Part shown: piece after piece, positions 1 to 64,000 of the stretch
Position numbering within the stretch: position 1 is the first letter of the stretch
Layout: each line of letters starts with the position of its first letter
DNA from: Lysobacter changpingensis
GTDB taxonomy: Bacteria; Pseudomonadota; Gammaproteobacteria; Xanthomonadales; Xanthomonadaceae
Direction: 5' to 3'
Assembly (NCBI RefSeq): GCF_017308985.1
Contig: NZ_JADWPE010000003.1
Location: 1 to 64,000, forward strand
DNA length: 64,000 bases
The notes under the pieces: model-generated
What the model saw: the letters and a program-made list of their open reading frames with translations, nothing else
The model's database searches: none
Told to the model about the DNA's origin: nothing
Made by a program: the position numbers and the translations under genes

Positions 1-1
1 G

Positions 2-73
2 GGCGTGGTGGCCGAATGGGAAGAGTCCGACGAAATCCGGCGCTATCGCATAGGGCTTCGCGCTAGCTTCTGA
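2..73 (+). CDS. C-terminal end of an unidentified protein (partial)
   Basis: An open frame enters from the left edge and ends at TGA 71-73, giving 23 residues (ending IGLRASF). The charged composition (EWEESDEIRRYRI) looks like coding sequence and the stop is followed 25 bases later by the first intergenic repeat, as with the next three genes. Too little remains to name a family. Confidence 0.4.
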   Translation, partial: GVVAEWEESDEIRRYRIGLRASF

Positions 74-98
74 AGCGCAGGGCCTGGTCAGCCGGCGT

Positions 99-171
99 GT
101 CCGCTCCTGGCCGATAGCGGACGTTCGGCAGCCGGGCTGCTAATGTCCGCTTTCGACCCGAAGCGGACATT
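99..171. repeat. Double-hairpin intergenic repeat, copy 1
   Basis: Two adjacent inverted repeats: a first arm 99-122 (GTCCGCT ... AGCGGAC) and a second arm 144-171 (ATGTCCGCTT ... AAGCGGACAT). The same two-hairpin unit recurs at 640-721 and 1089-1173, with decayed or half copies at 1640, 4867, 9423 and 12441. The core resembles a palindromic repeat dispersed in many Proteobacteria that is often mistranslated into short false proteins containing DPKRT or RPEAD. It lies between two stop/start junctions. Confidence 0.85.
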
Positions 172-180
172 GGATCTGGG

Positions 181-621
181 ATGCGACTCGGACTGGTAGG
201 GGCAGTGCTCCGAATTGTTTTGCTCATGAGCCTCGCGGTGATTTCTGGTTGCGTACGGCCGCCAGATGAGTGCTCCCGATTAGGTAAGGTCGTGGAGGAC
301 CAGCTCAGTCTGGTTAAACAGCTGCGCCAAACGCTCGCGCGTCCTAATGGCGCTGATGAGGTCCGCAAAACCATCGAATCTGCCAGCGGTTTCAAGGAAA
401 CGCTCGATAGTTGTAGGCGGTTTTTCATTGCTGAGGGCCCATCGTGCGCGGAATTTGAACAGCTGATAGCGCTTTCGAACCTGTCCGGACAGCTCTCCGC
501 GGTACACGAGGCGCTGCAGCCACCAAGTGAAAGAACGCACAGGCGTTTTGTCGAGCAAGTCCTTGCAGATGCAGAGAACGAGCCACGTAAGAAACCTGTT
601 GCTGCGTCTTGCTGGAGATAG
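181..621 (+). CDS. Small hypothetical lipoprotein
   Basis: The 146-residue product has a hydrophobic N-terminal segment ending in a lipobox (LAVISGC, Cys24), so it is probably exported and lipid-anchored. The rest is helical and charged with four further cysteines. ATG 181 and ATG 226 (residue 16) are both possible; the second gives a signal peptide that is very short, so the first is kept. The gene sits between two copies of the double-hairpin repeat and has lower GC than the window average. I do not recognise the family; expression is not shown by the sequence. Confidence 0.55.
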   Translation: MRLGLVGAVLRIVLLMSLAVISGCVRPPDECSRLGKVVEDQLSLVKQLRQTLARPNGADEVRKTIESASGFKETLDSCRRFFIAEGPSCAEFEQLIALSNLSGQLSAVHEALQPPSERTHRRFVEQVLADAENEPRKKPVAASCWR

Positions 622-639
622 AAAGGCGCAGCGAGGAAC

Positions 640-721
640 GTCCGCTTCTGGCAGATAGCGGACAGTGCGGCGGTCGAAGTGGGCTCGCAGTGCTAATGTC
701 CGCTTCCGACCCGAAGCGGAC
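640..721. repeat. Double-hairpin intergenic repeat, copy 2
   Basis: First arm 640-663 (GTCCGCTT ... AGCGGAC), a 34-base linker, then second arm 698-721 with the same GTCCGCTT/AAGCGGAC stem as copy 1. It begins 18 bases after the stop of the preceding lipoprotein gene and ends 31 bases before the next start codon. Confidence 0.85.
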
Positions 722-752
722 AGGCGGGACAATCCAAAATCGAGGTGTTCTG

Positions 753-1082
753 ATGCAGAAGCGGGTGCTGACAGCCATCCTGGTGCTCGCTTCCGGATCA
801 ACCTTCGCGGAACAGGAGCGGGCCGCGATCCTCAGAAGCCCTCAGGACAGCGGTGTGGCCCTGAGTCGCGATGAGGCGCTGGCCGTTGCAAGGAAGGCCG
901 CGGAGGCTCACGGATACGACCTTGCCAGATACGAGTTGGACCCGTTTCCGAGATCACTCTCGGAAGACGGGAGCGAGTGGTCCTTTTACTATCACTGCAA
1001 ACCGTTGCCGCCACCTGGCTGCTTCTTCAACGTCACGGTGAACCGTAGGACGGGTGCCAGCCGGGTCTCCAAGGGCGAATGA
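753..1082 (+). CDS. Small secreted hypothetical protein
   Basis: A 109-residue protein with a clear Sec signal peptide (MQKRVLTAILVLASGSTFA) and a mature part of about 90 residues. The order helix (LSRDEALAVARKAAEAHGY) followed by a strand-rich WSFYYHC ... FNVTVNRRTGASRV end is reminiscent of PepSY-like small periplasmic domains, but this is inference. The start ATG 753 is chosen because the frame upstream of it lies inside repeat copy 2. A third copy of the repeat begins 6 bases after the stop. Confidence 0.6.
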   Translation: MQKRVLTAILVLASGSTFAEQERAAILRSPQDSGVALSRDEALAVARKAAEAHGYDLARYELDPFPRSLSEDGSEWSFYYHCKPLPPPGCFFNVTVNRRTGASRVSKGE

Positions 1083-1088
1083 GTGTAT

Positions 1089-1173
1089 GTCCGCTCCTGG
1101 CCGATAGCGGACATGCGGGACAGGACGGGCGGGCGAGCAGTGCCAATGTTCGTGGTCGACGCATACCGGACAT
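1089..1173. repeat. Double-hairpin intergenic repeat, copy 3 (second arm decayed)
   Basis: First arm 1089-1112 is identical in its stem to copy 1 (GTCCGCT ... AGCGGAC). The second arm 1146-1173 retains ATGT ... ACAT ends but has several mismatches inside. It starts 6 bases after the preceding stop and ends 23 bases before the next gene. Confidence 0.75.
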
Positions 1174-1196
1174 TCGTATTTCATGGAGGATGACCG

Positions 1197-1658
1197 ATGG
1201 AGCGCGCTGAAACATCCGCAGGACGAGCCTCGGCCGCGGTGCTGTTCACGCTGGTTGCGTTCCTGTGCGCCGGGTGCTCGCGGGATACTTCGAGGGTGAC
1301 GGGAAAGGCACCGGAGCAATCGATCACTTCAGCACAGCACTTCCCGCCCCCTCCGGACGTCGGGGACATCGGGCACTTTCACCAATGCCGGCAACGACCA
1401 CAGCATGAGCTAAATCCGTATCAATCCTGTCTCGCGGCAAGGCTGGGCGCTGCGCAATGTACGCCTGCTGTCGACTGCGTGCTGACCTGCCTGGCCAGCC
1501 CGGACGGCCGGAACGTGGGAGGCGGCTGCGACCACGTGTGCTTCGGCTACAACGTCTACCACGAGTGGAAGGATCGACCTGCGGCGATGGACGAATGCCG
1601 GCAGGACCGCACTGCCGGCGAACGCTTCGAACGTGAGGCGTCCGCTCCGGGCCGATAG
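1197..1658 (+). CDS. Small Cys-rich hypothetical lipoprotein
   Basis: The 153-residue product has a hydrophobic segment with a lipobox (AFLCAGC, Cys27), then a proline-rich linker and a Cys-rich C-terminal half (CxxxxDCxxxC, GGCDHVCFGY) suggesting disulfide-bonded fold outside the cytoplasm. A GGAGG-like sequence lies about 6 bases before ATG 1197. The last residues (SAPGR) and the stop are encoded by the fourth repeat copy, so the repeat has apparently replaced or extended the original 3' end. Family unknown. Confidence 0.6.
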   Translation: MERAETSAGRASAAVLFTLVAFLCAGCSRDTSRVTGKAPEQSITSAQHFPPPPDVGDIGHFHQCRQRPQHELNPYQSCLAARLGAAQCTPAVDCVLTCLASPDGRNVGGGCDHVCFGYNVYHEWKDRPAAMDECRQDRTAGERFEREASAPGR

Positions 1659-1663
1659 CCGAC
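1640..1663. repeat. Half copy of the double-hairpin repeat
   Basis: GTCCGCTCC ... GATAGCCGAC matches the first arm of copies 1-3 with one stem mismatch. No convincing second arm follows; only a weak echo (TGTCGCCCCTGGCCG) near 1700. It overlaps the end of the Cys-rich lipoprotein gene. Confidence 0.65.
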
Positions 1664-1716
1664 GTCGCCTCGATCGTCGGCGCAACGATGCTGAAGAGGT
1701 GTCGCCCCTGGCCGCC

Positions 1717-2574
1717 TCAATCCCCCACCTTCGCAAGCTCATCGCACCTCAGCGCAAGGCTCGTCGCCAGTTCGAGCGTCGCGGGAGACGCGCCGGCGGG
1801 ATGGTGCATCGCCAGCCAGAGCGCGGGCGACTGCGCGAAGCCTTCCTTCTTTCCAAGCAGCCGATGGGAAGAGAGCACCGCGCGCAGCGGCAGCAGGCTG
1901 AGACCGAGGCCGTCGCCGACGGCCGCCTGCAGGTTCGCGAGGTTCGGGCTGCTGTAGGCCACGTGCCAGTTCCGGCGCTGCGCATCGAGCCAGCCGAAGA
2001 TCTCCTCGCGGTACAGGCCGCCTTCCGGGAACACGGCCACCGGCACGGGATCGCGGTCCAGGCAGGGGTGGCGGAGGCTGTCCACCCACGCCAGTTTCTC
2101 CGGCCACGCGCGGACGCCGCCGGGACGACGCTGCTTCGCCAGGATCAGTTCGAACTCGCCGCGTGCGTACCGCGCGATCAGGTCGTTGCTCAGGCCGCTG
2201 GTGACTTCGAGCCGCACCACCGCGCCGCGGCGCCGTGAGAACGCGGCGAGCGTGGGCGTCAGTGCCCGTCCACCGAGGTCTTCCGGAAGGCCGATGCGGA
2301 TGACCTCCTGCCGCGGCGCCTGGCCCATGGCGGCGCGCGCTTCCGTCCCCAGCGCCAGCAACCGTCGCGCGTAGCCCAGCAGGCGTTCGCCGGCTTCGGT
2401 CGTGGCCGCTTGCGGGCCGCTGCGGTCCAGCAGGACGTGCCCGGTGTCCTGTTCCAGGCGCTTCACCTGCTGGCTGACGGTCGACTGGGTCAGGTGCAGC
2501 GTCTCGGCCGCGCGGGTGAAACCTCCCTGTTCGACCACGGCGACGAAGGCGCGCAGCAGCGTGGGATCGTACAT
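1717..2574 (-). CDS. LysR-family transcriptional regulator
   Basis: A 285-residue protein of normal LysR length. Residues 1-60 form the winged helix-turn-helix (FVAVVEQGGFTRAAETLHL, TQSTVSQQVKRLEQ), followed by a linker helix and a substrate-binding domain (IRIGLPEDLGG ... GLSLLPLRAVLS). The ATG at 2574 is preferred over an upstream GTG at 2592 because a GGAG lies 11-14 bases before it. It is divergent from the ankyrin/amidohydrolase pair across about 107 bp, the usual arrangement for a LysR regulator and its targets, so control of those genes is an inference. The inducer cannot be read from sequence. Confidence 0.93.
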   Translation of the reverse strand: MYDPTLLRAFVAVVEQGGFTRAAETLHLTQSTVSQQVKRLEQDTGHVLLDRSGPQAATTEAGERLLGYARRLLALGTEARAAMGQAPRQEVIRIGLPEDLGGRALTPTLAAFSRRRGAVVRLEVTSGLSNDLIARYARGEFELILAKQRRPGGVRAWPEKLAWVDSLRHPCLDRDPVPVAVFPEGGLYREEIFGWLDAQRRNWHVAYSSPNLANLQAAVGDGLGLSLLPLRAVLSSHRLLGKKEGFAQSPALWLAMHHPAGASPATLELATSLALRCDELAKVGD

Positions 2575-2681
2575 GGCTATTCGATTCTCCACTGGGGCGG
2601 ATGGATTTATTTAATTTTACAATGATGCGGGACGACTCCTAGGCTTGCTCCATGGTCGCAGTCGGCACGACTGGAGCACGC

Positions 2682-3353
2682 ATGCGTTCGGGAGCGAAGA
2701 TCATGGCAACGATGGTGGGCGTCGCCTCGGCGGCGGCAATGGCGACGGGGTTCGCCCTGTCGAAGGACACGCTGCTGGTGGAGGCCGCGGAGTCGGGCCA
2801 TACGCGCACGGTCGAGCGGCTGCTGCGCGATGGCGCCGATATCGAGCAGCGCGACTGGCGCGGACGCACGGCGCTGCTCGCCGCGACGCACGGCGGCCGC
2901 GTGGAGACCGCGCGTGTGCTCATCGGCGCCGGTGCCGACGTGAATGCGAAGGACGCGATCGACGACAGCCCGTACCTGTACGCGGGCGCGCGCGGGCACC
3001 TGGAGATCCTCGAACTGACGCTCGCGCACGGCGCGGACCTGCGCAGCACCAACCGCTATGGCGGCACGGCGCTGATTCCGGCTGCGGAACGCGGCCACGT
3101 GGAAACCGTGCGCAGGCTGATCGACACCGGCGTCGACGTCGACCACGTCAACCGGCTGGGATGGACGGCGCTGCTCGAGGCGGTGATCCTCGGCGACGGA
3201 GGCGAACGTCATCAGGCGATCGTGCGTTTGCTGCTGGAGGCGGGCGCGGATCAGGCGATCGCCGATCGCGAAGGCGTGACGCCGATGGAGCATGCGCGCC
3301 GGCTGGGCTACACCGGGATCGAAGCGATCCTGGCAGAGGAGGGTGCGCGATGA
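2682..3353 (+). CDS. Exported ankyrin-repeat protein
   Basis: A 223-residue protein with an N-terminal hydrophobic segment (MVGVASAAAMATGFA) that looks like a signal peptide or anchor, followed by about five ankyrin repeats with typical GADIEQRDWRGRTALLAA, GADVNAKD and GHVETVRRLI signatures, a protein-protein interaction fold. ATG 2682 has GGAG six bases upstream; ATG 2652 and ATG 2703 (also with GGAG) are alternatives. It overlaps the amidohydrolase start by four bases (ATGA), so the two are translationally coupled and probably partners. Confidence 0.88.
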   Translation: MRSGAKIMATMVGVASAAAMATGFALSKDTLLVEAAESGHTRTVERLLRDGADIEQRDWRGRTALLAATHGGRVETARVLIGAGADVNAKDAIDDSPYLYAGARGHLEILELTLAHGADLRSTNRYGGTALIPAAERGHVETVRRLIDTGVDVDHVNRLGWTALLEAVILGDGGERHQAIVRLLLEAGADQAIADREGVTPMEHARRLGYTGIEAILAEEGAR

Positions 3354-4840
3354 GTCGCGCCATGACATCCATCGATCATGCCCTGCGGGGCTGTGCCCGC
3401 GGGCTGCTGGCGTTCACCCTGTCGATGCTCGCGGCAGGGCCGCTGCTGGCGCGCGAAGCGGCCTCCGAACCGGTCGACGTGCTGGTGTGCGATGTGACCC
3501 TCATCGACGTGGTGGACGGAAAACGCCACGCGCACCGCGACATCGCGCTGAGCGACGGGCGCATCGTCGCCATCACCGGAACCGCCGCGAAGCCCGACCG
3601 CAAAGCGCGCCGGATCGTGGACGGCCGCGGCAAGTACGCGATCCCCGGCCTGTGGGACATGCACGTCCACTTCGGCGGCGGCGAGAAGCTGATCGAGGAG
3701 AACCGCGCCCTGCTGCCGCTGTACGTCGCCCATGGCATCACCGCGGTGCGCGACGCCGCCGGCGATCTCAGCCCCAGCGTCTTCCAGTGGCGCGACGCGA
3801 TCGCGGCAGGGCGCGAAGCCGGGCCGACGATCTTCACCTCCGGGCCGAAGATCGAAGGCAAGGACTCGATCTGGCCCGGCGACATCGAGATCGACAGCGA
3901 AGCCGGACTCGACCAGGCCCTCGACCGCCTCGCCGCCGAGCGCGTGGACTTCATCAAGATCACCGACAACACGCTGAGCCCGGCGCTGTTCCTGAAGGCG
4001 CTGGAGAAGGTGAAGGCGCGCGGCATGATCAGTTCCGCGCACATTCCGATGGCCGTTCCGGTCGCGCAGGCCAGCGACGCGGGCCTGGGGTCCATCGAGC
4101 ACATCGCCTACGCGTACAAGGCGGGCGCCCCGGGCGAGGCCGGACTGAGCCGGCGTTTCGGGGCGGGCGAACTGGATTCGCGCGGCGTCTGGGACCAGGT
4201 CGACGCGACGTTCGACGAGAAATCGGCACGCGTGGCGTATCGCCGGCTTGCCCGCAACGGCACCGCGGTGACGCCGACGCTCAACGGCAGTCTCGTCACG
4301 GCGTACCTGGACCAGAACGACCACGCCAGCGACGACTACCTCAAGTACATCGGCCCCGGCCTGCAGGCCACGTACGCGTGGCGCGTGGAGCGCGCATCGA
4401 AGGACGATGCGGCGGCCATCGCCCGTCGCCACCGGCGCTTCGAAACGCAGGCGGCGATCCTGCCGCTGTTGCAGGAGGCCGGCGTCACGATCCTCGCGGG
4501 CACCGATGCCGGCTTCCTCAATTCGTTCAACTACCCGGGCATCGCGCTGCACGAGGAACTGGCGTTGTTCGTGCGATACGGCCTCACGCCGCTCCAGGCG
4601 TTGCAGTCGGCGACGATCAACGGCGCGCGTTTCCTGCACAAGGACGCGACGCACGGCTCCCTGGTGGAAGGCAAGGCCGCCGACGTGGTGCTGCTCGATG
4701 CGGACCCGACGAAGGACATCGGCGCGATCCGCCGCATCGACACCGTCATTCTGCGAGGCGAGGTCCACGACCGTGAGGCGTTGGATGGCATGCTGGAAGA
4801 TGTCCGCAAGCGTGTTGCTGCGATGCCTGCGGAAGGGTAA
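3350..4840 (+). CDS. Secreted metal-dependent amidohydrolase
   Basis: A 496-residue amidohydrolase-superfamily enzyme. A hydrophobic signal segment (residues 16-35) precedes the beta-sandwich/TIM-barrel domain. Metal ligands are visible: HxH at 105/107 (WDMHVHFGG), the strand-4 Lys in DFIKITD, His in SSAHIP and SIEHIAY, and the Asp in AGTDAG. The layout matches the imidazolonepropionase-like / prolidase-like branch that often cleaves dipeptides or cyclic amides; the substrate is not known. ATG 3350 overlaps the ankyrin stop. It ends just before a decayed repeat copy. Confidence 0.9.
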   Translation: MSRAMTSIDHALRGCARGLLAFTLSMLAAGPLLAREAASEPVDVLVCDVTLIDVVDGKRHAHRDIALSDGRIVAITGTAAKPDRKARRIVDGRGKYAIPGLWDMHVHFGGGEKLIEENRALLPLYVAHGITAVRDAAGDLSPSVFQWRDAIAAGREAGPTIFTSGPKIEGKDSIWPGDIEIDSEAGLDQALDRLAAERVDFIKITDNTLSPALFLKALEKVKARGMISSAHIPMAVPVAQASDAGLGSIEHIAYAYKAGAPGEAGLSRRFGAGELDSRGVWDQVDATFDEKSARVAYRRLARNGTAVTPTLNGSLVTAYLDQNDHASDDYLKYIGPGLQATYAWRVERASKDDAAAIARRHRRFETQAAILPLLQEAGVTILAGTDAGFLNSFNYPGIALHEELALFVRYGLTPLQALQSATINGARFLHKDATHGSLVEGKAADVVLLDADPTKDIGAIRRIDTVILRGEVHDREALDGMLEDVRKRVAAMPAEG

Positions 4841-4866
4841 CGCCGGCAAGGAGGATGTTGATGCTA

Positions 4867-4895
4867 ATGTCCGCTTCCGACCGATGCCGCGCATG
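4867..4895. repeat. Fragment of the double-hairpin repeat
   Basis: GCTAATGTCCGCTTCCGACC at 4863-4882 matches the second arm of copies 1 and 2, but the right half of the hairpin has diverged (GATGCCGCGCAT). It follows the amidohydrolase stop by 27 bases. Confidence 0.6.
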
Positions 4896-4939
4896 CTTCC
4901 GGGTCGTCTGGCTGTCTCTTGCTCGAGGATGGATCGACG

Positions 4940-5140
4940 TTGAATTCCCGCTGCAACCTCTGCGGTCGCACGCTCGGAATTGCAGCGGATCCGCTTTCGA
5001 TCGATTGCGGCGGTGATTGCTGGGGATGCGTCGGTCCGATGGAAAGCGGGTGGCCCTCGTCTGGCGCCAGGGTCGTGGAAGAAATCGAGGCGGGGCTTCG
5101 CGAGCCGGACGGCAGTGCGAAGCCGCCGCCGGACGGATAG
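4940..5140 (+). CDS. Small four-cysteine (putative zinc-ribbon) protein
   Basis: A 66-residue product with CxxC (CNLCG) followed by ADPLSIDCGGDCWGC, a spacing typical of a small zinc-ribbon-like family I have seen annotated as hypothetical in other bacteria. There is no ATG: TTG 4940 is favoured because GAGGATGG lies 8-15 bases upstream; TTG 4919 would add seven residues. The frame runs to 5140 and stops 38 bases before the convergent DUF4239 gene. Function unknown; metal binding is inferred from the cysteine pattern only. Confidence 0.55.
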   Translation: MNSRCNLCGRTLGIAADPLSIDCGGDCWGCVGPMESGWPSSGARVVEEIEAGLREPDGSAKPPPDG

Positions 5141-5178
5141 CCGGCAGCGCCAACGCGCCAGGCAGCGTGATTACAGCG

Positions 5179-5952
5179 CTACGGCCGCCCAGGCCCCATC
5201 GAGTCCCGCAGATCCAGCATCGGCTGCTGCGGCACATTGATCATCCCGGTGGATGGCCGATCCAGATCGATCACCAACGCCGCCGCCAGCGTGAACAGCG
5301 CAAGCAGCAACGTGGTGGACCTGCGGTGCGAAGCGCGTTCGTAGCCGGCCATCGCCGCGGCCAGCAGCGCGAACAGCCACAGCATGCGCAGGATGCGCGG
5401 CGGGACGTGCGCCTGGCGCGTGGCGAAGCGTTCGGCGGCCAGGTCGATGGAGTCGTTGGTCGTGCTCACCAGCAGCGATGCGCGCGGCGTGTCGCGGAAG
5501 GACGCGGTGGCCGACATCAGCGTCGTCCAAAGCTCGTTCTGCAGGGCTTCGGTACGCCGCTGCTGCTGCAATTCCTCGTCCGCATTGCGCGCCTTGCCGA
5601 AGGCGAGCCGCGCGTCCACGTAGCGCCGCAGCTGCGCCTGCATGCGCTCGCGGTCGGGTGAATCGAGCAGTTGCGTGCGCAGCCACGTCGTGCCGAGCGC
5701 ATTGGCTTCCTTCACCACCAGTACGCGGCGCTCCTCGTAGCGCGACAGCGCGATGGAGAAGGTGAAGCCGATCAGCAGCGCGAACAGGCCAAGCACCGAG
5801 GTCATCGCGAAGGCGTCGGTGTCCGTCGCGGAAGAACCGCGACGCCGTCGCACGTAGGCGCCGACCTCGCGCGCGACGATCAGGCTCGCGAAGAACACCA
5901 GCGCCAGCAGCCACAGCGGCGCATAGGGGAACGACGAGGAGTACGTGCCCAT
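5179..5952 (-). CDS. DUF4239 / bestrophin-like membrane protein
   Basis: A 257-residue integral membrane protein: two N-terminal membrane segments (residues 10-28 and 47-68), a cytoplasmic helical block of about 130 residues (YEERRVLVVKEANALGTTWLRTQLL), then two C-terminal segments (LRMLWLFALLAAAMAGY, LLLALFTLAAALVIDLD). The EANALGTTWLR and ending D-x-D-RPxxG pattern are the marks of the DUF4239 family, distantly related to bestrophin-type channels. It is monocistronic, convergent with the small Cys protein and about 85 bases downstream of the sulfatase stop; a role in ion flux is inference. Confidence 0.85.
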   Translation of the reverse strand: MGTYSSSFPYAPLWLLALVFFASLIVAREVGAYVRRRRGSSATDTDAFAMTSVLGLFALLIGFTFSIALSRYEERRVLVVKEANALGTTWLRTQLLDSPDRERMQAQLRRYVDARLAFGKARNADEELQQQRRTEALQNELWTTLMSATASFRDTPRASLLVSTTNDSIDLAAERFATRQAHVPPRILRMLWLFALLAAAMAGYERASHRRSTTLLLALFTLAAALVIDLDRPSTGMINVPQQPMLDLRDSMGPGRP

Positions 5953-6036
5953 CCAGCCTCCCGACAGCTTGACGAACGCACTGCGCCGCCTGGGCAGCGC
6001 AGTGCGACAGGAACGCGTCGATGCGAGAGCCGACGC

Positions 6037-8370
6037 TCAGTCCGCCGCCATCGCCGCCGCCGCGAGCTTCTCCAGGTCGAGGTACTGCGCCTTCTCGACC
6101 GTGACGCCGACGAACTGGATGCGTCCGCCCTTGAAGTCACCCGGCGTAATGTACTCCTCGCTTACCGCGTCGCCACTGTCGCGGCCGATGCACAGGCCAT
6201 CGCCCGACAGCGTGAACTTGCCCAGCTGGGTCTTCATCCTGCCCTCGGCTTCCACCTGGTCGTTGACGTACAGGCGCGTGGAGCCCAGCGATTCGCCGTG
6301 CGGGCCGGCCTCCTCGCGGGTGAACTCCATGCCCAGCGTATAGCGGCCGGGTTTGAGCTGCGTCTTGGACACGAACTTCTGCTCCGGCTTGATGCCCAGG
6401 AAGTTCGATACGTAGTAGAGCTTGCGATCCTTGATGAACAACGCGTGCCCGCCAAAACGCGAACCGTGCGCGAAGATCACGCCCGAACAGTCGGCGTCGG
6501 CGATCTCCACGTCCGCGAGGATCTTGTACGAACGCCCGCGCGTGTTCACCGCCACGCCTTCCGGCACGGGCGAGGTGCCCGGGTAGTAGATGTAGCGCTC
6601 GCGCGGCGGCTCTTCGGTGGGGCGCTCCACGCCCAGCAGTTCGGCCGCGCTGCGATCGTCCAATGGCAGCACTTTGTTCTTCTCGGCTTCCTCGAACCAC
6701 GCCTTCACCAGCGCTTCGACCTTCTCCGGATGCTGGTCGGCGAGGTTCGTCGATTCCGAACGGTCCTTGTCGACATGGAACAGCTCCCACTGGTCCTTGT
6801 CGAAATGCCCCTTGCCGGTGAGCGGTGCGTGCAGCGCCGCGACTTTCCAGCCGTCTTCCCACAAGCCGCGCGTGCCGAGCATGGCGTAGTACTGGCGTTT
6901 CTTCCGGGTCGGCGCTTCGGGCGTGGCGTCGAAGGTATAGCGCATCGAGATGCCCGACAGCGGATACTGCTCCACGCCGCGGTAGACCTTGGGCATTTCC
7001 AGTCCGCAGGCCTCCAGGATGGTCGGCACCAGGTCCACCGAATGATGGTACTGGTTGCGCACCTCGCCCTTGGCCTTGATGCCCCTGGGCCAGTGGATGA
7101 CCATCGGGCACGCGGTGCCGCCGGCGTACTGCGAATAACGTTTGAACATCGGGTAGGGCGTGGAGAACGCCACGGCCCAGCCGGTGGGGTAGTGGTTGTA
7201 GGTCTCGGGTCCGCCGAGCACGTCGAGGTATTTCAGGTTTTCGGACAGTTCGTCGGGATAGTTGTTGAAGAACTTGTTCTCGTTGACCGAACCCGACGGG
7301 CTGCCTTCGCCCGATGCGCCGTTGTCGGCGCAATAGAACACCAGCGTGTTCTCCAGCTGGCCGCTCTGTTCGAGGTAATCGATGATGCGGCCGATCTGCG
7401 TGTCGGTGTATTCGGAGAATCCCGCATACACCTCGGCCATGCGCGCGAACAGGCGCTTTTCCTCATCGTTGAGCGAATCCCACGGCCGCACCGCATCGGC
7501 GACGTTCGCCACGCCGTCGGGAACCGGATTGATCGGCGTGAGCTTCGTTCCGGCCGGCAGCATGCCGCGCTCGATCATCCGCTGCATCACCCATTCGCGG
7601 TACGCCTCGTAGCCGTCGTCGAACTTGCCCTTGTACTTGTCGACGTATTCCTTCGGCGCATGATGCGGCGCATGGTTCGCACCCGGGCACAGCCACATGA
7701 ACCACGGCTTGGACGGATTGCTCGCCTTCTGGTCGCGGATCATCTGCAGCGCCTGGTCGACCAGATCCTTCGACAGGTGATAGCCGTCCTCCGGCCCGTA
7801 AGGCTGGTCGATGAACCGGTTGTCCTCGACCAGGTCCGGATACCACTGGTTCGTCTCGCCGCCGATGAATCCGTAGAAGCGGTCGAAGCCCTTCTGCACC
7901 GGCCATTCGGAACGGTTGCCGCCGGCGCAGATGTCCTGCTCGGGCACGTTGTGCTGCTTGCCCAGCCAGAACGTGCTGAAGCCGTTTTCCTGCAGCACCT
8001 GGCCGATGGTGGCGCATTCCTCGGGCGTGCGCCCGCTCCAGCCGGGATAGCCCTGCGCGCCTTCGGTGATGCACGACATGCCGTTGAGATGGTGGTTGCG
8101 TCCGGTGAGGAACGTCGAGCGCGTCGGCGAGCACAACGCCGTCGTATGCCACTGCGTGTAGGTGAGCCCGCCGTCGGCGAGCCGCTGCAGCGTCGGCATG
8201 TGGATGCGCCCGCCATACGGCTCCCACGCGGCCTGGCCGGTGTCGTCGTACAGGATGATCAGGATGTTGGGCGCACCGTCCGGCGCCTTCGGTGGGGTGT
8301 ACGGGTCCCAGTCCGGGGTGGAATCGCGAACGTCGAGCTTGATGACGCCCTTGAACGGTTTCCTCGCCAT
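6037..8370 (-). CDS. Large arylsulfatase (type I, formylglycine-dependent)
   Basis: A 777-residue alkaline-phosphatase-superfamily sulfatase. The metal-binding DD at 42-43 (NILIILYDDTG), the CSPTR signature with Cys80 that is oxidised to formylglycine, the GRNHH that follows it, and the late metal site (FYCADNGASGEGSPSG) are all present. The last 170 residues form an extra sandwich domain. There is no evident signal peptide, so it may be cytoplasmic or exported differently. The start at 8370 is set by AGGAGG seven bases upstream. No formylglycine-generating enzyme gene is nearby. It hydrolyses sulfate esters; substrate unknown. Confidence 0.93.
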   Translation of the reverse strand: MARKPFKGVIKLDVRDSTPDWDPYTPPKAPDGAPNILIILYDDTGQAAWEPYGGRIHMPTLQRLADGGLTYTQWHTTALCSPTRSTFLTGRNHHLNGMSCITEGAQGYPGWSGRTPEECATIGQVLQENGFSTFWLGKQHNVPEQDICAGGNRSEWPVQKGFDRFYGFIGGETNQWYPDLVEDNRFIDQPYGPEDGYHLSKDLVDQALQMIRDQKASNPSKPWFMWLCPGANHAPHHAPKEYVDKYKGKFDDGYEAYREWVMQRMIERGMLPAGTKLTPINPVPDGVANVADAVRPWDSLNDEEKRLFARMAEVYAGFSEYTDTQIGRIIDYLEQSGQLENTLVFYCADNGASGEGSPSGSVNENKFFNNYPDELSENLKYLDVLGGPETYNHYPTGWAVAFSTPYPMFKRYSQYAGGTACPMVIHWPRGIKAKGEVRNQYHHSVDLVPTILEACGLEMPKVYRGVEQYPLSGISMRYTFDATPEAPTRKKRQYYAMLGTRGLWEDGWKVAALHAPLTGKGHFDKDQWELFHVDKDRSESTNLADQHPEKVEALVKAWFEEAEKNKVLPLDDRSAAELLGVERPTEEPPRERYIYYPGTSPVPEGVAVNTRGRSYKILADVEIADADCSGVIFAHGSRFGGHALFIKDRKLYYVSNFLGIKPEQKFVSKTQLKPGRYTLGMEFTREEAGPHGESLGSTRLYVNDQVEAEGRMKTQLGKFTLSGDGLCIGRDSGDAVSEEYITPGDFKGGRIQFVGVTVEKAQYLDLEKLAAAAMAAD

Positions 8371-8437
8371 GATCCTGCCTCCTGAGTTGTTCACGCACGC
8401 TCGGTAGTGCGCGATGGGGGAACTTCGCCGCGCGCGG

Positions 8438-8930
8438 TTACGTGCGCTCGTCCTTGCGCTTGAGCTTCTTGTTCCTGGTGCCCACCGAACAACGGTTGAG
8501 CGCGTTGCGATGGAACAGGTGCTTGTCGTTGTAGCGCGTGAGCGACCAGCAGCCGTTCACCGGCGGTTTCCGGCCCGCCGGGAAGGTCACGCTGTGGCCA
8601 TGCGCATGCATGCCGAAGCCCGCACCTGGCGCCAGCCTCGCAGCCGTGCCTTGGCCCGGGTCGACGCCGTTGACGGTCAACGCGTGCGAGGAACCCAACG
8701 GAACGAACAGCGTGCCGACGTCCGCCAGGCAAGCGGCTCGATCGAAGTTTCCAGCGACATCGTCGCCGTGCATCAGCATGACCGCGCCCGGTTCGACCGC
8801 GCGCAGGCGCCACGGCTGGCTCGCGGCCTGGAGGGGCAGGTAGCGCCCGTCCACGCCCGCGGCGCATCGGCGAACTCGTCGAATTCGGAACAGACAAGGC
8901 CGACCATGCCTTCTCCGGACAGGCGGGAAT
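8438..8930 (-). pseudogene. Frameshifted remnant ending in a DUF1214 domain
   Basis: The C-terminal 53 residues (GHSVTFPAGRKPPVNGCWSL, RYNDKHLFHRNALNRCSVGT) match the conserved end of DUF1214 proteins (usual PPVxxFWSLTxYD ... NxxNRFxIG), then the frame is lost within the motif and stops early at KDERT. Upstream, the reading frame shifts near 8855: GEGMVGLVCSEFDEFADAPRA in one frame joins GRYLPLQAASQPW in another. No ribosome site or intact start is seen. The 5' half does not look like the usual DUF1254 partner and was not identified. Confidence 0.55.
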
Positions 8931-9154
8931 ATTTGCCCGATTTACGTAGCGACGGCGCGCCACGCCGCGCATAGTCGCATCGTCCTGCGTGAAGACCGGG
9001 CATACGGACGTTAACAGGATCGCGCGTCGTGTTCTGGAGTGAGGGCTTCTGGTGTGCGTCATCACGCCCGCCGGTGAGCCGGTCGCGCGCGGATACGCGG
9101 CAACGCGTGCCCGCACGAGTCGAGCGCGACGAACCGCCGATCATTGCGGGTTCG

Positions 9155-9386
9155 ACGAGGAAGCGGAACGCCGCCGCCATGCGGATACCGCGCTTGTCGC
9201 GCAACCGTGGCCTGCGATCCACACGCGCGATCGCTGGCGACGGGTGGACTTCGAGCGTGCGCAACGATCGTTCGAACGCACCGTGACCGCGTATACGGAA
9301 AAGGGATACCGCTGCTGCGTGATCCCCAGGTGTCGGTCGAAGCGCGGGTGGCGTTCGTTCTCCAGCAGATCGGGATGCGCGATTGA
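9155..9386 (+). pseudogene. C-terminal remnant of a predicted AAA-type ATPase (COG3911-like)
   Basis: One frame encodes ADTALVAQPWPAIHTRDRWR and RAQRSFERTVTAYTEKGY; one missing base near 9309-9312 moves the continuation LLRDPQVSVEARVAFVLQQI to the next frame, ending at TGA 9384-9386. Read together they match the ending of small predicted ATPases whose C-terminus reads roughly Y...GYxLxxLPxxSVxxRVxFVLxxI. The P-loop half expected 300-400 bases upstream is not recognisable. The family call is from memory of the motif order. Confidence 0.5.
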
Positions 9387-9667
9387 GGTGGCGCCTTGCC
9401 GTTGCGCAGGGGCTCGCAGGAAGTCCGCCTCTGGCCGAAAGCAGCGCGTGGGTGCTGCCCCATGCAAAGGCCCGCATCGTGCATCTGCCGCGACGTGGCG
9501 AGCTCAACCGCTCCGCACATCGTCCATACCGCAAGTCACGAAACCTCCATCACTCAGCCTCGTGAACACTGCGCGACAGCGCCGCTGTTCACCATGAACA
9601 AGCGTGCCTTTCCCCTCGGGCGGGACGATACTCGGCCGGTGCGTCGTCCACTGCCCGGGAGGGGACC
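9387..9667. other. Non-coding stretch with a decayed repeat
   Basis: No convincing gene is seen. GTCCGCCTCTGGCCGAAAGC at 9423-9442 is a degenerate first arm of the double-hairpin repeat. The last 60 bases presumably hold the promoter of the beta-helix gene that starts at 9668; no consensus elements stand out. Confidence 0.5.
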
Positions 9668-10993
9668 ATGTACGCGCATCCACTTCGTTTCGCGCCCGCC
9701 GCGCTCGCGGCGCTGATCGCCGCCGGCGGCTTTCCGTCGCCCGCCCACGCCGCCACGCGCGTGGTCGCCAACTGCAACGACAGCGGCGCGGGCAGCCTGC
9801 GCAACGCAATCTCCGTTGCGCAGAGCGGCGACAACATCGACCTGCTCGGACTCGCGTGCACGCGCATCCTGCTGACGTCCGGGCAGCTGGTGGTTCCGCA
9901 GGCGTCGTTGACGTTGCTCGGACGCAACCGCGACGCGCTCACGCTGGACGCCAACGCGAACGGCCGCGCGATACGGCACACCGGCACGGGCACGCTGCGC
10001 GTGTACCGCATGACGGTGGCCAATGGCCGCATCGCCGCGAGCGTCGCCGAGGGCGGATGCATCGCGTCGGCCGGCACGGTCGAGCTGATCAGTTCGGCGA
10101 TCCACCATTGCCAGGCCATCGCGAGCGGCGGGCTGGATCCATGGGCCTACGGTGGCGCGGTGAGCGCGCGCAACGTGCTGCTCGCGCACAGCCGGGCCCA
10201 CGCGAACCTGGCCGAAGCCGGCAACGGCGGCGCGTTGCATGCGTGGGGACACATCAACCTGCATTACAGCCAGGTGCTGGGCAGTTCGGCGTACTTCGGC
10301 GGCGGGGTGTACGCCAATTCGGTGGCGGCCACCTATTCGCTGGTCCGCAACAACGTGGCGAGCGGCGGCGGTGGCATCTACATCTCCGCACAGCAACCGG
10401 CGGAGCTGAGCCTGCTGCTGAACAAGAGCACCGTGGCGACCAACCATTCCACCGGCTGGGGCGGCGGGGTGGACGCCGGAGGCGCGCCGGATCCGGCGCT
10501 GATCATCGACAGCACGATCTCCGGCAACATCGGCTACTACAGCGGCGCTTCGCTGCCCGCGCGCACGCGCATCCTCAACAGCACGATCACCGCGAACGAG
10601 GAACGCAATCCGCAATGCAACGGTGCGCTCGATCCGACGCTCGAACTGCACATGGAGAGCACGATCGTCTCCGGGAACCTGTGTCCGTCGGGCGGCGTCG
10701 ACATCGGCGCGATGTTCGACAACGCGCCGGTCACCGGCAGCCACAACCTGGTCGGAGCGTCGCTCGCGCCGCTGCCGCCCGGCACCATCGTGAGCAGCGA
10801 TCTGCTGCTCACGCCACTGTTCAACAACGGCGGCCCGACGCCGACCCATGCGCCCGAGCACGGCAGCCCCGCGATCGATCGCGGCAGCAATCCGCAGAAC
10901 CTCCAGTACGACCAGCGCGGTCCGGGATTCCCGCGCGTACAGGGGGCGTTCGCCGAGATCGGCGCCGTCGAGAGGCCCGCGCCGAGACCGTGA
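9668..10993 (+). CDS. Secreted right-handed beta-helix protein, choice-of-anchor Q type (copy 1)
   Basis: A 441-residue protein with a signal peptide (residues 1-29, ending SPAHA) followed directly by ATRVVANCNDSGAGSLRNAI, the start motif of secreted beta-helix proteins. The body is rich in short N-G-G-G turns (GGAVSARN, GGGVYANS, GGGGIYIS) typical of stacked helix coils, and the end DQRGPGFPRVQGAFAEIGAV is the choice-of-anchor Q signature. Such proteins are cell-surface or secreted; function unknown, sometimes glycan-binding or lyase-like. It is followed by a close paralogue 43 bases downstream. Confidence 0.88.
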   Translation: MYAHPLRFAPAALAALIAAGGFPSPAHAATRVVANCNDSGAGSLRNAISVAQSGDNIDLLGLACTRILLTSGQLVVPQASLTLLGRNRDALTLDANANGRAIRHTGTGTLRVYRMTVANGRIAASVAEGGCIASAGTVELISSAIHHCQAIASGGLDPWAYGGAVSARNVLLAHSRAHANLAEAGNGGALHAWGHINLHYSQVLGSSAYFGGGVYANSVAATYSLVRNNVASGGGGIYISAQQPAELSLLLNKSTVATNHSTGWGGGVDAGGAPDPALIIDSTISGNIGYYSGASLPARTRILNSTITANEERNPQCNGALDPTLELHMESTIVSGNLCPSGGVDIGAMFDNAPVTGSHNLVGASLAPLPPGTIVSSDLLLTPLFNNGGPTPTHAPEHGSPAIDRGSNPQNLQYDQRGPGFPRVQGAFAEIGAVERPAPRP

Positions 10994-11036
10994 CGCCGCG
11001 CTTGGCAACCGCCGATGGCACACGAGGAGCCCGCTC

Positions 11037-12398
11037 ATGTCCCGCCATGCATCCACTTCGATGCTGCTGTGCGCCGCGTCGCTCGCGGCCGGCGCATTCC
11101 TTCCCGTCGCCGGCGCGCAGGCCGCCACGCGCGTGGTGGCCAACTGCAACGACAGCGGCGCCGGCAGCCTGCGCGGCGTCATCGCCGGCGCGCTGAGCGG
11201 CGACGTCATCGACCTGCGTTCGCTGGCGTGCACGCGCATCGCGCTGACCAGCGGCGAGATCGCGATCGCGCAGAACAACCTCACCCTGATCGGCCGCAGC
11301 CGCGATGCGATGACGCTCGATGCGCGCCAGTCGTCGCGCGTGCTCCGGCACACCGGCACGGGGACGTTGCGCCTCCAGGACCTCACCGTCGCGTGGGGCG
11401 ATCTCGATCCCGTTCCGGGCGAGGTGAGCCGGGGCGGATGCATCGCCTCGGACGGCAACGTCGAACTGCACCTGACCCGCATCCACCATTGCCGCAACGC
11501 GGCCGGCGGCTGGCTCGATTCGCCGGCGGCGGCCGGCGGCGGCATCAACGCGCTCGGCAACGTGACGGTGACGCACAGTTCGGTGTTCCTGAACGTCGCC
11601 ACGTCGAACTCGACCGGCGGCGGCATCGATGCGGAAGGCCGCGTGACGCTGCTGTACAGCCACGTCTTCGACAACTACGCCTTCTACGGCGGCGGCGTGC
11701 GCGCGGGGCAGGGCGCGAGCGTGACCTACTCGACCGTTCGCGACAACGACGGCGGCAGGGAAGGCGGCGGCCTGCTGCTCGAAACCGGCGACCTGCTCGT
11801 CAACAAATCCACGTTCTCGAACAATCGCCTCCATCAGGATCCGCCGTGGTCGCAATGGCCGCTCGGCGGCGGGCTGTATGCCGATGGCGTCGGCGCGCGC
11901 ACGATCGTCGACAGCACCTTCTCGGGGAACGAAGCCGTGATCGCCAGCGCCGCCTACATCGAGGGCGATGCGCGGATCAACAACAGCACCATCGCCTTCA
12001 ACATCGCGAAATGGGGCGACGATCCGCCCACGCCGCCGTGCGAGGAGCGCGGCGCGCTCTGGGCCGATACGCTGACGCTGTACAGCACGATCGTGGCGAA
12101 CAACCCCTGCACGAACGGGGTGGGCTACGACGTGGGCATGGATGCGCCGGCGATCCTCGGCGCCGACAACCTGATCGTCCGCGCGAACGTCGCCGTGCCC
12201 GCCGACACGATCACCGCCGATCCGCGCCTGGCGCCGCTGAGCAGCAACGGCGGGCCCTCGCGCACGCACATGCTGCTGTCCGGCAGTCCGGCGATCGATC
12301 ACGGCAACAATTTCCTCAGCCGCGCGTACGACCAGCGTGGGCCGGGATTCCCGCGCGTGAAGGGCGCCTTCCCGGACATCGGGGCGATCGAGCGTTGA
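11037..12398 (+). CDS. Secreted right-handed beta-helix protein, choice-of-anchor Q type (copy 2)
   Basis: A 453-residue paralogue of the preceding gene: signal peptide to about residue 29, then the same ATRVVANCNDSGAGSLR start, GGGI/GGGL coil turns, and ending AYDQRGPGFPRVKGAFPDIG. A GAGGAG about nine bases before ATG 11037 fixes the start. The two copies are close enough in both ends to be a tandem duplication that diverged in the middle. A decayed repeat arm (AATGTCCACTCCGGACC, 12441-12457) lies downstream. Confidence 0.88.
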   Translation: MSRHASTSMLLCAASLAAGAFLPVAGAQAATRVVANCNDSGAGSLRGVIAGALSGDVIDLRSLACTRIALTSGEIAIAQNNLTLIGRSRDAMTLDARQSSRVLRHTGTGTLRLQDLTVAWGDLDPVPGEVSRGGCIASDGNVELHLTRIHHCRNAAGGWLDSPAAAGGGINALGNVTVTHSSVFLNVATSNSTGGGIDAEGRVTLLYSHVFDNYAFYGGGVRAGQGASVTYSTVRDNDGGREGGGLLLETGDLLVNKSTFSNNRLHQDPPWSQWPLGGGLYADGVGARTIVDSTFSGNEAVIASAAYIEGDARINNSTIAFNIAKWGDDPPTPPCEERGALWADTLTLYSTIVANNPCTNGVGYDVGMDAPAILGADNLIVRANVAVPADTITADPRLAPLSSNGGPSRTHMLLSGSPAIDHGNNFLSRAYDQRGPGFPRVKGAFPDIGAIER

Positions 12399-12564
12399 GG
12401 GGGCGTTCGCGGACCGGCCGGGCCGGCCTCGCGCGATGCTAATGTCCACTCCGGACCGGGGCGGGTACCGCCCGCCGCGCGTCCGTTGCACCAGACGATC
12501 GCAGTCCCACGGCATGGCAGTCGTCGCCGCCATGCGCCCAGTGATGTGACCAAAGGATGGATGC
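12399..12564. other. Intergenic region with a decayed repeat arm
   Basis: GATGCTAATGTCCACTCCGG at 12435-12454 is a degenerate copy of the second arm of the double-hairpin repeat, the same sequence context (GCTAATGTCC) seen at 140, 692 and 4863. The remainder carries the upstream region of the next gene, with AAAGGA at 12552-12557. Confidence 0.5.
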
Positions 12565-13224
12565 ATGACTACGACTCAGGAAGGAATTGCCGTAAACGCC
12601 CGGCTGGTGCGCGATGTGCGCATCCTCAAGCTGTACGCCGGGGCGACCACGCTCGCGCTGGCCGCGCTGGCATTGACCGCGGCGAAGACGCCGGATCCGG
12701 ACGCGGAGATCACCGTCGAACGGATCAACATCGTCGATCCGACCGGCGTCAAACGCATGGTGATTTCCAATGCCGAGCGCTTCCCCCTGCCGAAGGTCGA
12801 AGGACGCGAGCTCCCGCGTGCGATGGCGCCGGCGGGGCTGGTGCTCTACGACTCCAAGGGGAACGAAGTCGGCGGCGTCGCGGCCAGCGATGCGAGTTTC
12901 GGCAAGATGAACGTGATGGCGTTCGATTACCCGAACTACGACGCGATCGGGCTTCTCACCCGCATCAGCCCGGACGGCAGCGACGCACTCGCCGGACTGG
13001 CGATCAACGCGCGTCCGCCGGCGAACCTGGACCCGATCGCGGCGGGGAAGGTGGCGCACACGCGCATCGCCATCCAGAACCAGAACGAGGACGCGCAGAT
13101 CCTGATGGCCGATCCGCAGGGGCGCGACCGCATCCGGCTCATGGTCGATCGCAAGGGGCAGGCGAGGATCGAAGTCCTCGACGCGGATGGAAAGGTCACG
13201 TTCCGCGCGCCGGAAGGCGGCTGA
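12565..13224 (+). CDS. Membrane-anchored hypothetical protein
   Basis: A 219-residue protein with one transmembrane segment at residues 21-40 (LKLYAGATTLALAALALTAA) and a periplasmic part composed of three similar strand-rich blocks: ITVERINIVDPTGVKRMVIS, GLVLYDSKGNEVGGVAASD and AQILMADPQGRDRIRLMVDR. This repeated Dx(T/K)Gxxr pattern suggests a small beta-propeller or sandwich fold. I do not recognise a named family. AAAGGA about eight bases upstream supports ATG 12565. Confidence 0.7.
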   Translation: MTTTQEGIAVNARLVRDVRILKLYAGATTLALAALALTAAKTPDPDAEITVERINIVDPTGVKRMVISNAERFPLPKVEGRELPRAMAPAGLVLYDSKGNEVGGVAASDASFGKMNVMAFDYPNYDAIGLLTRISPDGSDALAGLAINARPPANLDPIAAGKVAHTRIAIQNQNEDAQILMADPQGRDRIRLMVDRKGQARIEVLDADGKVTFRAPEGG

Positions 13225-13312
13225 GCGATCCGCATGTCGTGACCGGCAAAGGTCGCAGCCGGGATGACGCTTCGATGCACGACGTCATCCCGGTGCGCCT
13301 GGTTCGCGTGGA

Positions 13313-13831
13313 TTACGACGTCGCTTCGAACGACGCGTGATACCGGACCGTTCCCGCGGGCACCTGGCCTTCGAAGCCGAGCGCCTGGAAGTAGGCGGGC
13401 GGTACGTCCGCGAGGGTGAGCGCGGAGTGCGCCGAGAAGCCGAAGCGGCCGTAGTAGGACGGTTCGCCGAGCACGACACATCCGCGCGCGCCGGACGCGC
13501 GCAGGCGATCCAGCGACGCGCGAATCAGCCGGCTGCCCACGCCGGTGCCCTGGCAGTCCGGCAGCACCGATACCGGGCCCAGTCCGTACCAGTCGCGGGC
13601 GCCATCGGAGATTTCCACGGGCGAGATCGCGACGTGGCCGACGATGCCACCGTCCATCTGCGCGACGAGCGACAGCGACAGCTGTCCGGCCGAACGCAGG
13701 GCCGCGATGATGAATTCCTCCGTGCCGCTGGAGTGCTCGGCGGTGGCGAACGCGGTGCGCGTCACTTGCGCGATCGCGGCGGCGTCGTCCGGGCGCTCGT
13801 CGCGGATCAGCAATGTCTGGGGATGGATCAT
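13313..13831 (-). CDS. GNAT-family N-acetyltransferase
   Basis: A 172-residue protein with the acyl-CoA-binding core LGPVSVLPDCQGTGVGSRLI (Q/RxxGxG/A motif) preceded by IVGHVAISPVEI and followed by a GEPSYYGRFGF motif, the pattern of YhbS-like acetyltransferases. AGGAGCGAC directly before ATG 13831 fixes the start. It lies 17 bases after the TetR gene in the same direction, so the two are probably co-transcribed from the operator region at 14520-14551. Substrate unknown. Confidence 0.9.
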   Translation of the reverse strand: MIHPQTLLIRDERPDDAAAIAQVTRTAFATAEHSSGTEEFIIAALRSAGQLSLSLVAQMDGGIVGHVAISPVEISDGARDWYGLGPVSVLPDCQGTGVGSRLIRASLDRLRASGARGCVVLGEPSYYGRFGFSAHSALTLADVPPAYFQALGFEGQVPAGTVRYHASFEATS

Positions 13832-13848
13832 GTCGCTCCTGTTCGCGA

Positions 13849-14502
13849 TCAGGTGGGGGTGGTTGGGGAACGGTGCGTGCGTGCCCGGGGGCGTCTCGCC
13901 GCCGGGCCGTCGTAGGCCGCGCCCTGCATGAAGAAGTCCAGCGCGTGCGAGAACTCGTCGGCCAGCGCGACGTCCGCCTTGCCCAGCCATGTCATGACGG
14001 CGCACAGATAGAGGAAATGCAGGTACACCGCAAGGCGTTCGGCGGGCACGTCGGCCTTGAGTTCGCCGGTCTCCTGCGCGTGCGTCACCAACTGCACGTA
14101 CAGGGGAATCATGCCGGACGCGTGCTGTTCGTCCGCGCCGTCGCGCACCTGCTGGAACCGATGACGGATGTACGGCGCCGCGTACTGCCGATGCGCTTCC
14201 CACCATTGCGCCGACGCCTCCAGCAGCGTCGCCACGCGTGAGACGAAGGAGCGCCGGCTCAGGACATCCTGCAGCACCGAGTGGAGATCGGCGCCCAGTT
14301 GCCCATGCATCCAGTGCACGAGCACCGCTTCCTTCACCGGGAAGTGGTTGTAGAGCGTGCCGCGCGCGACGTCCGCCTGCGCGGCGATCTGCTCCATGGT
14401 GACGGCCTCGTATCCGTCGCGTTCGAACAGCGCGTGCGCGGTGCTGGCGATGTGGTCGCGGGTCTGCCTGCGTTTGCGGGCGGCTCGGTCGTTGCCGGTC
14501 AT
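13849..14502 (-). CDS. TetR-family transcriptional regulator
   Basis: A 217-residue repressor: an N-terminal helix-turn-helix (RDHIASTAHALFERDGYEAV, MEQIAAQADVARGTLYNHFP) and an all-helical ligand-binding domain. ATG 14502 has AAGG six bases upstream; starting further upstream would include the operator. The gene is divergent from a CrtI-like oxidoreductase and two palindromes lie between the start codons, so it very likely represses itself, the GNAT gene behind it and the oxidoreductase. Ligand unknown. Confidence 0.92.
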   Translation of the reverse strand: MTGNDRAARKRRQTRDHIASTAHALFERDGYEAVTMEQIAAQADVARGTLYNHFPVKEAVLVHWMHGQLGADLHSVLQDVLSRRSFVSRVATLLEASAQWWEAHRQYAAPYIRHRFQQVRDGADEQHASGMIPLYVQLVTHAQETGELKADVPAERLAVYLHFLYLCAVMTWLGKADVALADEFSHALDFFMQGAAYDGPAARRPRARTHRSPTTPT

Positions 14503-14520
14503 GTGTGCCTTGCACTGAAT

Positions 14521-14535
14521 TTGTACGTCGTACAA
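14521..14535. promoter_or_regulatory. Putative TetR operator
   Basis: TTGTACGTCGTACAA is a perfect palindrome with 7-bp arms about a central T, located 19 bases upstream of the TetR start and 10 bases upstream of the first oxidoreductase start codon. Its size and place are typical of TetR autoregulatory operators. Confidence 0.6.
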
Positions 14536-14538
14536 TAA

Positions 14539-14551
14539 TGGACAATGTCCA
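14539..14551. promoter_or_regulatory. Second palindrome in the TetR/oxidoreductase divergent region
   Basis: TGGACAATGTCCA has 6-bp arms about a central A. It overlaps the upstream candidate start codon (14545) of the oxidoreductase, so binding here would block its expression, or the true start is ATG 14572. Confidence 0.4.
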
Positions 14552-16041
14552 ATTTCACAACGGGCCGATCCATGCGCAATCCAGAAGGACTTCCGGTGAT
14601 CGTCATCGGGGCGGGGCTGTCGGGAATGGCGGCGGCGCTCGCCATCGCACGCCGGGGCAGGGACGTGATCGTGCTGGAGGCGCAGGACGCCACCGGCGGA
14701 TGCTGTTCGACCACGAACGCGAACGGTTACACGTTCAACAACGGCGCGGTCTACGTCGCCGTGCCTTCACTGCTGCGTGCGGCGTTCCAGCGGCTTGGGC
14801 TCGAGTTCGACGACGAGGTTGCGCTCGCCGCGATCGAACGGCCGCATGTCACCTGCCTGGAGAACGGAACGGCGGTGCACCTGTCGACGGTGGAGGACTC
14901 GTTCGTCGACGGCGTGCGCGATGGGCCGCGGACGCGCGAACTCCGCGACGGCCTGCGCAGGCTGCGCGAGCAGTGGGGTCCGATCTACCGGACGCTGGTC
15001 GCCGACGTGCTGCCCGAAGGGCCTTCGCTGCTGCGCACGCTCGCGAGGCTCTGGCGATACCTGCCGCGCATGGGCGGGCATGCGGGCGATCTCATCGCGT
15101 CGTACTTTTCCGACGACGACCTGCGGGCCGCGGTCGCGTCCACGCTGCTGTACACCGGGCTGCCGCCGGAACGCCTGCCTTCGACGCAGATCATCGGACT
15201 GCTGGCGCTGCTGGAGGAAGGCTTTCACCTGCCGCGCGGCGGCATGGGCGCGATCTCCGCCGCGCTGGAGCGCGAGCTTCGCCGCCGTTCGATTCCCGTG
15301 CGTTCCGGCACGTGGGTGCGCGAGATCACGGTGGAGCACGGACAGGTGCGCGGCGTCGTCCTCGCCGACGGAGAACGCATGCGGACGTCCCACGTCGTGG
15401 CGACATGCGCCGGCTTCGATGTGCTCGAACGCCTGCTGCCGGCGGATGCGGTTCCTCGCTCGCTGGCGGCGAAGGCCGAAGCGGCACCGTTGTCGCATCG
15501 GGCCGTGTCGATCCAGCTCGGCTGCTCGGGCCTGCATGCGCCGGACGCCTTCATCGTCAATCACGTCCCGTCGATGCGCGAACAGGGCGCGATGCACGTG
15601 CTCGGGGCCGCAACGCCGCAATGGCTCTCGTACACGCGGCCGACGCAGGTGCTTCCCGAACTCGCTCCATCGGGGCGTCAGATCATCGAACTGTATGCGC
15701 CCGCTACCGGTATCCGGCGTGCATCGGAGTGGGACAGGGCGATGACCGATGCGGTGGTCGGCCGGTATCTCGAAGCGTTGCAGCGGCGATTGCCGGGCTT
15801 GTCCATCGACACCACCCGCGTGCTCGACCCACGGGATTTCGCGCGCGAGCGGAACCTGTACGAAGGCGCCCTCTACGGTATCGCGCCCGGTGTCGCGCCC
15901 AACCGGTTCTTCCCGCATCGCACGCGGATCGGTGGCCTGTACCTGGGCGGACAGACCACGTTTCCGGGCTATGGCGTGCCGTCCGCGATCCTGTCCGGCA
16001 TACAGAGCGCCGAGGCGTTGCTTGGCGATGCGATGCGCTGA
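14545..16041 (+). CDS. CrtI-like FAD-dependent oxidoreductase
   Basis: A 498-residue protein (489 if ATG 14572 is the start) of the phytoene desaturase / carotenoid isomerase / retinol saturase group. The FAD dinucleotide-binding motif VIVIGAGLSGMAAALAIARR with acidic EAQDATGGCC follows the N-terminus, and the C-terminal motif GGLYLGGQTTFPGYGVPSAI is the conserved FAD-binding end of this group. No crtB or other carotenoid gene is adjacent, so a lipid or hydrophobic substrate other than phytoene is possible. It is divergent from and probably repressed by the TetR protein. Confidence 0.85.
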   Translation: MSNFTTGRSMRNPEGLPVIVIGAGLSGMAAALAIARRGRDVIVLEAQDATGGCCSTTNANGYTFNNGAVYVAVPSLLRAAFQRLGLEFDDEVALAAIERPHVTCLENGTAVHLSTVEDSFVDGVRDGPRTRELRDGLRRLREQWGPIYRTLVADVLPEGPSLLRTLARLWRYLPRMGGHAGDLIASYFSDDDLRAAVASTLLYTGLPPERLPSTQIIGLLALLEEGFHLPRGGMGAISAALERELRRRSIPVRSGTWVREITVEHGQVRGVVLADGERMRTSHVVATCAGFDVLERLLPADAVPRSLAAKAEAAPLSHRAVSIQLGCSGLHAPDAFIVNHVPSMREQGAMHVLGAATPQWLSYTRPTQVLPELAPSGRQIIELYAPATGIRRASEWDRAMTDAVVGRYLEALQRRLPGLSIDTTRVLDPRDFARERNLYEGALYGIAPGVAPNRFFPHRTRIGGLYLGGQTTFPGYGVPSAILSGIQSAEALLGDAMR

Positions 16042-16068
16042 GGGCGCGCGGCGACCGCGGCGATGTCG

Positions 16069-17259
16069 TTACACCGCATTCCCCGCCGCATGCCCCGACG
16101 CCCACGCCCACTGGAAGTTGTAGCCGCCGAGCCAGCCGGTGACGTCGATGACCTCGCCGATGAAGTACAGCCCCGGCACGCGCCGGGACTGCATCGTGCT
16201 GGACGAGAGTTCGTCGGTGTCGACGCCGCCGAGCGTCACTTCGGCCGTGCGATAGCCCTCGGTGCCGCTGGCGACCAGCGCCCAGTCGCCCAGCACCTGC
16301 GCGATCTCGCGCAGTTGCGGCACGTTGTACTGCTTCATCGGACGATTGGGCAGCCAGTGCTCGCACAGCCGCTGCGCGAAACGCTTCGGCATCGCCTCGC
16401 CGAGCAGCGTCTTGAGTTCGGCGGCGGGCCGTTCGCGCTGCCATTGCTGCAGGGTTTCCAGCGCGTCGCGGCCGGGGAGCAGGTCCAGGCGCAGGTCATC
16501 GCCGGGTTGCCAGTACGAGGAGATCTGCAGGATCGCCGGGCCGCTGACGCCGCGATGCGTCACCAGCATGTAGTTGCTGAAAGCCGCGCCGTTGCAGCGC
16601 GCCGTCACCGGCAGCGCGACGCCGCTCAGGTCCGCCAGGCGTTCCTGGTGCTTTCCGCTCAGGGTGAGCGGCACGAGTCCCGCGCGCGTGGGCAGCACGG
16701 CGTGGCCGAAGCGGCGCGCGAGGTCGTAACCGAAACCGCTCGCGCCCATGCTCGGGATCGACAACCCGCCGCTCGCCACCACCAGCGCGGGCGCCGCGAA
16801 GTTGCCGCGCGTGGTGTGCAGGCGGAAGCGCGCGTCGTCGCTGTCGCCGTGTGCGAGCTTCTCGATGCTGCAACCGGTCTCGACGCGCACGCCTGCCTGC
16901 GCGCATTCGTCCAGCAACATCTTCACGATCAGCTTGGACGATTCGTCGCAGAACAGCTGCCCGAGTTCCTTCTCGTGGTACGCGATGCCGTGGCGTTCGA
17001 CCATGTCGATGAAATGCCACGGCGTGTAGCGCGCCAGCGCCGACTTGCAGAAATGCGGGTTGGCCGACAGGTAGTTCGCCGGCGTGGCGCCGGTGTTGGT
17101 GAAATTGCAGCGACCGCCGCCCGACATCAGGATCTTCTTGCCGACGCGGTTGGCGTGTTCGACCACCAGCACGCGCCTGCCGCGCTGGCCGGCGGTCAGC
17201 GCGCACATCAGCCCGGCGGCGCCGCCGCCGACGATCATCACGTCGAAATGCGCGTTCAT
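16069..17259 (-). CDS. YhiN/HI0933-family flavoprotein
   Basis: A 396-residue FAD protein with the N-terminal Rossmann motif MIVGGGAAGLMCALTAGQRG, the family-specific KKILMSGGGRCNFTN motif at about residues 42-56, a middle insertion domain, and the C-terminal FAD motif GLYFIGEVIDVTGWLGGYNF ending with QWAWASGHAAG. This matches the HI0933 / BaiN family of NAD(P)-dependent flavoproteins, recently linked to tRNA/rRNA or bile-acid reduction in other species; the role here is unknown. It starts 15 bases downstream of yaeQ on the same strand. Confidence 0.93.
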   Translation of the reverse strand: MNAHFDVMIVGGGAAGLMCALTAGQRGRRVLVVEHANRVGKKILMSGGGRCNFTNTGATPANYLSANPHFCKSALARYTPWHFIDMVERHGIAYHEKELGQLFCDESSKLIVKMLLDECAQAGVRVETGCSIEKLAHGDSDDARFRLHTTRGNFAAPALVVASGGLSIPSMGASGFGYDLARRFGHAVLPTRAGLVPLTLSGKHQERLADLSGVALPVTARCNGAAFSNYMLVTHRGVSGPAILQISSYWQPGDDLRLDLLPGRDALETLQQWQRERPAAELKTLLGEAMPKRFAQRLCEHWLPNRPMKQYNVPQLREIAQVLGDWALVASGTEGYRTAEVTLGGVDTDELSSSTMQSRRVPGLYFIGEVIDVTGWLGGYNFQWAWASGHAAGNAV

Positions 17260-17274
17260 GCCGGACGGGCCATC

Positions 17275-17832
17275 TCAGGCCGCGTGCGCGGCCGGCGCCA
17301 TGCGCGTGCGGGGACGCAGCGCGACCGAGGCGCGGTCGCCCATCAGCTGCAGTTCGCCGTCCTGCACGATCGCGTTGAAGCGCATGCTGCGCTCGATCAT
17401 CGCGCCGAGCGCCTCGACCGATGCGGCGTCGACGTCGATGACGGTGAGGTTGTCCAGCCGCGCCAGCGCGGAGGCGTGCCTGTCCCACCACAGGTCGGCG
17501 GCGCGTCCGCCGTAATTGACCACCACGACCTGCCGCGCGCGTCCGCACGCCTTGCGGATGCGCGATTCGTCGGGTTGCCCGAGATCGATCCACAGCTCGA
17601 TGTCGCCGGTGTAGTCGCGGCGCCACAGGTCGGGTTCGTCGTCGGTGCTCAGGCCCTTGCCGAACTCCAGCCGTTCGCTGGCGAACAGCGCGAAGGCGAC
17701 CACGCGCACCATCAGCCGCTCGTCCGTCTCGGACGGATGCTGGGCGAGGGTGAGCGGGTAGGTCGCGTAGTGATGCCGGTCGAGGTCGCTGAGCTGGAGC
17801 TCGGCCTTGACCACGGTCGCCTTGAGCGCCAT
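17275..17832 (-). CDS. yaeQ: YaeQ family protein
   Basis: A 185-residue protein nearly colinear with E. coli YaeQ: start MALKATVVKAELQLSDLDRH, then LTLAQHPSETDERLMVRVVA, STDDEPDLWRRDYTGDIELW and SRIRKACGRARQVVVVNYGG. YaeQ has a PD-(D/E)XK-like fold; the DEPD and D-x-E-x-W motifs are kept. It was once proposed to compensate for RfaH, but a firm function is lacking. It lies just upstream of the YhiN-like gene with which it appears co-transcribed. Confidence 0.93.
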   Translation of the reverse strand: MALKATVVKAELQLSDLDRHHYATYPLTLAQHPSETDERLMVRVVAFALFASERLEFGKGLSTDDEPDLWRRDYTGDIELWIDLGQPDESRIRKACGRARQVVVVNYGGRAADLWWDRHASALARLDNLTVIDVDAASVEALGAMIERSMRFNAIVQDGELQLMGDRASVALRPRTRMAPAAHAA

Positions 17833-17918
17833 GTGCGGGGATACCTTGCGGGAAAAGCGGAGCGCGCATTCTAGGCGCTCGCGGGTGTGCGACGGGCGAT
17901 GCGGGCGCGCTCCTGTCA

Positions 17919-17940
17919 GTCCCGAATCCCGAATCCCGAC
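17919..17940. repeat. Short tandem repeat of CCCGAAT
   Basis: Three successive CCCGAAT/CCCGAC heptamers lie directly after the end of the histidine kinase gene. Heptamer runs of this sequence (reverse GATTCGG) are common between genes in xanthomonads. Confidence 0.6.
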
Positions 17941-17944
17941 TTCT

Positions 17945-19999
17945 TCAGGCCACCACCTCGTCCCCGCGCTCCGGCACCCGCACCGGCGCCTCCTCCGCGA
18001 GCGGCGCGGCGCACGGGATCCGCAGCGAGAACGTCGATCCCTCCGGCCCCGCGTCGGCGAGCACCAGGTCGCCGCCGTTGCGGCGGGCGATCTCGCGCGC
18101 CAGATGCAGGCCGAGGCCCGCGCCGGGTCGGCCGCTGCCGTCGGAGCCGCGCACGTAGCGCTGGAAGATGCGCTCGCGGTCGGCCTCGGGGACGCCGCCG
18201 CCGCGATCGCCGACATCGATGCGCACCTGGTCGCCCGCGTGGTACGCGCGCACCCGTACGGTGGTTTCCAGCGGCGAGTACTTCAGCGCGTTGTCGATCA
18301 GGTTCGACAGCGCGATGGTCAGCAGCGGCAGGTCGCCTTCGACCTCCGGCAGTTCGACGTGGCAGACCGCGTCCAGGCGCTCGTCCATCGCCGAATGCAG
18401 TTCGGCCGCCGCGGAGATCAGCGTGCGCGGCGCGAAGCGCGTGGCGGCGCGCGCGGCTTCCGGTTCGCGCATGCGATCGTCGGCGAGGTAGGTTTCGATC
18501 ATCGCCGTCATGCGTTGCGTCGCGCGATCCAGGCGCGCGAGCCGCTGCTGAAGGTCCGCCCCGGCCAGCGAGGAATGCGTGCGCAGGCGCTGTGCGACCG
18601 CCTTGATGATCGACAGCGGCGTACGGAATTCGTGCGAGACCATCGCGACGAACTCGCGCTGCGTCTCGTGCGTCGCCCGCTCGGAGCGCAGCGCCGCGTC
18701 GAGTTCGGCCTGCGCCGCGCGGCGTTCGGCGATCTCGGTTTCCAGGCGGCGGTTGATCGACGCGAGTTCGGCGGTGCGTTCGGACACCTTCTGGTCGAGG
18801 CGGGCCTCGGCGCGGATCGACATCTCCAGCGCGCGGCGCTCGGAATCGCGCAGGCGCGACATCAGCGCGACGCTCAGCATGACCATGTGCACCAGGCCGA
18901 TGAAATCCAGGCTGTGGCGCGTCCATTCGTTGCTCGGCAGCAGCCCGAGCGTGTGGCCCATCGCGGCGGACGAACCGGCCACCTGCACCGCGAAGGCGAT
19001 GACGACCCAGCGCAGGTCCGGCCGCGCGCGCCACTGCATGACCAGCAGGCACGCGAACACCGGCTGCCACAGCACGCGCAGCCAGAGCATCGCGACCAGT
19101 ACCACACCATCGGGCAGGAACAGCAGCAGCACCGTGCCCGACACCAGCGCGAGCGACAGCGCGCAGGCCAGCGCGTACGCCCAGGGCAGGCGGCGGCCGA
19201 TCTCGATCAGCTGCACGCCGAACCACAGCGTGTAGCCCATCGTCACCAGCGCGAGCGCGCGCGTGAGGTACACGACGCTGCCCGGCTGGCCGCGGAACCA
19301 CCACTGCGCGGCGAAGCCTTCCAGCAGCAGCAACAGCGCCAGGAACAGCGACAGGTACATCGCGCAGTACAGGTACAGCGACCGGCGCAGGTCGAACCAG
19401 AAATACACGTTCAGCAGCACCAGCAGCCCGAGCGCGCCGAAGTACAGGCCCCAGATCGCGTACTCGCGCCCGGCCATCGCGGCGAAGGCCTCGGGCCGCC
19501 ACAGCTGCGGCGTGACCAGGATCGCCCCCTGGCTCGCGACGCGCACGAACAGCACGCGCGGTCGCGCATCGTCGTCGCGCACGTCCAGCGCGAACACCGG
19601 CTTGCGGAACGCAACGTCGCGCTCGACGAACGGCGTCGACGCGCCGAGCTCGCGGCCCTCGTCGCCGATGCCGTCCGCGTACAGCCGCACCGAACCGATC
19701 CGCGCGGGGCAGGGCACGAACCACCACGTGCCCGGCGTGAGGTCGTCCGGCAGCGCGATGCGCACCCACACCGCGCCGTCGCGATAGGTCGCGCGTTCGA
19801 ACGGGCCGCCGCCGGAGAACGCCTCGGCCGGCATGCGCCGTACCGCGTCGTACGTGAGCCGGCCGGTGGGATCGGCAAGGTGGGAGGCGTACGGCGCCAG
19901 GTCGATCCCGCCGGAAGCATGCGCCTGCGCACGCGCGCCCGCCGGCCACGCGCACGCGGCCAGCGCAAGGAGCAACGTCAACAGCAGACGCGAGGACAT
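17945..19999 (-). CDS. 7TM sensor histidine kinase
   Basis: A 684-residue kinase. A signal peptide (MSSRLLLTLLLALAACAWPA ...) leads into a periplasmic sensor of the 7TMR-DISM type (about residues 30-180), a seven-helix membrane block (about 190-385), a coiled coil (RAEARLDQKVSERTAELASI) and a HisKA domain with phospho-acceptor His456 in MVSHEFRTPLSIIKA. The ATPase domain shows the N box NLIDNALKYSP and G box DRGGGVPEADRERIF plus GAGLGLHLA. ATG 19999 places the signal peptide at the start. It is divergent from an OmpR-type regulator, its likely partner. Signal unknown, often a carbohydrate. Confidence 0.92.
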   Translation of the reverse strand: MSSRLLLTLLLALAACAWPAGARAQAHASGGIDLAPYASHLADPTGRLTYDAVRRMPAEAFSGGGPFERATYRDGAVWVRIALPDDLTPGTWWFVPCPARIGSVRLYADGIGDEGRELGASTPFVERDVAFRKPVFALDVRDDDARPRVLFVRVASQGAILVTPQLWRPEAFAAMAGREYAIWGLYFGALGLLVLLNVYFWFDLRRSLYLYCAMYLSLFLALLLLLEGFAAQWWFRGQPGSVVYLTRALALVTMGYTLWFGVQLIEIGRRLPWAYALACALSLALVSGTVLLLFLPDGVVLVAMLWLRVLWQPVFACLLVMQWRARPDLRWVVIAFAVQVAGSSAAMGHTLGLLPSNEWTRHSLDFIGLVHMVMLSVALMSRLRDSERRALEMSIRAEARLDQKVSERTAELASINRRLETEIAERRAAQAELDAALRSERATHETQREFVAMVSHEFRTPLSIIKAVAQRLRTHSSLAGADLQQRLARLDRATQRMTAMIETYLADDRMREPEAARAATRFAPRTLISAAAELHSAMDERLDAVCHVELPEVEGDLPLLTIALSNLIDNALKYSPLETTVRVRAYHAGDQVRIDVGDRGGGVPEADRERIFQRYVRGSDGSGRPGAGLGLHLAREIARRNGGDLVLADAGPEGSTFSLRIPCAAPLAEEAPVRVPERGDEVVA

Positions 20000-20152
20000 G
20001 GATGACGGCACGTGCACGGAAGGAGGTCCGATGGCCGCCTGCGGTTCGTCCCGCGCGGCACCCCTCATCGGACCGTGGCGCTATCGATACCACATCCAAC
20101 CCGCACAATCGGCAAAGACCGCCTTGCCGGCTCCGGTCGTAACATGGAGCGC

Positions 20153-20869
20153 ATGCCCAACCGTTCTGCCGCCATCGACACGGCCCCGCGCGAACTCGCC
20201 AACCTCCGGGTGGCGCTGGTCGAAGACGACCCGGACCTGCTCGAGGAACTGGCCGACGGCCTGCGCGACGCCGGCTTCGAGGTGAGCGCCTGCGCGAGCG
20301 CCGAAGCCTTCTGGCTCGCCAGCACCCACACCGCGTTCGACCTGGTCGTGCTCGACCTCGGCCTGCCGCGCGAGAGCGGCATGTCGGTGCTGCGGCGCCT
20401 GCGAGAAAGTTCGGGCATCGGCGTGGTGGTGCTCACCGCGCGCATGCTGCCGGCCGACCACGCGCAGAGCCTGTCGGAAGGCGCCGATGCGTTCCTGTCC
20501 AAGCCGGTCGACCTGCACGTGCTCGAAGCCACGCTGCGCAGCGTCGTGCGGCGCATGAAACCGGTGGCGCCCACGATCGCGTGGCGCCTGACCGCCGACG
20601 GCTGGTCGCTGTGCACGCCGCGCGGCGGCATCGTCGAACTCAGCGCGCAGGAACGCCTGCTGCTGGAGGTCGTGATGGAATCGCCCGGCAGCGTGGTCTC
20701 GCGCGAAACGCTGCTGGAACGCTTCGACCGCACGGGCGAGGAGATCGATCCGCAACGGCTCGACATGCTCGTGCACCGGCTGCGCAAGAAGGTGGCGCAG
20801 GCCGGGCATCGCCTGCCGCTGCGCACGCTGTATCGCAGCGGATACGTGTTCCAGGTCGACCCGGCCTGA
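20153..20869 (+). CDS. OmpR-family response regulator
   Basis: A 238-residue regulator: receiver domain with acidic pair at 25-26 (ALVEDDPDLL), phospho-acceptor Asp68 (VVLDLGLP), conserved Thr95 and Lys117 (FLSKPVD), then a winged-helix DNA-binding domain (ELSAQERLLLEVVMESPGSV ... LDMLVHRLRKKVAQAG ... LRTLYRSGYVF). GGAGCGC precedes ATG 20153; ATG 20144 is an alternative. It shares a 153-bp divergent region with the 7TM kinase. It lies 0.3 kb before the giant surface-protein operon, but that operon has a sigma-54 promoter, which an OmpR-type regulator would not open directly. Confidence 0.93.
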   Translation: MPNRSAAIDTAPRELANLRVALVEDDPDLLEELADGLRDAGFEVSACASAEAFWLASTHTAFDLVVLDLGLPRESGMSVLRRLRESSGIGVVVLTARMLPADHAQSLSEGADAFLSKPVDLHVLEATLRSVVRRMKPVAPTIAWRLTADGWSLCTPRGGIVELSAQERLLLEVVMESPGSVVSRETLLERFDRTGEEIDPQRLDMLVHRLRKKVAQAGHRLPLRTLYRSGYVFQVDPA

Positions 20870-21076
20870 CTTCATCGGTCTGATCCGGACGCGACGGGCC
20901 GCACGACGGGCCGCACGCTTGGCCCGATCTGTCGGTTCGGAAGAATTCGATAGATTCGAAAAGATTTCGTCATTGAGCGTGCGCTGCGTCACAGTTACAG
21001 TGCCGCCCGCTCAGCGACCGGCGGAGTCGGCCATGCCTGCATGGCGACCTCGCGTCGCGTTCCAGATCCGCTTTTC
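20870..21076. other. Upstream region of the giant surface operon
   Basis: No gene is seen. Around 20937-20970 the DNA is locally AT-richer with repeated ATTCG elements (GAATTCGATAGATTCGAAAA), and CACAGTTACAGTG occurs at 20991-21003. These sit 80-150 bases before the sigma-54 promoter, where an enhancer-binding activator would be expected; this is a positional inference. Confidence 0.35.
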
Positions 21077-21094
21077 CTGGCACATCCCTTGCAG
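21077..21094 (+). promoter_or_regulatory. Sigma-54 (RpoN) promoter of the surface operon
   Basis: CTGGCACATCCCTTGCAG fits the -24/-12 consensus: TGGCAC and TTGCA with the invariant GG (21079-21080) and GC (21091-21092) exactly 10 bases apart. Transcription would start near 21104, leaving a leader of about 90 bases before ATG 21193. No other gene start is close on this strand. Confidence 0.7.
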
Positions 21095-21192
21095 CGAACG
21101 CGCCCGTTCACCGGGCCGCCGCATGGCCACGCCGTGAGCTGAGCAGACAGGCCGGCCGAATGCCGGCGCTGCGACAAACCAGGGGATTACGC

Positions 21193-24100
21193 ATGGATCC
21201 GGTCCGTTCCGCCCGCCGCTTCGCGTGCGGGGAGAGGTTGTGCACGCTCGAAAAAGCCGACGCGACGAATGCGCGCGGCCGTACGCGCCGTTTCATGCGC
21301 GCACTGGCCTGCGCGGCGCTGCTCGCGTCGTGGTCGCCGCTGGCGTGGGCGGTCGACCTGCAGCTGACGAACCTCTCCGACGACGGTTCCGATCCTTCGC
21401 CGGCCGGCAGCGTGGTGACCTACAGCGTCACGCTGGAGAACATCGCCGGCGACACCGCCGGCAACGTGCGCAGCGTGTTCGACCTGCCGGCCGGAAGCAC
21501 GGCGGTGAACCTGCCGGCGTTCTGCTCGGTCGATGCGGGCGAGGCCACGCGCGTGGTGTGCAGCCACGGCGACGTGCTCGGCACGCTCGGCGGCGGCAAC
21601 GCGGTGAGCTTCCAGCTGCAGGTGAGCACGCAGGGCATGCCGGTCGGGACGATCTCGATCGACGGCGCGGTCGGCAGCGGCGAGGCGCCGCCGGCGTCGG
21701 TGAAGGTGCCGGAGCTCGGCGCGCCCTTCATCAGCGACACCAACGTCGACAACAACCGCGAAAGCCAGACCACCACGCTCACCACGGCGGGCGATCTGCA
21801 GCTGACCAAGACCGCCGACGTCGATCCGGTCGTGGCCGGCGCGCTGATCACCTACACGCTGACCGTGCGCAACAACGGTCCCAGCGCGAGCAGCGGCTTC
21901 AACGTGGTCGACACGCTGCCCAGCGGCGCGACCTTCGTCGGCCCGGCGACCGGTTCGGGCTGGAACTTCGACGGCGCGAACGCGACCCATCCCGGCACGC
22001 TGGCGGTCGGCGCGAGCGCGAGCTACCAGTTCCGCGCGCGCGTGACCGCCGCCGGCGGCACCGTCGTCAACAGCGCGGCGGTGCACGCGGGCGCCACGCC
22101 CGATCCGATCATCGCCAACAACACCGACGACGTCGGCGCGACCGTCGTGCCGGGCGCGGACATGGAGATCACCAAGTCCGCATCGCCGACGCCGGCAACC
22201 GGCGGACAGCCGATCACCTTCACCCTCACCGCGCTCAACCGCGGCCCGAGCGTCGCGGCGGACGTGAGCCTCACCGACACGATGCCGGCGGGGTTCCTGA
22301 TCACCGGCGGCACCCAGCCCGCCGGCTGGACCTGCACCACGACCGTCGACCAGACCGCGCGCACCTGCACGCATGCGGGCAGCTATGCCGCCGGCGAAAG
22401 CGACACCTTCACCATCGAGGCGATGGTGCCGTCGACCGGGCAGGGCAGCAGCGGCGACCAGACCAACACCGCGACGATCGCCAGCGGCACCGCCGATCCG
22501 GTGGCGGCCAACAACACCGACAGCGTGACCTTCACCGTGCTCGCCGACGGCGCGGACCTGGAACTGGCGAGCAAGACCAAGTCGCCGGGCATCGTCACCA
22601 CGTGGAGCGGCAGCGGCGACGACAGCGACAGCCGCATGACCTCGACGATCCGCGTGCGCAACCTCGGCCCGCGTCCGGCGACGGGACAGGTGCAGGTCGC
22701 CGATCAACTCGCGGCGGGCGAGGAGTTCCTGTCCTCCAGCGGCCCGTGGACCTGTACCGCGCCGCCGTACACCGGAGTGTCGACGCGGCAGACCGTGCTG
22801 TGCTCGCTCGATCCGGGGACGTTGCCGCTGGCCGTCGCCGACGGCGGCGGCAATCCGCTCGCGCCCGCGCTCACCATCGTCACGCGCGCCCGTGCCGCGG
22901 GCGACCTGATCAACAACGCGTGCACCGGCGGCAGCGGCGGCACGGCCGAACCGCTGACCGGCAACGGCATCGACGTCGACGGCAACACCGCCAACGACTG
23001 CACCGGCGCCGGCGTGCGCACGACCACCGAACGCGCCGACCTTCGCATCACCAGGCAGACCAACGGCCTGGGCAACACCGACAACACGCTGCCGCTGGGC
23101 TACACCGGCGTGGACTTCACGCTCACCGTCACCAACGACGGCCCGAACGGGACCGCCGGCGTGGTCGTCAACGACCAGATTCCGGGTTTCATCTCCGGCA
23201 CCTCCAGCGCGAGCGTCGATGCGCCGTCCGGCTGGAACTGCAACGTCGATGGCAATGGCAGCGTGCAGTGCCGTTCGAACAACACCGTGCTGGTGCCCGG
23301 TGCGTCGGTCGCGCTGGTCGTGCACGTGACCGGTCCGCTCAACGACAGCGCGAACCAGGGCCCGACGACCTGCGCGGGCGGCACGCTCAGCGGCATCCGC
23401 TGTGGCCGGGCCGGCGTGGGCGTGGACGCGGCCATCGAGGGCGCGGTGGGCGAGGTCGACACGACCAACAACTCGGCGTCCGACTGGGTCCGCATCCCGC
23501 GCATGGCGAACGTGCGAACGCTGGAGAAGGAAATCACCAGCGGCGCGCTCGGCCGCGAAGGCGTGGAGAGCGTCTACCGCATCGACTACGACAACCAGGG
23601 TCCGTCCACCGCGGTGGGCGTGGTGTTCCGCGACGTGTTCACGCTGGCGGCGAACGACGCCGGCTTCGTGATGATCGGCGCGCACCGCACCACCGGGGGC
23701 AACGGCGAAACCGCGTGTTCCGTCGCGGCCGGACCGGGCGTGACCGTGGTCGGCGCGGCGGGCGGCGATTCGTATTCGACGTCCGGCTCGTCGGGCACCG
23801 TCACCGTGACGTGCCCCGCGCTCGACATGGGCAGCGGCGTCGGCGAAAGCGTCACCATCACCATCCGTCCGAACAACCAGCCGGGCGGCAGCGCGGGCCG
23901 TCGTTTCGACAACGTCGCCGATTTCACCTTCACCGGCGCGTCGACCGGCACCGACGGCCTGGGCGAATTCGACTACAACGCCGTCGACACCGCCGCCGAC
24001 GACGAGAAGACCGCCACGCTCACCTTCCAGGCGAACGCGGTGGACCTGCTGACCAACCAGGTCGACACCGGCTTCGGCCCCAGCGGGCAGGACCCGCTGG

Positions 24101-27100
24101 GTTACGACCCGAACACGCCGTCGGCGAACGTCATCAGCTATCGCACGAGCGTGACCAACCAGGGTCCGTCGGTCGCCAACAACGTGCGCATCCGCGAGAC
24201 GATCACGCCGTTGCCGGGGCGCACGGTCACGTTCCTCGGCACCTCGCTCACGCCCGATGGCGCGATCGAATCTCCGTCGCGCTGCAGTGTCGTCGGCGGC
24301 AGCAATCCGACCACGGGCGCGCCGCTGGAACTGGACTGCGTGATGCCGGGCGCCGGCTTCGGCACCAACCTCGACGGCGTGGTCGGCGTGGGCCAGACCA
24401 GCACGGTCTTCCTGCGCTTCCGCTACGACACGCCGCCGGGCGCCACCGGTGACACCATCACCAGCGCCGCCGTCGCCAGCTCCGACGAAGCCGACACGCA
24501 GCCGGGCAACAACAGCGAGGGCGAGAACACCTCGATCCGCTCGCGCGCCGACGTCGCCGTGAGCAAGACGATGGTGCTCACCGCCGACCAGGACCCGAAC
24601 GTCCCGCTGCCCGCGACGGTGACGAAGGTGTCGATCCTGCAGCCGTTCTTCTACGTCATCGACGTGGTGAACGAGGGCCCGGGTTCGAGCCTGTCGCTGG
24701 ACCGTGGCGGCTCCAATCCGTTGAACGGCACCGGCACGGTCGTCACCGATACGCTGCCGGCCGGCGTGGCAATCACCGGTCCGATCACCTGGCGCAAGCG
24801 CGGCGTCAACGCCGGTGGCCAGGAGCCCAACGGCACCGGCCAGTGCACGCGGTCGGGCAACGTGGTGACCTGCAACCTGGGCGACGTCACCTTCGATCCG
24901 TCCGAAGCCGGCCGCGTGCGCATCCTCGTGCCGGCGCGCTGGGACAACGTGCCCGCGGGCAACACCAGCAACAACCGCGCGAGCGTGGACAGCGAACAGG
25001 TCGATCCGGATCCGTCCAACGACAGCGTGACCGTGCGGCTGGACATCACCAGTTCCTCGCTCGCCGGCACCGTGTTCGAGGACCGCCAGCGCGACGGCAC
25101 CAATGGCGGCACGCCGCAGGCCGCCACCGGCGAACCGCGCGTGGCGAACGTGACCATCCGCCTCACCGGCACCGATGCCTACGGCAACGCGGTCAACCGC
25201 ACGACCACGACCGACGCCAGCGGCAACTACCGCTTCGCCAATCTCGCGCCGTCGAATGCGACCGGCTACACCATCACCCAGACGCAGCCGACCGGTTACG
25301 TCAACGGCCCGGTGAATCCGCCGGCGTCGGGCGCCAGCGCGCCGTCGCTGGGCGGCACCTACGACGCCGGCGCGCCGAACTCGGCCTACACCGCCGTGGT
25401 GGTGGGCGCGGAGGACACGGGCCAGCGCTACCACTTCCCGGAAGTGCGCCGACCGAGCCTGTCGGGCTTCGTCTACTCCGACGACAACTTCGACGACGTG
25501 CGCAATCCCGGCGTGGACACGCCGATCGCCGGCGCGACCGTCGAGCTGCTCAACGCGACGACGGGCGCGGTGATCGCGACCCGGACCACCAACGCGTCGG
25601 GCTTCTACCAGTTCACCGACCTCGACCCGACGATCCCCTACACGCTGCGCGAGCCGCTGCCGGCGGGCAGCTTCGTCAACCGTCCGGGCGCGGTGAATCC
25701 GGGCCTGATCAACGGCGCGGCCTGCACCAGCGGCTGCGTCGTCGGCACCGGCGTCGCGCCCGATGCGCCGACCACCGACCGCATCGCGCAGATCGATCTG
25801 TCCTCCGGCGCCAGCGGCACCGAGTTCAACTTCGGCGAAGCGGCGAACGGCGCGTCCATCGCCGGCCGCGTGTGGCTGGACGTCGATAACGACGGCGTCG
25901 TCGACGCGGGCGAAACCGGCATCGCGAACGTGTCGGTCGTGCTCACCGGCACCGACCAGACCGGCGCGCCGGTGAACCTCACCACGACCACCGGTCCAGA
26001 CGGCACGTATTCGTTCACCGGTCTCGTCGCGGGCAACTACACCGTCACCGAACCCACGCAGCCGACCGGCACGCTCAACGGCCGCACGGTCGCAGGTTCC
26101 GCGGCCGGTACGCCGAGCGCACCGGCGGTCGTGCCCTCGACCATCAACGCCATCGCGCTGGGCGTGAACCAGGCCGCGACCGGCTACAACTTCGGCGAGA
26201 TCCAGCCGGCCTCCGTCAGCGGTCGCGTGTACCACGACCACGACGACGACGGCCGCATCGATGCGGGCGAAACCGGCATCGCGGGCGTGACCATCACGCT
26301 CACCGGCAACGCCGACGACGGCCGTCCGGTCAGCCTGACCACGGTCACCGACGCGAACGGCGCGTACGCCTTCCTCGACGTGCGCCCCGGCACTTACACG
26401 GTGACCGAGCCGACGCAGCCGGCGAACACCACCAACGGCCTCACCACGCCGGGCAACATCGGCGGCGTGCCGATGGGCACGGCGACCGGTCGCACGGTCG
26501 TGCCGTCGGCGATCGCCGGCATCGTGCTCGCGCCGGAACAGAGTTCGGTCGAGAACAACTTCGGCGAGATCGCCGATTCGCCGGACCTGCGCGTGAGCAA
26601 GTCGGCGACGCCGGGGACGTTCACCGTCGGCACCGAAAGCGCCTACACCGTTCGCGTGCGCAACGCCGGCAACGCGCCGACCGCCGGCGAGTACGAGGTC
26701 GAGGACCGACTGCCGACCGGCGTGACGCTCGCCGCCACGCCGGTCGGCACGGGCTGGACCTGCGTTGGCGCCGTCGGCGCGAACCGCTTCCGCTGCACCA
26801 GCACGGTAGTCCTCGCGCAGGGCACCACGCATCCAGCCGACATCGCGGTGCCGGTCGAGGTGTCCGCCGCCGCAGCCGCCGCGTCGCCGATCGTCAACGC
26901 GGTGATCGTGCGCGGCGGTGGCGAGACGCCGGCGCGCGCGCCGACGCAGGCCGAGGAGGACGCGTTCGCCGGCAACGTCGACACGCTGCCGGTGTGCGAT
27001 CCGGCCATCGCGCACAACGCGTGCCGCATCGAAACGCCGGTGCAGCGCGGCGCGTCCATCGCCGGCCGCGTGTTCTACGACAACAACGACAACGGCGTGA

Positions 27101-29736
27101 TCGACGCCGCGGACGAAGTCGGCATCGCCGGCATCGACCTCGTGCTGACCGGCACGGACGAACTCGGCAACGCCGTGAACGTCACCGTCGCCACCGACGC
27201 CGACGGCCGCTACGCGTTCCCCAACCTGCGCCCGGGCACGTACGTGGTGACCGAACCGACGCAGCCGCCGGGCAGCACCAACGGCATCACCACCGCGGGC
27301 ACGATCAACGGCGCGAGCGTGGGCACGGCGACGGCGAAGACCGTCGTGCCGTCCGCGATCTCGGCCATTGCCGTCGCCGCCGGTCAGGATTCCATCGAAA
27401 ACAACTTCGGCGAAGTCGCCGATTCGCCCGACCTGGTCGTCACCAAGTCCGCCACGCCCGAGCGCTTCACGGTCAACAACACCGCGACGTACTCGATCCG
27501 CGTGCGCAACATCGGCCCGAAGACGACCGTCGGCGAATACGCGGTCGAGGATCGCCTGCCGACCGGCGTGACACTGTCGGCGACGCCGACGGGCAACGGC
27601 TGGACGTGCACGGGCAAGGCGGGCGAATCGCGCCTGCGCTGCGTGAACCGCGCGCCGATCGCCTCGGGCGCGACGCTGGGCGACGCGATCACCGTGCCGG
27701 TGAAGGTCTCCGCCAGCGCGGCGGCGGCTTCGCCGATCCGCAACGCGGTGATCGTGCAGGGCGGTGGCGAGGACGCGCAGCACGTGCCGACCGCCGCCGA
27801 GCGCGCGGCGTTCGAAGGCGACGGTTCGAAGCTGCCGGTGTGCGATCCGGCGATCTCGCAGAACGCCTGCCGCATCGAAACGCCGGTGCAGGCCGCGGCC
27901 TCGCTGTCGGGCACGGTGTGGTTCGACATCGGCGATGACGACGTGCGGCTCGACGGCGGCGATCGCCGCCTGAAGGGCTGGACGGTGGAAGTCGTCGATC
28001 CGGCGAGCGGTCGCGTCGTCGCCACGACCACCACCGCCGCCGACGGCAGCTATCGCGTGGCCGACCTCGTGCCGGGCGTGCGCTGGAACGTGCGCTTCCG
28101 CGATCCGGATTCCGGCGCGCTGTGGGGCTTCCCCGTCACCGGCGAAACCGCGCGCGGCCCGGTCGCCAAGTGCGACACCGCCGGCGCGCTGGCGAACCAT
28201 CACGCGTCCTCGTGCCGCAACACCGCCGGCGGCGTGAGCCAGCTGGAGGTGGTGCTGGTCTCCGGCGAGAACCTGCCGCAGCAGAGCCTGCCGATCGATC
28301 CGAGCGGCGTCGTCTACGACGCGGTGACGCGCGATCCGGTGCCGAACTCGGTGGTGACGCTGGAACCGGCGGGCGTGTGCCCGGCGTTCGATCCCGAAAC
28401 CGCGCTGCTCAACGTGGCCGCGGGCGGGTACGAGGTCGAAGGCAACCGCGTCTCGATGACCGTCGGAAACGACGGCTTCTACCAGTTCCTGTTCGGCCCG
28501 GCCGCGCCGGCGAGCTGCGAATTCCGCCTCACCGTCACGCCGCCGTCGGGCTACACCTTCCAGTCGCAGATGATCGCGCCGCAGTCGGGCACGCTCGCGC
28601 CGCCGGGCGGGGTGGGCACCACGTACCCGGTGCAGCCGCAGTCCACGCCGCCGTCGGGCGCGGTGGGCGATGCGACGCGTTACTACCTGACGCTGGTCGG
28701 CGGTTCCGGCACCGCGGGGATCATCCACAACCACATCCCGCTCGATCCGGCCGTCGCGCCGGGCCTGGCGATCAGCAAGACCGGCGACCGCCAGACGGTC
28801 GAGGTCGGCGACACGCTGCTGTACACGATCACCATCCGCCAGACCGCGGGCAACGCGCTGGCGTCGGTGAACGTGCTCGACCGCCTGCCGCCGGGCTTCA
28901 CCTACATCGAAGGCACGGCGCGCGCGAACGCGGCGGCGATCCCCGAACCGCTCGGCAAGCCCGGCCCGCTGCTGTCGTTCCAGGCCGGCGGCATCCGCCT
29001 GGGCGAGCAGATCGTCCTGAACTACCGCGTGCGCGTTGGCGTCGGCAGCCAGCAGGGCGACGGCATCAACCGCGCGCAGGCGCACGGCTGCAACATCGCC
29101 GGCGGTTGCGTCGATGCGAACTCGCTGCAGCCGCGCGCGGGCGCCGTGGCATCGAACCGCGCCGAGTACCGCGTGCGCGTCACCGGCGGCGTGTTCACCG
29201 AAGAAGGCTGCGTGCTCGGCAAGGTGTTCGTGGACTGCAACAACAACCACGTGCAGGACCGCGAGGAACTGGGCGTGCCGGGCGTGCGCATGTATTTCGA
29301 GGACGGCACCTGGATGGTGTCGGATTCGGAAGGCAAATACAGCTACTGCGGCCTGCCGCCGAAGAGCCACACGCTCAAGGTCGACGGCTCGACCTTGCCG
29401 GTCGGCGCGCGCCTGACCACCAGCAGCAACCGCAACCTCGGCGACGCGGACAGCCTTTTCATCGACCTGAAGAACGGCGAGCTGCATCGCGCCGACTTCA
29501 TCGAGGGCAGCTGCTCCAACCCGGTGCTCGAACAGGTGAAGGCACGTCGCACGCAGGGCGAGGTGCGCGCGCCGGAAACCGAAACCGACCAGAAGCCGCT
29601 GCGTTTCGACAGCAAGTCGCCGCGCTGGCCGCAACAGGGCACGGATTCGTCGAAGCAGACGCCGCGCATCGTCGAACCGCGATCGACGGAGCCACCGACC
29701 ACGAGTGACGCGCGCAACCCGGAGGCGCAGCCATGA
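21193..29736 (+). CDS. Giant DUF11 / SdrD B-type repeat surface protein
   Basis: A 2847-residue exported protein. A long basic N-region of about 33 residues precedes a signal peptide cleaved near residue 53 (LASWSPLAWA). Eight DUF11-like domains (about 54-1285; e.g. TYTLTVRNNGPSASSGFNVV) are followed by SdrD B/CnaB-like domains at about 1288, 1420, 1554, 1673, 1954, 2236 and 2370 (pattern GRVxxDxDxDGxxDxGExGI, Ca2+-loop-like) alternating with DUF11 domains at about 1797, 2079 and 2524. A last SdrD-like domain (2672-2785; GKVFVDCNNNHVQDREELGV) and a charged tail end it. There is no LPXTG or beta-barrel, so surface retention probably depends on the next gene, which it overlaps by four bases. 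AGGGGA seven bases upstream sets the start. Role: adhesin or stalk is inference. Confidence 0.9.
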   Translation: MDPVRSARRFACGERLCTLEKADATNARGRTRRFMRALACAALLASWSPLAWAVDLQLTNLSDDGSDPSPAGSVVTYSVTLENIAGDTAGNVRSVFDLPAGSTAVNLPAFCSVDAGEATRVVCSHGDVLGTLGGGNAVSFQLQVSTQGMPVGTISIDGAVGSGEAPPASVKVPELGAPFISDTNVDNNRESQTTTLTTAGDLQLTKTADVDPVVAGALITYTLTVRNNGPSASSGFNVVDTLPSGATFVGPATGSGWNFDGANATHPGTLAVGASASYQFRARVTAAGGTVVNSAAVHAGATPDPIIANNTDDVGATVVPGADMEITKSASPTPATGGQPITFTLTALNRGPSVAADVSLTDTMPAGFLITGGTQPAGWTCTTTVDQTARTCTHAGSYAAGESDTFTIEAMVPSTGQGSSGDQTNTATIASGTADPVAANNTDSVTFTVLADGADLELASKTKSPGIVTTWSGSGDDSDSRMTSTIRVRNLGPRPATGQVQVADQLAAGEEFLSSSGPWTCTAPPYTGVSTRQTVLCSLDPGTLPLAVADGGGNPLAPALTIVTRARAAGDLINNACTGGSGGTAEPLTGNGIDVDGNTANDCTGAGVRTTTERADLRITRQTNGLGNTDNTLPLGYTGVDFTLTVTNDGPNGTAGVVVNDQIPGFISGTSSASVDAPSGWNCNVDGNGSVQCRSNNTVLVPGASVALVVHVTGPLNDSANQGPTTCAGGTLSGIRCGRAGVGVDAAIEGAVGEVDTTNNSASDWVRIPRMANVRTLEKEITSGALGREGVESVYRIDYDNQGPSTAVGVVFRDVFTLAANDAGFVMIGAHRTTGGNGETACSVAAGPGVTVVGAAGGDSYSTSGSSGTVTVTCPALDMGSGVGESVTITIRPNNQPGGSAGRRFDNVADFTFTGASTGTDGLGEFDYNAVDTAADDEKTATLTFQANAVDLLTNQVDTGFGPSGQDPLGYDPNTPSANVISYRTSVTNQGPSVANNVRIRETITPLPGRTVTFLGTSLTPDGAIESPSRCSVVGGSNPTTGAPLELDCVMPGAGFGTNLDGVVGVGQTSTVFLRFRYDTPPGATGDTITSAAVASSDEADTQPGNNSEGENTSIRSRADVAVSKTMVLTADQDPNVPLPATVTKVSILQPFFYVIDVVNEGPGSSLSLDRGGSNPLNGTGTVVTDTLPAGVAITGPITWRKRGVNAGGQEPNGTGQCTRSGNVVTCNLGDVTFDPSEAGRVRILVPARWDNVPAGNTSNNRASVDSEQVDPDPSNDSVTVRLDITSSSLAGTVFEDRQRDGTNGGTPQAATGEPRVANVTIRLTGTDAYGNAVNRTTTTDASGNYRFANLAPSNATGYTITQTQPTGYVNGPVNPPASGASAPSLGGTYDAGAPNSAYTAVVVGAEDTGQRYHFPEVRRPSLSGFVYSDDNFDDVRNPGVDTPIAGATVELLNATTGAVIATRTTNASGFYQFTDLDPTIPYTLREPLPAGSFVNRPGAVNPGLINGAACTSGCVVGTGVAPDAPTTDRIAQIDLSSGASGTEFNFGEAANGASIAGRVWLDVDNDGVVDAGETGIANVSVVLTGTDQTGAPVNLTTTTGPDGTYSFTGLVAGNYTVTEPTQPTGTLNGRTVAGSAAGTPSAPAVVPSTINAIALGVNQAATGYNFGEIQPASVSGRVYHDHDDDGRIDAGETGIAGVTITLTGNADDGRPVSLTTVTDANGAYAFLDVRPGTYTVTEPTQPANTTNGLTTPGNIGGVPMGTATGRTVVPSAIAGIVLAPEQSSVENNFGEIADSPDLRVSKSATPGTFTVGTESAYTVRVRNAGNAPTAGEYEVEDRLPTGVTLAATPVGTGWTCVGAVGANRFRCTSTVVLAQGTTHPADIAVPVEVSAAAAAASPIVNAVIVRGGGETPARAPTQAEEDAFAGNVDTLPVCDPAIAHNACRIETPVQRGASIAGRVFYDNNDNGVIDAADEVGIAGIDLVLTGTDELGNAVNVTVATDADGRYAFPNLRPGTYVVTEPTQPPGSTNGITTAGTINGASVGTATAKTVVPSAISAIAVAAGQDSIENNFGEVADSPDLVVTKSATPERFTVNNTATYSIRVRNIGPKTTVGEYAVEDRLPTGVTLSATPTGNGWTCTGKAGESRLRCVNRAPIASGATLGDAITVPVKVSASAAAASPIRNAVIVQGGGEDAQHVPTAAERAAFEGDGSKLPVCDPAISQNACRIETPVQAAASLSGTVWFDIGDDDVRLDGGDRRLKGWTVEVVDPASGRVVATTTTAADGSYRVADLVPGVRWNVRFRDPDSGALWGFPVTGETARGPVAKCDTAGALANHHASSCRNTAGGVSQLEVVLVSGENLPQQSLPIDPSGVVYDAVTRDPVPNSVVTLEPAGVCPAFDPETALLNVAAGGYEVEGNRVSMTVGNDGFYQFLFGPAAPASCEFRLTVTPPSGYTFQSQMIAPQSGTLAPPGGVGTTYPVQPQSTPPSGAVGDATRYYLTLVGGSGTAGIIHNHIPLDPAVAPGLAISKTGDRQTVEVGDTLLYTITIRQTAGNALASVNVLDRLPPGFTYIEGTARANAAAIPEPLGKPGPLLSFQAGGIRLGEQIVLNYRVRVGVGSQQGDGINRAQAHGCNIAGGCVDANSLQPRAGAVASNRAEYRVRVTGGVFTEEGCVLGKVFVDCNNNHVQDREELGVPGVRMYFEDGTWMVSDSEGKYSYCGLPPKSHTLKVDGSTLPVGARLTTSSNRNLGDADSLFIDLKNGELHRADFIEGSCSNPVLEQVKARRTQGEVRAPETETDQKPLRFDSKSPRWPQQGTDSSKQTPRIVEPRSTEPPTTSDARNPEAQP
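26209..27894 (+). repeat. Internal tandem duplication of a two-domain module
   Basis: Within the giant gene an SdrD-type plus DUF11 module of about 843 bp (281 residues) occurs twice in a row: units starting at codon 26209 (ASVSGRVYHDHDDD) and 27052 (ASIAGRVFYDNNDN). Both continue with VTEPTQP, VVPSAI, ENNFGE, ADSPDL, EDRLPTGVTL and end LPVCDPAI ... NACRIETPVQ. Confidence 0.85.
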
Positions 29737-32700
29737 GCCGTGCACGCATGCAACATCCGCGCGCACCGAAGCTGCGCATGACCACGCTCGCCTGCGCGCT
29801 GCTGGCGTTGCCGGCCTTCGCCCAGACCGTCGGGCAGCCGGGCCGCTTCACGCCGGTGCTGGGCGAAGCGGAAGCGCTGTATCCGCGCGCGCCGCAGGCC
29901 ACCGATGCGCCGCCGCGCGTCACCGCCGTCGCATCCGGTGACGTCGACTACGCCGTCAACGCGCAAGCCGCGCTGGTCGAAGTGGAGCTCGATCGCGACG
30001 GCGTGCCGGCCGACGGCCAGTCGCCGGTGCACGTCACCGTGCGCATCCGTGGCAACGCCGGCGAACCGCTGCGTGGCGAAAGCTTCGCGACGATCGAACA
30101 TTCCGGCGGACGCGTGAAGCTGCCCGGCGCGCGCACCGATGAACTCGGTCCCGCGCACCTGGACGCCGACCGCGCGACGCCCGGCGTGCAGCTGCGCGTG
30201 GTCGACGGCGTCGCCGAGTTCGACCTGCTCGCGCCACACGATCCGCAGGACGTGCTGCTGCGCATCACCGCCGGCGGCGAAACGGCCGAAGGCGTGGTGA
30301 GCTTCCTCCCGGAAATGCGCGAGATGATCGCGACGGGCCTGATCGAAGGCATCGTCAACTTCAAGCGCGACCGCAACAGCGTCATCGATCCGGTGCGCAG
30401 CGACGACGGTTTCGAGCGCGACATCCGCCGCTGGGAAAAGCAGTTCAACAACGGCAAGGCGAACGCCGCCGCGCGCACCGCGTTCTTCGTCAAGGGTCGT
30501 ATCAAGGGCGAGTACCTGCTCACCGCGGCCTACGATTCGGACAAGGACGTGCGTGGCCGCCTGCTGCGCGACATCGATCCGGAGGAGTTCTATCCGGTGT
30601 ACGGCGATTCGTCGCTGCGCGGCTTCGATGCGCGTTCGGCCGAGCGCCTGTACGTGCGCATCGACAACAAGCGCAGCTACCTGCTGTACGGCGATTTCCA
30701 GACCGGCGACGGCCTGGCCAACACGACCGGCGTCGGCACGCGCGGCGGTGCGATCCCGCAACGCAGCCTGGGCACGTACAACCGCACGGCCACCGGCCTG
30801 GGCTGGCATTACGAGAACGATCGCGCGCGCACCAACGTGTTCGCGATCGAGGACTCGCTGCGCCAGGTCATCGACGAGTTGCCGAGCCAGGGCAGCGGCC
30901 CGTACGGCCTGAGCAACAACGCCGTGCTGGAAGGCAGCGAGCGCGTGGAAGTGATCGTGCGCGATCGCAACCAGCCTTCGCGCATCGTTTCCGTGCGTCC
31001 GCTCGCGCGTTTGGTCGATTACAGCTTCGAGCCGTTCTCCGGACGCATCCTGCTCAACCAGTTCCTGCCGTCGTTCGACAGCGGGCTCAATCCGGTGTCG
31101 CTGCGCGTGACGTACGAGCTCGACCAGGGCACGGAGAAGTTCTGGGTCGTCGGCGCCGACGGGCAGGTCCGCATCACCGACCGCTTCGAGATCGGCGGCA
31201 GCTACGTCGACGACCGCAATCCATTCGCGTCGTTCGAGATGGGCAGCGCGAACGTCGGCGTCCGTCTGGGCAAGAACACGTATCTTGCGCTGGAAGCCGC
31301 GCGTACGCGCAGCGACGTCAACACCAACCCGATCAACCAGTACTCGACGCCCGCGCTGCAGGACCTGAGCGGTGAGGTCGAAGGCGATGCGTACCGCCTG
31401 GAGTTCGCGCACACGGGCGAGGCGTTCGACGCGCGCGTGTTCGCGGCGCAGACCGATCCGGCGTTCAACAATGCGGCATCGCCCTTGTACGGCGGCCGTG
31501 GCGAATACAACGCCGAGGCGACGTACCGCGCGGGCGAGCGCACCGAGCTGTACGTCGAGGCGCTGCGCAGCGAGGACCGCAACCCCGACGGCGGCGAACG
31601 CGATGCGGCCGGCGCCGGCGTGCGCTACCAGGCGACCGAACGGCTCACGCTGGACGGCGGTTATCGCGCGATCCGCGAAACCGTGGGCGCGTATTCGACG
31701 TGGTCGAGCCAGATGCCGTTCGGCGACACAGGCGGACTGAGCGGCGGTTATGCGACCGGCGCGGGAGGCGGTGCGCTCGGTTACGGCCAGCAGCCGCTGG
31801 ATCCGCTGAGCGGCCTGCCGGTGATCCGCAGCAACGGCACGGTGCCGACGAGCGACCTGCCGGTGGGCACGGAACTGTCGTCGGACACGGTGCGCCTCGG
31901 CGCCGGTTACAAAGTCACCGACCGCATCGTCATCGGCGGTGAAGCCGAGCAGGACGTGCGCGGCGAGGATCGCAACCGCGTCGCGCTCGGCGCCGATTAC
32001 CAGTGGCGCGAACGCACGCGACTGTATGGCCGCTACGAGAAGCAGACCGGCCTGACCAGCGAGTACGGCATCGCGCAGGCGCATGGCGAAAGCGATGCGC
32101 TGGTGCTCGGCGTGGACAGCAGCTACCTGCGGGACACGCAGGCGTTCACCGAATACCGCATGCGCGATGCGATCTCCGGCCGCGACCTGCAGGCCGCGTC
32201 GGGCATCCGCAACCAGTGGGACATCCGCGAAGGCCTGCGCCTGAGCAGTTCGGCCGAACACGTGAAGGTCTACGACGGGCAGACCGGCGACGCGACCGGC
32301 CTGGCGTTCGCGCTGGATTACAGCGCCAATCCGCTGTGGCGCGGTGCGGCGCGCGTGGAGCACCGCATCTCCGGCGACGTCCGCGAAACCGACACCGACG
32401 AGCGTTTCGACACCACGCTGGTGCAACTGATGGCCGCGCGCAAGCTCAATCGCGACTGGACGCTGCTCGCCCGCAATTACCTGCTGCGCACGGATTACGC
32501 CGCGCGTGGCGATGTGTTGCAGGACCGGTTCCAGCTCGGCGTGGCGTATCGCGATACCGATCGCAACCGCGTCAACGCGCTCGCCCGCTACGAGTACAAG
32601 CTGGAGAAGGACGAAAGCGGGCTGGTGACCGGCAGCGCGAGTTCGGGCGACGGCGGGCAGGACCTGCGCGTGGCGGCGCACATCGTCAGCACGCATGCGG

Positions 32701-33110
32701 ACTGGCATCCGTCGCGTCCGTGGTGGCTGACCGGCCGCGTCGCCGCGAAGTGGCAGCGCGACGAGTTCATCTACGCCGACGGCCAGCGCGTGGAAAGCCG
32801 TTTCCGCGGCGTGCTCGTCTCCGGCCGCGCGGTGTACGACATCACCGAGAAGTGGGACGTCGGCGTGCTCGCCGCGTCGTTCCGAGGGCAGGACGGCGCT
32901 AACCAGTACGCCGCCGGCTTCGAAGTCGGTCGCCTGCTGCGCCAGAACCTGTGGCTGTCGGCCGGCTACAACTGGAGCGGCTTCCGCGGCGACGACGATC
33001 TGAGCGGATACGAATACACACAGGAAGGCCTGTTCCTGCGCCTGCGGTTCAAGTTCGACGAGGACCTGTTCCGCCGCGAGGACCGCCGTTACCGCGAACC
33101 CCAGCATTGA
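29733..33110 (+). CDS. Outer-membrane beta-barrel protein coupled to the giant surface protein
   Basis: A 1125-residue protein with a signal peptide (about residues 16-31, ending ALPAFAQ), an N-terminal Ig/invasin-like domain (about 50-195; AALVEVELDRDGVPADGQSP), then roughly 900 residues of alternating amphipathic strands with periplasmic turns and aromatic girdles (YGDFQTGDGLAN, LYGRYEKQTGLTSEYG, EGLRLSSSAEHVKVYDGQTG) ending in GLFLRLRFKFDEDLFRRED. This looks like a very large outer-membrane barrel; it lacks a TonB plug. ATGA overlap with the giant gene implies fixed stoichiometry, so it may anchor or export that protein. No named family was recognised. Confidence 0.8.
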   Translation: MSRARMQHPRAPKLRMTTLACALLALPAFAQTVGQPGRFTPVLGEAEALYPRAPQATDAPPRVTAVASGDVDYAVNAQAALVEVELDRDGVPADGQSPVHVTVRIRGNAGEPLRGESFATIEHSGGRVKLPGARTDELGPAHLDADRATPGVQLRVVDGVAEFDLLAPHDPQDVLLRITAGGETAEGVVSFLPEMREMIATGLIEGIVNFKRDRNSVIDPVRSDDGFERDIRRWEKQFNNGKANAAARTAFFVKGRIKGEYLLTAAYDSDKDVRGRLLRDIDPEEFYPVYGDSSLRGFDARSAERLYVRIDNKRSYLLYGDFQTGDGLANTTGVGTRGGAIPQRSLGTYNRTATGLGWHYENDRARTNVFAIEDSLRQVIDELPSQGSGPYGLSNNAVLEGSERVEVIVRDRNQPSRIVSVRPLARLVDYSFEPFSGRILLNQFLPSFDSGLNPVSLRVTYELDQGTEKFWVVGADGQVRITDRFEIGGSYVDDRNPFASFEMGSANVGVRLGKNTYLALEAARTRSDVNTNPINQYSTPALQDLSGEVEGDAYRLEFAHTGEAFDARVFAAQTDPAFNNAASPLYGGRGEYNAEATYRAGERTELYVEALRSEDRNPDGGERDAAGAGVRYQATERLTLDGGYRAIRETVGAYSTWSSQMPFGDTGGLSGGYATGAGGGALGYGQQPLDPLSGLPVIRSNGTVPTSDLPVGTELSSDTVRLGAGYKVTDRIVIGGEAEQDVRGEDRNRVALGADYQWRERTRLYGRYEKQTGLTSEYGIAQAHGESDALVLGVDSSYLRDTQAFTEYRMRDAISGRDLQAASGIRNQWDIREGLRLSSSAEHVKVYDGQTGDATGLAFALDYSANPLWRGAARVEHRISGDVRETDTDERFDTTLVQLMAARKLNRDWTLLARNYLLRTDYAARGDVLQDRFQLGVAYRDTDRNRVNALARYEYKLEKDESGLVTGSASSGDGGQDLRVAAHIVSTHADWHPSRPWWLTGRVAAKWQRDEFIYADGQRVESRFRGVLVSGRAVYDITEKWDVGVLAASFRGQDGANQYAAGFEVGRLLRQNLWLSAGYNWSGFRGDDDLSGYEYTQEGLFLRLRFKFDEDLFRREDRRYREPQH

Positions 33111-33111
33111 G

Positions 33112-34119
33112 ATGAAGGCCATGACCCAGCACACCAACGCACTCACCGTGGCCGCGCTGACGCTCGCGCTCACGGGCCTGGCGCACGCCGCCGAACTGAC
33201 GCCGCAGCAGGCGCGCATCAGCGACGAGGCGATCTACAGCGACCACACGACCTACCAGCAGACGCAGGACCGCATCCAGGCGCTCAACGACGCGGGGCGT
33301 CCCGTGCGCGACTATGCACTGTCGAAGGCGCAGTGCTGGCTCGACGTGTCGTTCCACGAGTACACGCGCAACGATCGCAGCGATTTCCCGCAGGAAGCAT
33401 TGGCCGAGTCGGAGAAGCTGATCGTCGCGATGGAGCAGGGCGTGTCGCCGATCCCGACCGGAACGCCGCTGGTGAACGGCGCCGCGCGCGTGCGCGAGGA
33501 CCTGTGGAAGCTCCTGGGCGCGATCCACGGCACCCCGGGTTTCGCGTGTGCGCAGCAGGCGGTGGCGTGCGGCGAAGTCGAACTCGTCCACGCCGGCAAC
33601 GAATACAACCAGCAGCAGTGGCGCCACGCGAAGCCGTACATCCAGATCGCCGAGGACAGGGTGGCCGATGCCGAGGCGATGGCGCGCACCTGCGGCGGCG
33701 TCGCGCCGCCGGTCCCGGTGCAGCTGACGGCGAACGTGCTGTTCGAGTTCGACCGTCGCGGCCTGGCCGACGTGCGCGAGCATTCGCTCGGCACCGTCGA
33801 TCGCGCGCTCGGGCGCGTGCGCGAGGAAGGTCTGTCGATCGCCGCCGTGCGCCTGGTCGGCCACGCCGATCGCATGCAGGGTCGTGGCTTCGACTACAAC
33901 CAGTCGCTGTCGCGCGACCGTGCCGAAACGGTGAAGGCGTATCTGGTCGGACAGGGCGTGGATCCGGCGCTGATCGCCTATGAATACCGGGGCGACACCG
34001 AGCAGGTGCAGTCGTGCGAAGGCCTCCGCGATCGGGCCGCGCTGCACGAGTGCCTGCTGCCGAACCGTCGCGTCGAAGTGAAGCTGGAAGCGGTGAGGGC
34101 GCCGGGCGCGGATCGCTGA
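33112..34119 (+). CDS. OmpA-family peptidoglycan-anchoring protein
   Basis: A 335-residue protein: signal peptide (ALTLALTGLAHA), an N-terminal helical domain of about 190 residues of unknown fold containing four cysteines, and a C-terminal OmpA domain (about 205-330) with LFEFDRRGLADV, VRLVGHADRMQG and NQSLSRDRAETVKAYL, the residues that bind diaminopimelate of peptidoglycan. ATG 33112 is one base after the barrel gene stop; ATG 33121 is an alternative. As third gene of the surface operon it would tie the barrel/giant-protein complex to the cell wall (inference). Confidence 0.9.
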   Translation: MKAMTQHTNALTVAALTLALTGLAHAAELTPQQARISDEAIYSDHTTYQQTQDRIQALNDAGRPVRDYALSKAQCWLDVSFHEYTRNDRSDFPQEALAESEKLIVAMEQGVSPIPTGTPLVNGAARVREDLWKLLGAIHGTPGFACAQQAVACGEVELVHAGNEYNQQQWRHAKPYIQIAEDRVADAEAMARTCGGVAPPVPVQLTANVLFEFDRRGLADVREHSLGTVDRALGRVREEGLSIAAVRLVGHADRMQGRGFDYNQSLSRDRAETVKAYLVGQGVDPALIAYEYRGDTEQVQSCEGLRDRAALHECLLPNRRVEVKLEAVRAPGADR

Positions 34120-34156
34120 TCCGCGCGCCATCACCTCAAGGCATCATCCACCCGTC

Positions 34157-34176
34157 GTCCCGGCGAAGGCCGGGAC
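34157..34176. terminator. Palindromic repeat between convergent genes, terminator-like
   Basis: GTCCCGGCGAAGGCCGGGAC forms an 8-bp perfect GC stem with a GAAG loop, 37 bases after the OmpA gene and 30 bases before the end of the opposing ABC-F gene. The same CGTCCCGGCGAAGGCCGGGA element is a widespread dispersed repeat in xanthomonads; no T-run follows. Confidence 0.6.
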
Positions 34177-34206
34177 CCAGGCCCGCAACCTCCGGGCACA
34201 CCGGCA

Positions 34207-35832
34207 TCACGCCACCAGCACCCCATCGCGCAACACCAGTCGCCGCGTAAGCCCCAACGCCTCCAGGAACGCCGCGTCATGGCTGATCACCACCAGCGCG
34301 CCGCGATAGCCCCGCAACGCGCGTTCGAGCTCGCGTGAAGCCCACAGGTCGAGGTTGTTCGTCGGCTCGTCGAGTACCAGCAACTGAGGCGCGGGCGAGG
34401 CGTGCAGCAGGCAGGCGAGCGAGGCGCGCAACCGTTGTCCGCCCGACAGCGCGGCGATGGGCAGGTGCATCTGCGCGCCACGGAACAGCCACCGCGCGAG
34501 CAGGTTCGCGCGTTCGACTTCGCCCAGCTGCGGCGTGCATGCGGCGAAGCAGGCGCTCAGCGTGCCCGCGCCATCGAACGCATCCAGCGCCTCCAGCCGT
34601 TGCGAAAGCAGCGCGACGCGCCCTTCGCTGCGTCGCACGCGGCCGGCGTGCGGCGCGAGGTCGCCGCTGATCAGCCGCGCGAGCGTCGTCTTTCCCGAGC
34701 CGTTCGCCCCTTCGATGGCGATGCGCTCGGGACCGCGGATATGCAGATCGATGCCGTCGCCGGCGAACAGCGCACGGCCGTCGTGCATCACCTGCAATCC
34801 CTGCCCGGAGAACATCAGGCGCGTGGACGGAACCTGCGTGGCGGGAAGCTCGATGGACAGATCCGGTTCCTCGCGCAGCGAACGTCGCGCCGTCGCGAGG
34901 CGTTCGCCGGCATCCGCCATGCGGTCCGCGTGGATTTCGTCGGAGCGCGCGGCCGATACCTGCGCGGCACGCTTGCGATTGCCCGCGACGATGCGCGCGA
35001 GTCCCGCATCGGGCGCGTTGCGGTTCGCATTGGCGGTGCGTCGTTCGTTGCGCTCGCGCGCCTGCTGGCGTTCGCGCTGCTCGCGCTTCACTGCCTGGCG
35101 AAGCTGGCGCACGTCGCGTTGTGCCGCTTCGGCTTCCACGCGCACGGCCTCGTCGTAGAAACCGAAGCCGCCGCCATACAACGACAGCTCCGATGTCTCC
35201 AGCGCGGCGATGCGGTCCATGCGTTCCAGCAGTTCGCGATCGTGGCTGGCGACGATCAGGCACCCGTCCCACGCCTCGATCGCCTGGTACAGGCGTTCGC
35301 GCGCCCGTGCATCGAGATGGTTCGACGGCTCGTCCAGCAGCAGGATGCGCGGCGCGCGCAACTGTTGTGCGGCCAGCGCGAGCGCCATCGTCTCGCCGCC
35401 GCTGAGCGTGTGCAGGCGGCGATCGAGCGAGAGGTGATCGAGCCCGAGTCGCGCCAGCGATGTGCGCGTGCGCTCCTCCAGATCCCAGTCGTCGCCGACG
35501 ATGTCGAACAGCTGCGGCTCCACGGCACCAGAAGCGATCGCGGCGAGCGCGTCGAGCCGCTTCGCCACGCCCAGCACCTCGCACACGCGCAGTTCGCCGG
35601 AAAGCATCAGTTGCTGCGGCAGATGACCGACGGTGCCGGACAGCTCGATCGTGCCCGACGCGGGCGCGAGCTCGCCCGCGAGCAGGCGCAGCAGCGTGCT
35701 CTTGCCCGCGCCATTGGGCGCGACCAGGCCGGTTCGCCCGGCGCCGAGCGTGAAAGCGAGATGGTCGAAGACCGGCGTGCCATCCGGCCAGGCGAAGCAG
35801 AGATTGGAAACGCGAACGTGCGCGTGCGTCAT
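34207..35832 (-). CDS. ABC-F family ATP-binding protein
   Basis: A 541-residue soluble protein with two ABC ATPase domains and no membrane segments. Domain 1: Walker A APNGAGKST (38-46), signature LSGGE, Walker B ILLLDEPSNHLD. Domain 2: Walker A GANGSGKTT, signature ALSGGQ, Walker B LLVLDEPTNNLD and switch His in VVISHDAAFLE. A charged linker (about 225-290, rich in R/E/Q) joins them. ABC-F proteins act on ribosomes as translation factors or antibiotic-resistance proteins; which applies is not visible. GGAGG seven bases upstream supports ATG 35832. Confidence 0.94.
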   Translation of the reverse strand: MTHAHVRVSNLCFAWPDGTPVFDHLAFTLGAGRTGLVAPNGAGKSTLLRLLAGELAPASGTIELSGTVGHLPQQLMLSGELRVCEVLGVAKRLDALAAIASGAVEPQLFDIVGDDWDLEERTRTSLARLGLDHLSLDRRLHTLSGGETMALALAAQQLRAPRILLLDEPSNHLDARARERLYQAIEAWDGCLIVASHDRELLERMDRIAALETSELSLYGGGFGFYDEAVRVEAEAAQRDVRQLRQAVKREQRERQQARERNERRTANANRNAPDAGLARIVAGNRKRAAQVSAARSDEIHADRMADAGERLATARRSLREEPDLSIELPATQVPSTRLMFSGQGLQVMHDGRALFAGDGIDLHIRGPERIAIEGANGSGKTTLARLISGDLAPHAGRVRRSEGRVALLSQRLEALDAFDGAGTLSACFAACTPQLGEVERANLLARWLFRGAQMHLPIAALSGGQRLRASLACLLHASPAPQLLVLDEPTNNLDLWASRELERALRGYRGALVVISHDAAFLEALGLTRRLVLRDGVLVA

Positions 35833-36046
35833 GGGCGACCTCCATCGGCCGGCGGACGGTTCCGCGCGGCGATCAGAACGGCGGTGGACGCGGGCGCGTC
35901 GACCGGCTACGGGTTCTGCGAAAGGGGTCGTGCGATCACATGACGCGTGGGGATCTCCGTGCTGCCGTCGCGAACGCGCGTGGCAGGGCGCGCATTATCG
36001 GCCGCCTGGAGCGGATTGTCGCGTGTGGAGGGCCGATCCGTTCAGC

Positions 36047-36070
36047 CGGCCCGGCTGCATCGCCGGGCCG
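36047..36070 (-). terminator. Hairpin at the end of the galactose operon
   Basis: CGGCCCGGC and GCCGGGCCG form a perfect 9-bp stem around a 6-base loop (TGCATC), beginning 6 bases beyond the stop codon of the last gene of the minus-strand operon. No T-run is present. Confidence 0.6.
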
Positions 36071-36075
36071 CGCCA

Positions 36076-37104
36076 TCAGAACGTGCCGAAGCGGATCTTC
36101 ACGCCGCCGCCGGGCACGCCGTTGATCACGCCGATCTCGTCGGGACCGAACTGGTACACCGCCGGCCACGTATGACGGAAGCCGAACGGCCAGGCGGGCT
36201 GCGTCACGCGCTGCCAGGTCGCGCCATCGTCGTCGCTGAAGGTGACTTCGTTCTGGCACGAGGTGACGAACACGGTGCCGCGCGTGGTGGTCGTCAGCTG
36301 CGGGCCGCAACGCTGGCCGGCGAGCGGCGTGCCCAGGCCTTCGGGCCAGGTGACGCCGTCCTTCGACGTCTTCGTCGACACGGGGCATTGCGGGTCGTCG
36401 CCACAGGTCTCGAACACGAGCAGGTAGCGGCCGTCCCGCATGCGCGACATCACCGGCATGCCGGGACGCAGCTTGCCACCGCCGGGTTCCTTCACGAGGA
36501 TCGACTTCGCGCCCCAGGTCCTGCCGCCATCGCGCGAGAGCCGCTGCGACACGACCTGGTTGTACGACGGCGTGCCGTCGGCGAGCGTCTCGTCGGCGTA
36601 CAGCACCGACAGCGCGCCGTCCGCGAGCTGCGTGAACACCGGCTCCCACACGCCGCGATCCTTGCGTCCGCGCGGGTCTTCGTTGCGGTCGATCGTGCTC
36701 AGGAAACGCCAGGTCCGGCCGTCGTCGTCGCTGGCGTGCACGTTGAGGCGGTACGACTCGCCGTCGATCAGCGAACGCATGCCGAGCAGCACGCGCCCGC
36801 CCGGCAGCACGAACAGTTCGCCGTTGTCGATCTTCCGGCCCGGCTCGGCGACGCTCGACAGCGGCGTCCATTCGCGACCGCGCGCGTCGCTCACGGAGAT
36901 CGCCAGCGTGCTCGGCGCATCGTCGTGGAAGCGCGTGGTCACCGCGAGCCAGCGGCCGTCGTGAAGGCGTGCGAGCCGGCCCCATGCAGCCCTGCTTTCG
37001 GCGACGGTGGCGGTTTCGGTCCACTTCACCGTCGCCGTCGCGCAGGGCGCGAAGGCGAGGACGGCGAGTGCCAGCAGGGTGCGGCGCAGCGTGCGCATCA
37101 TCAT
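36076..37104 (-). CDS. Secreted sialidase-fold (BNR-repeat) protein
   Basis: A 342-residue protein with a signal peptide (MMMRTLRRTLLALAVLAFAP ..., about 1-25). Repeated Asp-box motifs (S-x-D-x-G-x-T-W: ASDDDGRTWRFL, LSRDGGRTWGAK, KTSKDGVTWPEG, FSDDDGATWQRV) define a six-bladed propeller of the sialidase superfamily. Its blade motifs resemble the second such protein at 43019-44596. No sialic acid catabolic gene is present and the operon is for galactose, so an exo-arabinanase-like (GH93-type) or other glycosidase role fits better than true neuraminidase (inference). It starts two bases after the symporter stop. Several overlapping ATGs (37104, 37101, 37098) are possible. Confidence 0.82.
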   Translation of the reverse strand: MMMRTLRRTLLALAVLAFAPCATATVKWTETATVAESRAAWGRLARLHDGRWLAVTTRFHDDAPSTLAISVSDARGREWTPLSSVAEPGRKIDNGELFVLPGGRVLLGMRSLIDGESYRLNVHASDDDGRTWRFLSTIDRNEDPRGRKDRGVWEPVFTQLADGALSVLYADETLADGTPSYNQVVSQRLSRDGGRTWGAKSILVKEPGGGKLRPGMPVMSRMRDGRYLLVFETCGDDPQCPVSTKTSKDGVTWPEGLGTPLAGQRCGPQLTTTTRGTVFVTSCQNEVTFSDDDGATWQRVTQPAWPFGFRHTWPAVYQFGPDEIGVINGVPGGGVKIRFGTF

Positions 37105-37106
37105 GA

Positions 37107-38666
37107 TCACCAGAACGTCGCGTACAGCGCGACGAGGATCGCCAGCACCGCGAGCGACGCGACGTTGAACGACGGCGCCGACGCATAGCTCACGTCGTCG
37201 GTGCGGATGCGGTCGCGCGCGCCGCTGGCGGGCGTCATCAGCGCGACCACCGTCGCGAGCACGAACGACAGCAGGAACACGATGCCGATGCGGTCCATGA
37301 AGGGCAGGTCCGGCCACAACAGCTTCAACACCAGCGACAGCACGAACGAGCCGATCGCGGCGGCGAGCGCGCCGGCCTCGTTCGCGCGCTTCCAGAACAG
37401 GCCCTGCAGGAAGATCACCACGATGCCCGGCGTGAAGAAGCCGGTGAACTCCTGGATGTACTGGAAGCCCTGGTCGAAGCTGCCCAGCAGCGGACGCGCG
37501 GTGAGCACGGCGACGATGATCGACACGGCGGCGGTGATGCGGCCCACGCGCACCAGCTTCGGCTGCGAGGCCTGCGTGTTGCGCTTGGCGTAGAAGTCGA
37601 GGGTGAAGATCGTCGCGACCGAATTGATCTTCGATGCGAGCGAGGCGACGATCGCCGCCACCAGCGCGGCGAACACCAGCCCCAGCACGCCGCTGGGCAG
37701 CAGGCGCATCATCGTGGGATACGCCGCGTCGGGGCGTTCCAGCGACGGCGCCAGCATCACCGCGGCGATGCCCGGCAGCACCACGATCACCGGCATCAGC
37801 AGCTTCAGGAACGCGGCGAACACCACGCCCTTCTGCGCCTCGCGGATGTCCTTGGCGGCCAGTGCGCGCTGGATGATGTACTGGTTGAAGCCCCAGTAGC
37901 TCAGGTTCGCGATCCACAAGCCGCCCAGCAGCACCGACAGGCCCGGCAGGTCCTTGTAGAAGGGGTTGGACGGGTCGAGGATCATCTCGAACTTCGCCGG
38001 ATGCGTGGTCCACAGCGTGTGGAAGCCCGCGACGATGCTGCCGTTGCCGATCTGCCCGAGCGTGATGCCGGTGACCAGCAATCCGCCCAGCACCAGCAGC
38101 GTGACCTGCACGATGTCGGTCAGCGCCACGGCCTTGAGTCCGCCATACAGCTGGTAGGCGAGGGCGAACAGGCCCAGCAGCACCAGCGCCACCGTCTGGT
38201 CGAGGCCGGCGACCTGCGACACCGCGATCGAACCCAGCCACAGGATCGAGGTCAGGTTCACGAACACGTACAGCCCCAGCCAGAACACCGCCATCAGCGT
38301 GCGGATGCGGTTGCCGTACCGTTCCTCCAGGAACTGCGGCATCGTCGTGACCTGGTTGCGCAGGAAGATCGGCAGGAACCACTTGCCGACGATCAGCAGC
38401 GTCACCGCGCCCATCCATTCGTACGACGCGATGGCAAGGCCGATCGCATAGCCCGAGCCGGACATGCCGATGATCTGTTCGGCGGAAATGTTCGCCGCGA
38501 TCAGCGACGCGCCGATCGCCCACCAGGGCAGGGCGCGGCTGGCGAGGAAGTAGTCCTGCGCCGATTTCTGGTGCCCGCCTTTCTCGCGCGAGACCCACTG
38601 CGCCAGCACGAAGATGCCTGCGAGGTAGGCCAGCACGATGCCGACGTCGAGGGGGGAAAGGCTCAT
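37107..38666 (-). CDS. Sodium/solute symporter (SglT-type sugar transporter)
   Basis: A 519-residue protein with about 14 membrane segments from residue 5 to the C-terminus. Family marks include AQDYFLASRALPWWAIGASL, NISAEQIIGMSGSGYAIGLA (the Na+ site region), YGGLKAVALTDIVQ and the A-x-x-A-S-L-A-S-K-x-N-S segment of helix 8. These are features of the SSS/SglT branch that carries galactose or glucose with Na+. Between the sialidase-fold and lactonase genes in the operon, it most likely imports the galactose released outside the inner membrane. Confidence 0.93.
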   Translation of the reverse strand: MSLSPLDVGIVLAYLAGIFVLAQWVSREKGGHQKSAQDYFLASRALPWWAIGASLIAANISAEQIIGMSGSGYAIGLAIASYEWMGAVTLLIVGKWFLPIFLRNQVTTMPQFLEERYGNRIRTLMAVFWLGLYVFVNLTSILWLGSIAVSQVAGLDQTVALVLLGLFALAYQLYGGLKAVALTDIVQVTLLVLGGLLVTGITLGQIGNGSIVAGFHTLWTTHPAKFEMILDPSNPFYKDLPGLSVLLGGLWIANLSYWGFNQYIIQRALAAKDIREAQKGVVFAAFLKLLMPVIVVLPGIAAVMLAPSLERPDAAYPTMMRLLPSGVLGLVFAALVAAIVASLASKINSVATIFTLDFYAKRNTQASQPKLVRVGRITAAVSIIVAVLTARPLLGSFDQGFQYIQEFTGFFTPGIVVIFLQGLFWKRANEAGALAAAIGSFVLSLVLKLLWPDLPFMDRIGIVFLLSFVLATVVALMTPASGARDRIRTDDVSYASAPSFNVASLAVLAILVALYATFW

Positions 38667-38697
38667 CCGCTAAATCTCCGCAGGGTGGGGCGCGGCG

Positions 38698-39603
38698 TCA
38701 GCGACGCGGCGCGGCATCGGGGTCGCCGGCGAAACGCGGCTCGCGCAGGCCTTTGAGGCCGGGCTCGAACGCGAACACGTCGCCGGCATGGCGATCGATG
38801 GAGCGCGCAACGTCGGTCAGGCCGTCGTGCGCACTGGTGACGTACAGCGTGGACAGTGCCGGGCCGCCGAACGCGGGGCGCGTGGGCTGCACGGTGGGCA
38901 TCGCGACGACGCGATCCTCCACGCCATCGGTGCGATAGCGCACGACGCGCGACGCGCCCCATTGCGCGTTCCACACGCCGCCTTCGCGGTCGACGCACGA
39001 GCCGTCGGGCTCGCCGCCTTCCAGCGCGGTGAGATCGACGAAGGTCGAGACGCTGCCGACCTCATCGCCATACTCGCAGCGCAGGATCTTCTTCTGCAGC
39101 GAATCGCAGAAGTACATCGTGGCGCCGTCGGGACTGAAGGCGACCGAGTTGGCGATGGCGACGCGCGGCAGCGGCAACTCGTGCAGCTGAAGGTCCGCGT
39201 CGAGTCGCAGGAACGTACCGACCGCCTGTTTCGGCCCCTGCGCGGGTTCGTGCAAGGTGCCGAAGACGAAACGTCCCTGGCGGTCGCAGGCGCCGTCGTT
39301 CGCGCGCGTGTCCGGTGCGATGGGAAGCGTGCGGATGTCGCGGACCTCGCCGCTGACCGTATTGAAGAACGCAAGCCGCGAGGCCAGTGCGAGCAGCAGC
39401 CAGCCATCGGCGACGCACAACGCGAACGACGCCAGGCGCTCCGGCATCGGCCAGCTGCGCACCGTCCCGTCGGCGGGCACGTAGCGCCACAGCATCGAGG
39501 CGTGGATGTCGGTCCAGTACAGCGCCTGCGCGCGGTCGCACCACACGACGCCTTCGCCGAGCCGGTTGCCCGCCTGCACCGCGACGCGGACGCCGCTGTT
39601 CAA
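38698..39603 (-). CDS. SMP-30/gluconolactonase family sugar lactonase
   Basis: A 301-residue six-bladed propeller lactonase. The metal site residues of the SMP-30 family are visible: Glu in NRLGEGVVW, Asn in TRANDGACDRQGRFVFGT and Asp in VAFSPDGATMYFCDS. The start is TTG 39603, overlapping the stop of the dehydrogenase gene (TTGA), with a GGAGG six bases upstream, so translation is coupled. In this operon it would hydrolyse galactono-1,4-lactone made by the dehydrogenase to galactonate. Confidence 0.9.
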   Translation of the reverse strand: MNSGVRVAVQAGNRLGEGVVWCDRAQALYWTDIHASMLWRYVPADGTVRSWPMPERLASFALCVADGWLLLALASRLAFFNTVSGEVRDIRTLPIAPDTRANDGACDRQGRFVFGTLHEPAQGPKQAVGTFLRLDADLQLHELPLPRVAIANSVAFSPDGATMYFCDSLQKKILRCEYGDEVGSVSTFVDLTALEGGEPDGSCVDREGGVWNAQWGASRVVRYRTDGVEDRVVAMPTVQPTRPAFGGPALSTLYVTSAHDGLTDVARSIDRHAGDVFAFEPGLKGLREPRFAGDPDAAPRR

Positions 39604-40361
39604 ACCCAGCCTCCGTCGACGATGAAGTCCTGGCCGGTGCACATGCGGCTGTCGTCGGCGGCGAGGAACAGCGCCATGCGCGCCAGGTCCTCCGCCTTCA
39701 GATGGCCCGGCAGGCACTGCGAACGCGCGATCTGCGCCTCGCCTTCGGCGTCGAGCCACAGGCGCTGCTGCTTCTCGGTGATCACCCAGCCCGGCACGAG
39801 CGCGTTGATGCGGATGCGGTCGCGGCCGAGTTCGCGCGCCAGTCCGTTCACCAGTCCGTGCACGGCGGATTTCGCCATCGCGTACATCGGGTAGCCCGCG
39901 TTCTTGATCATCCAGCCGGTCGAGCCCAGGCAGATCACCGAGCCGCCGCCGAGCGCGCGCATGTCGTCCACGACCGCCTGCGTCGCGAAGTACTGATGGC
40001 GCAGGTTCACGGCGATGTTGCGTTCGAAGTCCGCCGGCGTGGTGCTGCCGAAGGCGTGGCGCACGTCGTTCGCCGCGTTGTTGACCAGCACGCCGATGCG
40101 GCCGATGCGTTCGCGCGCGTGCGTGATCGCGCCGTGCAGCGCGTCGAGGTCGGTGACGTCGCAGCGCAGGTACACGGGCGCGTGTTCGACGTCCGCCAAC
40201 GCATCGATCAGTGCGCGCGCGCCTTCATCGTCGATGTCGAGGAAGGCGACGCGTGCGCCCTGTCGCGCGAAATGCTCGACGAAGCCCGCGCCGATGCCGG
40301 TTGCGCCGCCGGTGATCAGGACCGCGCGGCCCGCGAGGCTGGGGTAGGTCGCCATCGTCAT
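39600..40361 (-). CDS. SDR-family sugar (probably D-galactose) 1-dehydrogenase
   Basis: A 253-residue short-chain dehydrogenase: cofactor motif TGGATGIG (17-24), acidic residue in FLDIDDEGA favouring NAD+, NNAAND, catalytic Ser in CLGSTGWM, and the YxxxK pair in MYAMAKSAVHGL, ending in GQDFIVDGGWV. Sandwiched between dgoD and the lactonase it is well placed to oxidise galactose to galactonolactone; L-arabinose or fucose could also be accepted. ATG 40361 (GGAG 11 bases upstream) is chosen; GTG 40370 overlaps the dgoD stop. Confidence 0.9.
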   Translation of the reverse strand: MTMATYPSLAGRAVLITGGATGIGAGFVEHFARQGARVAFLDIDDEGARALIDALADVEHAPVYLRCDVTDLDALHGAITHARERIGRIGVLVNNAANDVRHAFGSTTPADFERNIAVNLRHQYFATQAVVDDMRALGGGSVICLGSTGWMIKNAGYPMYAMAKSAVHGLVNGLARELGRDRIRINALVPGWVITEKQQRLWLDAEGEAQIARSQCLPGHLKAEDLARMALFLAADDSRMCTGQDFIVDGGWV

Positions 40362-40366
40362 GGTGC

Positions 40367-41515
40367 TCACCACTCCGCCACGCTGCCGTCGGCGTGGCGC
40401 CAGATCGGATTGCGCCAGCGGTGGCCTTCGGCGGCGCGTTCGTTCACGTAGTCCTGGTTGATCTCGATGCCCAGGCCCGGGCCCTGCGGGATCGCGACGT
40501 AGCCGCCTTCGTAGGCGAACGGCGCGCGATCGGTGAGGTAATCGAGCAGGTCGTTGTTCGCGTTGTAATGGATGCCCAGGCTCTGTTCCTGGATGAAAGC
40601 GTTGTAGCAGACCGCATCCAGCTGCAGGTTCGCGGCCAGCGCGATCGGACCCAGCGGGCAGTGCAGCGCGAGCGCGACGTCGAAGGCTTCGGCCATCGCG
40701 GCGATCTTGCGGGTTTCGGTGATGCCGCCCGAATGCGAGGGATCGGGCTGGATGATGTCCACGCCGCCGGTCTGCAGCACGCGCTTGAAGTCGTACCGCG
40801 AATACAGCCGCTCGCCCAGCGCAATCGGGGCAGGGGAGAGCGCTGCGAGTTCCGGGATGCATTCCAGGTGTTCGGACAGTACCGGCTCCTCGATGAACAT
40901 CAGGCCGAACGGCGCCAGTTCGCGCATCAGGACCTTCGCCATCGGCTTGTGCACGCGGCCGTGGAAATCCACCGCGAGGCCGACTTCGCGGCCGACGGCA
41001 TCGCGCACGGCCTGCACGTTTTCAAGCACGCGCGAGACCTTCTCGTGCGTGTCGACGAACTGCACTTCCTCGGTGGCGTTCATCTTGACCGCGCTGAAGC
41101 CGCGCGCGACGGCGTCCTTCGCGGCGCGTGCGGTTTCGGCGGGACGGTCGCCGCCGATCCACGAATACACGCGGATGCGATCGCGCACCTGGCCGCCGAG
41201 CAACGCGTGCACCGGCACGCCGAGCGCCTTTCCGTGGATGTCCCACAGCGCCTGGTCGATGCCGGCCAGGGCGCTCATCAGGATCGGGCCGCCGCGGTAG
41301 AAACCGCCGCGGTACATGACGTTCCAGTGGTCCTCGATGAAACGCGGGTCCTTGCCGATCAGGTAATCGGACAGCTCGTCCACGGCGGCGGCGACGGTGT
41401 GCGCGCGACCTTCGACGATGGGCTCTCCCCAGCCGGTAATGCCGGCGTCGGTGTCGATGCGCACGAAACACCAGCGCGGCGGCACGAGGAAAGTGGTGAT
41501 GGCGGTGATCTTCAT
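40367..41515 (-). CDS. dgoD: D-galactonate dehydratase
   Basis: A 382-residue enolase-superfamily enzyme, exactly the length of E. coli DgoD and colinear with it: start MKITAITTFLVPPRW, GFYRGGPILMSALAGIDQAL, VDFHGRVHKPMAKVLMREL, FIEEPVLSEHLE, DIIQPDPSHSGGITE, HCPLGPIALAANLQLD and ending RWRNPIWRHADGSVAEW. Metal ligands Asp (VDFHG), Glu (IEEPV) and Glu (ALGERL) and the catalytic histidines are kept. It turns D-galactonate into 2-dehydro-3-deoxy-galactonate. It lies 32 bases after dgoA. Confidence 0.97.
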   Translation of the reverse strand: MKITAITTFLVPPRWCFVRIDTDAGITGWGEPIVEGRAHTVAAAVDELSDYLIGKDPRFIEDHWNVMYRGGFYRGGPILMSALAGIDQALWDIHGKALGVPVHALLGGQVRDRIRVYSWIGGDRPAETARAAKDAVARGFSAVKMNATEEVQFVDTHEKVSRVLENVQAVRDAVGREVGLAVDFHGRVHKPMAKVLMRELAPFGLMFIEEPVLSEHLECIPELAALSPAPIALGERLYSRYDFKRVLQTGGVDIIQPDPSHSGGITETRKIAAMAEAFDVALALHCPLGPIALAANLQLDAVCYNAFIQEQSLGIHYNANNDLLDYLTDRAPFAYEGGYVAIPQGPGLGIEINQDYVNERAAEGHRWRNPIWRHADGSVAEW

Positions 41516-41547
41516 GCGTGGGGGTCCGTGCTCGTTGCTTGCGTCGG

Positions 41548-42174
41548 TCAGGTGCGGTTGATGGAATTCCAGCCATCGACGAAGGCGCGTGCGCGACGCG
41601 CGACTTCGTTCGCGTCGATGCCCGGCGAATACAGCGCCGAGCCGATGCCGAAGCCGGCCGCGCCGGCCTTGCGGTAGGGCGCCATGTTGTCGGGCGTGAT
41701 GCCGCCCACGGGCAGCAGCGCGGTGCCCTTGGGCAGCACGCTCGACCATGCCTTCAACACGGAGGGCGGGAGTTGTTCGGCGGGAAAAAGCTTCAGCGCA
41801 TCGGCGCCCGCGGCGAGCGCGGCGAAAGCTTCGGTCGGCGTCGCCACGCCCGGGGTGCAGACCATGCCGGCGACCTTCGCGGCGCGGACCACGGTCGTGT
41901 CGCCGTGCGGCATGACGATGAGTTTTCCGCCGGCGTCCTTCACCTGCGACACCTGGTCGGGCGTGAGCACGGTGCCGGCGCCGACGAGGGCGCGGTCGCC
42001 GAACTCGCGCGCGAGCAACGCGATGCTCTCCAGCGGCTGCGGCGAGTTGAGCGGAACTTCGAGTGCGCGGAAACCGGCGTCGAACAGCGCGGTTCCCACC
42101 GGCAACGCGTCCTGCGGGGTGAGCCCCCGCAGGATCGCAACCAGGGGAAGGGGTTGCAGCCAGGCGGTGCTCAT
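41548..42174 (-). CDS. dgoA: 2-dehydro-3-deoxy-6-phosphogalactonate aldolase
   Basis: A 208-residue KDPG/KDPGal-type class I aldolase: PLVAILRGLTPQDALPVGTA, EVPLNSPQPLESI (the PLNSP motif is typical of the galactonate branch), GAGTVLTPDQV and the Schiff-base lysine in ALKLFPAEQ. It splits the phosphorylated keto acid into pyruvate and glyceraldehyde-3-phosphate. ATG 42174 is preferred to GTG 42180. It follows the GntR gene by 37 bases and precedes dgoD in the same operon. Confidence 0.94.
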   Translation of the reverse strand: MSTAWLQPLPLVAILRGLTPQDALPVGTALFDAGFRALEVPLNSPQPLESIALLAREFGDRALVGAGTVLTPDQVSQVKDAGGKLIVMPHGDTTVVRAAKVAGMVCTPGVATPTEAFAALAAGADALKLFPAEQLPPSVLKAWSSVLPKGTALLPVGGITPDNMAPYRKAGAAGFGIGSALYSPGIDANEVARRARAFVDGWNSINRT

Positions 42175-42211
42175 GCGCACTCCGTCGATGTGTGGGGTTG
42201 CGTGTCCCGGG

Positions 42212-42928
42212 CTAGCGAGCCGTCTTGCGCGCGCGCCCTCGTCGTTTGATGTTCGCGCGCGAGTCCACGATCATGCCGTGCATCGCCTCGCGCGCGGATT
42301 CGGGCCGTTTCAGCCGGATCGCGTCGTACACCGCGAAATGCCGCGGCAGCGAATACTTGAAATCCACCGCGGTCTTCGCCGACAGCAGGAAGTACGCGCC
42401 CAGCGCCGTGTCGATCACCGAGAACAGCGAGCCCATCAGCTCGTTGTTGGCCGCGTCGAGCACGCACTCGTGGAATTCCAGGTCGGCCTTCGCCCAGGCG
42501 TCGAGATCCTGCGCCGCCGCCATCGCCTCGTACGCGGCCTTGATGCGCGCCAGCTGCTCCGGCGTGCGCTTGCGCGCCGCCGCGGCTGCGGCAGCCGGTT
42601 CGATGATCTCGCGCATCTCCACCAGCTTCTCGACGAAGTCCTCCGTCGGCATCGACGCGCAGCGCCACGCCAGGATGTCCGCGTCGAGCTGGTTCCAGTA
42701 GCGCGTGTCGCGCACGCGCGAGCCGGTTTTCTGCCTGGTCTCGATCAAGCCCTTGGAACCGAGCACCTTCAGCGCCTCGCGCAGTGCCGTGCGGCTGACT
42801 GCCATGCGCTGCGCCAGCGCTTCCTCGCGCGGCAGCAGTTCGCCCGGCTTGATCTCGCCGCTCACGATCATCCGGCCGATTTCCTGGATGACCTGGTTGT
42901 GCAGGTTCCGTACCGCGATCTGTCTCAC
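42212..42928 (-). CDS. dgoR: GntR/FadR-family regulator (DgoR-like)
   Basis: A 238-residue repressor: winged helix (IQEIGRMIVSGEIKPGELLP, AVSRTALREALKVLGSKGLI) and an all-helical FCD effector domain with metal-ligand histidines and acidic residues (DLEFHECVLDAANN, PRHFAVYDAI). The region RYWNQLDADILAWR and the EIIEPAAAAAAA helix are like E. coli DgoR. GTG 42928 is preferred because GGAGGGGG lies five bases upstream. It is the first gene of the galactonate operon, with a 19-bp near-palindrome 33 bases before its start that recurs at two other promoters of this region. Effector probably galactonate (inference). Confidence 0.92.
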   Translation of the reverse strand: MRQIAVRNLHNQVIQEIGRMIVSGEIKPGELLPREEALAQRMAVSRTALREALKVLGSKGLIETRQKTGSRVRDTRYWNQLDADILAWRCASMPTEDFVEKLVEMREIIEPAAAAAAARKRTPEQLARIKAAYEAMAAAQDLDAWAKADLEFHECVLDAANNELMGSLFSVIDTALGAYFLLSAKTAVDFKYSLPRHFAVYDAIRLKRPESAREAMHGMIVDSRANIKRRGRARKTAR

Positions 42929-42960
42929 TGGTCCCCCTCCGCGACGCATCCGGCGTCGCT

Positions 42961-42979
42961 CCTATTATCCGACAATAGG
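42961..42979. promoter_or_regulatory. Putative GntR operator, site 1
   Basis: CCTATTATCCGACAATAGG is a 19-bp palindrome with a single mismatched pair, 33 bases upstream of the regulator gene. Closely matching sites lie at 49911-49929 and 51145-51163 (shared core ATC-N-GACAAT). Confidence 0.65.
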
Positions 42980-43018
42980 GGTATAGCATGAGTTCGGTTG
43001 CACGTACCGCTTCGAGGT

Positions 43019-44596
43019 TCATGGCGACACCGGCCCGCCGATCGCGAGGTAGTCGTAATCCAGCGGGCGTTCCGGGTTCGACACGACGATGCGGTTGTGC
43101 CCGGCCTTGAGCGGCGCGGTGAACCGCGCCTCGCGCCAGCCTTCGGCGCTGGTGGGCTCGACGCCGCCGGCCGCCGCATCGCCGTTGACGCGCAGTCGCG
43201 GCGCGGCGGCGAAACCGATGTCGGCGAAGCGCACGGTGATCTCGCGCGGGCCGGCCTCGCCGACGACCACGTCGAAGGCCAGCGCCGCATCCGGGCCGCT
43301 GGCCAGGCGTACCTTGCGATAGGCCGACGCGTCCACGTTGTCGATCTGCGCGCCGCCGCGACGCACGGCGTCTTCGGCTTCATAGCGGTTGAGCGCGAGT
43401 GGCGCCGACGCGAACAGGATCTCGTTGGTCTCGTCGGGCGCGGGTGCGTTCGCGGTGGAGGACGAGGTGACGTGCAACAGCGTTCCGTCGTCGCGCGGAA
43501 TCATCGCCTGCGTCCAGCCCGCGTGGATGTTGCCCGTGCGCTTGCGCACCGGCGCGCCGGCTTCCCACCACGGGCCGCGACCGCCGTCGGCGTTCCAGTA
43601 GAACGTGCGTCCGCCTGCGTCGCCGCCACCGCCGGCGCGTTGCGCGGCGACGACGATCACGCCGTCGGGCGTTTCGCCCGGCAACCAGCGGATGGTCGGG
43701 CAGGCGGACGGATACGCGCCGGACGCGGTCTGGATCGGCGTGCCGCGATCGCCCGCGTCGCCCCAGTCCAGCCCGTCGCGGCTGAACTTGATGTGCACCT
43801 GGCCGTTGCGTGCGCCGCCGGTGTTGTCGATGTTCTCGTAGACCATCGCGTAGCCGCGGCCGGGAATGCGTTCGACGATCGCCATGCCCGGACGCTCCAC
43901 GCCGCCCGGAAGCGCGACGTCGAAGACTTCCTTGCCCCAGGTGCGTCCGCCGTCGGTCGACACCCGATGCGCGAGCAACTGGTTGAAGCCCTGTGCCTTG
44001 TGCTGTTCGGTCGAGTAGAAGACCACCATGCGGCCGTCGTCGAGCACAACGATGTACGGCTCCCACACGCCCTTGTTCAAGCGGTCCGAGGGCTGGCCGC
44101 CACCCTTCACGATGCTGCTGCGATACGTCCACGTCTTGCCGCCGTCGCGGCTGGCGTAGAGCTGCAGGTCCTGGTCGGTGATGCGCTCGTCGCCGTCGCG
44201 ACGGATCGCGTTCGCCGCCAGCAGCAGCGTGCCTGCGGGAAGATCGCCGCTGCTGCGCGCCAGTTCGCTCAGGTGCGGCTGCCAGCGCAGGGCCCAGGAG
44301 CGGTCGCCGCGATGCGCCGTTTCGTCGACCGAGCCGATGCGCTTGAAACTGTCGCCATCGTCGCGGCTTTCGAACAGCGGCACGTTGCCCGGACCGGACG
44401 GCTCGTACACCAGCAGCAGGCGGCCGTTGTCGTCGGCGTTCGACTGGTGCGCGAGCTTCACCGCCGACGCATAACCGATGCCCGGCGCGAGCTTCTGCCC
44501 GACCACGTCATCCGGCGCGTCGGCCATCGCCGCGCCCGTGCACAGCAGCACGGACGCGGCGAGCAGAGCCAGCGCGGGGGAGGGCGCGCGTCGCAT
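43019..44596 (-). CDS. Secreted sialidase-fold glycan-active protein with C-terminal CBM-like domain
   Basis: A 525-residue protein: signal peptide (about 1-24), a six-bladed propeller with Asp-box motifs (ESRDDGDSFKRI, ASRDGGKTWTYR, VSTDGGRTWGKE) to about residue 385, and a C-terminal jelly-roll module starting NRYEAEDAVRRGG, the start typical of CBM35/CBM6 galactan- or uronate-binding domains. The propeller conserves RPGMAIVERIPGRGYAMVYE. Its ATG overlaps the TonB-receptor stop (TGATG). Context suggests an exo-acting enzyme on the imported glycan; true sialidase activity is unlikely. Confidence 0.85.
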   Translation of the reverse strand: MRRAPSPALALLAASVLLCTGAAMADAPDDVVGQKLAPGIGYASAVKLAHQSNADDNGRLLLVYEPSGPGNVPLFESRDDGDSFKRIGSVDETAHRGDRSWALRWQPHLSELARSSGDLPAGTLLLAANAIRRDGDERITDQDLQLYASRDGGKTWTYRSSIVKGGGQPSDRLNKGVWEPYIVVLDDGRMVVFYSTEQHKAQGFNQLLAHRVSTDGGRTWGKEVFDVALPGGVERPGMAIVERIPGRGYAMVYENIDNTGGARNGQVHIKFSRDGLDWGDAGDRGTPIQTASGAYPSACPTIRWLPGETPDGVIVVAAQRAGGGGDAGGRTFYWNADGGRGPWWEAGAPVRKRTGNIHAGWTQAMIPRDDGTLLHVTSSSTANAPAPDETNEILFASAPLALNRYEAEDAVRRGGAQIDNVDASAYRKVRLASGPDAALAFDVVVGEAGPREITVRFADIGFAAAPRLRVNGDAAAGGVEPTSAEGWREARFTAPLKAGHNRIVVSNPERPLDYDYLAIGGPVSP

Positions 44597-47352
44597 CACA
44601 GCTTGAACCGGTAGCCCAGGCCGATGGTGCGGTCCTGGAAGCGGATGTCGCGCGGACGCGTGTCGCCATCGCCCCAGAACTGGTGCAGGTTGTTGCCCAG
44701 CAGGTTGGTCGCCGAGAGGATGACCGTCTGGCGCGGCGTCACGTCGTAGCTGACCGAGAAGTCCAGCGAGCTGGCCGGTTCGACCTGGTCTTCGTTGCCG
44801 GCCACGGTGGGCTGGGTGAAGAAGTCGATGTAGCGGCTGCGGTAACCGTAGGCCAGGCGCGCCGAGATGCCGAAGTTCTCGTAGAACAGCACCGCGTTGT
44901 AGTTGTTCTTCGACACGTTCTGCAGCGGCTGTTCGATTTCCGGGCCGCCGATGAAGGCCGGCGAACGCGTCGAACCGTCGATGTAGGTGTAGTTGAACTG
45001 CGCGCCCAGGCCGCTCCACGCGCCGGGCAGGAAGTCGAAGGTCTGCTGCCAGGCGAACTCGACGCCCTGCAGGTGGCCGCTGCCGGCGCTCTGCGGGGAC
45101 GACAGTTCGAAGTCCTCGCCGCCGATGACGACGTTGGTGACGTAGTTCTGGATGTAGCCGTCGATGTCGCGATAGAACAGGCCCAGGCTGGTGTAGCCCA
45201 CCGGCGAGAAGTACCACTCCAGCGACGCGTCGTAGTTCATCGACTCGATCGGCGTCAGGTCCGGGTTGCCGGACGAGGCGATGCCGGCGCGGTTGATCGT
45301 GCCCGGGTTGAGCGAGATCGACGGATTGAGCGCGCCGAAATCCGGATAGCTCAGCGTCTTCGCCGCGACCAGTCGAAGCTGCCACTCATCGTTGAAGTGC
45401 AGGTTCATGCTGGCGTTGGGCAGCGTGTTGGTGTCCTTGGTGTTGCGCGAGATCGGACTGTAGACGCCGGTGGAGGCATCGAAGGAGAACGCGTTGAGGT
45501 CGCGCTCCACGCGCTCCACGCGCACGCCGACCAGGCCGTCGACGCGCAGGCCGAACATCTCGGTGTCGTACTTCGCCTGCAGGTAGCCGGCGAGCTTTTC
45601 CTCGCCGATGTCGAAGAAGCGGCCGGGGTTTTCCGCCGCCAGGCCCGGGTCCAGGCCGTACAGCTGGCGCAGGTAGTCGGCGCTGTCGATCAGCGTGTCG
45701 TAGCACGGCGTCAGCCAGCTCTGGTGCAGGGCGTCGTTGCCGCGCTTGCTGCAGAAGAAGTCCATGCCCGGCAGGCGCGCGATGACCTGGTTGTCCGGGT
45801 TCGGATTGGCCGTGATGTTGCCGGTGCCGGCGCCGCCCGGCGGCGGCGTGGAGATCTCGACGGAGCCCTTCGCCTGCGCGCTGCGGTCGGCGTAGCGCAG
45901 GCCGAACTGCAGCGACGCGATCGGACCTTCGATGAAGTCGAAACGGCCGTCGCCGCGCCAGGCGTTCTCCTCGCCGTACGAATAGCCCCAGGTCTGGAAC
46001 AGGCCGTTGAGGTAGAAGCGCGAGGGATCCAGCGCCGGATCGCCCTGCAGGTACCAGTTCTGGTGGCGGCCGGAGGTGCCTTCCCAGACGGTGGTGATCG
46101 GACCGGAGAGGAAGGTGTCGATGATGAAGTTCTCGTCGCGGTAGTAACCCGACGTGCGCGAGAACTCGGTGGACAGGTGCAGCTGGTCGCCATCCCACTT
46201 CACGCCGAGCGCGTTCTGGATGTCCTGCCCGCGCTGCTTGTGCGCCTGCGTGCTGGTCGCGGCGTACGTGTCGCCGGTCCACACGCCGTTGGAGGCATCG
46301 CAGATGGTCTGCCCGGCCAGCGGGCCGTCGAGCTGGTTCGGATAGCAGTGGCCGGTCACGCCGAGCTGCGACGGCGTCACCACGCCGACCGGGAAGGTGA
46401 AGTAGAACGCGTTGGAATAGCTGTCGCGCACCCAGTCGTACAGGCCTTCCAGGTAGATCTCGGTGTCCTCGCGCGGCTTCCACTGCAACGCGTAGTTGAA
46501 TGCGCCGCGCTCGCGGTAGCCGTCGTTGTAGGAGGTGCCCCAGCCGTTGGGCGCAGCGATCAGGTTGCCGTCGGCGGTGCGGATCGGCTCGCCCGTGCCG
46601 TCGGTGACGACCTTCGGGAAATCGCCCCACACCGCGTCGTACGCGTATTCCTTCGCCTGGTAGCCGAAGTTGACCAGCGCGCCGAACTCGCCGGCGTCGG
46701 TGTCCCAGCGATCGCTGAGCATCAGGCTCGCGTTCGGATCGACGCTGCCGCCGTACTCGCTGTGGGTGGCGGTATAGGTGCCGGCGATCTCGCGGCCATC
46801 GAAATCGAACGGACGGCGCAGCTGGATGTCCACAAGACCGGCAATGCCGCCGAGAGGGAGGGAGGCCTCGGATGTCTTGTACACGCTGAGCGTCCTGACC
46901 GCGGTCGCCGGCAGGTTCTGGAATGCGAAGCCACGGCCGGAGCTGGAGAAGATCTCGCGGCCGTTGAGCGTGGTGATGACGTTGGGCAGGCCGCGGATCA
47001 CGACGTTCGTGGTCTCGCCCTGGTTGCCCTGCGCGATCTGCACGCCGGTGACGCGCTGCAAAGCGTCGGCGACGCTGTTGTCGGGCAGCTTGCCGATGTC
47101 CTCGGCGACGATCGAATCCACGACCATGGCCGCGTCCTGCTTGAGGGCCTGCGCGGTTTCCAGGCTCTGGCGCAGCGCGGTCACCGTGACGGTGTCCAGT
47201 TGGGTCGCTTCCTGCGACGAGGCCGGTTGCGCCTGCTGGGCGGTGGCGTCGGCGGCGCCGGTGGTGGCGTCCTGCGCGTGCGCCAGCGGCGGCAGCACCA
47301 GCGCGGACAGGATCGACAGCGACAGCAGCGAACGTGGGAAGCGGCGGTTCAT
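44596..47352 (-). CDS. TonB-dependent receptor of the carbohydrate-uptake type
   Basis: A 918-residue outer-membrane receptor: signal peptide (about 1-27), a TonB box region (TQLDTVTVTALRQSLETAQA), plug domain (DSIVAEDIGKLPDNSVADAL, GVQIAQGNQGETTNVVIRGL) and a 22-strand barrel ending FQDRTIGLGYRFKL. The LPDNSVADALQRVTGVQI wording is the form of Xanthomonas carbohydrate (CUT) receptors rather than siderophore receptors. Gene neighbours (glycosidases on both sides) support import of oligosaccharides. ATG 47352 is set by the signal peptide. Confidence 0.94.
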   Translation of the reverse strand: MNRRFPRSLLSLSILSALVLPPLAHAQDATTGAADATAQQAQPASSQEATQLDTVTVTALRQSLETAQALKQDAAMVVDSIVAEDIGKLPDNSVADALQRVTGVQIAQGNQGETTNVVIRGLPNVITTLNGREIFSSSGRGFAFQNLPATAVRTLSVYKTSEASLPLGGIAGLVDIQLRRPFDFDGREIAGTYTATHSEYGGSVDPNASLMLSDRWDTDAGEFGALVNFGYQAKEYAYDAVWGDFPKVVTDGTGEPIRTADGNLIAAPNGWGTSYNDGYRERGAFNYALQWKPREDTEIYLEGLYDWVRDSYSNAFYFTFPVGVVTPSQLGVTGHCYPNQLDGPLAGQTICDASNGVWTGDTYAATSTQAHKQRGQDIQNALGVKWDGDQLHLSTEFSRTSGYYRDENFIIDTFLSGPITTVWEGTSGRHQNWYLQGDPALDPSRFYLNGLFQTWGYSYGEENAWRGDGRFDFIEGPIASLQFGLRYADRSAQAKGSVEISTPPPGGAGTGNITANPNPDNQVIARLPGMDFFCSKRGNDALHQSWLTPCYDTLIDSADYLRQLYGLDPGLAAENPGRFFDIGEEKLAGYLQAKYDTEMFGLRVDGLVGVRVERVERDLNAFSFDASTGVYSPISRNTKDTNTLPNASMNLHFNDEWQLRLVAAKTLSYPDFGALNPSISLNPGTINRAGIASSGNPDLTPIESMNYDASLEWYFSPVGYTSLGLFYRDIDGYIQNYVTNVVIGGEDFELSSPQSAGSGHLQGVEFAWQQTFDFLPGAWSGLGAQFNYTYIDGSTRSPAFIGGPEIEQPLQNVSKNNYNAVLFYENFGISARLAYGYRSRYIDFFTQPTVAGNEDQVEPASSLDFSVSYDVTPRQTVILSATNLLGNNLHQFWGDGDTRPRDIRFQDRTIGLGYRFKL

Positions 47353-47418
47353 GGGATCGTCTCCGGACGAATGGCGTGGGTGTCCGCGGCGGCCACGGGG
47401 CCGCGCGCGGATCACGGA

Positions 47419-48585
47419 TCAGAGGGCGGGAACTTCGTTCTTCGGGGCGCGGGTGAGGGCGCGGATGATCTCGATCTCGCGCGCGCGATACGGCTTTCCA
47501 TCGCCATGCAGCAGATCGTGGAACCACAGCGTCGGCGGCTTCTGCGTGTACGGACGCTCCCACGAATCCCACGGGAAGCGCGTCTGCGTCTTGCCGTCGA
47601 CGAAGCCCCAGTTGTACATGCCGACGTTGAGCTTCTTCGCCACCGGCAGCACGCCGTCGATGGTCGAACCGGCGCCGCGCGCGAGGTATTCGGTGCACAG
47701 CAGCGGCCGGCCGTAGACCTGCAGCTCCTGCACGCGCTGGGCGAAATCCTCCGGCCAAGCGTAGGTGTGGAACGAGATGACGTCGGACAGCTCGATCTGC
47801 GCCTTCTCGACGCGGTTCAGGCCTTCGAGCTTGTTCCAGTCGGGGTTGTGCCACAGGCCGCTGGTGAGCGGCTGGGTCGGCTTCTGCGTGCGGGCCCAGG
47901 CGAAGGCCTTCGGCAGCAACTCGGCGACGCGGTCGAACTTGTGCTTGCTTTCGCGCGGCTGGTAGTAGCCGCTGCCGCCGCCTTCGTTGTCCGGCTCGTT
48001 CCAGATGTCCCAGGCGAGCACGCGATCGTCCTTGGCGAAGCTGCCGACGATGTCCTTCACGTACGCCTCAAGGCGCGCGTGCTGCTTCGGATCGTCCAGC
48101 GCGGCCGTGCCCGGACCCTGCACCCAGCCGGAGTTGTGCACGCCGGGAATCGGCGGACGCTGCGGGCCGAGCTTCGGATCCGGGTCCCAGCACGAGTCGA
48201 ACAGCACCAGCATCGGCTTGATGCCGTGCTTCGCGGAAATCTGCAGGAAGGTTTCGAGGCGGCGCTTGAAGCCCTTCGGGTCCTGGTGCCAGGCCATGTC
48301 GTGCAGGAACACGCGCATGGTGTTCATGCCCATGTCCTGCGCCCAGCCCAGTTCCAGGTCGATGCGCTTGGGATCGAACGTGTCGGCCTGCCACATCTCC
48401 AGCTGGTTGATTGCGTTGGCGGGGATGTAGTTGCTGCCGACCAGCCACGGCTGCTTCGCGTACCAGGCGTTCGCTTCGGCCTGCGACCAGCGTTCGCCGT
48501 CGGCCGCATGCGCGAGGGGCGCGCCCGCCAGTACGACGGCAGCCAGCACCAGCGAGGCGAATCGTTGCGGTAGCCATTTCAACAT
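47419..48585 (-). CDS. Secreted clan GH-A glycoside hydrolase (GH5-like)
   Basis: A 388-residue enzyme with a signal peptide (1-27, ending APLAHA). The TIM-barrel carries the acid/base Glu197 in LAWDIWNEPDN and the nucleophile Glu299 in RPLLCTEYLARG, with SFHTYAWPED between them. This matches cellulase-type clan GH-A proteins often labelled 1,4-beta-xylanase. In this locus a beta-galactan or arabinogalactan backbone is the more likely target (inference). AAGGAG nine bases upstream fixes ATG 48585. Next gene downstream is the TonB receptor. Confidence 0.88.
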   Translation of the reverse strand: MLKWLPQRFASLVLAAVVLAGAPLAHAADGERWSQAEANAWYAKQPWLVGSNYIPANAINQLEMWQADTFDPKRIDLELGWAQDMGMNTMRVFLHDMAWHQDPKGFKRRLETFLQISAKHGIKPMLVLFDSCWDPDPKLGPQRPPIPGVHNSGWVQGPGTAALDDPKQHARLEAYVKDIVGSFAKDDRVLAWDIWNEPDNEGGGSGYYQPRESKHKFDRVAELLPKAFAWARTQKPTQPLTSGLWHNPDWNKLEGLNRVEKAQIELSDVISFHTYAWPEDFAQRVQELQVYGRPLLCTEYLARGAGSTIDGVLPVAKKLNVGMYNWGFVDGKTQTRFPWDSWERPYTQKPPTLWFHDLLHGDGKPYRAREIEIIRALTRAPKNEVPAL

Positions 48586-48609
48586 CGGGAGCATCTCCTT
48601 TCTGCGTAT

Positions 48610-48637
48610 GCGTTCTGCGTTCTGCGTTCTGCGTTCT
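48610..48637. repeat. Four tandem GCGTTCT heptamers
   Basis: Four exact copies of GCGTTCT lie 24 bases upstream of the GH5-like gene, within the 128-base gap after the epimerase gene. Variable numbers of this heptamer are common between genes in xanthomonads and could vary by slippage. Confidence 0.8.
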
Positions 48638-48713
48638 GACGGGCATGCCTCCGGCATCCACGACGGCCGTGGCCGTCGCGTGGCAGGTGGCAATGGACCG
48701 CGTGGGGGCCGGT

Positions 48714-49859
48714 TTACGGCTTCGCGCGGGCGCCCTGATCGGTGGTGAAGCGGTAGACCATGCGGTTCACGTACTGCTTGCCCGGAACAAGCCGCGCCGA
48801 ACCGAAGGACGGCTGGTTCGGCGTGTCGGGGAACAACTGCGGTTCGAGCACGAAGGCATCGCCCTGGCGATACACCTGGCCGCGCTTGCCGACCGTGGTG
48901 CCGTCGAGGAAGTTGCCGGAATAGAACTGCAATCCGGGCTGCGCGGACGACAGCGTCATCACGCGGCCGGAGCGCGGGTCGTGCACGCGCGCGACCTCAC
49001 GCGGCTGCTTCGCGATGCTGCGGCTGACGACCCAGTTGTGGTCGTAGCCACGGCCGCGCAGCAACTGCGGTTCCGAACCGGTGCGAAGGTCGCGGCCGAT
49101 CGGCTTGGCGGTGCGGAAATCGAACACGGTGCCCGCGACCGGCACGACTTCGCCGGTGGGGATGAGCGTCTCGTCGACCGGCGTGTACGCATCGGCGGCG
49201 ATGGTGAGTTCGTGGTCCATCGCCGTGCCCGAACCTTCGCCGGAGAGGTTCCAGTACGCGTGGTTGCTCAGGTTGACGATGGTCGGCGCGTCGGTGGTCG
49301 CGCGGTACTCGATGGCGAGCGTGCCGTCGCCTTCGAGCGCGTAGCTCGCGGTGACGGTGAGCTTGCCGGGATAGCCCTGGTCGCCGTCCGGGCTGACGTA
49401 GCGCAGCGTGGCGCGATCGGGCTTCGCCTCGACCACCTCCCACACCACCTTGTCGAAGCCGCGCGTGCCGCCGTGCAGGGTGTTGGGGCCGTCGTTGGTC
49501 GGAATGGCGTACTGCTTGCCGTCGAGCGTGAACCTGCCCTTGGCGATGCGGTTGGCGAAGCGGCCGACGATCGTGCCGAAGTACTGCGGCTTGGCGAGCG
49601 TGGCGTCGAGCGTGGCGTCGGCCAGGATGACGTCGGCGTACTTGCCGTCGCGATCGGGCACCTGCAACGCGTGCAGCGCGGCGCCGAGCGTCCACAGTTG
49701 CGCCTGCATGCCGCTGCCGTCGCGCAGCGTGATCGATTCGACCTTCGTTCCGTCCGGCAGCGTGCCGACGACGGTGCGTTCCTGGGCGCCTGCGGCACCC
49801 GTCGCCGCGAGCGCCAGCGCGCCCATGCACCAACCCGCGATCCCCTTGCGAAGCCCCAT
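48714..49859 (-). CDS. galM: Periplasmic aldose 1-epimerase
   Basis: A 381-residue galactose mutarotase with a signal peptide (to about residue 27, ending ATGAAGA). The catalytic features are visible: FANRIAKGRFTLDGKQY, NTLHGGTRGFDKVVW (substrate-binding His), LSNHAYWNLSGEG (acid His) and FVLEPQLFPDTPNQPSF (base Glu). It interconverts alpha and beta galactose before transport or oxidation. A 19-bp GntR-type site lies 52 bases upstream, and the GH5, TonB receptor and sialidase-fold genes follow on the same strand. Confidence 0.93.
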   Translation of the reverse strand: MGLRKGIAGWCMGALALAATGAAGAQERTVVGTLPDGTKVESITLRDGSGMQAQLWTLGAALHALQVPDRDGKYADVILADATLDATLAKPQYFGTIVGRFANRIAKGRFTLDGKQYAIPTNDGPNTLHGGTRGFDKVVWEVVEAKPDRATLRYVSPDGDQGYPGKLTVTASYALEGDGTLAIEYRATTDAPTIVNLSNHAYWNLSGEGSGTAMDHELTIAADAYTPVDETLIPTGEVVPVAGTVFDFRTAKPIGRDLRTGSEPQLLRGRGYDHNWVVSRSIAKQPREVARVHDPRSGRVMTLSSAQPGLQFYSGNFLDGTTVGKRGQVYRQGDAFVLEPQLFPDTPNQPSFGSARLVPGKQYVNRMVYRFTTDQGARAKP

Positions 49860-49910
49860 CACTCTCGACCCTCCCGAACACGGCCCTTGGCAGCGTGGGA
49901 CAGACAAAAA

Positions 49911-49929
49911 CATATAATCAGACAATATG
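49911..49929. promoter_or_regulatory. Putative GntR operator, site 2
   Basis: CATATAATCAGACAATATG, 19 bp with two mismatched pairs, 52 bases upstream of the aldose epimerase gene. It shares 14 of 19 positions with site 1 and 16 of 19 with site 3 when read in the same sense. Confidence 0.65.
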
Positions 49930-50059
49930 CACGTTGCGCCGCAACACGGTGAGGGCAGCAATCGCACAGGTTGCGGTGAAGAATCTGGCAAGAAGCGCAA
50001 ACCATGTGCGCCAACGGGCGAAAGCAGCGGCGCCGGATCACCAGGCTCGTCCAGCCTTT

Positions 50060-50128
50060 GTAGCCCGGGTAAGCGCAGCGCACCCGGGGCGCGGCAAGCC
50101 TTCCGGGTCGCTGCGCTCACCCGGCTAC
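50060..50128. repeat. Long inverted repeat of the TAGCCCGGGTAAGCG family
   Basis: GTAGCCCGGGTAAGCGCAGC pairs with CGCTGCGCTCACCCGGCTAC at the other end, forming a long hairpin 27 bases past the dgoK stop. A second member lies at 61675-61770. This is a common dispersed repeat of xanthomonads and could act as a terminator. Confidence 0.75.
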
Positions 50129-50154
50129 GAGAGCAACGCGTGCGTGATGGCGGA

Positions 50155-51078
50155 TCAGCGAGCGCGAACCCGCGCATCGATCTCCACGAACCCGCGCGCG
50201 ATCGCATCGGCCGACGCCACGGTGCGCGACGTCAGTCCCAGTTCCTCCAGCGCCGCCGCGTACAGCGCGCACACGGCGGGCGAGCCCACCAGGGGGATCG
50301 CGACGTCGTCGCGGCGTGGAAACAGCGCCAGCGCATCCGCGATCTCGGAGCCGATCAACAATCCGCGCAGGTACGCGCTGGCGTCCGCCTTCGGGAGCAT
50401 TCCGCGAATCACCCGCGCACGCGCGCCGAAGAGCAGCGCGCCGAGCCCCAGGGTGCGCGACGCACTCGTGCGAACGCCGTCGCGGAAGGCGTGGCCATCG
50501 CGGCCAGCGCCTTCGACGATCGACGCGAGCAGGCCCGCGGCGGTGAGCCGGTCGTAGACCTCGCCCGACATCGCGGTCATGAACTCGACCACGCGACCGT
50601 CCGCGATCGCGACCCACTTGGTGTGCGTGCCCGGCAGCGCGACCAGGGGCGCATCGCCGAGCCGGCCGCTGGCGTGCAGGCCGAGCAGTTCGGTTTCCTC
50701 GCCGCGCATGACGTCCGGCGCGCCGTCGCGTTCGCGCACGCAGGCGAGTCCGGGGACGATGTGCAGCGCGAGTTCGCCGATGCGCGTGGGCACGAGGCGT
50801 TCGCACAGGCGCTCGATTCCGGCGGGGCAGTCGGCGTAGCCGGCGTCGGTCCAGCCGACGTTCGAACCGATCATTCCGGCGGCGTACACGCGGGTGGCGT
50901 GCGGCCATCGCGCGCGGACGCGGTCGGCCATCCCGACCATGCCGTCGCGTTGCAGCGAGGCCACGCCGGCGGGCGCTTCCAGCGAATCGAGCACCAAGCC
51001 GTCGGGCGCGATGAGGTGGGCGCGGAAATTCGAACTGCCCCAGTTGATGCCTACGATGGCGTCGGAGGTTTCGCTCAT
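50155..51078 (-). CDS. dgoK: 2-dehydro-3-deoxygalactonokinase
   Basis: A 307-residue sugar kinase of the DgoK family: ATP-site start IVGINWGSSNFRAHLIAPDG, GMIGSNVGWTDAGYADCPAG (the DgoK signature), ALPGTHTKWVAIADGRVVEF MTAMSGEVYD and a C-terminal helical end. It phosphorylates 2-dehydro-3-deoxygalactonate before cleavage by DgoA. It is split from the main operon by about 7 kb but shares the 19-bp operator type (51145-51163) with it. ATG 51078 begins the conserved domain. Confidence 0.95.
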   Translation of the reverse strand: MSETSDAIVGINWGSSNFRAHLIAPDGLVLDSLEAPAGVASLQRDGMVGMADRVRARWPHATRVYAAGMIGSNVGWTDAGYADCPAGIERLCERLVPTRIGELALHIVPGLACVRERDGAPDVMRGEETELLGLHASGRLGDAPLVALPGTHTKWVAIADGRVVEFMTAMSGEVYDRLTAAGLLASIVEGAGRDGHAFRDGVRTSASRTLGLGALLFGARARVIRGMLPKADASAYLRGLLIGSEIADALALFPRRDDVAIPLVGSPAVCALYAAALEELGLTSRTVASADAIARGFVEIDARVRAR

Positions 51079-51144
51079 GGCGTTGGAAGACCGGATGCAG
51101 GCCGCGCGTGCGGCGGGAATGTGCGGCACCTGTCCGGCGCCTTG

Positions 51145-51163
51145 CGAATTGTCCGATTATATG
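51145..51163. promoter_or_regulatory. Putative GntR operator, site 3 (divergent dgoK / GH43 region)
   Basis: CGAATTGTCCGATTATATG (reverse CATATAATCGGACAATTCG), 67 bases before dgoK and 122 before the GH43 gene. On the dgoK strand it contains TATAAT, so repressor binding would cover a -10 element. Confidence 0.65.
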
Positions 51164-51284
51164 TTTACGTCGATGGCCGCGCGCAATGCTCCGTGCCGGC
51201 GTCAGGAAGCCGCACGAAGCCGCGACGAATGCGAGCCGCACGCGATGCGGACGCGTTTCCTCCATCCCGCAAGGAGAAGGCCGC

Positions 51285-52295
51285 ATGACCCGATGCCGGG
51301 GGCTCCTGTCCGTCACGTTGATGCTGTGTCTCGCCGGAGCCGCGAACGCGGCCGGGCAGGGCACGTTCGAGAATCCGCTGCTGCCGTCCGGGCCCGATCC
51401 GTGGATCGTGCGCGACGGCGCGACCTACTACTACATGGCCACGCGTGGCGACCGGCTCACGATCCGCAAGACCTCGGACCTCACGCGCCTGGCCGACGCG
51501 CCGGAAACCACCGTGTGGACGCCGCCGGCGAGCGGGCCGAACGCGCAGTCGATCTGGGCGCCGGAACTGCATCGCATCGACGGCAAGTGGTACCTGTACT
51601 ACACCGCCGCCGCGAGCGGCCACGACGACGACGCGCATCGCGGCGTGTTCGTGCTGGAGAACGCGGGCGCGGATCCGACGCAGGGCGAATGGATCGATCG
51701 CGGCCAGCTGAAGACCGAACACACCGGCATCGACGGCACCACGTTCGTGCACGAAGGCAAACGCTATTTCGTGTATTCGCCGTACGTGGGACCCGACAGC
51801 GTGCTGTCGATCGTCGCGATGGCGAATCCGTGGACGCTCAGCGGCAAGGAAACGATCATCGCGCGCCCCGACCAGGCGTGGGAGCGCCAGGGCGGGCGGC
51901 AGATCCTCGAGGGACCGGAGTTCCTCAAGGGCCCCAACGGCGATCTGTTCCTGACGTATTCCGGCAGCGCGTGCTGGTCGGACGATTACGCCATCGGCCT
52001 GCTGCGCGCCGCGCCCGGACGCGATCCGCTGGATGCGTCGTCGTGGACGAAGGTCCCCGGCCCGGTGCTGGCGAAGGATGCGGAACGCAGCGTCTACGCG
52101 CCCGGCCACAACGGCTTCTTCGAAGCGGCCGACGGCACGACGTGGATCGTCTACCACGCCAATCCAGGCCCCGACATGAAGTGCACGGCGAAGCGCTCGC
52201 CGCGCATGCAGCCGGTGCGCTGGACGAAGGACGGGCAGCCGGAGTTCGGCAGGCCGGCGGGGAAGGGCGTGAAGTTGAAGGCGCCGGGCGGCTGA
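51285..52295 (+). CDS. Secreted GH43 glycoside hydrolase (arabinanase/arabinofuranosidase-like)
   Basis: A 336-residue five-bladed propeller enzyme with a signal peptide (1-23). The three GH43 acidic residues are visible: base Asp38 in LLPSGPDPWIV, Asp150 in HTGIDGTTFVHEGKRYFVYS and acid Glu209 in QILEGPEFLKG. The pattern resembles GH43 members releasing arabinose from arabinan or arabinogalactan side chains. AAGGAGAAGG precedes ATG 51285. It is divergent from dgoK across the third operator copy, linking arabinose side-chain removal to galactose use. Confidence 0.92.
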   Translation: MTRCRGLLSVTLMLCLAGAANAAGQGTFENPLLPSGPDPWIVRDGATYYYMATRGDRLTIRKTSDLTRLADAPETTVWTPPASGPNAQSIWAPELHRIDGKWYLYYTAAASGHDDDAHRGVFVLENAGADPTQGEWIDRGQLKTEHTGIDGTTFVHEGKRYFVYSPYVGPDSVLSIVAMANPWTLSGKETIIARPDQAWERQGGRQILEGPEFLKGPNGDLFLTYSGSACWSDDYAIGLLRAAPGRDPLDASSWTKVPGPVLAKDAERSVYAPGHNGFFEAADGTTWIVYHANPGPDMKCTAKRSPRMQPVRWTKDGQPEFGRPAGKGVKLKAPGG

Positions 52296-52381
52296 CGGAA
52301 CCGCTCCTACCAACGCTCGAGGGGGCGGGGCAACGCCGCCCGCCGGGCCGTCCGGACGCACCCGGCAAACCCCGCCTGTTG

Positions 52382-52397
52382 AATAATGAGAATTATT
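52382..52397. promoter_or_regulatory. Fur box
   Basis: AATAATGAGAATTATT (6-bp inverted arms) followed by CGCATT and a further TTAATAATGA gives the overlapping hexamer pattern of Fur sites (GATAAT-type). It lies 118 bases before the siderophore receptor gene, in an otherwise GC-rich 219-base gap. Confidence 0.75.
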
Positions 52398-52514
52398 CGC
52401 ATTTAATAATGAACAGGCAGGGACCTCTCTGATTGCGCGAAGGCCGTCGATGTGACTGGCGTCAGCGAACGCGGGGTTCGCCCCACATTCCCGTTCGCAT
52501 CCAGACACCCCCAC

Positions 52515-54686
52515 ATGCCTTCTTCCGGTTCCGCACGCTCGTCCTTCGCCGTTTCCCATCGGCAACGCCCCGTTTCGCCCAACCGACTGGGCCTGGCGAT
52601 CTGTTTCGCGCTGCTCGGCGTCCCGCACGCCGCACTGGCGGCCGATGCGTCCGCCGACAGCGCCACCGACCTCGACGCGGTTCTCGTCGTCGCCCAGCGC
52701 GCGCAGCGCGTCAGCAACGGCGCGACCAACCTCGACCTGGACATCAAGGACACGCCGCAGTCGATCAGCGTGGTGGACAACGTGCAGATGCAGCAGTTCG
52801 GCACGGACAGCCTCAACGAGGCGCTGCGCCTGGCCACCGGCATCCAGGTGGACGAGTGGGAGACCAACCGCACGACCTTCACCTCGCGCGGCTTCGACAT
52901 CGAGAACACCCAGATCGACGGCGTCGGCCTGCCCAACGACTGGGGCATCGTCACCGGCGCGATGGACATGGCCGGCTACGAGAAGCTGGAAGTCATCCGC
53001 GGCGCCAACGGCCTGCTGACCGGCGTGGGCAACGCGGCCGGCACCATCAACTACGTGCGCAAGCGTCCAACCAACGACAGCCGCGGCTCGCTCGGCCTCG
53101 GCTACGGGTCATGGGACACGCTGCGCGCGGAAGTCGACTATTCCACGCCGTTCACCGCCGACGGCACCTGGGCCGGGCGCGTGGTGGCCGCGCACGAGCA
53201 GGGCGATTCCTACCTTCGCGGCAAGGAAGACCAGCGCGATTTCGTCTACGGCGTGGTCGACGGCCAGGTCGGCGAGAACGGCACGCTGACGTTCGGCTAT
53301 TCGTGGCAGGAGGCGCGCACCGACGGCAACATGTGGGGCGCGCTGACCTTCATGTACAACGATGGCACGCAGGCCGAGTGGAGCCGCAGCGCGTCGACCA
53401 CGCAGGACTGGACGTACTGGGACACGACCAACCAGAACGCGTTCGTCGAGTACGTGCACCAGCTCGGCATGGACTGGCAGCTGAAGCTGTCGTACGACTA
53501 CCGCCGGAGCGAGAACGACGACAGGCTCTTCTACGCCACCGACTACCAGGGCACCGGCCTGGAGCCGGGCACCAACCTGGGCCTGTACGGTTATCCATGG
53601 GGCGGCGACGATGAAATGACCTCGCACCTGGGCACGGCCACCGTCAACGGCCGCTTCCCGATGTGGGGCCGCGAGCACGAGGCGATGTTCGGCCTGGGCT
53701 GGGCGAAGAGCGAAGCGACCAACCGCGAATTCGCCAACGCCGTTTACGACAGCGATCTGTTCGGCTACATCGTCATGCCGGCGTTCCCGTGGGGCGGCGA
53801 CGTGATCCCGGAGCCGGAGTGGGGCGAAAGCTCGGTCTACAGCGTGCTCGACCAGCGCGTGAAGCGCGCGTTCGGCGCGATGCGGCTGGCGCTCACCGAC
53901 CGCTTCAAGGCGGTGCTGGGCTTCAACTACGCGCAGTACCATCGCGACGGCATCAACTACGGCGTCGTGTTCGACCAGACCGAAGGGCACACCAGCCCGT
54001 ACGCCGGCCTGACGTTCGATTTCAACGAGCACGTGCTCGGCTACGTCAGCTATTCGGACATCTACCACCCGCAGAGCCAGTCCGACCAGGACGGCCGCTT
54101 CCTGGACCCGACCAAGGGCACCAACTACGAGCTGGGCGTGAAGGCCGACTGGCTCGACAAGCGCCTGCTCACGACCTTCGCCGTGTTCCAGGCGAAGCAG
54201 GACAACCTCGCCACCGGCGCCGGCTACAACCAGCACGGCCAGTACTACTACACGGGCGTGGACGTCGAATCCAAGGGCGTCGAGTTCGAAGTCACCGGCC
54301 GCCTCACCGATCACGTGGACCTGGTGTTTGGCGCCACCGCGCTGAAGCTGACCGGCCAGGACGGCGACGACACCTACCGCTGGGTGCCGCGTCGCACCGC
54401 GAACCTGCTGCTGACCGCGCGCGTGCCCGGTTACACGGCGTTGTCGTACGGCATCGGCGGGCGCTGGCAAAGCGACATCTCGAACGTGGAAAGCAACGGC
54501 TTCACCGTTCGCCAGGACAGCTACGCGGTGCTCAACGGCTTCGTGGCGTGGGACTTCGTGCCCAACGCGACGCTGCGGCTCAACGTCAACAACCTGACCG
54601 ACGAGAAGTACATCAATACGCTGCGCTACAGTGGCTTCTACGGTGCGCCGGCCAACTACATGCTGAGCCTGAACTGGCGGTTCTGA
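52515..54686 (+). CDS. TonB-dependent siderophore receptor
   Basis: A 723-residue receptor: signal peptide (about 1-43), TonB box region (DLDAVLVVAQRA), plug (DIKDTPQSISVVDNVQMQQF, GFDIENTQIDGVGL) and barrel ending NLTDEKYINTLRYSGFYGAP ... YMLSLNWRF. The ferric-siderophore class (FhuE/FpvA-like) is indicated by TPQSISV, EVIRGANGLLTGVGNAAGTI and the C-terminal NNLTDEKY motif. The Fur box upstream and the PepSY/DUF3649/DUF3325 genes downstream place it in an iron-starvation operon. The exact siderophore is not readable. Confidence 0.95.
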   Translation: MPSSGSARSSFAVSHRQRPVSPNRLGLAICFALLGVPHAALAADASADSATDLDAVLVVAQRAQRVSNGATNLDLDIKDTPQSISVVDNVQMQQFGTDSLNEALRLATGIQVDEWETNRTTFTSRGFDIENTQIDGVGLPNDWGIVTGAMDMAGYEKLEVIRGANGLLTGVGNAAGTINYVRKRPTNDSRGSLGLGYGSWDTLRAEVDYSTPFTADGTWAGRVVAAHEQGDSYLRGKEDQRDFVYGVVDGQVGENGTLTFGYSWQEARTDGNMWGALTFMYNDGTQAEWSRSASTTQDWTYWDTTNQNAFVEYVHQLGMDWQLKLSYDYRRSENDDRLFYATDYQGTGLEPGTNLGLYGYPWGGDDEMTSHLGTATVNGRFPMWGREHEAMFGLGWAKSEATNREFANAVYDSDLFGYIVMPAFPWGGDVIPEPEWGESSVYSVLDQRVKRAFGAMRLALTDRFKAVLGFNYAQYHRDGINYGVVFDQTEGHTSPYAGLTFDFNEHVLGYVSYSDIYHPQSQSDQDGRFLDPTKGTNYELGVKADWLDKRLLTTFAVFQAKQDNLATGAGYNQHGQYYYTGVDVESKGVEFEVTGRLTDHVDLVFGATALKLTGQDGDDTYRWVPRRTANLLLTARVPGYTALSYGIGGRWQSDISNVESNGFTVRQDSYAVLNGFVAWDFVPNATLRLNVNNLTDEKYINTLRYSGFYGAPANYMLSLNWRF

Positions 54687-54722
54687 CCGCCGCCACCCGT
54701 AACGCAAGGACCGCCAGACGCC

Positions 54723-55037
54723 ATGTCCAGCACGATCGCCCGCTCTTTCATCACCGCGCACCGCCTGCGCACCGCATCGCGCGTGGGCGCGGCGGTGCTG
54801 GGCGGCTACGGCTTCGCCTGGGGCGTGGTGGCGCTCACCACCTGCCTGCTGTTCGCGGCGGGACTCGGCTTCCACGACGCGGAATTCCTCGGCGCCCTTA
54901 CGGGCCTGCTGGCGTACCTGGTCGTGTTCCTGTGGGCCATCGCCGCGCGACGGCTGGCGGTGGTGTGGGCGGTGCTCGCGGGCAGCGGTGCGCTGATGAC
55001 CGGCGCGGCGTCGCTGCTGCAGTCGTTGCTGGCCTGA
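54723..55037 (+). CDS. DUF3649 membrane protein
   Basis: A 104-residue protein with three membrane segments (about 22-48, 54-77, 82-102) and the start TAHRLRTASRVGAAVLGGYG, typical of DUF3649 proteins that accompany siderophore receptors and PepSY proteins. It lies 36 bases after the receptor and 13 bases before the PepSY gene, so it belongs to the same operon. Its role is unknown but likely in siderophore reduction or iron release at the inner membrane. Confidence 0.88.
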   Translation: MSSTIARSFITAHRLRTASRVGAAVLGGYGFAWGVVALTTCLLFAAGLGFHDAEFLGALTGLLAYLVVFLWAIAARRLAVVWAVLAGSGALMTGAASLLQSLLA

Positions 55038-55050
55038 GGAGGGCTCGATC

Positions 55051-56718
55051 ATGCTCAACAGCTTCCGGCAATCCATGGCGTGGCTGCACACCTGGTTCGG
55101 GCTGGTGCTCGGCTTCGTGCTGATGGCCGCGTTCTTCTTCGGCGCGCTGTCGGTGTTCGATCGCGAGATCGACCGCTGGTCGATTCCCGCCACGCGCATC
55201 GAGCCGCAACCGATGCCGTCGTTCGAACAGGTGCTGCGCCCGGCGTTCGAGCGCATGCAGCCCACGCGCGAGGCCGTGGATGCGATGCGTCCGCGCGTGG
55301 ACGGCGACATGCCGGCGCGCTTCGACACGGTGGAGAGCTGGAGCGCCTACACGACGCATCGCGATCCGGTGCTCGCGCTGTACGCCGGTTACGACGTGCC
55401 GAATTCGAAGGATCCGGAAGAGGCGATCTGGGCCTACGGCACCATCGATCCGCGCGATGGCCGCGTATTGCCGGACGACCAGCTGAAGATCGGCAGCGGG
55501 TTCTTCTATCCGATGCACTACAGCCTGACCCTGGACTGGAAGAACCTGGGCTTCTGGATCGTCGGGCTCTCCGCGCTGGTGATGCTCGCCGCGCTGGTGA
55601 GCGGCGTGGTGATGCATCGCAAGCTGTTCCGCGAGTTCTTCACCTTCCGCCCGGGCAAGGCGCGCCTGCGCAGCGTGCTCGACCTGCACAACCTCACCGG
55701 CGTGGTCGCGCTGCCGTTCCATTTCTTCTTCGCCTTCACGGGGCTGGTGATCTTCGCCGCCACCTATTACTTCCCGGTGGGCCACACCCAGCTGCACACG
55801 CTGCACGATCTGCACGCGCAGGTGGAAGCGCGGGAAACCGGCCTGCCGCACCAACGCGCCGGCGTGCCGGCCGGGCTGGCGTCGGTGGACGGGATGGTCG
55901 CGCAGGCGCAGCGCCGCTGGGAGGCGAAGGGCAAGGCGGGCGAGGTCGGCTTCCTGGTGCTGATGCACGTGGGCGACGCGAACGGCTATGTCAGCGTGTA
56001 TCGCGCCGGCACCGACCGCATCGCGCTGGTCGGCGACGGCATCCACTTCAAGGCGTCCACGGGCGAGCTGATCCGCGAGGATCCACCGGCGACGTCGGTG
56101 GGCCGCGTCAGCGAGTTCCTCACCGGCCTGCACCTGCAGCACTTCCGCCACTGGCTGCTGCGTTGGCTGTACGTGTTCGGCGGACTGGCCGGCGCGGTAT
56201 GCATCGCCACCGGGTTCGTGTTCTTCGTCGAGAAACGCAAGCGCCAGCACGCGCAGCAGGGCAGCCAGGGCGCGCGCATCGTCGATGCACTGGCCGTGAC
56301 CACGGTGACCGGCATGGTGCTGGCGGCGCTGGGCATCCTCGTCGCCAACCGGTTGCTGCCCGAAGCGATGCCGGGCCGCGGCGACTGGGAGCGCTACGCC
56401 TTCTGGGGCACGTGGGCGCTCGCCTTCGTGCATGCGGGGTGGCGCAGCGCGCCGGTCGCGCAGGGCAGGGCGAATCCCGCCTGGCGCGAGCAGTGCATCG
56501 CGATCGCGGTGCTGGCGGTCGCCGCCGTCGCGTTGAACTGGATCACCACCGGCGACCATCTGCTCAAGACGCTGTCGGCCGGCTACTGGCCGGTGGCCGG
56601 GGTGGACCTGTTCCTGCTGTCCGGCGCCACCGTCGCGGCGCTCGCGTGGCGCGCGTTGTCGAAGCGTGCGTCGGTGGCGCGGTCGGGCGTCGTCGCAACG
56701 GAGCCCGCGCATGTCTGA
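55051..56718 (+). CDS. PepSY-associated transmembrane protein (siderophore reductase-like)
   Basis: A 555-residue inner-membrane protein with about eight membrane segments. It begins MLNSFRQSMAWLHTWFGLVL with a heme-ligand-type His, has a periplasmic region (35-165) and paired His in LDLHNLTGVVALPFHFFFAF, then a second periplasmic domain with PepSY features (VDGMVAQAQRRWEAKGKAGE) and further segments (HLQHFRHWLLRWLYVFGGLA). Members of this family use cytochrome-like di-heme sites to reduce ferric siderophores in the periplasm. It overlaps the DUF3325 gene by eight bases. Confidence 0.9.
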   Translation: MLNSFRQSMAWLHTWFGLVLGFVLMAAFFFGALSVFDREIDRWSIPATRIEPQPMPSFEQVLRPAFERMQPTREAVDAMRPRVDGDMPARFDTVESWSAYTTHRDPVLALYAGYDVPNSKDPEEAIWAYGTIDPRDGRVLPDDQLKIGSGFFYPMHYSLTLDWKNLGFWIVGLSALVMLAALVSGVVMHRKLFREFFTFRPGKARLRSVLDLHNLTGVVALPFHFFFAFTGLVIFAATYYFPVGHTQLHTLHDLHAQVEARETGLPHQRAGVPAGLASVDGMVAQAQRRWEAKGKAGEVGFLVLMHVGDANGYVSVYRAGTDRIALVGDGIHFKASTGELIREDPPATSVGRVSEFLTGLHLQHFRHWLLRWLYVFGGLAGAVCIATGFVFFVEKRKRQHAQQGSQGARIVDALAVTTVTGMVLAALGILVANRLLPEAMPGRGDWERYAFWGTWALAFVHAGWRSAPVAQGRANPAWREQCIAIAVLAVAAVALNWITTGDHLLKTLSAGYWPVAGVDLFLLSGATVAALAWRALSKRASVARSGVVATEPAHV

Positions 56719-57082
56719 GTCGTTGTTGTCCGCGTGGCTGCTGTCGGCCGCGATGCTGGCGAACCTCGCCGGCATGGGCTGGCTGGCGCTTTCCATGCCC
56801 GTGCATGCGCAGCAGGTGTGGGGTGGTGTTCCTTCGGCCGGAATCGCGCGCATGTTGCGATGGATGGGCGCCGCCGGCCTGCTCGTTGCGCTCGCGCTGT
56901 GCCTGGTCGTCGATCACGCATCGATGGCGTCGCTGGTGTGGGTGATGACGCTGGCGGCGTCGGCGGTCGCCACCGCCTTCCTCCTGTCGTGGCAACCGCG
57001 ATGGCTGCGCGCGTTGGCGCCGTGGGTTCGCGCAGGGCAGGTGAGCCGGACGAACGCCGCAGGCACGTTGCCGCCCGGCTGA
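56711..57082 (+). CDS. DUF3325 membrane protein
   Basis: A 123-residue protein with three or four hydrophobic segments and the family start (LANLAGMGWLALSMPVHAQQ). DUF3325 proteins are found at the end of siderophore receptor/PepSY operons. ATG 56711 overlaps the PepSY gene stop at 56716-56718. It is the last gene of the iron operon; a hairpin covers its stop codon. Confidence 0.85.
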   Translation: MSESLLSAWLLSAAMLANLAGMGWLALSMPVHAQQVWGGVPSAGIARMLRWMGAAGLLVALALCLVVDHASMASLVWVMTLAASAVATAFLLSWQPRWLRALAPWVRAGQVSRTNAAGTLPPG

Positions 57083-57094
57083 GCCGCGGGCTCA
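57080..57094. terminator. Bidirectional hairpin over two stop codons
   Basis: TGAGCCGCGGGCTCA is a perfect 6-bp stem with a 3-base loop. Its left TGA is the stop of the DUF3325 gene and its right TCA is the stop of the opposing pentapeptide gene. The stem is short and has no T-run. Confidence 0.45.
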
Positions 57095-57742
57095 CTCCAG
57101 CCGCACGTCGAGTCCCAGCGCCTCGGCGATCGTGATCGTCTGGTCGATCGTGATGATCGCGTTCCGGATGCTGTTGTTCGCAGGATCGAGCGCGCTGAGG
57201 TCGCTGCCCCGCAGGTCGCTGCCGGAAAAATCGGCGCCGTGGAGCCATGCTCCCGAGAGATCCGAATCCCGTAGCGATGCGCCCTGGCATCGCGCGCCGG
57301 TCAGGTCCGCTTCCCTCAATCGCGTCCGCAGGAAAGTGGCGCGGCGTAGATCCGCGCCCGGCAAGCCGACGAAAGCCCAGTCGCAGTCGGTCACCTGCAT
57401 CTGGTCGAACTGGCATCCGTCGAACATGCTCCCCAGCAGCTTGCAGCCGGTGAACCGGCTGTCGAAGAAGTTGCACGAGACGAACGTGCAGTTCACGAAG
57501 GCGGCGCCGGAATGGGTCGATGCGTTGAATCGTGCGCGACGAAACGTGCATTCGTGGAACGACGCGCCGATCGCCTCGCCCTCGGTGAAATCCAGGTCCC
57601 GGAAGAGCGTGCTGCGGAACTGTTCGCGCTGGAGCGTGCGGCCATACCAGTCGGCGGAGGCGATGGTGGTCTGCGTGCCGGCGGCCGGCTCTCCATACCT
57701 GCGTTCGGCCATCGGCGTGTCCGAGTGTTTGAGGGTCCGCAT
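57092..57742 (-). CDS. Pentapeptide-repeat protein, Qnr-like in size
   Basis: A 216-residue protein built of A(D/N)LxX pentapeptides: FRDLDFTEGEAIGASFHECT, FVNCTFVSCNFFDSRFTGCK, ADLRRATFLRTRLREADLTG, DLSGAWLHGADFSGSDLRGS. This forms a right-handed quadrilateral beta helix. The length, a break in the middle (QMQVTDCDWAFVGLP) and an ending SALDPANNSIRNAI ... EALGLDV are close to Qnr proteins that mimic DNA and protect gyrase. Such a role is inference. ATG 57712 is an alternative start. It overlaps no other gene and is divergent from the Rrf2 operon. Confidence 0.88.
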   Translation of the reverse strand: MRTLKHSDTPMAERRYGEPAAGTQTTIASADWYGRTLQREQFRSTLFRDLDFTEGEAIGASFHECTFRRARFNASTHSGAAFVNCTFVSCNFFDSRFTGCKLLGSMFDGCQFDQMQVTDCDWAFVGLPGADLRRATFLRTRLREADLTGARCQGASLRDSDLSGAWLHGADFSGSDLRGSDLSALDPANNSIRNAIITIDQTITIAEALGLDVRLE

Positions 57743-57780
57743 TGTAGGGCGCGATCCGTTCGGTTGACGCGCCGCTTTTT

Positions 57781-57801
57781 ATGTAACATTATTTGTTACA
57801 T
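57781..57801. promoter_or_regulatory. Putative Rrf2 operator overlapping the start codon
   Basis: ATGTAACA (57781-57788) and TGTTACAT (57794-57801) form a perfect inverted repeat about a 5-base spacer TTATT. The right arm overlaps the ATG at 57800-57802 of the Rrf2 gene, so a bound repressor would cover the promoter and start. Confidence 0.65.
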
Positions 57802-58243
57802 GAAAAGAGACAGCCGACTTTCCGCCGTCCTCCACGCGCTGCTGCACATGAACGAGCGCGGCGCACCGATGACGTCCGAAGCACTCGCGCAGTGCCTCGG
57901 CACCAACCCCGTCGTGGTCAGGCGCACGATGGGGCTGTTGCGCGAAACGGGCCTGGTGGCCGCCGATCGCGGCCATTCGGGCGGTTGGCGGATCGTCGCC
58001 GACCTGTCCTCGGTCAACCTGCGGCAACTGCACGAAGCGCTCGGCGAGCCCGCGCTGTTCGCCATCGGCAACCGCAACGAACATCCCGAGTGCCTGGTCG
58101 AGCAGGCGGTCAACGCCGCGCTCGACGATGCCTTCGAGCAGGCCGAGGCGCTGCTCCTGGAGAAATTCGAATCCGTCACGCTGGCCGAACTGGCCGCCGA
58201 TTTCGCGCGCAGGCGCAACCGCTCATTCCGGAGGAAGGCATGA
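57800..58243 (+). CDS. Rrf2-family transcriptional regulator
   Basis: A 147-residue winged-helix protein: RLSAVLHALLHMNERGAPMT, SEALAQCLGTNPVVVRRTMG, then the wing ADRGHSGGWRIVADLSSVNL and a dimer helix (LAELAADFARRRNRSF). It has only two cysteines (32 and 98), not the three-Cys cluster of IscR/NsrR, so it probably senses oxidants or electrophiles through thiols rather than an Fe-S cluster. There is no ribosome site; the operator sits on the start. It overlaps the flavin reductase by ATGA, its likely target. Confidence 0.93.
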   Translation: MKRDSRLSAVLHALLHMNERGAPMTSEALAQCLGTNPVVVRRTMGLLRETGLVAADRGHSGGWRIVADLSSVNLRQLHEALGEPALFAIGNRNEHPECLVEQAVNAALDDAFEQAEALLLEKFESVTLAELAADFARRRNRSFRRKA

Positions 58244-59130
58244 AGCACGACGTCATCGTCATTGGAGGCAGCTACGCGGGCATGGCCGCGGCGTTGCAAC
58301 TGGTCCGGGCGCGCCGCAGCGTCCTGGTGGTCGACGGCGGGCGACGGCGCAATCGCGCGGCGTCGCATTCGCACGGTTTCCTCGGGCAGGACGGCGTGGA
58401 TCCCGCGCAGATCGCCCGCACCGCACGCACCCAGCTGGAAGCCTATCCGACGCTGTCCTGGCACGACGGCGACGTGATCGAGGCGTCGGGCGAGAAGGAT
58501 GCGTTCTCCGTGACACTCGGCGATGGCGCGCAGTACCACGCGCGACGGTTGCTGCTCGCCACCGGCGTGTCCGACACGTTGCCCGACATCGAGGGCCTGT
58601 CCGAGCGCTGGGGCACGAGCGCGTTCCACTGCCCGTATTGCCATGGATACGAAATGCAGCGCGGCGAGGTCGGCGTCATCGCGTCGGGGCCGATGTCGAT
58701 CCACCAGGCGCAGATGCTGCCGGAGTGGGGAAAGGTGACGTTCCTCCTCAACGGAATGCTGGAACTGGACGCCGACATGGCGAACGATCTGGCAAGCCGT
58801 GGCGTCCGCGTCGAGTCGACGGCCATCGCGCGCATCGAAGGACACGCCGACGTGGTGCTCGCCGATGACCGGCGGTTGTCCTTCGCCGGATTGTTCACCA
58901 CGCCGCGCAACGCACCGGCCTCGCCGATCGGCGAACAGCTCGGTTGCGCGCTGGCGGAAACGCCGATGGGCATCCAGATCGGCACCGCCGACACGAAGGA
59001 AAGCAGCGTGCCCGGCGTGTTCGCCTGCGGCGACGTGGCGCGCATGCCGCATTCGGTGTCGCTCGCCGTCGGCGATGGTGCGTGGGCCGGCGCGCAGCTG
59101 CACCGGTCGCTGATCCTGCCGGCGATCTGA
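58240..59130 (+). CDS. Thioredoxin-reductase-like FAD/NAD(P) oxidoreductase
   Basis: A 296-residue flavoprotein of the low-molecular-weight thioredoxin reductase fold: FAD motif VIVIGGSYAGMAAALQLVRA, VDGGRRRNRAASHSHGFLGQ, and the redox pair Cys131-Cys134 in HCPYCHGYE, then ATG/FACGDVAR C-terminal FAD motif and a ending GDGAWAGAQLHRSLI. The NAD(P) motif is reduced (VGVIASGPMSIHQA instead of GxGxxA), so hydride donor use may differ. It is translationally coupled to the Rrf2 gene, suggesting a thiol/oxidant response unit. Confidence 0.92.
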   Translation: MKHDVIVIGGSYAGMAAALQLVRARRSVLVVDGGRRRNRAASHSHGFLGQDGVDPAQIARTARTQLEAYPTLSWHDGDVIEASGEKDAFSVTLGDGAQYHARRLLLATGVSDTLPDIEGLSERWGTSAFHCPYCHGYEMQRGEVGVIASGPMSIHQAQMLPEWGKVTFLLNGMLELDADMANDLASRGVRVESTAIARIEGHADVVLADDRRLSFAGLFTTPRNAPASPIGEQLGCALAETPMGIQIGTADTKESSVPGVFACGDVARMPHSVSLAVGDGAWAGAQLHRSLILPAI

Positions 59131-59146
59131 TTCCGGCGCGGTGGCC

Positions 59147-59172
59147 CGCGCTCGCGCATTTCCGCGAGCGCG
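59147..59172. terminator. Strong hairpin between convergent genes
   Basis: CGCGCTCGCG and CGCGAGCGCG form a perfect 10-bp stem with a 6-base loop (CATTTC). It is 16 bases after the flavin reductase stop and 8 bases before the opposing stress-protein stop. Confidence 0.65.
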
Positions 59173-59179
59173 ACGCCGG

Positions 59180-59602
59180 TCAACGCACGATCGTCACCGG
59201 CAGCGTGCCGCGCGCGATGACCTTGGTCGACACCGAACCCAGGAACATCCCGCGCAGCGGGCCGTCGCCGTGCGAACCCATCACGATCTGGTCCACGCGT
59301 CGCTTCTTCGCGATCTCCAGGATCGTGGAGGCGACATCGCCCACGCGCAGTTCCTCGTCGAACGCGAGCTTGGCGCGCGCGAGCGTGCGCCTGGCATCGC
59401 GCGTCATGATCTTCGCGTTCTCGGCGTGGAACTGCTCCACCGCCCTGGCGCCCATGGTCACCGCGACGCGCTGCAGCAGCGGCAGGTCGACGTTCACCAG
59501 CACGATGCGCGGCGGCCTGGCGAGCTGTCGCGCGAGGTTCACCACGTACTTCACGGCACGCGAGCTGACGTCGCTGCCGTCCACCGCCAACAGGATGTGC
59601 AT
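59180..59602 (-). CDS. Universal stress protein (UspA family)
   Basis: A 140-residue single-domain UspA protein: MHILLAVDGSDVSSRAVKYV at the start and the ATP-binding end VMGSHGDGPLRGMFLGSVST (G-2x-G-9x-G(S/T) motif) followed by LPVTIVR. AAGGAG before ATG 59602 sets the start. It is likely cytoplasmic and stress-induced. Confidence 0.93.
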   Translation of the reverse strand: MHILLAVDGSDVSSRAVKYVVNLARQLARPPRIVLVNVDLPLLQRVAVTMGARAVEQFHAENAKIMTRDARRTLARAKLAFDEELRVGDVASTILEIAKKRRVDQIVMGSHGDGPLRGMFLGSVSTKVIARGTLPVTIVR

Positions 59603-59762
59603 GGTCGGGGCTCCTTGAACTATGGCCGGGCGGATGTGCGCTTCAGATGTCGCGGACCTTTGCATTCGGCGGGGTTATCTGATCGAAGAAACGTGAAGGG
59701 AACGTGAGAAGGAGACGACAGACGCCCCGTCACTCGCAGCGGAATTCCAGCGAACGCGCGAA

Positions 59763-60719
59763 TCAGTGCGACGAAACGTACCGCGCATCCGCCGGTCGCG
59801 GCGGCATGGCGAAGCTCTCGCGCATGCGTCGCGCCTCGCGTGCGGGCGTGAGTCCGAACAGTCGCTTGAACTCGCGGTTGAACTGCGACGTGCTCTCGAA
59901 CCCCACCGCATGGCACGCCGCGGCGGCCGTCATTCCTTCCTGGGTCATGAGCAGGCGCGCCTGGTGGAGGCGCGTGGATTTGAGGTACTGCATGGGCGAG
60001 GTGCAGGTCACGGCCTTGAAGTGGCTGTGGAACGACGGCGCGCTCATGCCGGCTTCGGCGGCCAGTTGCGCGACGCTCAACGGCTGGTCGTACGCGGCAT
60101 GGATGCGTTGCAGCGCCCTGGCGATGTTTCCGAAGCGCCCTTCCATGGCCAGTGCCGCGCGAAGATTCGGGCCTTGCGGCCCCGTCAGGATGCGGTAGTA
60201 CACCTCGCGCAGGAGTTGCGGCCCGAGGATTCCGGCTTCGACGGGATCGGCCAGGCTTTGCAGCAGGCGCAGCACCGACAGATGCATCGCGTCGTCCATC
60301 GGACTGGACATCATGCTGCGCGGCTCGGCTTCGTTCGCGCGCCGGCCGTGCCGGTCGATAGACAGCGCGAGTTCGGCCGCCAGCGGGAATTCCAGATGCA
60401 GGTACAGCGCGAGCAGCGGCTCCTGCTCGGTGGCATCGGTCTCCATGGTGAAGGGCACGGGAACGGACACGGCGAGGTACTGGTTCGCGTCGTACACGAA
60501 GGTGCGCTGGCCGAAGTATCCGCGCTTGCGGCCCTGGCACACGATCACGATGCCGGGGTCGTAGAGGACGGGCGTGCGGGCGAGGGGACGATTGGATCGC
60601 AGCAGTCGCAGGCTCGGGAGCGCCGTCAGGTTGTAGCCCTCGTCCGGCGCCAGTGCGAGGACCCGCGGCGCAAGGGGGGCGAGCCCGGACGGTCGGGCGG
60701 GGCGGTGGGGGCGGTTCAT
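59763..60719 (-). CDS. AraC-family transcriptional regulator
   Basis: A 318-residue regulator with an N-terminal AraC_N (type YqhC) domain (LPSLRLLRSNRPLARTPVLY, QGRKRGYFGQRTFVYDANQY, MSSPMDDAMHLSVLRLL) and a C-terminal double helix-turn-helix (LAAEAGMSAPSFHSHFKAVT, LKSTRLHQARLLMTQEGMTA, VGFESTSQFNREFKRLFG). The YqhC type often controls oxidoreductases answering aldehydes. It is divergent from an SDR gene across 90 bases. ATG 60719 is taken; TTG 60731 is possible. Confidence 0.94.
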   Translation of the reverse strand: MNRPHRPARPSGLAPLAPRVLALAPDEGYNLTALPSLRLLRSNRPLARTPVLYDPGIVIVCQGRKRGYFGQRTFVYDANQYLAVSVPVPFTMETDATEQEPLLALYLHLEFPLAAELALSIDRHGRRANEAEPRSMMSSPMDDAMHLSVLRLLQSLADPVEAGILGPQLLREVYYRILTGPQGPNLRAALAMEGRFGNIARALQRIHAAYDQPLSVAQLAAEAGMSAPSFHSHFKAVTCTSPMQYLKSTRLHQARLLMTQEGMTAAAACHAVGFESTSQFNREFKRLFGLTPAREARRMRESFAMPPRPADARYVSSH

Positions 60720-60808
60720 AGGAATGGGCAATCACGGAAGGCTTTCGCGCCTTATCCGGGCGGGCTGGCCTGCGTATTGTGCACCCGACCCTTCAACGGA
60801 GCCGGACG

Positions 60809-61642
60809 ATGGCGAATCCGAAACACCTCCTCATCACCGGCGTCAGCAGCGGCTTCGGCCGCGCACTCGCGCGCGAAGCGCTGGCGACCGGCCACCACGT
60901 GGTGGGAACCGTGCGCGATGCGGCATCGGCCGAAGCGTTCCAGGCGCTGGTGCCCGGGCGGGCGCACGCGCGACTGCTCGACGTCACCGATCATGACGCC
61001 ATCGAGCCGCTGGTGCGCGGGATTGAAGCAACGATCGGTCCGATCGACGTGCTGGTGAACAACGCCGGCTACGGCCACGAAGGCGTGATGGAGGAATCGC
61101 CGCTGCCGCAGATGCGCCGGCAGTTCGACGTCAACGTGTTCGGCGCGGCGGCGATGATGAAGGCGGTGCTGCCGCACATGCGCGCGCGGCGTTCCGGCCG
61201 CATCCTCAACATCACCTCGATGGGCGGCTTCATCACGATGCCGGGCATCGCCTATTACTGCGGAAGCAAGTTCGCGCTCGAAGGCATCAGCGAGGCGCTC
61301 GGCAAGGAGGTGCGGCATCTGGGCATCCACGTGACCGCCGTGGCCCCCGGCTCTTTCCGCACGGACTGGGCGGGGCGCTCGATGGTGCGCAGCCCGCGTT
61401 CGATCGGCGATTACGACGTGGTGTTCGATCCGGTTCGTCAACGACGGATGGAGGTCAGCGGGAAGCAGCTGGGCAATCCGGAAAAGGCGGCGAAGGCGAT
61501 GCTCGAGATCATCGAAAGCGACGATCCGCCATCGCATCTGGTGCTGGGCAGCGATGCGCTGGCGTTGATCCGGACGAAGATCGCGGATCTGCAGGAGGAG
61601 TTGTCCCGGTGGGAAGCCCTGACGCGATCGACGGATGGCTGA
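60809..61642 (+). CDS. Short-chain dehydrogenase/reductase
   Basis: A 277-residue classical SDR: TGVSSGFG cofactor motif near the start, NNAGYG, catalytic Ser in NITSMGG, and YCGSKFALEG (YxxxK). The arginine in VGTVRDA after strand 2 suggests NADP(H). It is the kind of SDR commonly paired with a divergent AraC regulator, its likely activator. GGAG before ATG 60809 sets the start. Substrate unknown. Confidence 0.93.
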   Translation: MANPKHLLITGVSSGFGRALAREALATGHHVVGTVRDAASAEAFQALVPGRAHARLLDVTDHDAIEPLVRGIEATIGPIDVLVNNAGYGHEGVMEESPLPQMRRQFDVNVFGAAAMMKAVLPHMRARRSGRILNITSMGGFITMPGIAYYCGSKFALEGISEALGKEVRHLGIHVTAVAPGSFRTDWAGRSMVRSPRSIGDYDVVFDPVRQRRMEVSGKQLGNPEKAAKAMLEIIESDDPPSHLVLGSDALALIRTKIADLQEELSRWEALTRSTDG

Positions 61643-61674
61643 AGGAGCCTCCGGGAAACAACGGAAAGACGCGT

Positions 61675-61770
61675 TTGTAGCCCGGGTAAGCGAAGCGCAC
61701 CCGGGGGCTTTTCGCGTGAGGGACGCCGGGCGCTCCCCGGGTGCGGCCTTCGGCCTTACCCGGGCTACAA
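61675..61770. repeat. Long inverted repeat of the TAGCCCGGGTAAGCG family
   Basis: TTGTAGCCCGGGTAAG (61675-61690) and CTTACCCGGGCTACAA (61755-61770) are exact 16-bp inverted arms enclosing about 64 bases that contain further CCCGGG blocks. Same family as 50060-50128. It follows the SDR gene and could terminate it. Confidence 0.8.
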
Positions 61771-61797
61771 GGGCAGCTACACATGCAGCGCGGGAAG

Positions 61798-61917
61798 CCC
61801 GCGATTATTTATGCAGAATTTACGCATACCCCGCATAACGAAATAGAGGTTTTACCTCGACGAGTCCGAGAATTTCGCCGTGGCCGGAGATGGCCTCGTC
61901 GACTCAGGCAGGGGTAC
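61798..61917 (+). promoter_or_regulatory. AT-rich leader before the TIGR02001/kdp cluster
   Basis: After the repeat, 61800-61860 is unusually AT-rich and holds an imperfect dyad TATGC ... GCATA (61810-61828) with a further GCATA at 61833. This is the only candidate promoter for the outer-membrane gene and possibly for kdpFA. No firm -35/-10 pair or known KdpE site is claimed. Confidence 0.35.
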
Positions 61918-62643
61918 ATGAAACACACGATTTTCCGTGCGCGCGAGGTGCGCACGTATCTTCCCTTCGGCGTGCTGGCGATGGTCGGCCTGCTTTCGCT
62001 GGGCGGTCATGCGGGTGCGGCGGAGTTGAGCGGAAGCGCCGCGCTGACCAGCGACTACGTCTGGCGCGGCACCACGCAGACGCAGGGCGACGCGGCGGTG
62101 CAGGCCGGTTTCAAGCTGGCGGGCGACTTCGGATTCTACGGTTCGGTGTGGGGCTCGAACGTGGAGTTCGCCCCGGACATCCACGCAAGCAGCGAACTCG
62201 ACTTCACCGTCGGCTGGGCGGGGAACCTCGCCGAACACTGGGCGCTGGACGTCAACGTGCTGCGCTACCAGTACCCGTCCACGACGGTCGATCTCGACTG
62301 GGCCGAACTCAACGGCACGCTCACCTACGCAGGCAACTACTGGCTGTCGCTGGGTTATTCGCCCGAAGCGCTGGGAAGCGACGACGCCGGCGTCTACACG
62401 CAGATCGGCGCGCGCTTTCCGGTGAACGACGCGTTCCGCATCGAAGCCGCCGCCGGCCACTACTGGCTGGATGAGGTGTACGACCGGAGCTATTCGCATG
62501 CGCAACTGAGCGCGGTGTGGGCCGTGGCTGCGCCGCTGGAACTGCGGCTCACCGCGCATGCCACCGATTCCAACGCCGAAACGATCTTCGGCGACGACTT
62601 CGCCGGCGACCGCATCGAGGCGGCCGTGCAGGCGTCCTTCTGA
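61918..62643 (+). CDS. TIGR02001-family outer-membrane protein
   Basis: A 241-residue protein with signal peptide (VLAMVGLLSLGGHAGA) and the family's opening ELSGSAALTSDYVWRGTTQT followed by repeated short beta hairpins (GFYGSVWGSNVEF, LDFTVGWAGNL, YWLSLGYSPEAL). It forms a small outer-membrane barrel of unknown transport function. It ends 11 bases before kdpF; this pairing occurs in other Xanthomonadales and suggests a role in potassium or ion supply (inference). AGGGG precedes ATG 61918. Confidence 0.9.
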   Translation: MKHTIFRAREVRTYLPFGVLAMVGLLSLGGHAGAAELSGSAALTSDYVWRGTTQTQGDAAVQAGFKLAGDFGFYGSVWGSNVEFAPDIHASSELDFTVGWAGNLAEHWALDVNVLRYQYPSTTVDLDWAELNGTLTYAGNYWLSLGYSPEALGSDDAGVYTQIGARFPVNDAFRIEAAAGHYWLDEVYDRSYSHAQLSAVWAVAAPLELRLTAHATDSNAETIFGDDFAGDRIEAAVQASF

Positions 62644-62654
62644 GGAGCGACGAA

Positions 62655-62747
62655 ATGCCTGGCTGGCTTGCCCTGGTGTGCGCCGTCGCGGTGATCCTCG
62701 CCGCGGCCTACCTGCTGTACGTGGTTCTTCGTCCCGAAGATTTCTGA
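62655..62747 (+). CDS. kdpF: Potassium-transporting ATPase small subunit KdpF
   Basis: A 30-residue peptide with a single membrane helix (LALVCAVAVILAAAYLLYVV) and the end RPEDF, the usual shape of KdpF, which stabilises the Kdp complex. GAGGAG lies about eight bases before ATG 62655. It is the gene directly before kdpA, separated by 102 bases. Confidence 0.9.
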   Translation: MPGWLALVCAVAVILAAAYLLYVVLRPEDF

Positions 62748-62849
62748 GGCAACGGCCGTCATGCCGCGCGGCGGGCATCGGCGTCCTCCGGAAGCCCGGA
62801 CGACGCCCGTTCCCGTGCGCCATGGCATTGACGGCGAGAGAGCACAACC

Positions 62850-64000
62850 ATGACTGAAATCCTTCTCGTATACGCCCTCGCCATCGTGTTGGGCTGGCCG
62901 CTCGGACGGTATCTCGCGCGCGTGATGCGCGGCGATCGCAGTCGGCTGGACGCCGTGTTCGGCCCGGTCGAGCGCGTCATCTACAAAGCCATCGGCACCG
63001 ATCCGCAGCGCCGCATGACCTGGCGCGGTTACGCCAGGGCGTTCGCGCTGAGCAACCTCGTGGTGGGCCTGGTGGTCTGGGTGCAGTTCATGATCCAGGC
63101 CTGGCTGCCGCTCAATCCCGACGACATCCCGAACATGCGCTGGGACACCGCGCTGCACACGATGGTGTCGTTCCTCACCAACACCAACCAGCAGCATTAC
63201 TCCGGACAGGCGCAGCTGAGTTACCTGTCGCAGATGGTCGGCATCGTCGGCCTGCAGGTGGTCACGCCGATCATGGGCCTGGCGATGGTGGTGGCTACCT
63301 TGCGCGGCCTGTTCGGCGGTCGCGAGGAAATCGAACAGCGTGGTGCGAAGCCGACCGCGAACGGCCATGCGGCCTCGCGCGAGGGCGATCGCGATCTGGG
63401 CAACTACTGGGTCGACGTCACCCGTGCAGCGCTGCGATTCATGCTGCCGCTCTGCCTCGCATGGTCGCTGCTGCTGACCTGGCAGGGCGTGCCCTCGACG
63501 CTGGAAGCCGGCCCGACCATCGCGCCCGTCGATGCGTCGGTGGAGATGAAGGCGCAGAAGATCCCGCTGGGCCCGGTCGCGCCGATGGTCGCGGTCAAGC
63601 AGCTCGGTTCCAACGGTGGCGGCTGGTACGGTCCGAACAGCTCCGTGGCGCTGGAGAACCCGACGCCCTTGTCGAACCTGATCGAGGTGCTCGGCATCGT
63701 GCTGATTCCGGTCGCGATCACCTTCATGGTCGGCCCGTTCGTGCGGCGCCGGCGCCTTACCGCGATGGTGTTCGGCACGATGCTGCTGATGTCGGTCGTG
63801 TCGACCGGACTGTCGATGTGGTCGGAGGTGTACTCGCCCACGGCCAGCGATCCCGCGCTGATGGAGGGCAAGGAAGTCCGCCTGGGCGCGACGTCGTCGG
63901 CGCTATGGTCGGCGTTGACCACGCAGGTGAACAACGGGTCGGTCAATTCGATGCACGACTCGCTGGCGCCGCTCACCGGCGGCATGTCGATGGTCAACAT
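62850..64000 (+). CDS. kdpA: Potassium-transporting ATPase subunit A (partial)
   Basis: The frame is open from ATG 62850 to the right edge (383 codons so far; the full protein is usually about 560-600 residues). It starts MTEILLVYALAIVLGWPLGR and carries the first K+ selectivity loop FLTNTNQQHYSG, the second AVKQLGSNGGGWYGPNSS, and the third region TTQVNNGSVNSMHDSLAPLT, as in KdpA, the channel-like subunit that lets K+ in for the KdpFABC pump. kdpB and kdpC are expected beyond the window. Confidence 0.97.
   Translation, partial: MTEILLVYALAIVLGWPLGRYLARVMRGDRSRLDAVFGPVERVIYKAIGTDPQRRMTWRGYARAFALSNLVVGLVVWVQFMIQAWLPLNPDDIPNMRWDTALHTMVSFLTNTNQQHYSGQAQLSYLSQMVGIVGLQVVTPIMGLAMVVATLRGLFGGREEIEQRGAKPTANGHAASREGDRDLGNYWVDVTRAALRFMLPLCLAWSLLLTWQGVPSTLEAGPTIAPVDASVEMKAQKIPLGPVAPMVAVKQLGSNGGGWYGPNSSVALENPTPLSNLIEVLGIVLIPVAITFMVGPFVRRRRLTAMVFGTMLLMSVVSTGLSMWSEVYSPTASDPALMEGKEVRLGATSSALWSALTTQVNNGSVNSMHDSLAPLTGGMSMVN

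Follow-up and report, generated by a model that had tools for sequence, protein, structure and literature searches.

In the galactose locus of Lysobacter changpingensis, three copies of a short motif very probably serve as operators for the neighboring DgoR-like GntR/FCD repressor, which, judged from the sequence, would jointly control galactose breakdown and the uptake of plant polysaccharides. The locus was analyzed within a window of 64,000 nucleotides, the term used here for the whole stretch of DNA under study. The local GntR regulon that an earlier note on this DNA had proposed is upheld as a prediction by four properties of the sites, which are confined to the locus, are kept together with the regulator in relatives, have the form of a FadR-type operator, and persist despite changes in gene order. 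The genes of the locus were assigned as follows.

37107-38666, minus strand: SSF sodium:solute symporter (Pfam).
38698-39561, minus strand: lactonase of the SMP-30/gluconolactonase family (Pfam SGL; start approximate).
39600-40358, minus strand: SDR dehydrogenase, probable D-galactose dehydrogenase (start approximate).
40367-41515, minus strand: dgoD, galactonate dehydratase (NCBIfam NF010624, 675.7 bits, cut-off 311).
41548-42180, minus strand: dgoA, 2-dehydro-3-deoxy-6-phosphogalactonate aldolase (Pfam; NCBIfam NF006600 over cut-off).
42212-42928, minus strand: gntR, DgoR-like FCD-domain regulator of 238 aa from GTG (Pfam GntR and FCD; the open reading frame reaches ATG 42949).
43019-44590, minus strand: BNR protein, exo-arabinanase-like (3a71 exo-arabinanase, E 7.1e-33; start approximate), which we take to be a GH93 enzyme.
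44596-47415, minus strand: TonB-dependent receptor of the TonB-Xanth-Caul type (Pfam; NCBIfam TIGR01782, 624.9 bits, cut-off 310).
47419-48693, minus strand: glycoside hydrolase with weak GH5/GH10 matches (solved-structure matches weak too).
48714-49859, minus strand: galM, aldose 1-epimerase (domain and family models).
50155-51078, minus strand: dgoK, 2-keto-3-deoxy-galactonokinase (Pfam DGOK).
51285-52295, plus strand: GH43 glycoside hydrolase (Pfam; best solved match 3akf).

As far as these family assignments indicate, the gene set would combine the De Ley-Doudoroff galactose pathway with the capture and cleavage of a polymer at the outer membrane. The best model for the SDR dehydrogenase is D-xylose 1-dehydrogenase, with a score under the cut-off of that model. 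Arabinan or arabinogalactan side chains are one likely polymer, since the BNR protein resembles exo-arabinanases and since, for the GH43 protein, the closest match of solved structure was deposited as a putative secreted arabinofuranosidase. The placement of the sites upstream of galactose genes in the earlier note was borne out, with the refinement that not all of these genes concern galactose, the BNR and GH43 proteins pointing to arabinan or arabinogalactan. Two further features adjoin the locus. A second BNR-repeat open frame on the minus strand, at about 36500-37000 of the window, lies next to the SSF transporter and may belong to its transcription unit; BNR-like matches are present at the equivalent place in several relatives. 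Downstream of GH43, a TonB receptor and, after it, a PepSY-TM protein (window 52452-56718) probably serve iron uptake and lie outside the regulon.

The window regulator consists of an N-terminal GntR winged helix-turn-helix domain (PF00392, 2.2e-18) and a C-terminal FCD domain (PF07729, 2.7e-25), both over cut-off, and none of the 25 NCBIfam models listed for it reaches its cut-off. It is 32% identical to Escherichia coli DgoR over 223 aligned positions, and the search of solved structures returned 7c7e with an E value of 7.3e-38, the next hit being at 8.9e-19; 7c7e is E. coli DgoR, because its residues agree with the E. coli gene. By these comparisons, the closest characterized relative of the window regulator is DgoR, and its gene adjoins dgoA, dgoD, and dgoK, the neighborhood expected of a DgoR.

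The 19-mers described in the earlier note were all located in the window sequence at the coordinates and on the strands claimed there, as listed below.

42961-42979, minus strand: putative operator site 1, upstream of gntR (core 42964-42976, ATTGTCGGATAAT on the minus strand).
49911-49929, minus strand: putative operator site 2, upstream of galM (core 49914-49926, ATTGTCTGATTAT on the minus strand).
51145-51163, plus strand: putative operator site 3, in the divergent dgoK/GH43 gap (core 51148-51160, ATTGTCCGATTAT on the plus strand).

The core common to all three is ATTGTCNGATWAT, and site 1 as a whole is a near-perfect 19-bp palindrome. The site 1 core lies 35 nt from the gntR start (GTG 42928), the site 2 core 54 nt from the galM start (ATG 49859), and the site 3 core 69 nt from the dgoK start (ATG 51078) and 124 nt from the GH43 start (ATG 51285). 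When the center of each site was compared with the operator form GT-N3-AC, one half read AT, not AC, at all three.

An inverted repeat, GTTGCGSCGCAAC, is found directly upstream of site 2 (window 49930-49948), with a similar form in the relatives aligned and altered letters in loci L080, L081, and L085. It may be a hairpin of the terminator type following dgoK, or else a second site for protein binding. A scan of the three regions for terminators gave a single weak hairpin of this type, located upstream of site 2. As a candidate second operator the repeat was rejected: it has one exact place in the genome, and with up to one mismatch allowed it gives 48 strand-hits, compared with 126 for the reversed control, which leaves no grounds for proposing a separate regulon.

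A consensus typed from the three sites matched the window three times, compared with a mean of 0.00 in 100 shuffles, in a test that is partly circular because the pattern was derived from the sites. The 13-mer ATTGTCNGAYAAT with up to two mismatches gave six strand-hits in the window, all at the three places, compared with a shuffled mean of 2.00; at this looseness the window alone is not decisive, because 6 of the 100 shuffles also reach six hits. Over the genome of 4,059,994 bases, ATTGTCNGAYAAT with up to one mismatch occurs at the three places only, all within 8.2 kb, and ATTGTCNGATWAT with up to one mismatch has three matches, all of them exact, against one for the control. Allowing two mismatches in ATTGTCNGAYAAT raised the count to 35 strand-hits versus 20 for the reversed control; a two-mismatch site inside a long open frame (G000:C2:32064) was dropped. 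At up to one mismatch, then, the candidate operators of this genome stand at promoters of pathway genes and are not scattered. The earlier note had considered chance agreement unlikely and had suggested a genome scan, in which hundreds of random occurrences would have counted against it; no such numbers were seen, and the agreement among the three sites goes far beyond chance.

Conservation of the sites in relatives, another check that had been suggested, was assessed in 80 loci (the best 80 of 130) obtained with the regulator alignment. Some genomes give several loci (paralogues, e.g., L100, L102, and L121), so not every one of the 80 is a strict orthologue. Among them, a set that may exclude records of the window's own genome, the best-matching named organism is Lysobacter soli (96%). 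All three sites are kept along with the regulator in 14 named Lysobacteraceae loci (L078-L088, L090, L091, and L093), while of the other loci among the 18 labelled with Lysobacteraceae genera L089, L134, and L143 are without a site and L145 has one variant site. Locus L081 carries a fourth site, upstream of dgoK, and the 14 loci, this extra site, and the window together hold 46 Lysobacteraceae sites. The criteria for selecting them were no more than one mismatch to ATTGTCNGATWAT and a GT at positions 4-5. These criteria in part impose the uniformity of the set, although they would have let a single GAC through. The sites outlast rearrangement of the locus. In L080, L081, and L085 the GH5-like gene has been relocated and sites still precede galM and gntR; the tblastn hit for the moved gene has a site 429-497 nt upstream, possibly with an intervening gene. 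In L085, dgoA, dgoD, and dgoK are also missing nearby.

Compared pair by pair, the 13-bp cores of sites 1, 2, and 3 have mean identities of 0.96, 0.97, and 0.93, respectively, and the values fall to 0.37, 0.29, and 0.28 at 20-60 nt upstream and to 0.57, 0.37, and 0.41 at 20-60 nt downstream. The flanks are fairly conserved too, with identities of 0.46-0.80 in the 20 nt on either side of the core; by conservation the core window ranks second, second, and first of 121. These profiles comprise 13, 13, and 10 rows: two near-copies, L083 (of L082) and L088 (of L087), were omitted at all three sites, and L080, L081, and L085 at site 3, as their third site precedes another gene.

Exact ATTGTCNGATWAT sites and the regulator orthologue were also sought in 149 family genomes. 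Each of the six genomes with a close orthologue (at least 86% identity) has exactly three exact sites (6/6), compared with 12 sites in total in the remaining 143, and the reversed pattern scored 0 in every row. Four of these genomes appear to be the sources of named loci (L078, L079, L082, and L083 corresponding to G148, G045, G091, and G016), and the 14-locus and six-genome counts thus overlap and are not independent. Altogether, an exact site is present in 16 genomes, the ten without a close orthologue holding the 12 sites. G078, G129, G063, and G139 have, at the thresholds applied, neither the close orthologue nor dgoD, galM, or an exact site. G117, which has no close orthologue, has a 59% dgoD match only, and G145, with matches of 59% to the regulator, 57% to dgoD, and 44% to galM, has no site either exactly or at one mismatch. 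The locus is mostly gained or lost as a whole, and therefore patterns of co-occurrence do not distinguish the regulator from the other genes around it. In the 12 genomes covered by the one-mismatch ATTGTCNGATWAT search, the close relatives G045, G105, G148, G016, and G091 have one or two extra one-mismatch sites elsewhere in the genome, two of them common to G016 and G091.

Several sites were recorded in genomes lacking a close orthologue. In genus g7, four of the five genomes searched (G006, G085, G111, and G134; not G058) have one exact site each, in every case inside GGACAAAATTGTCCGATAAT and near a possible start codon (L062, L063, L064, and L065, position 1501); these genomes lack the close orthologue, the sites were taken as unrelated, and GGACAAAATTGTCCGATAAT is possibly an operator of another regulator. 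Three of the 12 sites are in G080, a genome 86% complete, on three small contigs (L052, L066, and L072), and a regulator match is absent among the matches listed for it. In G117, the symmetric sequence ATTGTCCGACAAT is present.

The common gain and loss of regulator and locus means that presence and absence do not name the protein that binds, and a transcription factor other than the adjacent GntR protein could in principle occupy the sites. We consider this highly improbable, given that the motif is of the FadR-subfamily type described in the available text of PMC4494728, that no FCD-domain protein other than the adjacent one was found in the genome, and that a site lies ahead of the regulator's own gene in all 14 three-site relatives. 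The type of site upstream of gntR also clusters on the regulator tree, a clustering that near-copies favor.

In the wider set of 80 loci, WTTGTNNGAYWAW occurs at 84 places, compared with 2 places when the pattern is reversed. In the 420 nt preceding gntR, TTGTNNNACAA has 26 exact and 32 one-mismatch hits, compared with 0.18 and 5.18 expected from shuffles of unchanged base composition; both kinds of hit are missing there from 24 of the 80 loci. The symmetric FadR-subfamily operator TTGT-N3-ACAA precedes the homologous regulator in 26 of the 80 loci, all Rhodanobacteraceae by label, and many Rhodanobacteraceae loci have the gene order gntR-dgoK-dgoA-dgoD, as in E. coli. Ten Dyella/Frateuria/Fulvimonas loci contain, in addition to the symmetric gntR site, a ATTGTATGATTAT site, which in eight of the ten is adjoined by a galM hit. 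Outside the order, Rhodoferax bucti (L146; regulator 48% identical) has the symmetric TTTGTATGACAAA at 10714-10726, with gntR on one side and a galactose-dehydrogenase-like hit on the other. In the remaining relatives from beyond the order (L147-L157) no such site is present, but L148 and L154 show a one-mismatch TTGTNNNACAA.

All 46 Lysobacteraceae sites, the regulator's own included, have GAT in place of GAC in one half and thus the asymmetric form ATTGTC-N-GATWAT. The 15 regulators with a GATWAT half in their own upstream site make up one clade (support 100/99), and the GAT half is not confined to this clade, because it is present at galM in Dyella-type loci as well. In the helix-turn-helix domain, regulators with asymmetric gntR sites have Q47 and G64-S65, versus mostly E and mostly S/A-A in those with symmetric ones. 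The GATWAT half faces gntR, galM, GH43, or the GH5-like gene in 45 of the 46 sites; the exception is the extra site of L081, where it points away from dgoK, and in the galM sites of Dyella-type loci it likewise points away from galM.

This arrangement, the resemblance of GATWAT to TATAAT, and a TATAAT readable on the opposite strand at sites 2 and 3 would all suit a conserved promoter element with a -10 box in its GATWAT part rather than an operator. A general promoter element, however, should recur throughout the genome, and the motif occurs only at this locus; the half faces away from the gene in the extra L081 site and the Dyella-type galM sites, the symmetric site of Dyella/Frateuria-type loci comes after a separate TATAGT sequence, and the promoter scan recognized no sigma-70-type -35/-10 pair at any of the three sites. 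We therefore regard a promoter element in place of an operator as extremely improbable. With the sites read as operators that turned asymmetric at every promoter in the Lysobacteraceae clade, the degenerate half might have a second job as core promoter, with repressor and polymerase competing for it, or might be a graded weak half that sets promoter-specific thresholds; we put this forward tentatively and think it rather doubtful. This reading is weakened by the GAT half of the Dyella-type galM sites and by the one site of 46 that faces the other way. Symmetric and asymmetric operators, found here alongside regulators that are related to one another, make up a natural series for studying operator drift.

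In the model that we infer for binding, repression, effector, and how far each transcription unit runs, the regulator would act as a dimer on ATTGT-CNG-ATWAT, an operator of the FadR subfamily in which one half is degenerate. During growth without galactose, the repressor would block its own putative unit gntR-dgoA-dgoD-dehydrogenase-lactonase-SSF (autoregulation), the putative unit galM-hydrolase-TonB receptor-GH93, and the divergent dgoK and GH43 promoters. Upon breakdown of plant galactan or arabinogalactan, galactonate or a later De Ley-Doudoroff acid may bind the FCD domain, and the effector-bound dimer would leave the DNA, so that polymer cleavage, uptake, and catabolism are switched on together. 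The sign of regulation does not follow from the sequence, and the regulator might instead activate the locus; this is very improbable, as enteric sugar-acid GntR/FadR regulators including DgoR are usually repressors, with repression lifted by the effector, according to the available text of PMC12288454, and as the start codons lie close to the sites. A single repressor thus appears to couple the capture and cleavage of an arabinogalactan-type polymer to oxidative galactose catabolism in Lysobacteraceae. The switch is well supported but of an ordinary bacterial kind. DgoR regulons are already known and are here extended to polymer-degrading genes; a literature search outside subscription journals and RegPrecise returned no title or abstract on such a regulon in Lysobacteraceae.

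FadR-subfamily regulators, an operator class within which DgoR is named, bind palindromes with TKGT/ACMA boxes and 3 nt between GT and AC (PMC4494728, in the portion available). The Lysobacteraceae sites differ by having AT for AC on one side. In E. coli, DgoR represses through repeats that overlap the dgo promoter and responds to D-galactonate; its repeat IR1, which overlaps this promoter, contains TTGTAGTACAA with a 3-nt center (available text of PMC12288454). The operator centers of Rhodanobacter loci, AGT or ATT, resemble IR1, in contrast to the window operators with their CNG center and one degenerate half. The window shares with the E. coli dgo locus a GntR/FCD regulator with dgoK, dgoA, and dgoD beside it. 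It differs in that the E. coli regulator acts, in the same portion of PMC12288454, on one operon with two closely spaced repeats, compared with three promoters with one site each in the window, and in that the annotated neighbors of E. coli dgo include no polysaccharide genes, whereas a TonB receptor and glycoside hydrolases belong to the window locus. For Halomonas, the accessible part of PMC5507952 names no TonB receptor or polymer-degrading enzyme in the predicted DgoR regulons, unlike the window, and apparently names a D-xylose-type enzyme as the candidate galactose dehydrogenase. In their De Ley-Doudoroff genes, the lactonase DgoL, and an SSS-family transporter that is co-regulated and was predicted to carry galactose, the Halomonas regulons described there are like the predicted regulon of the window.
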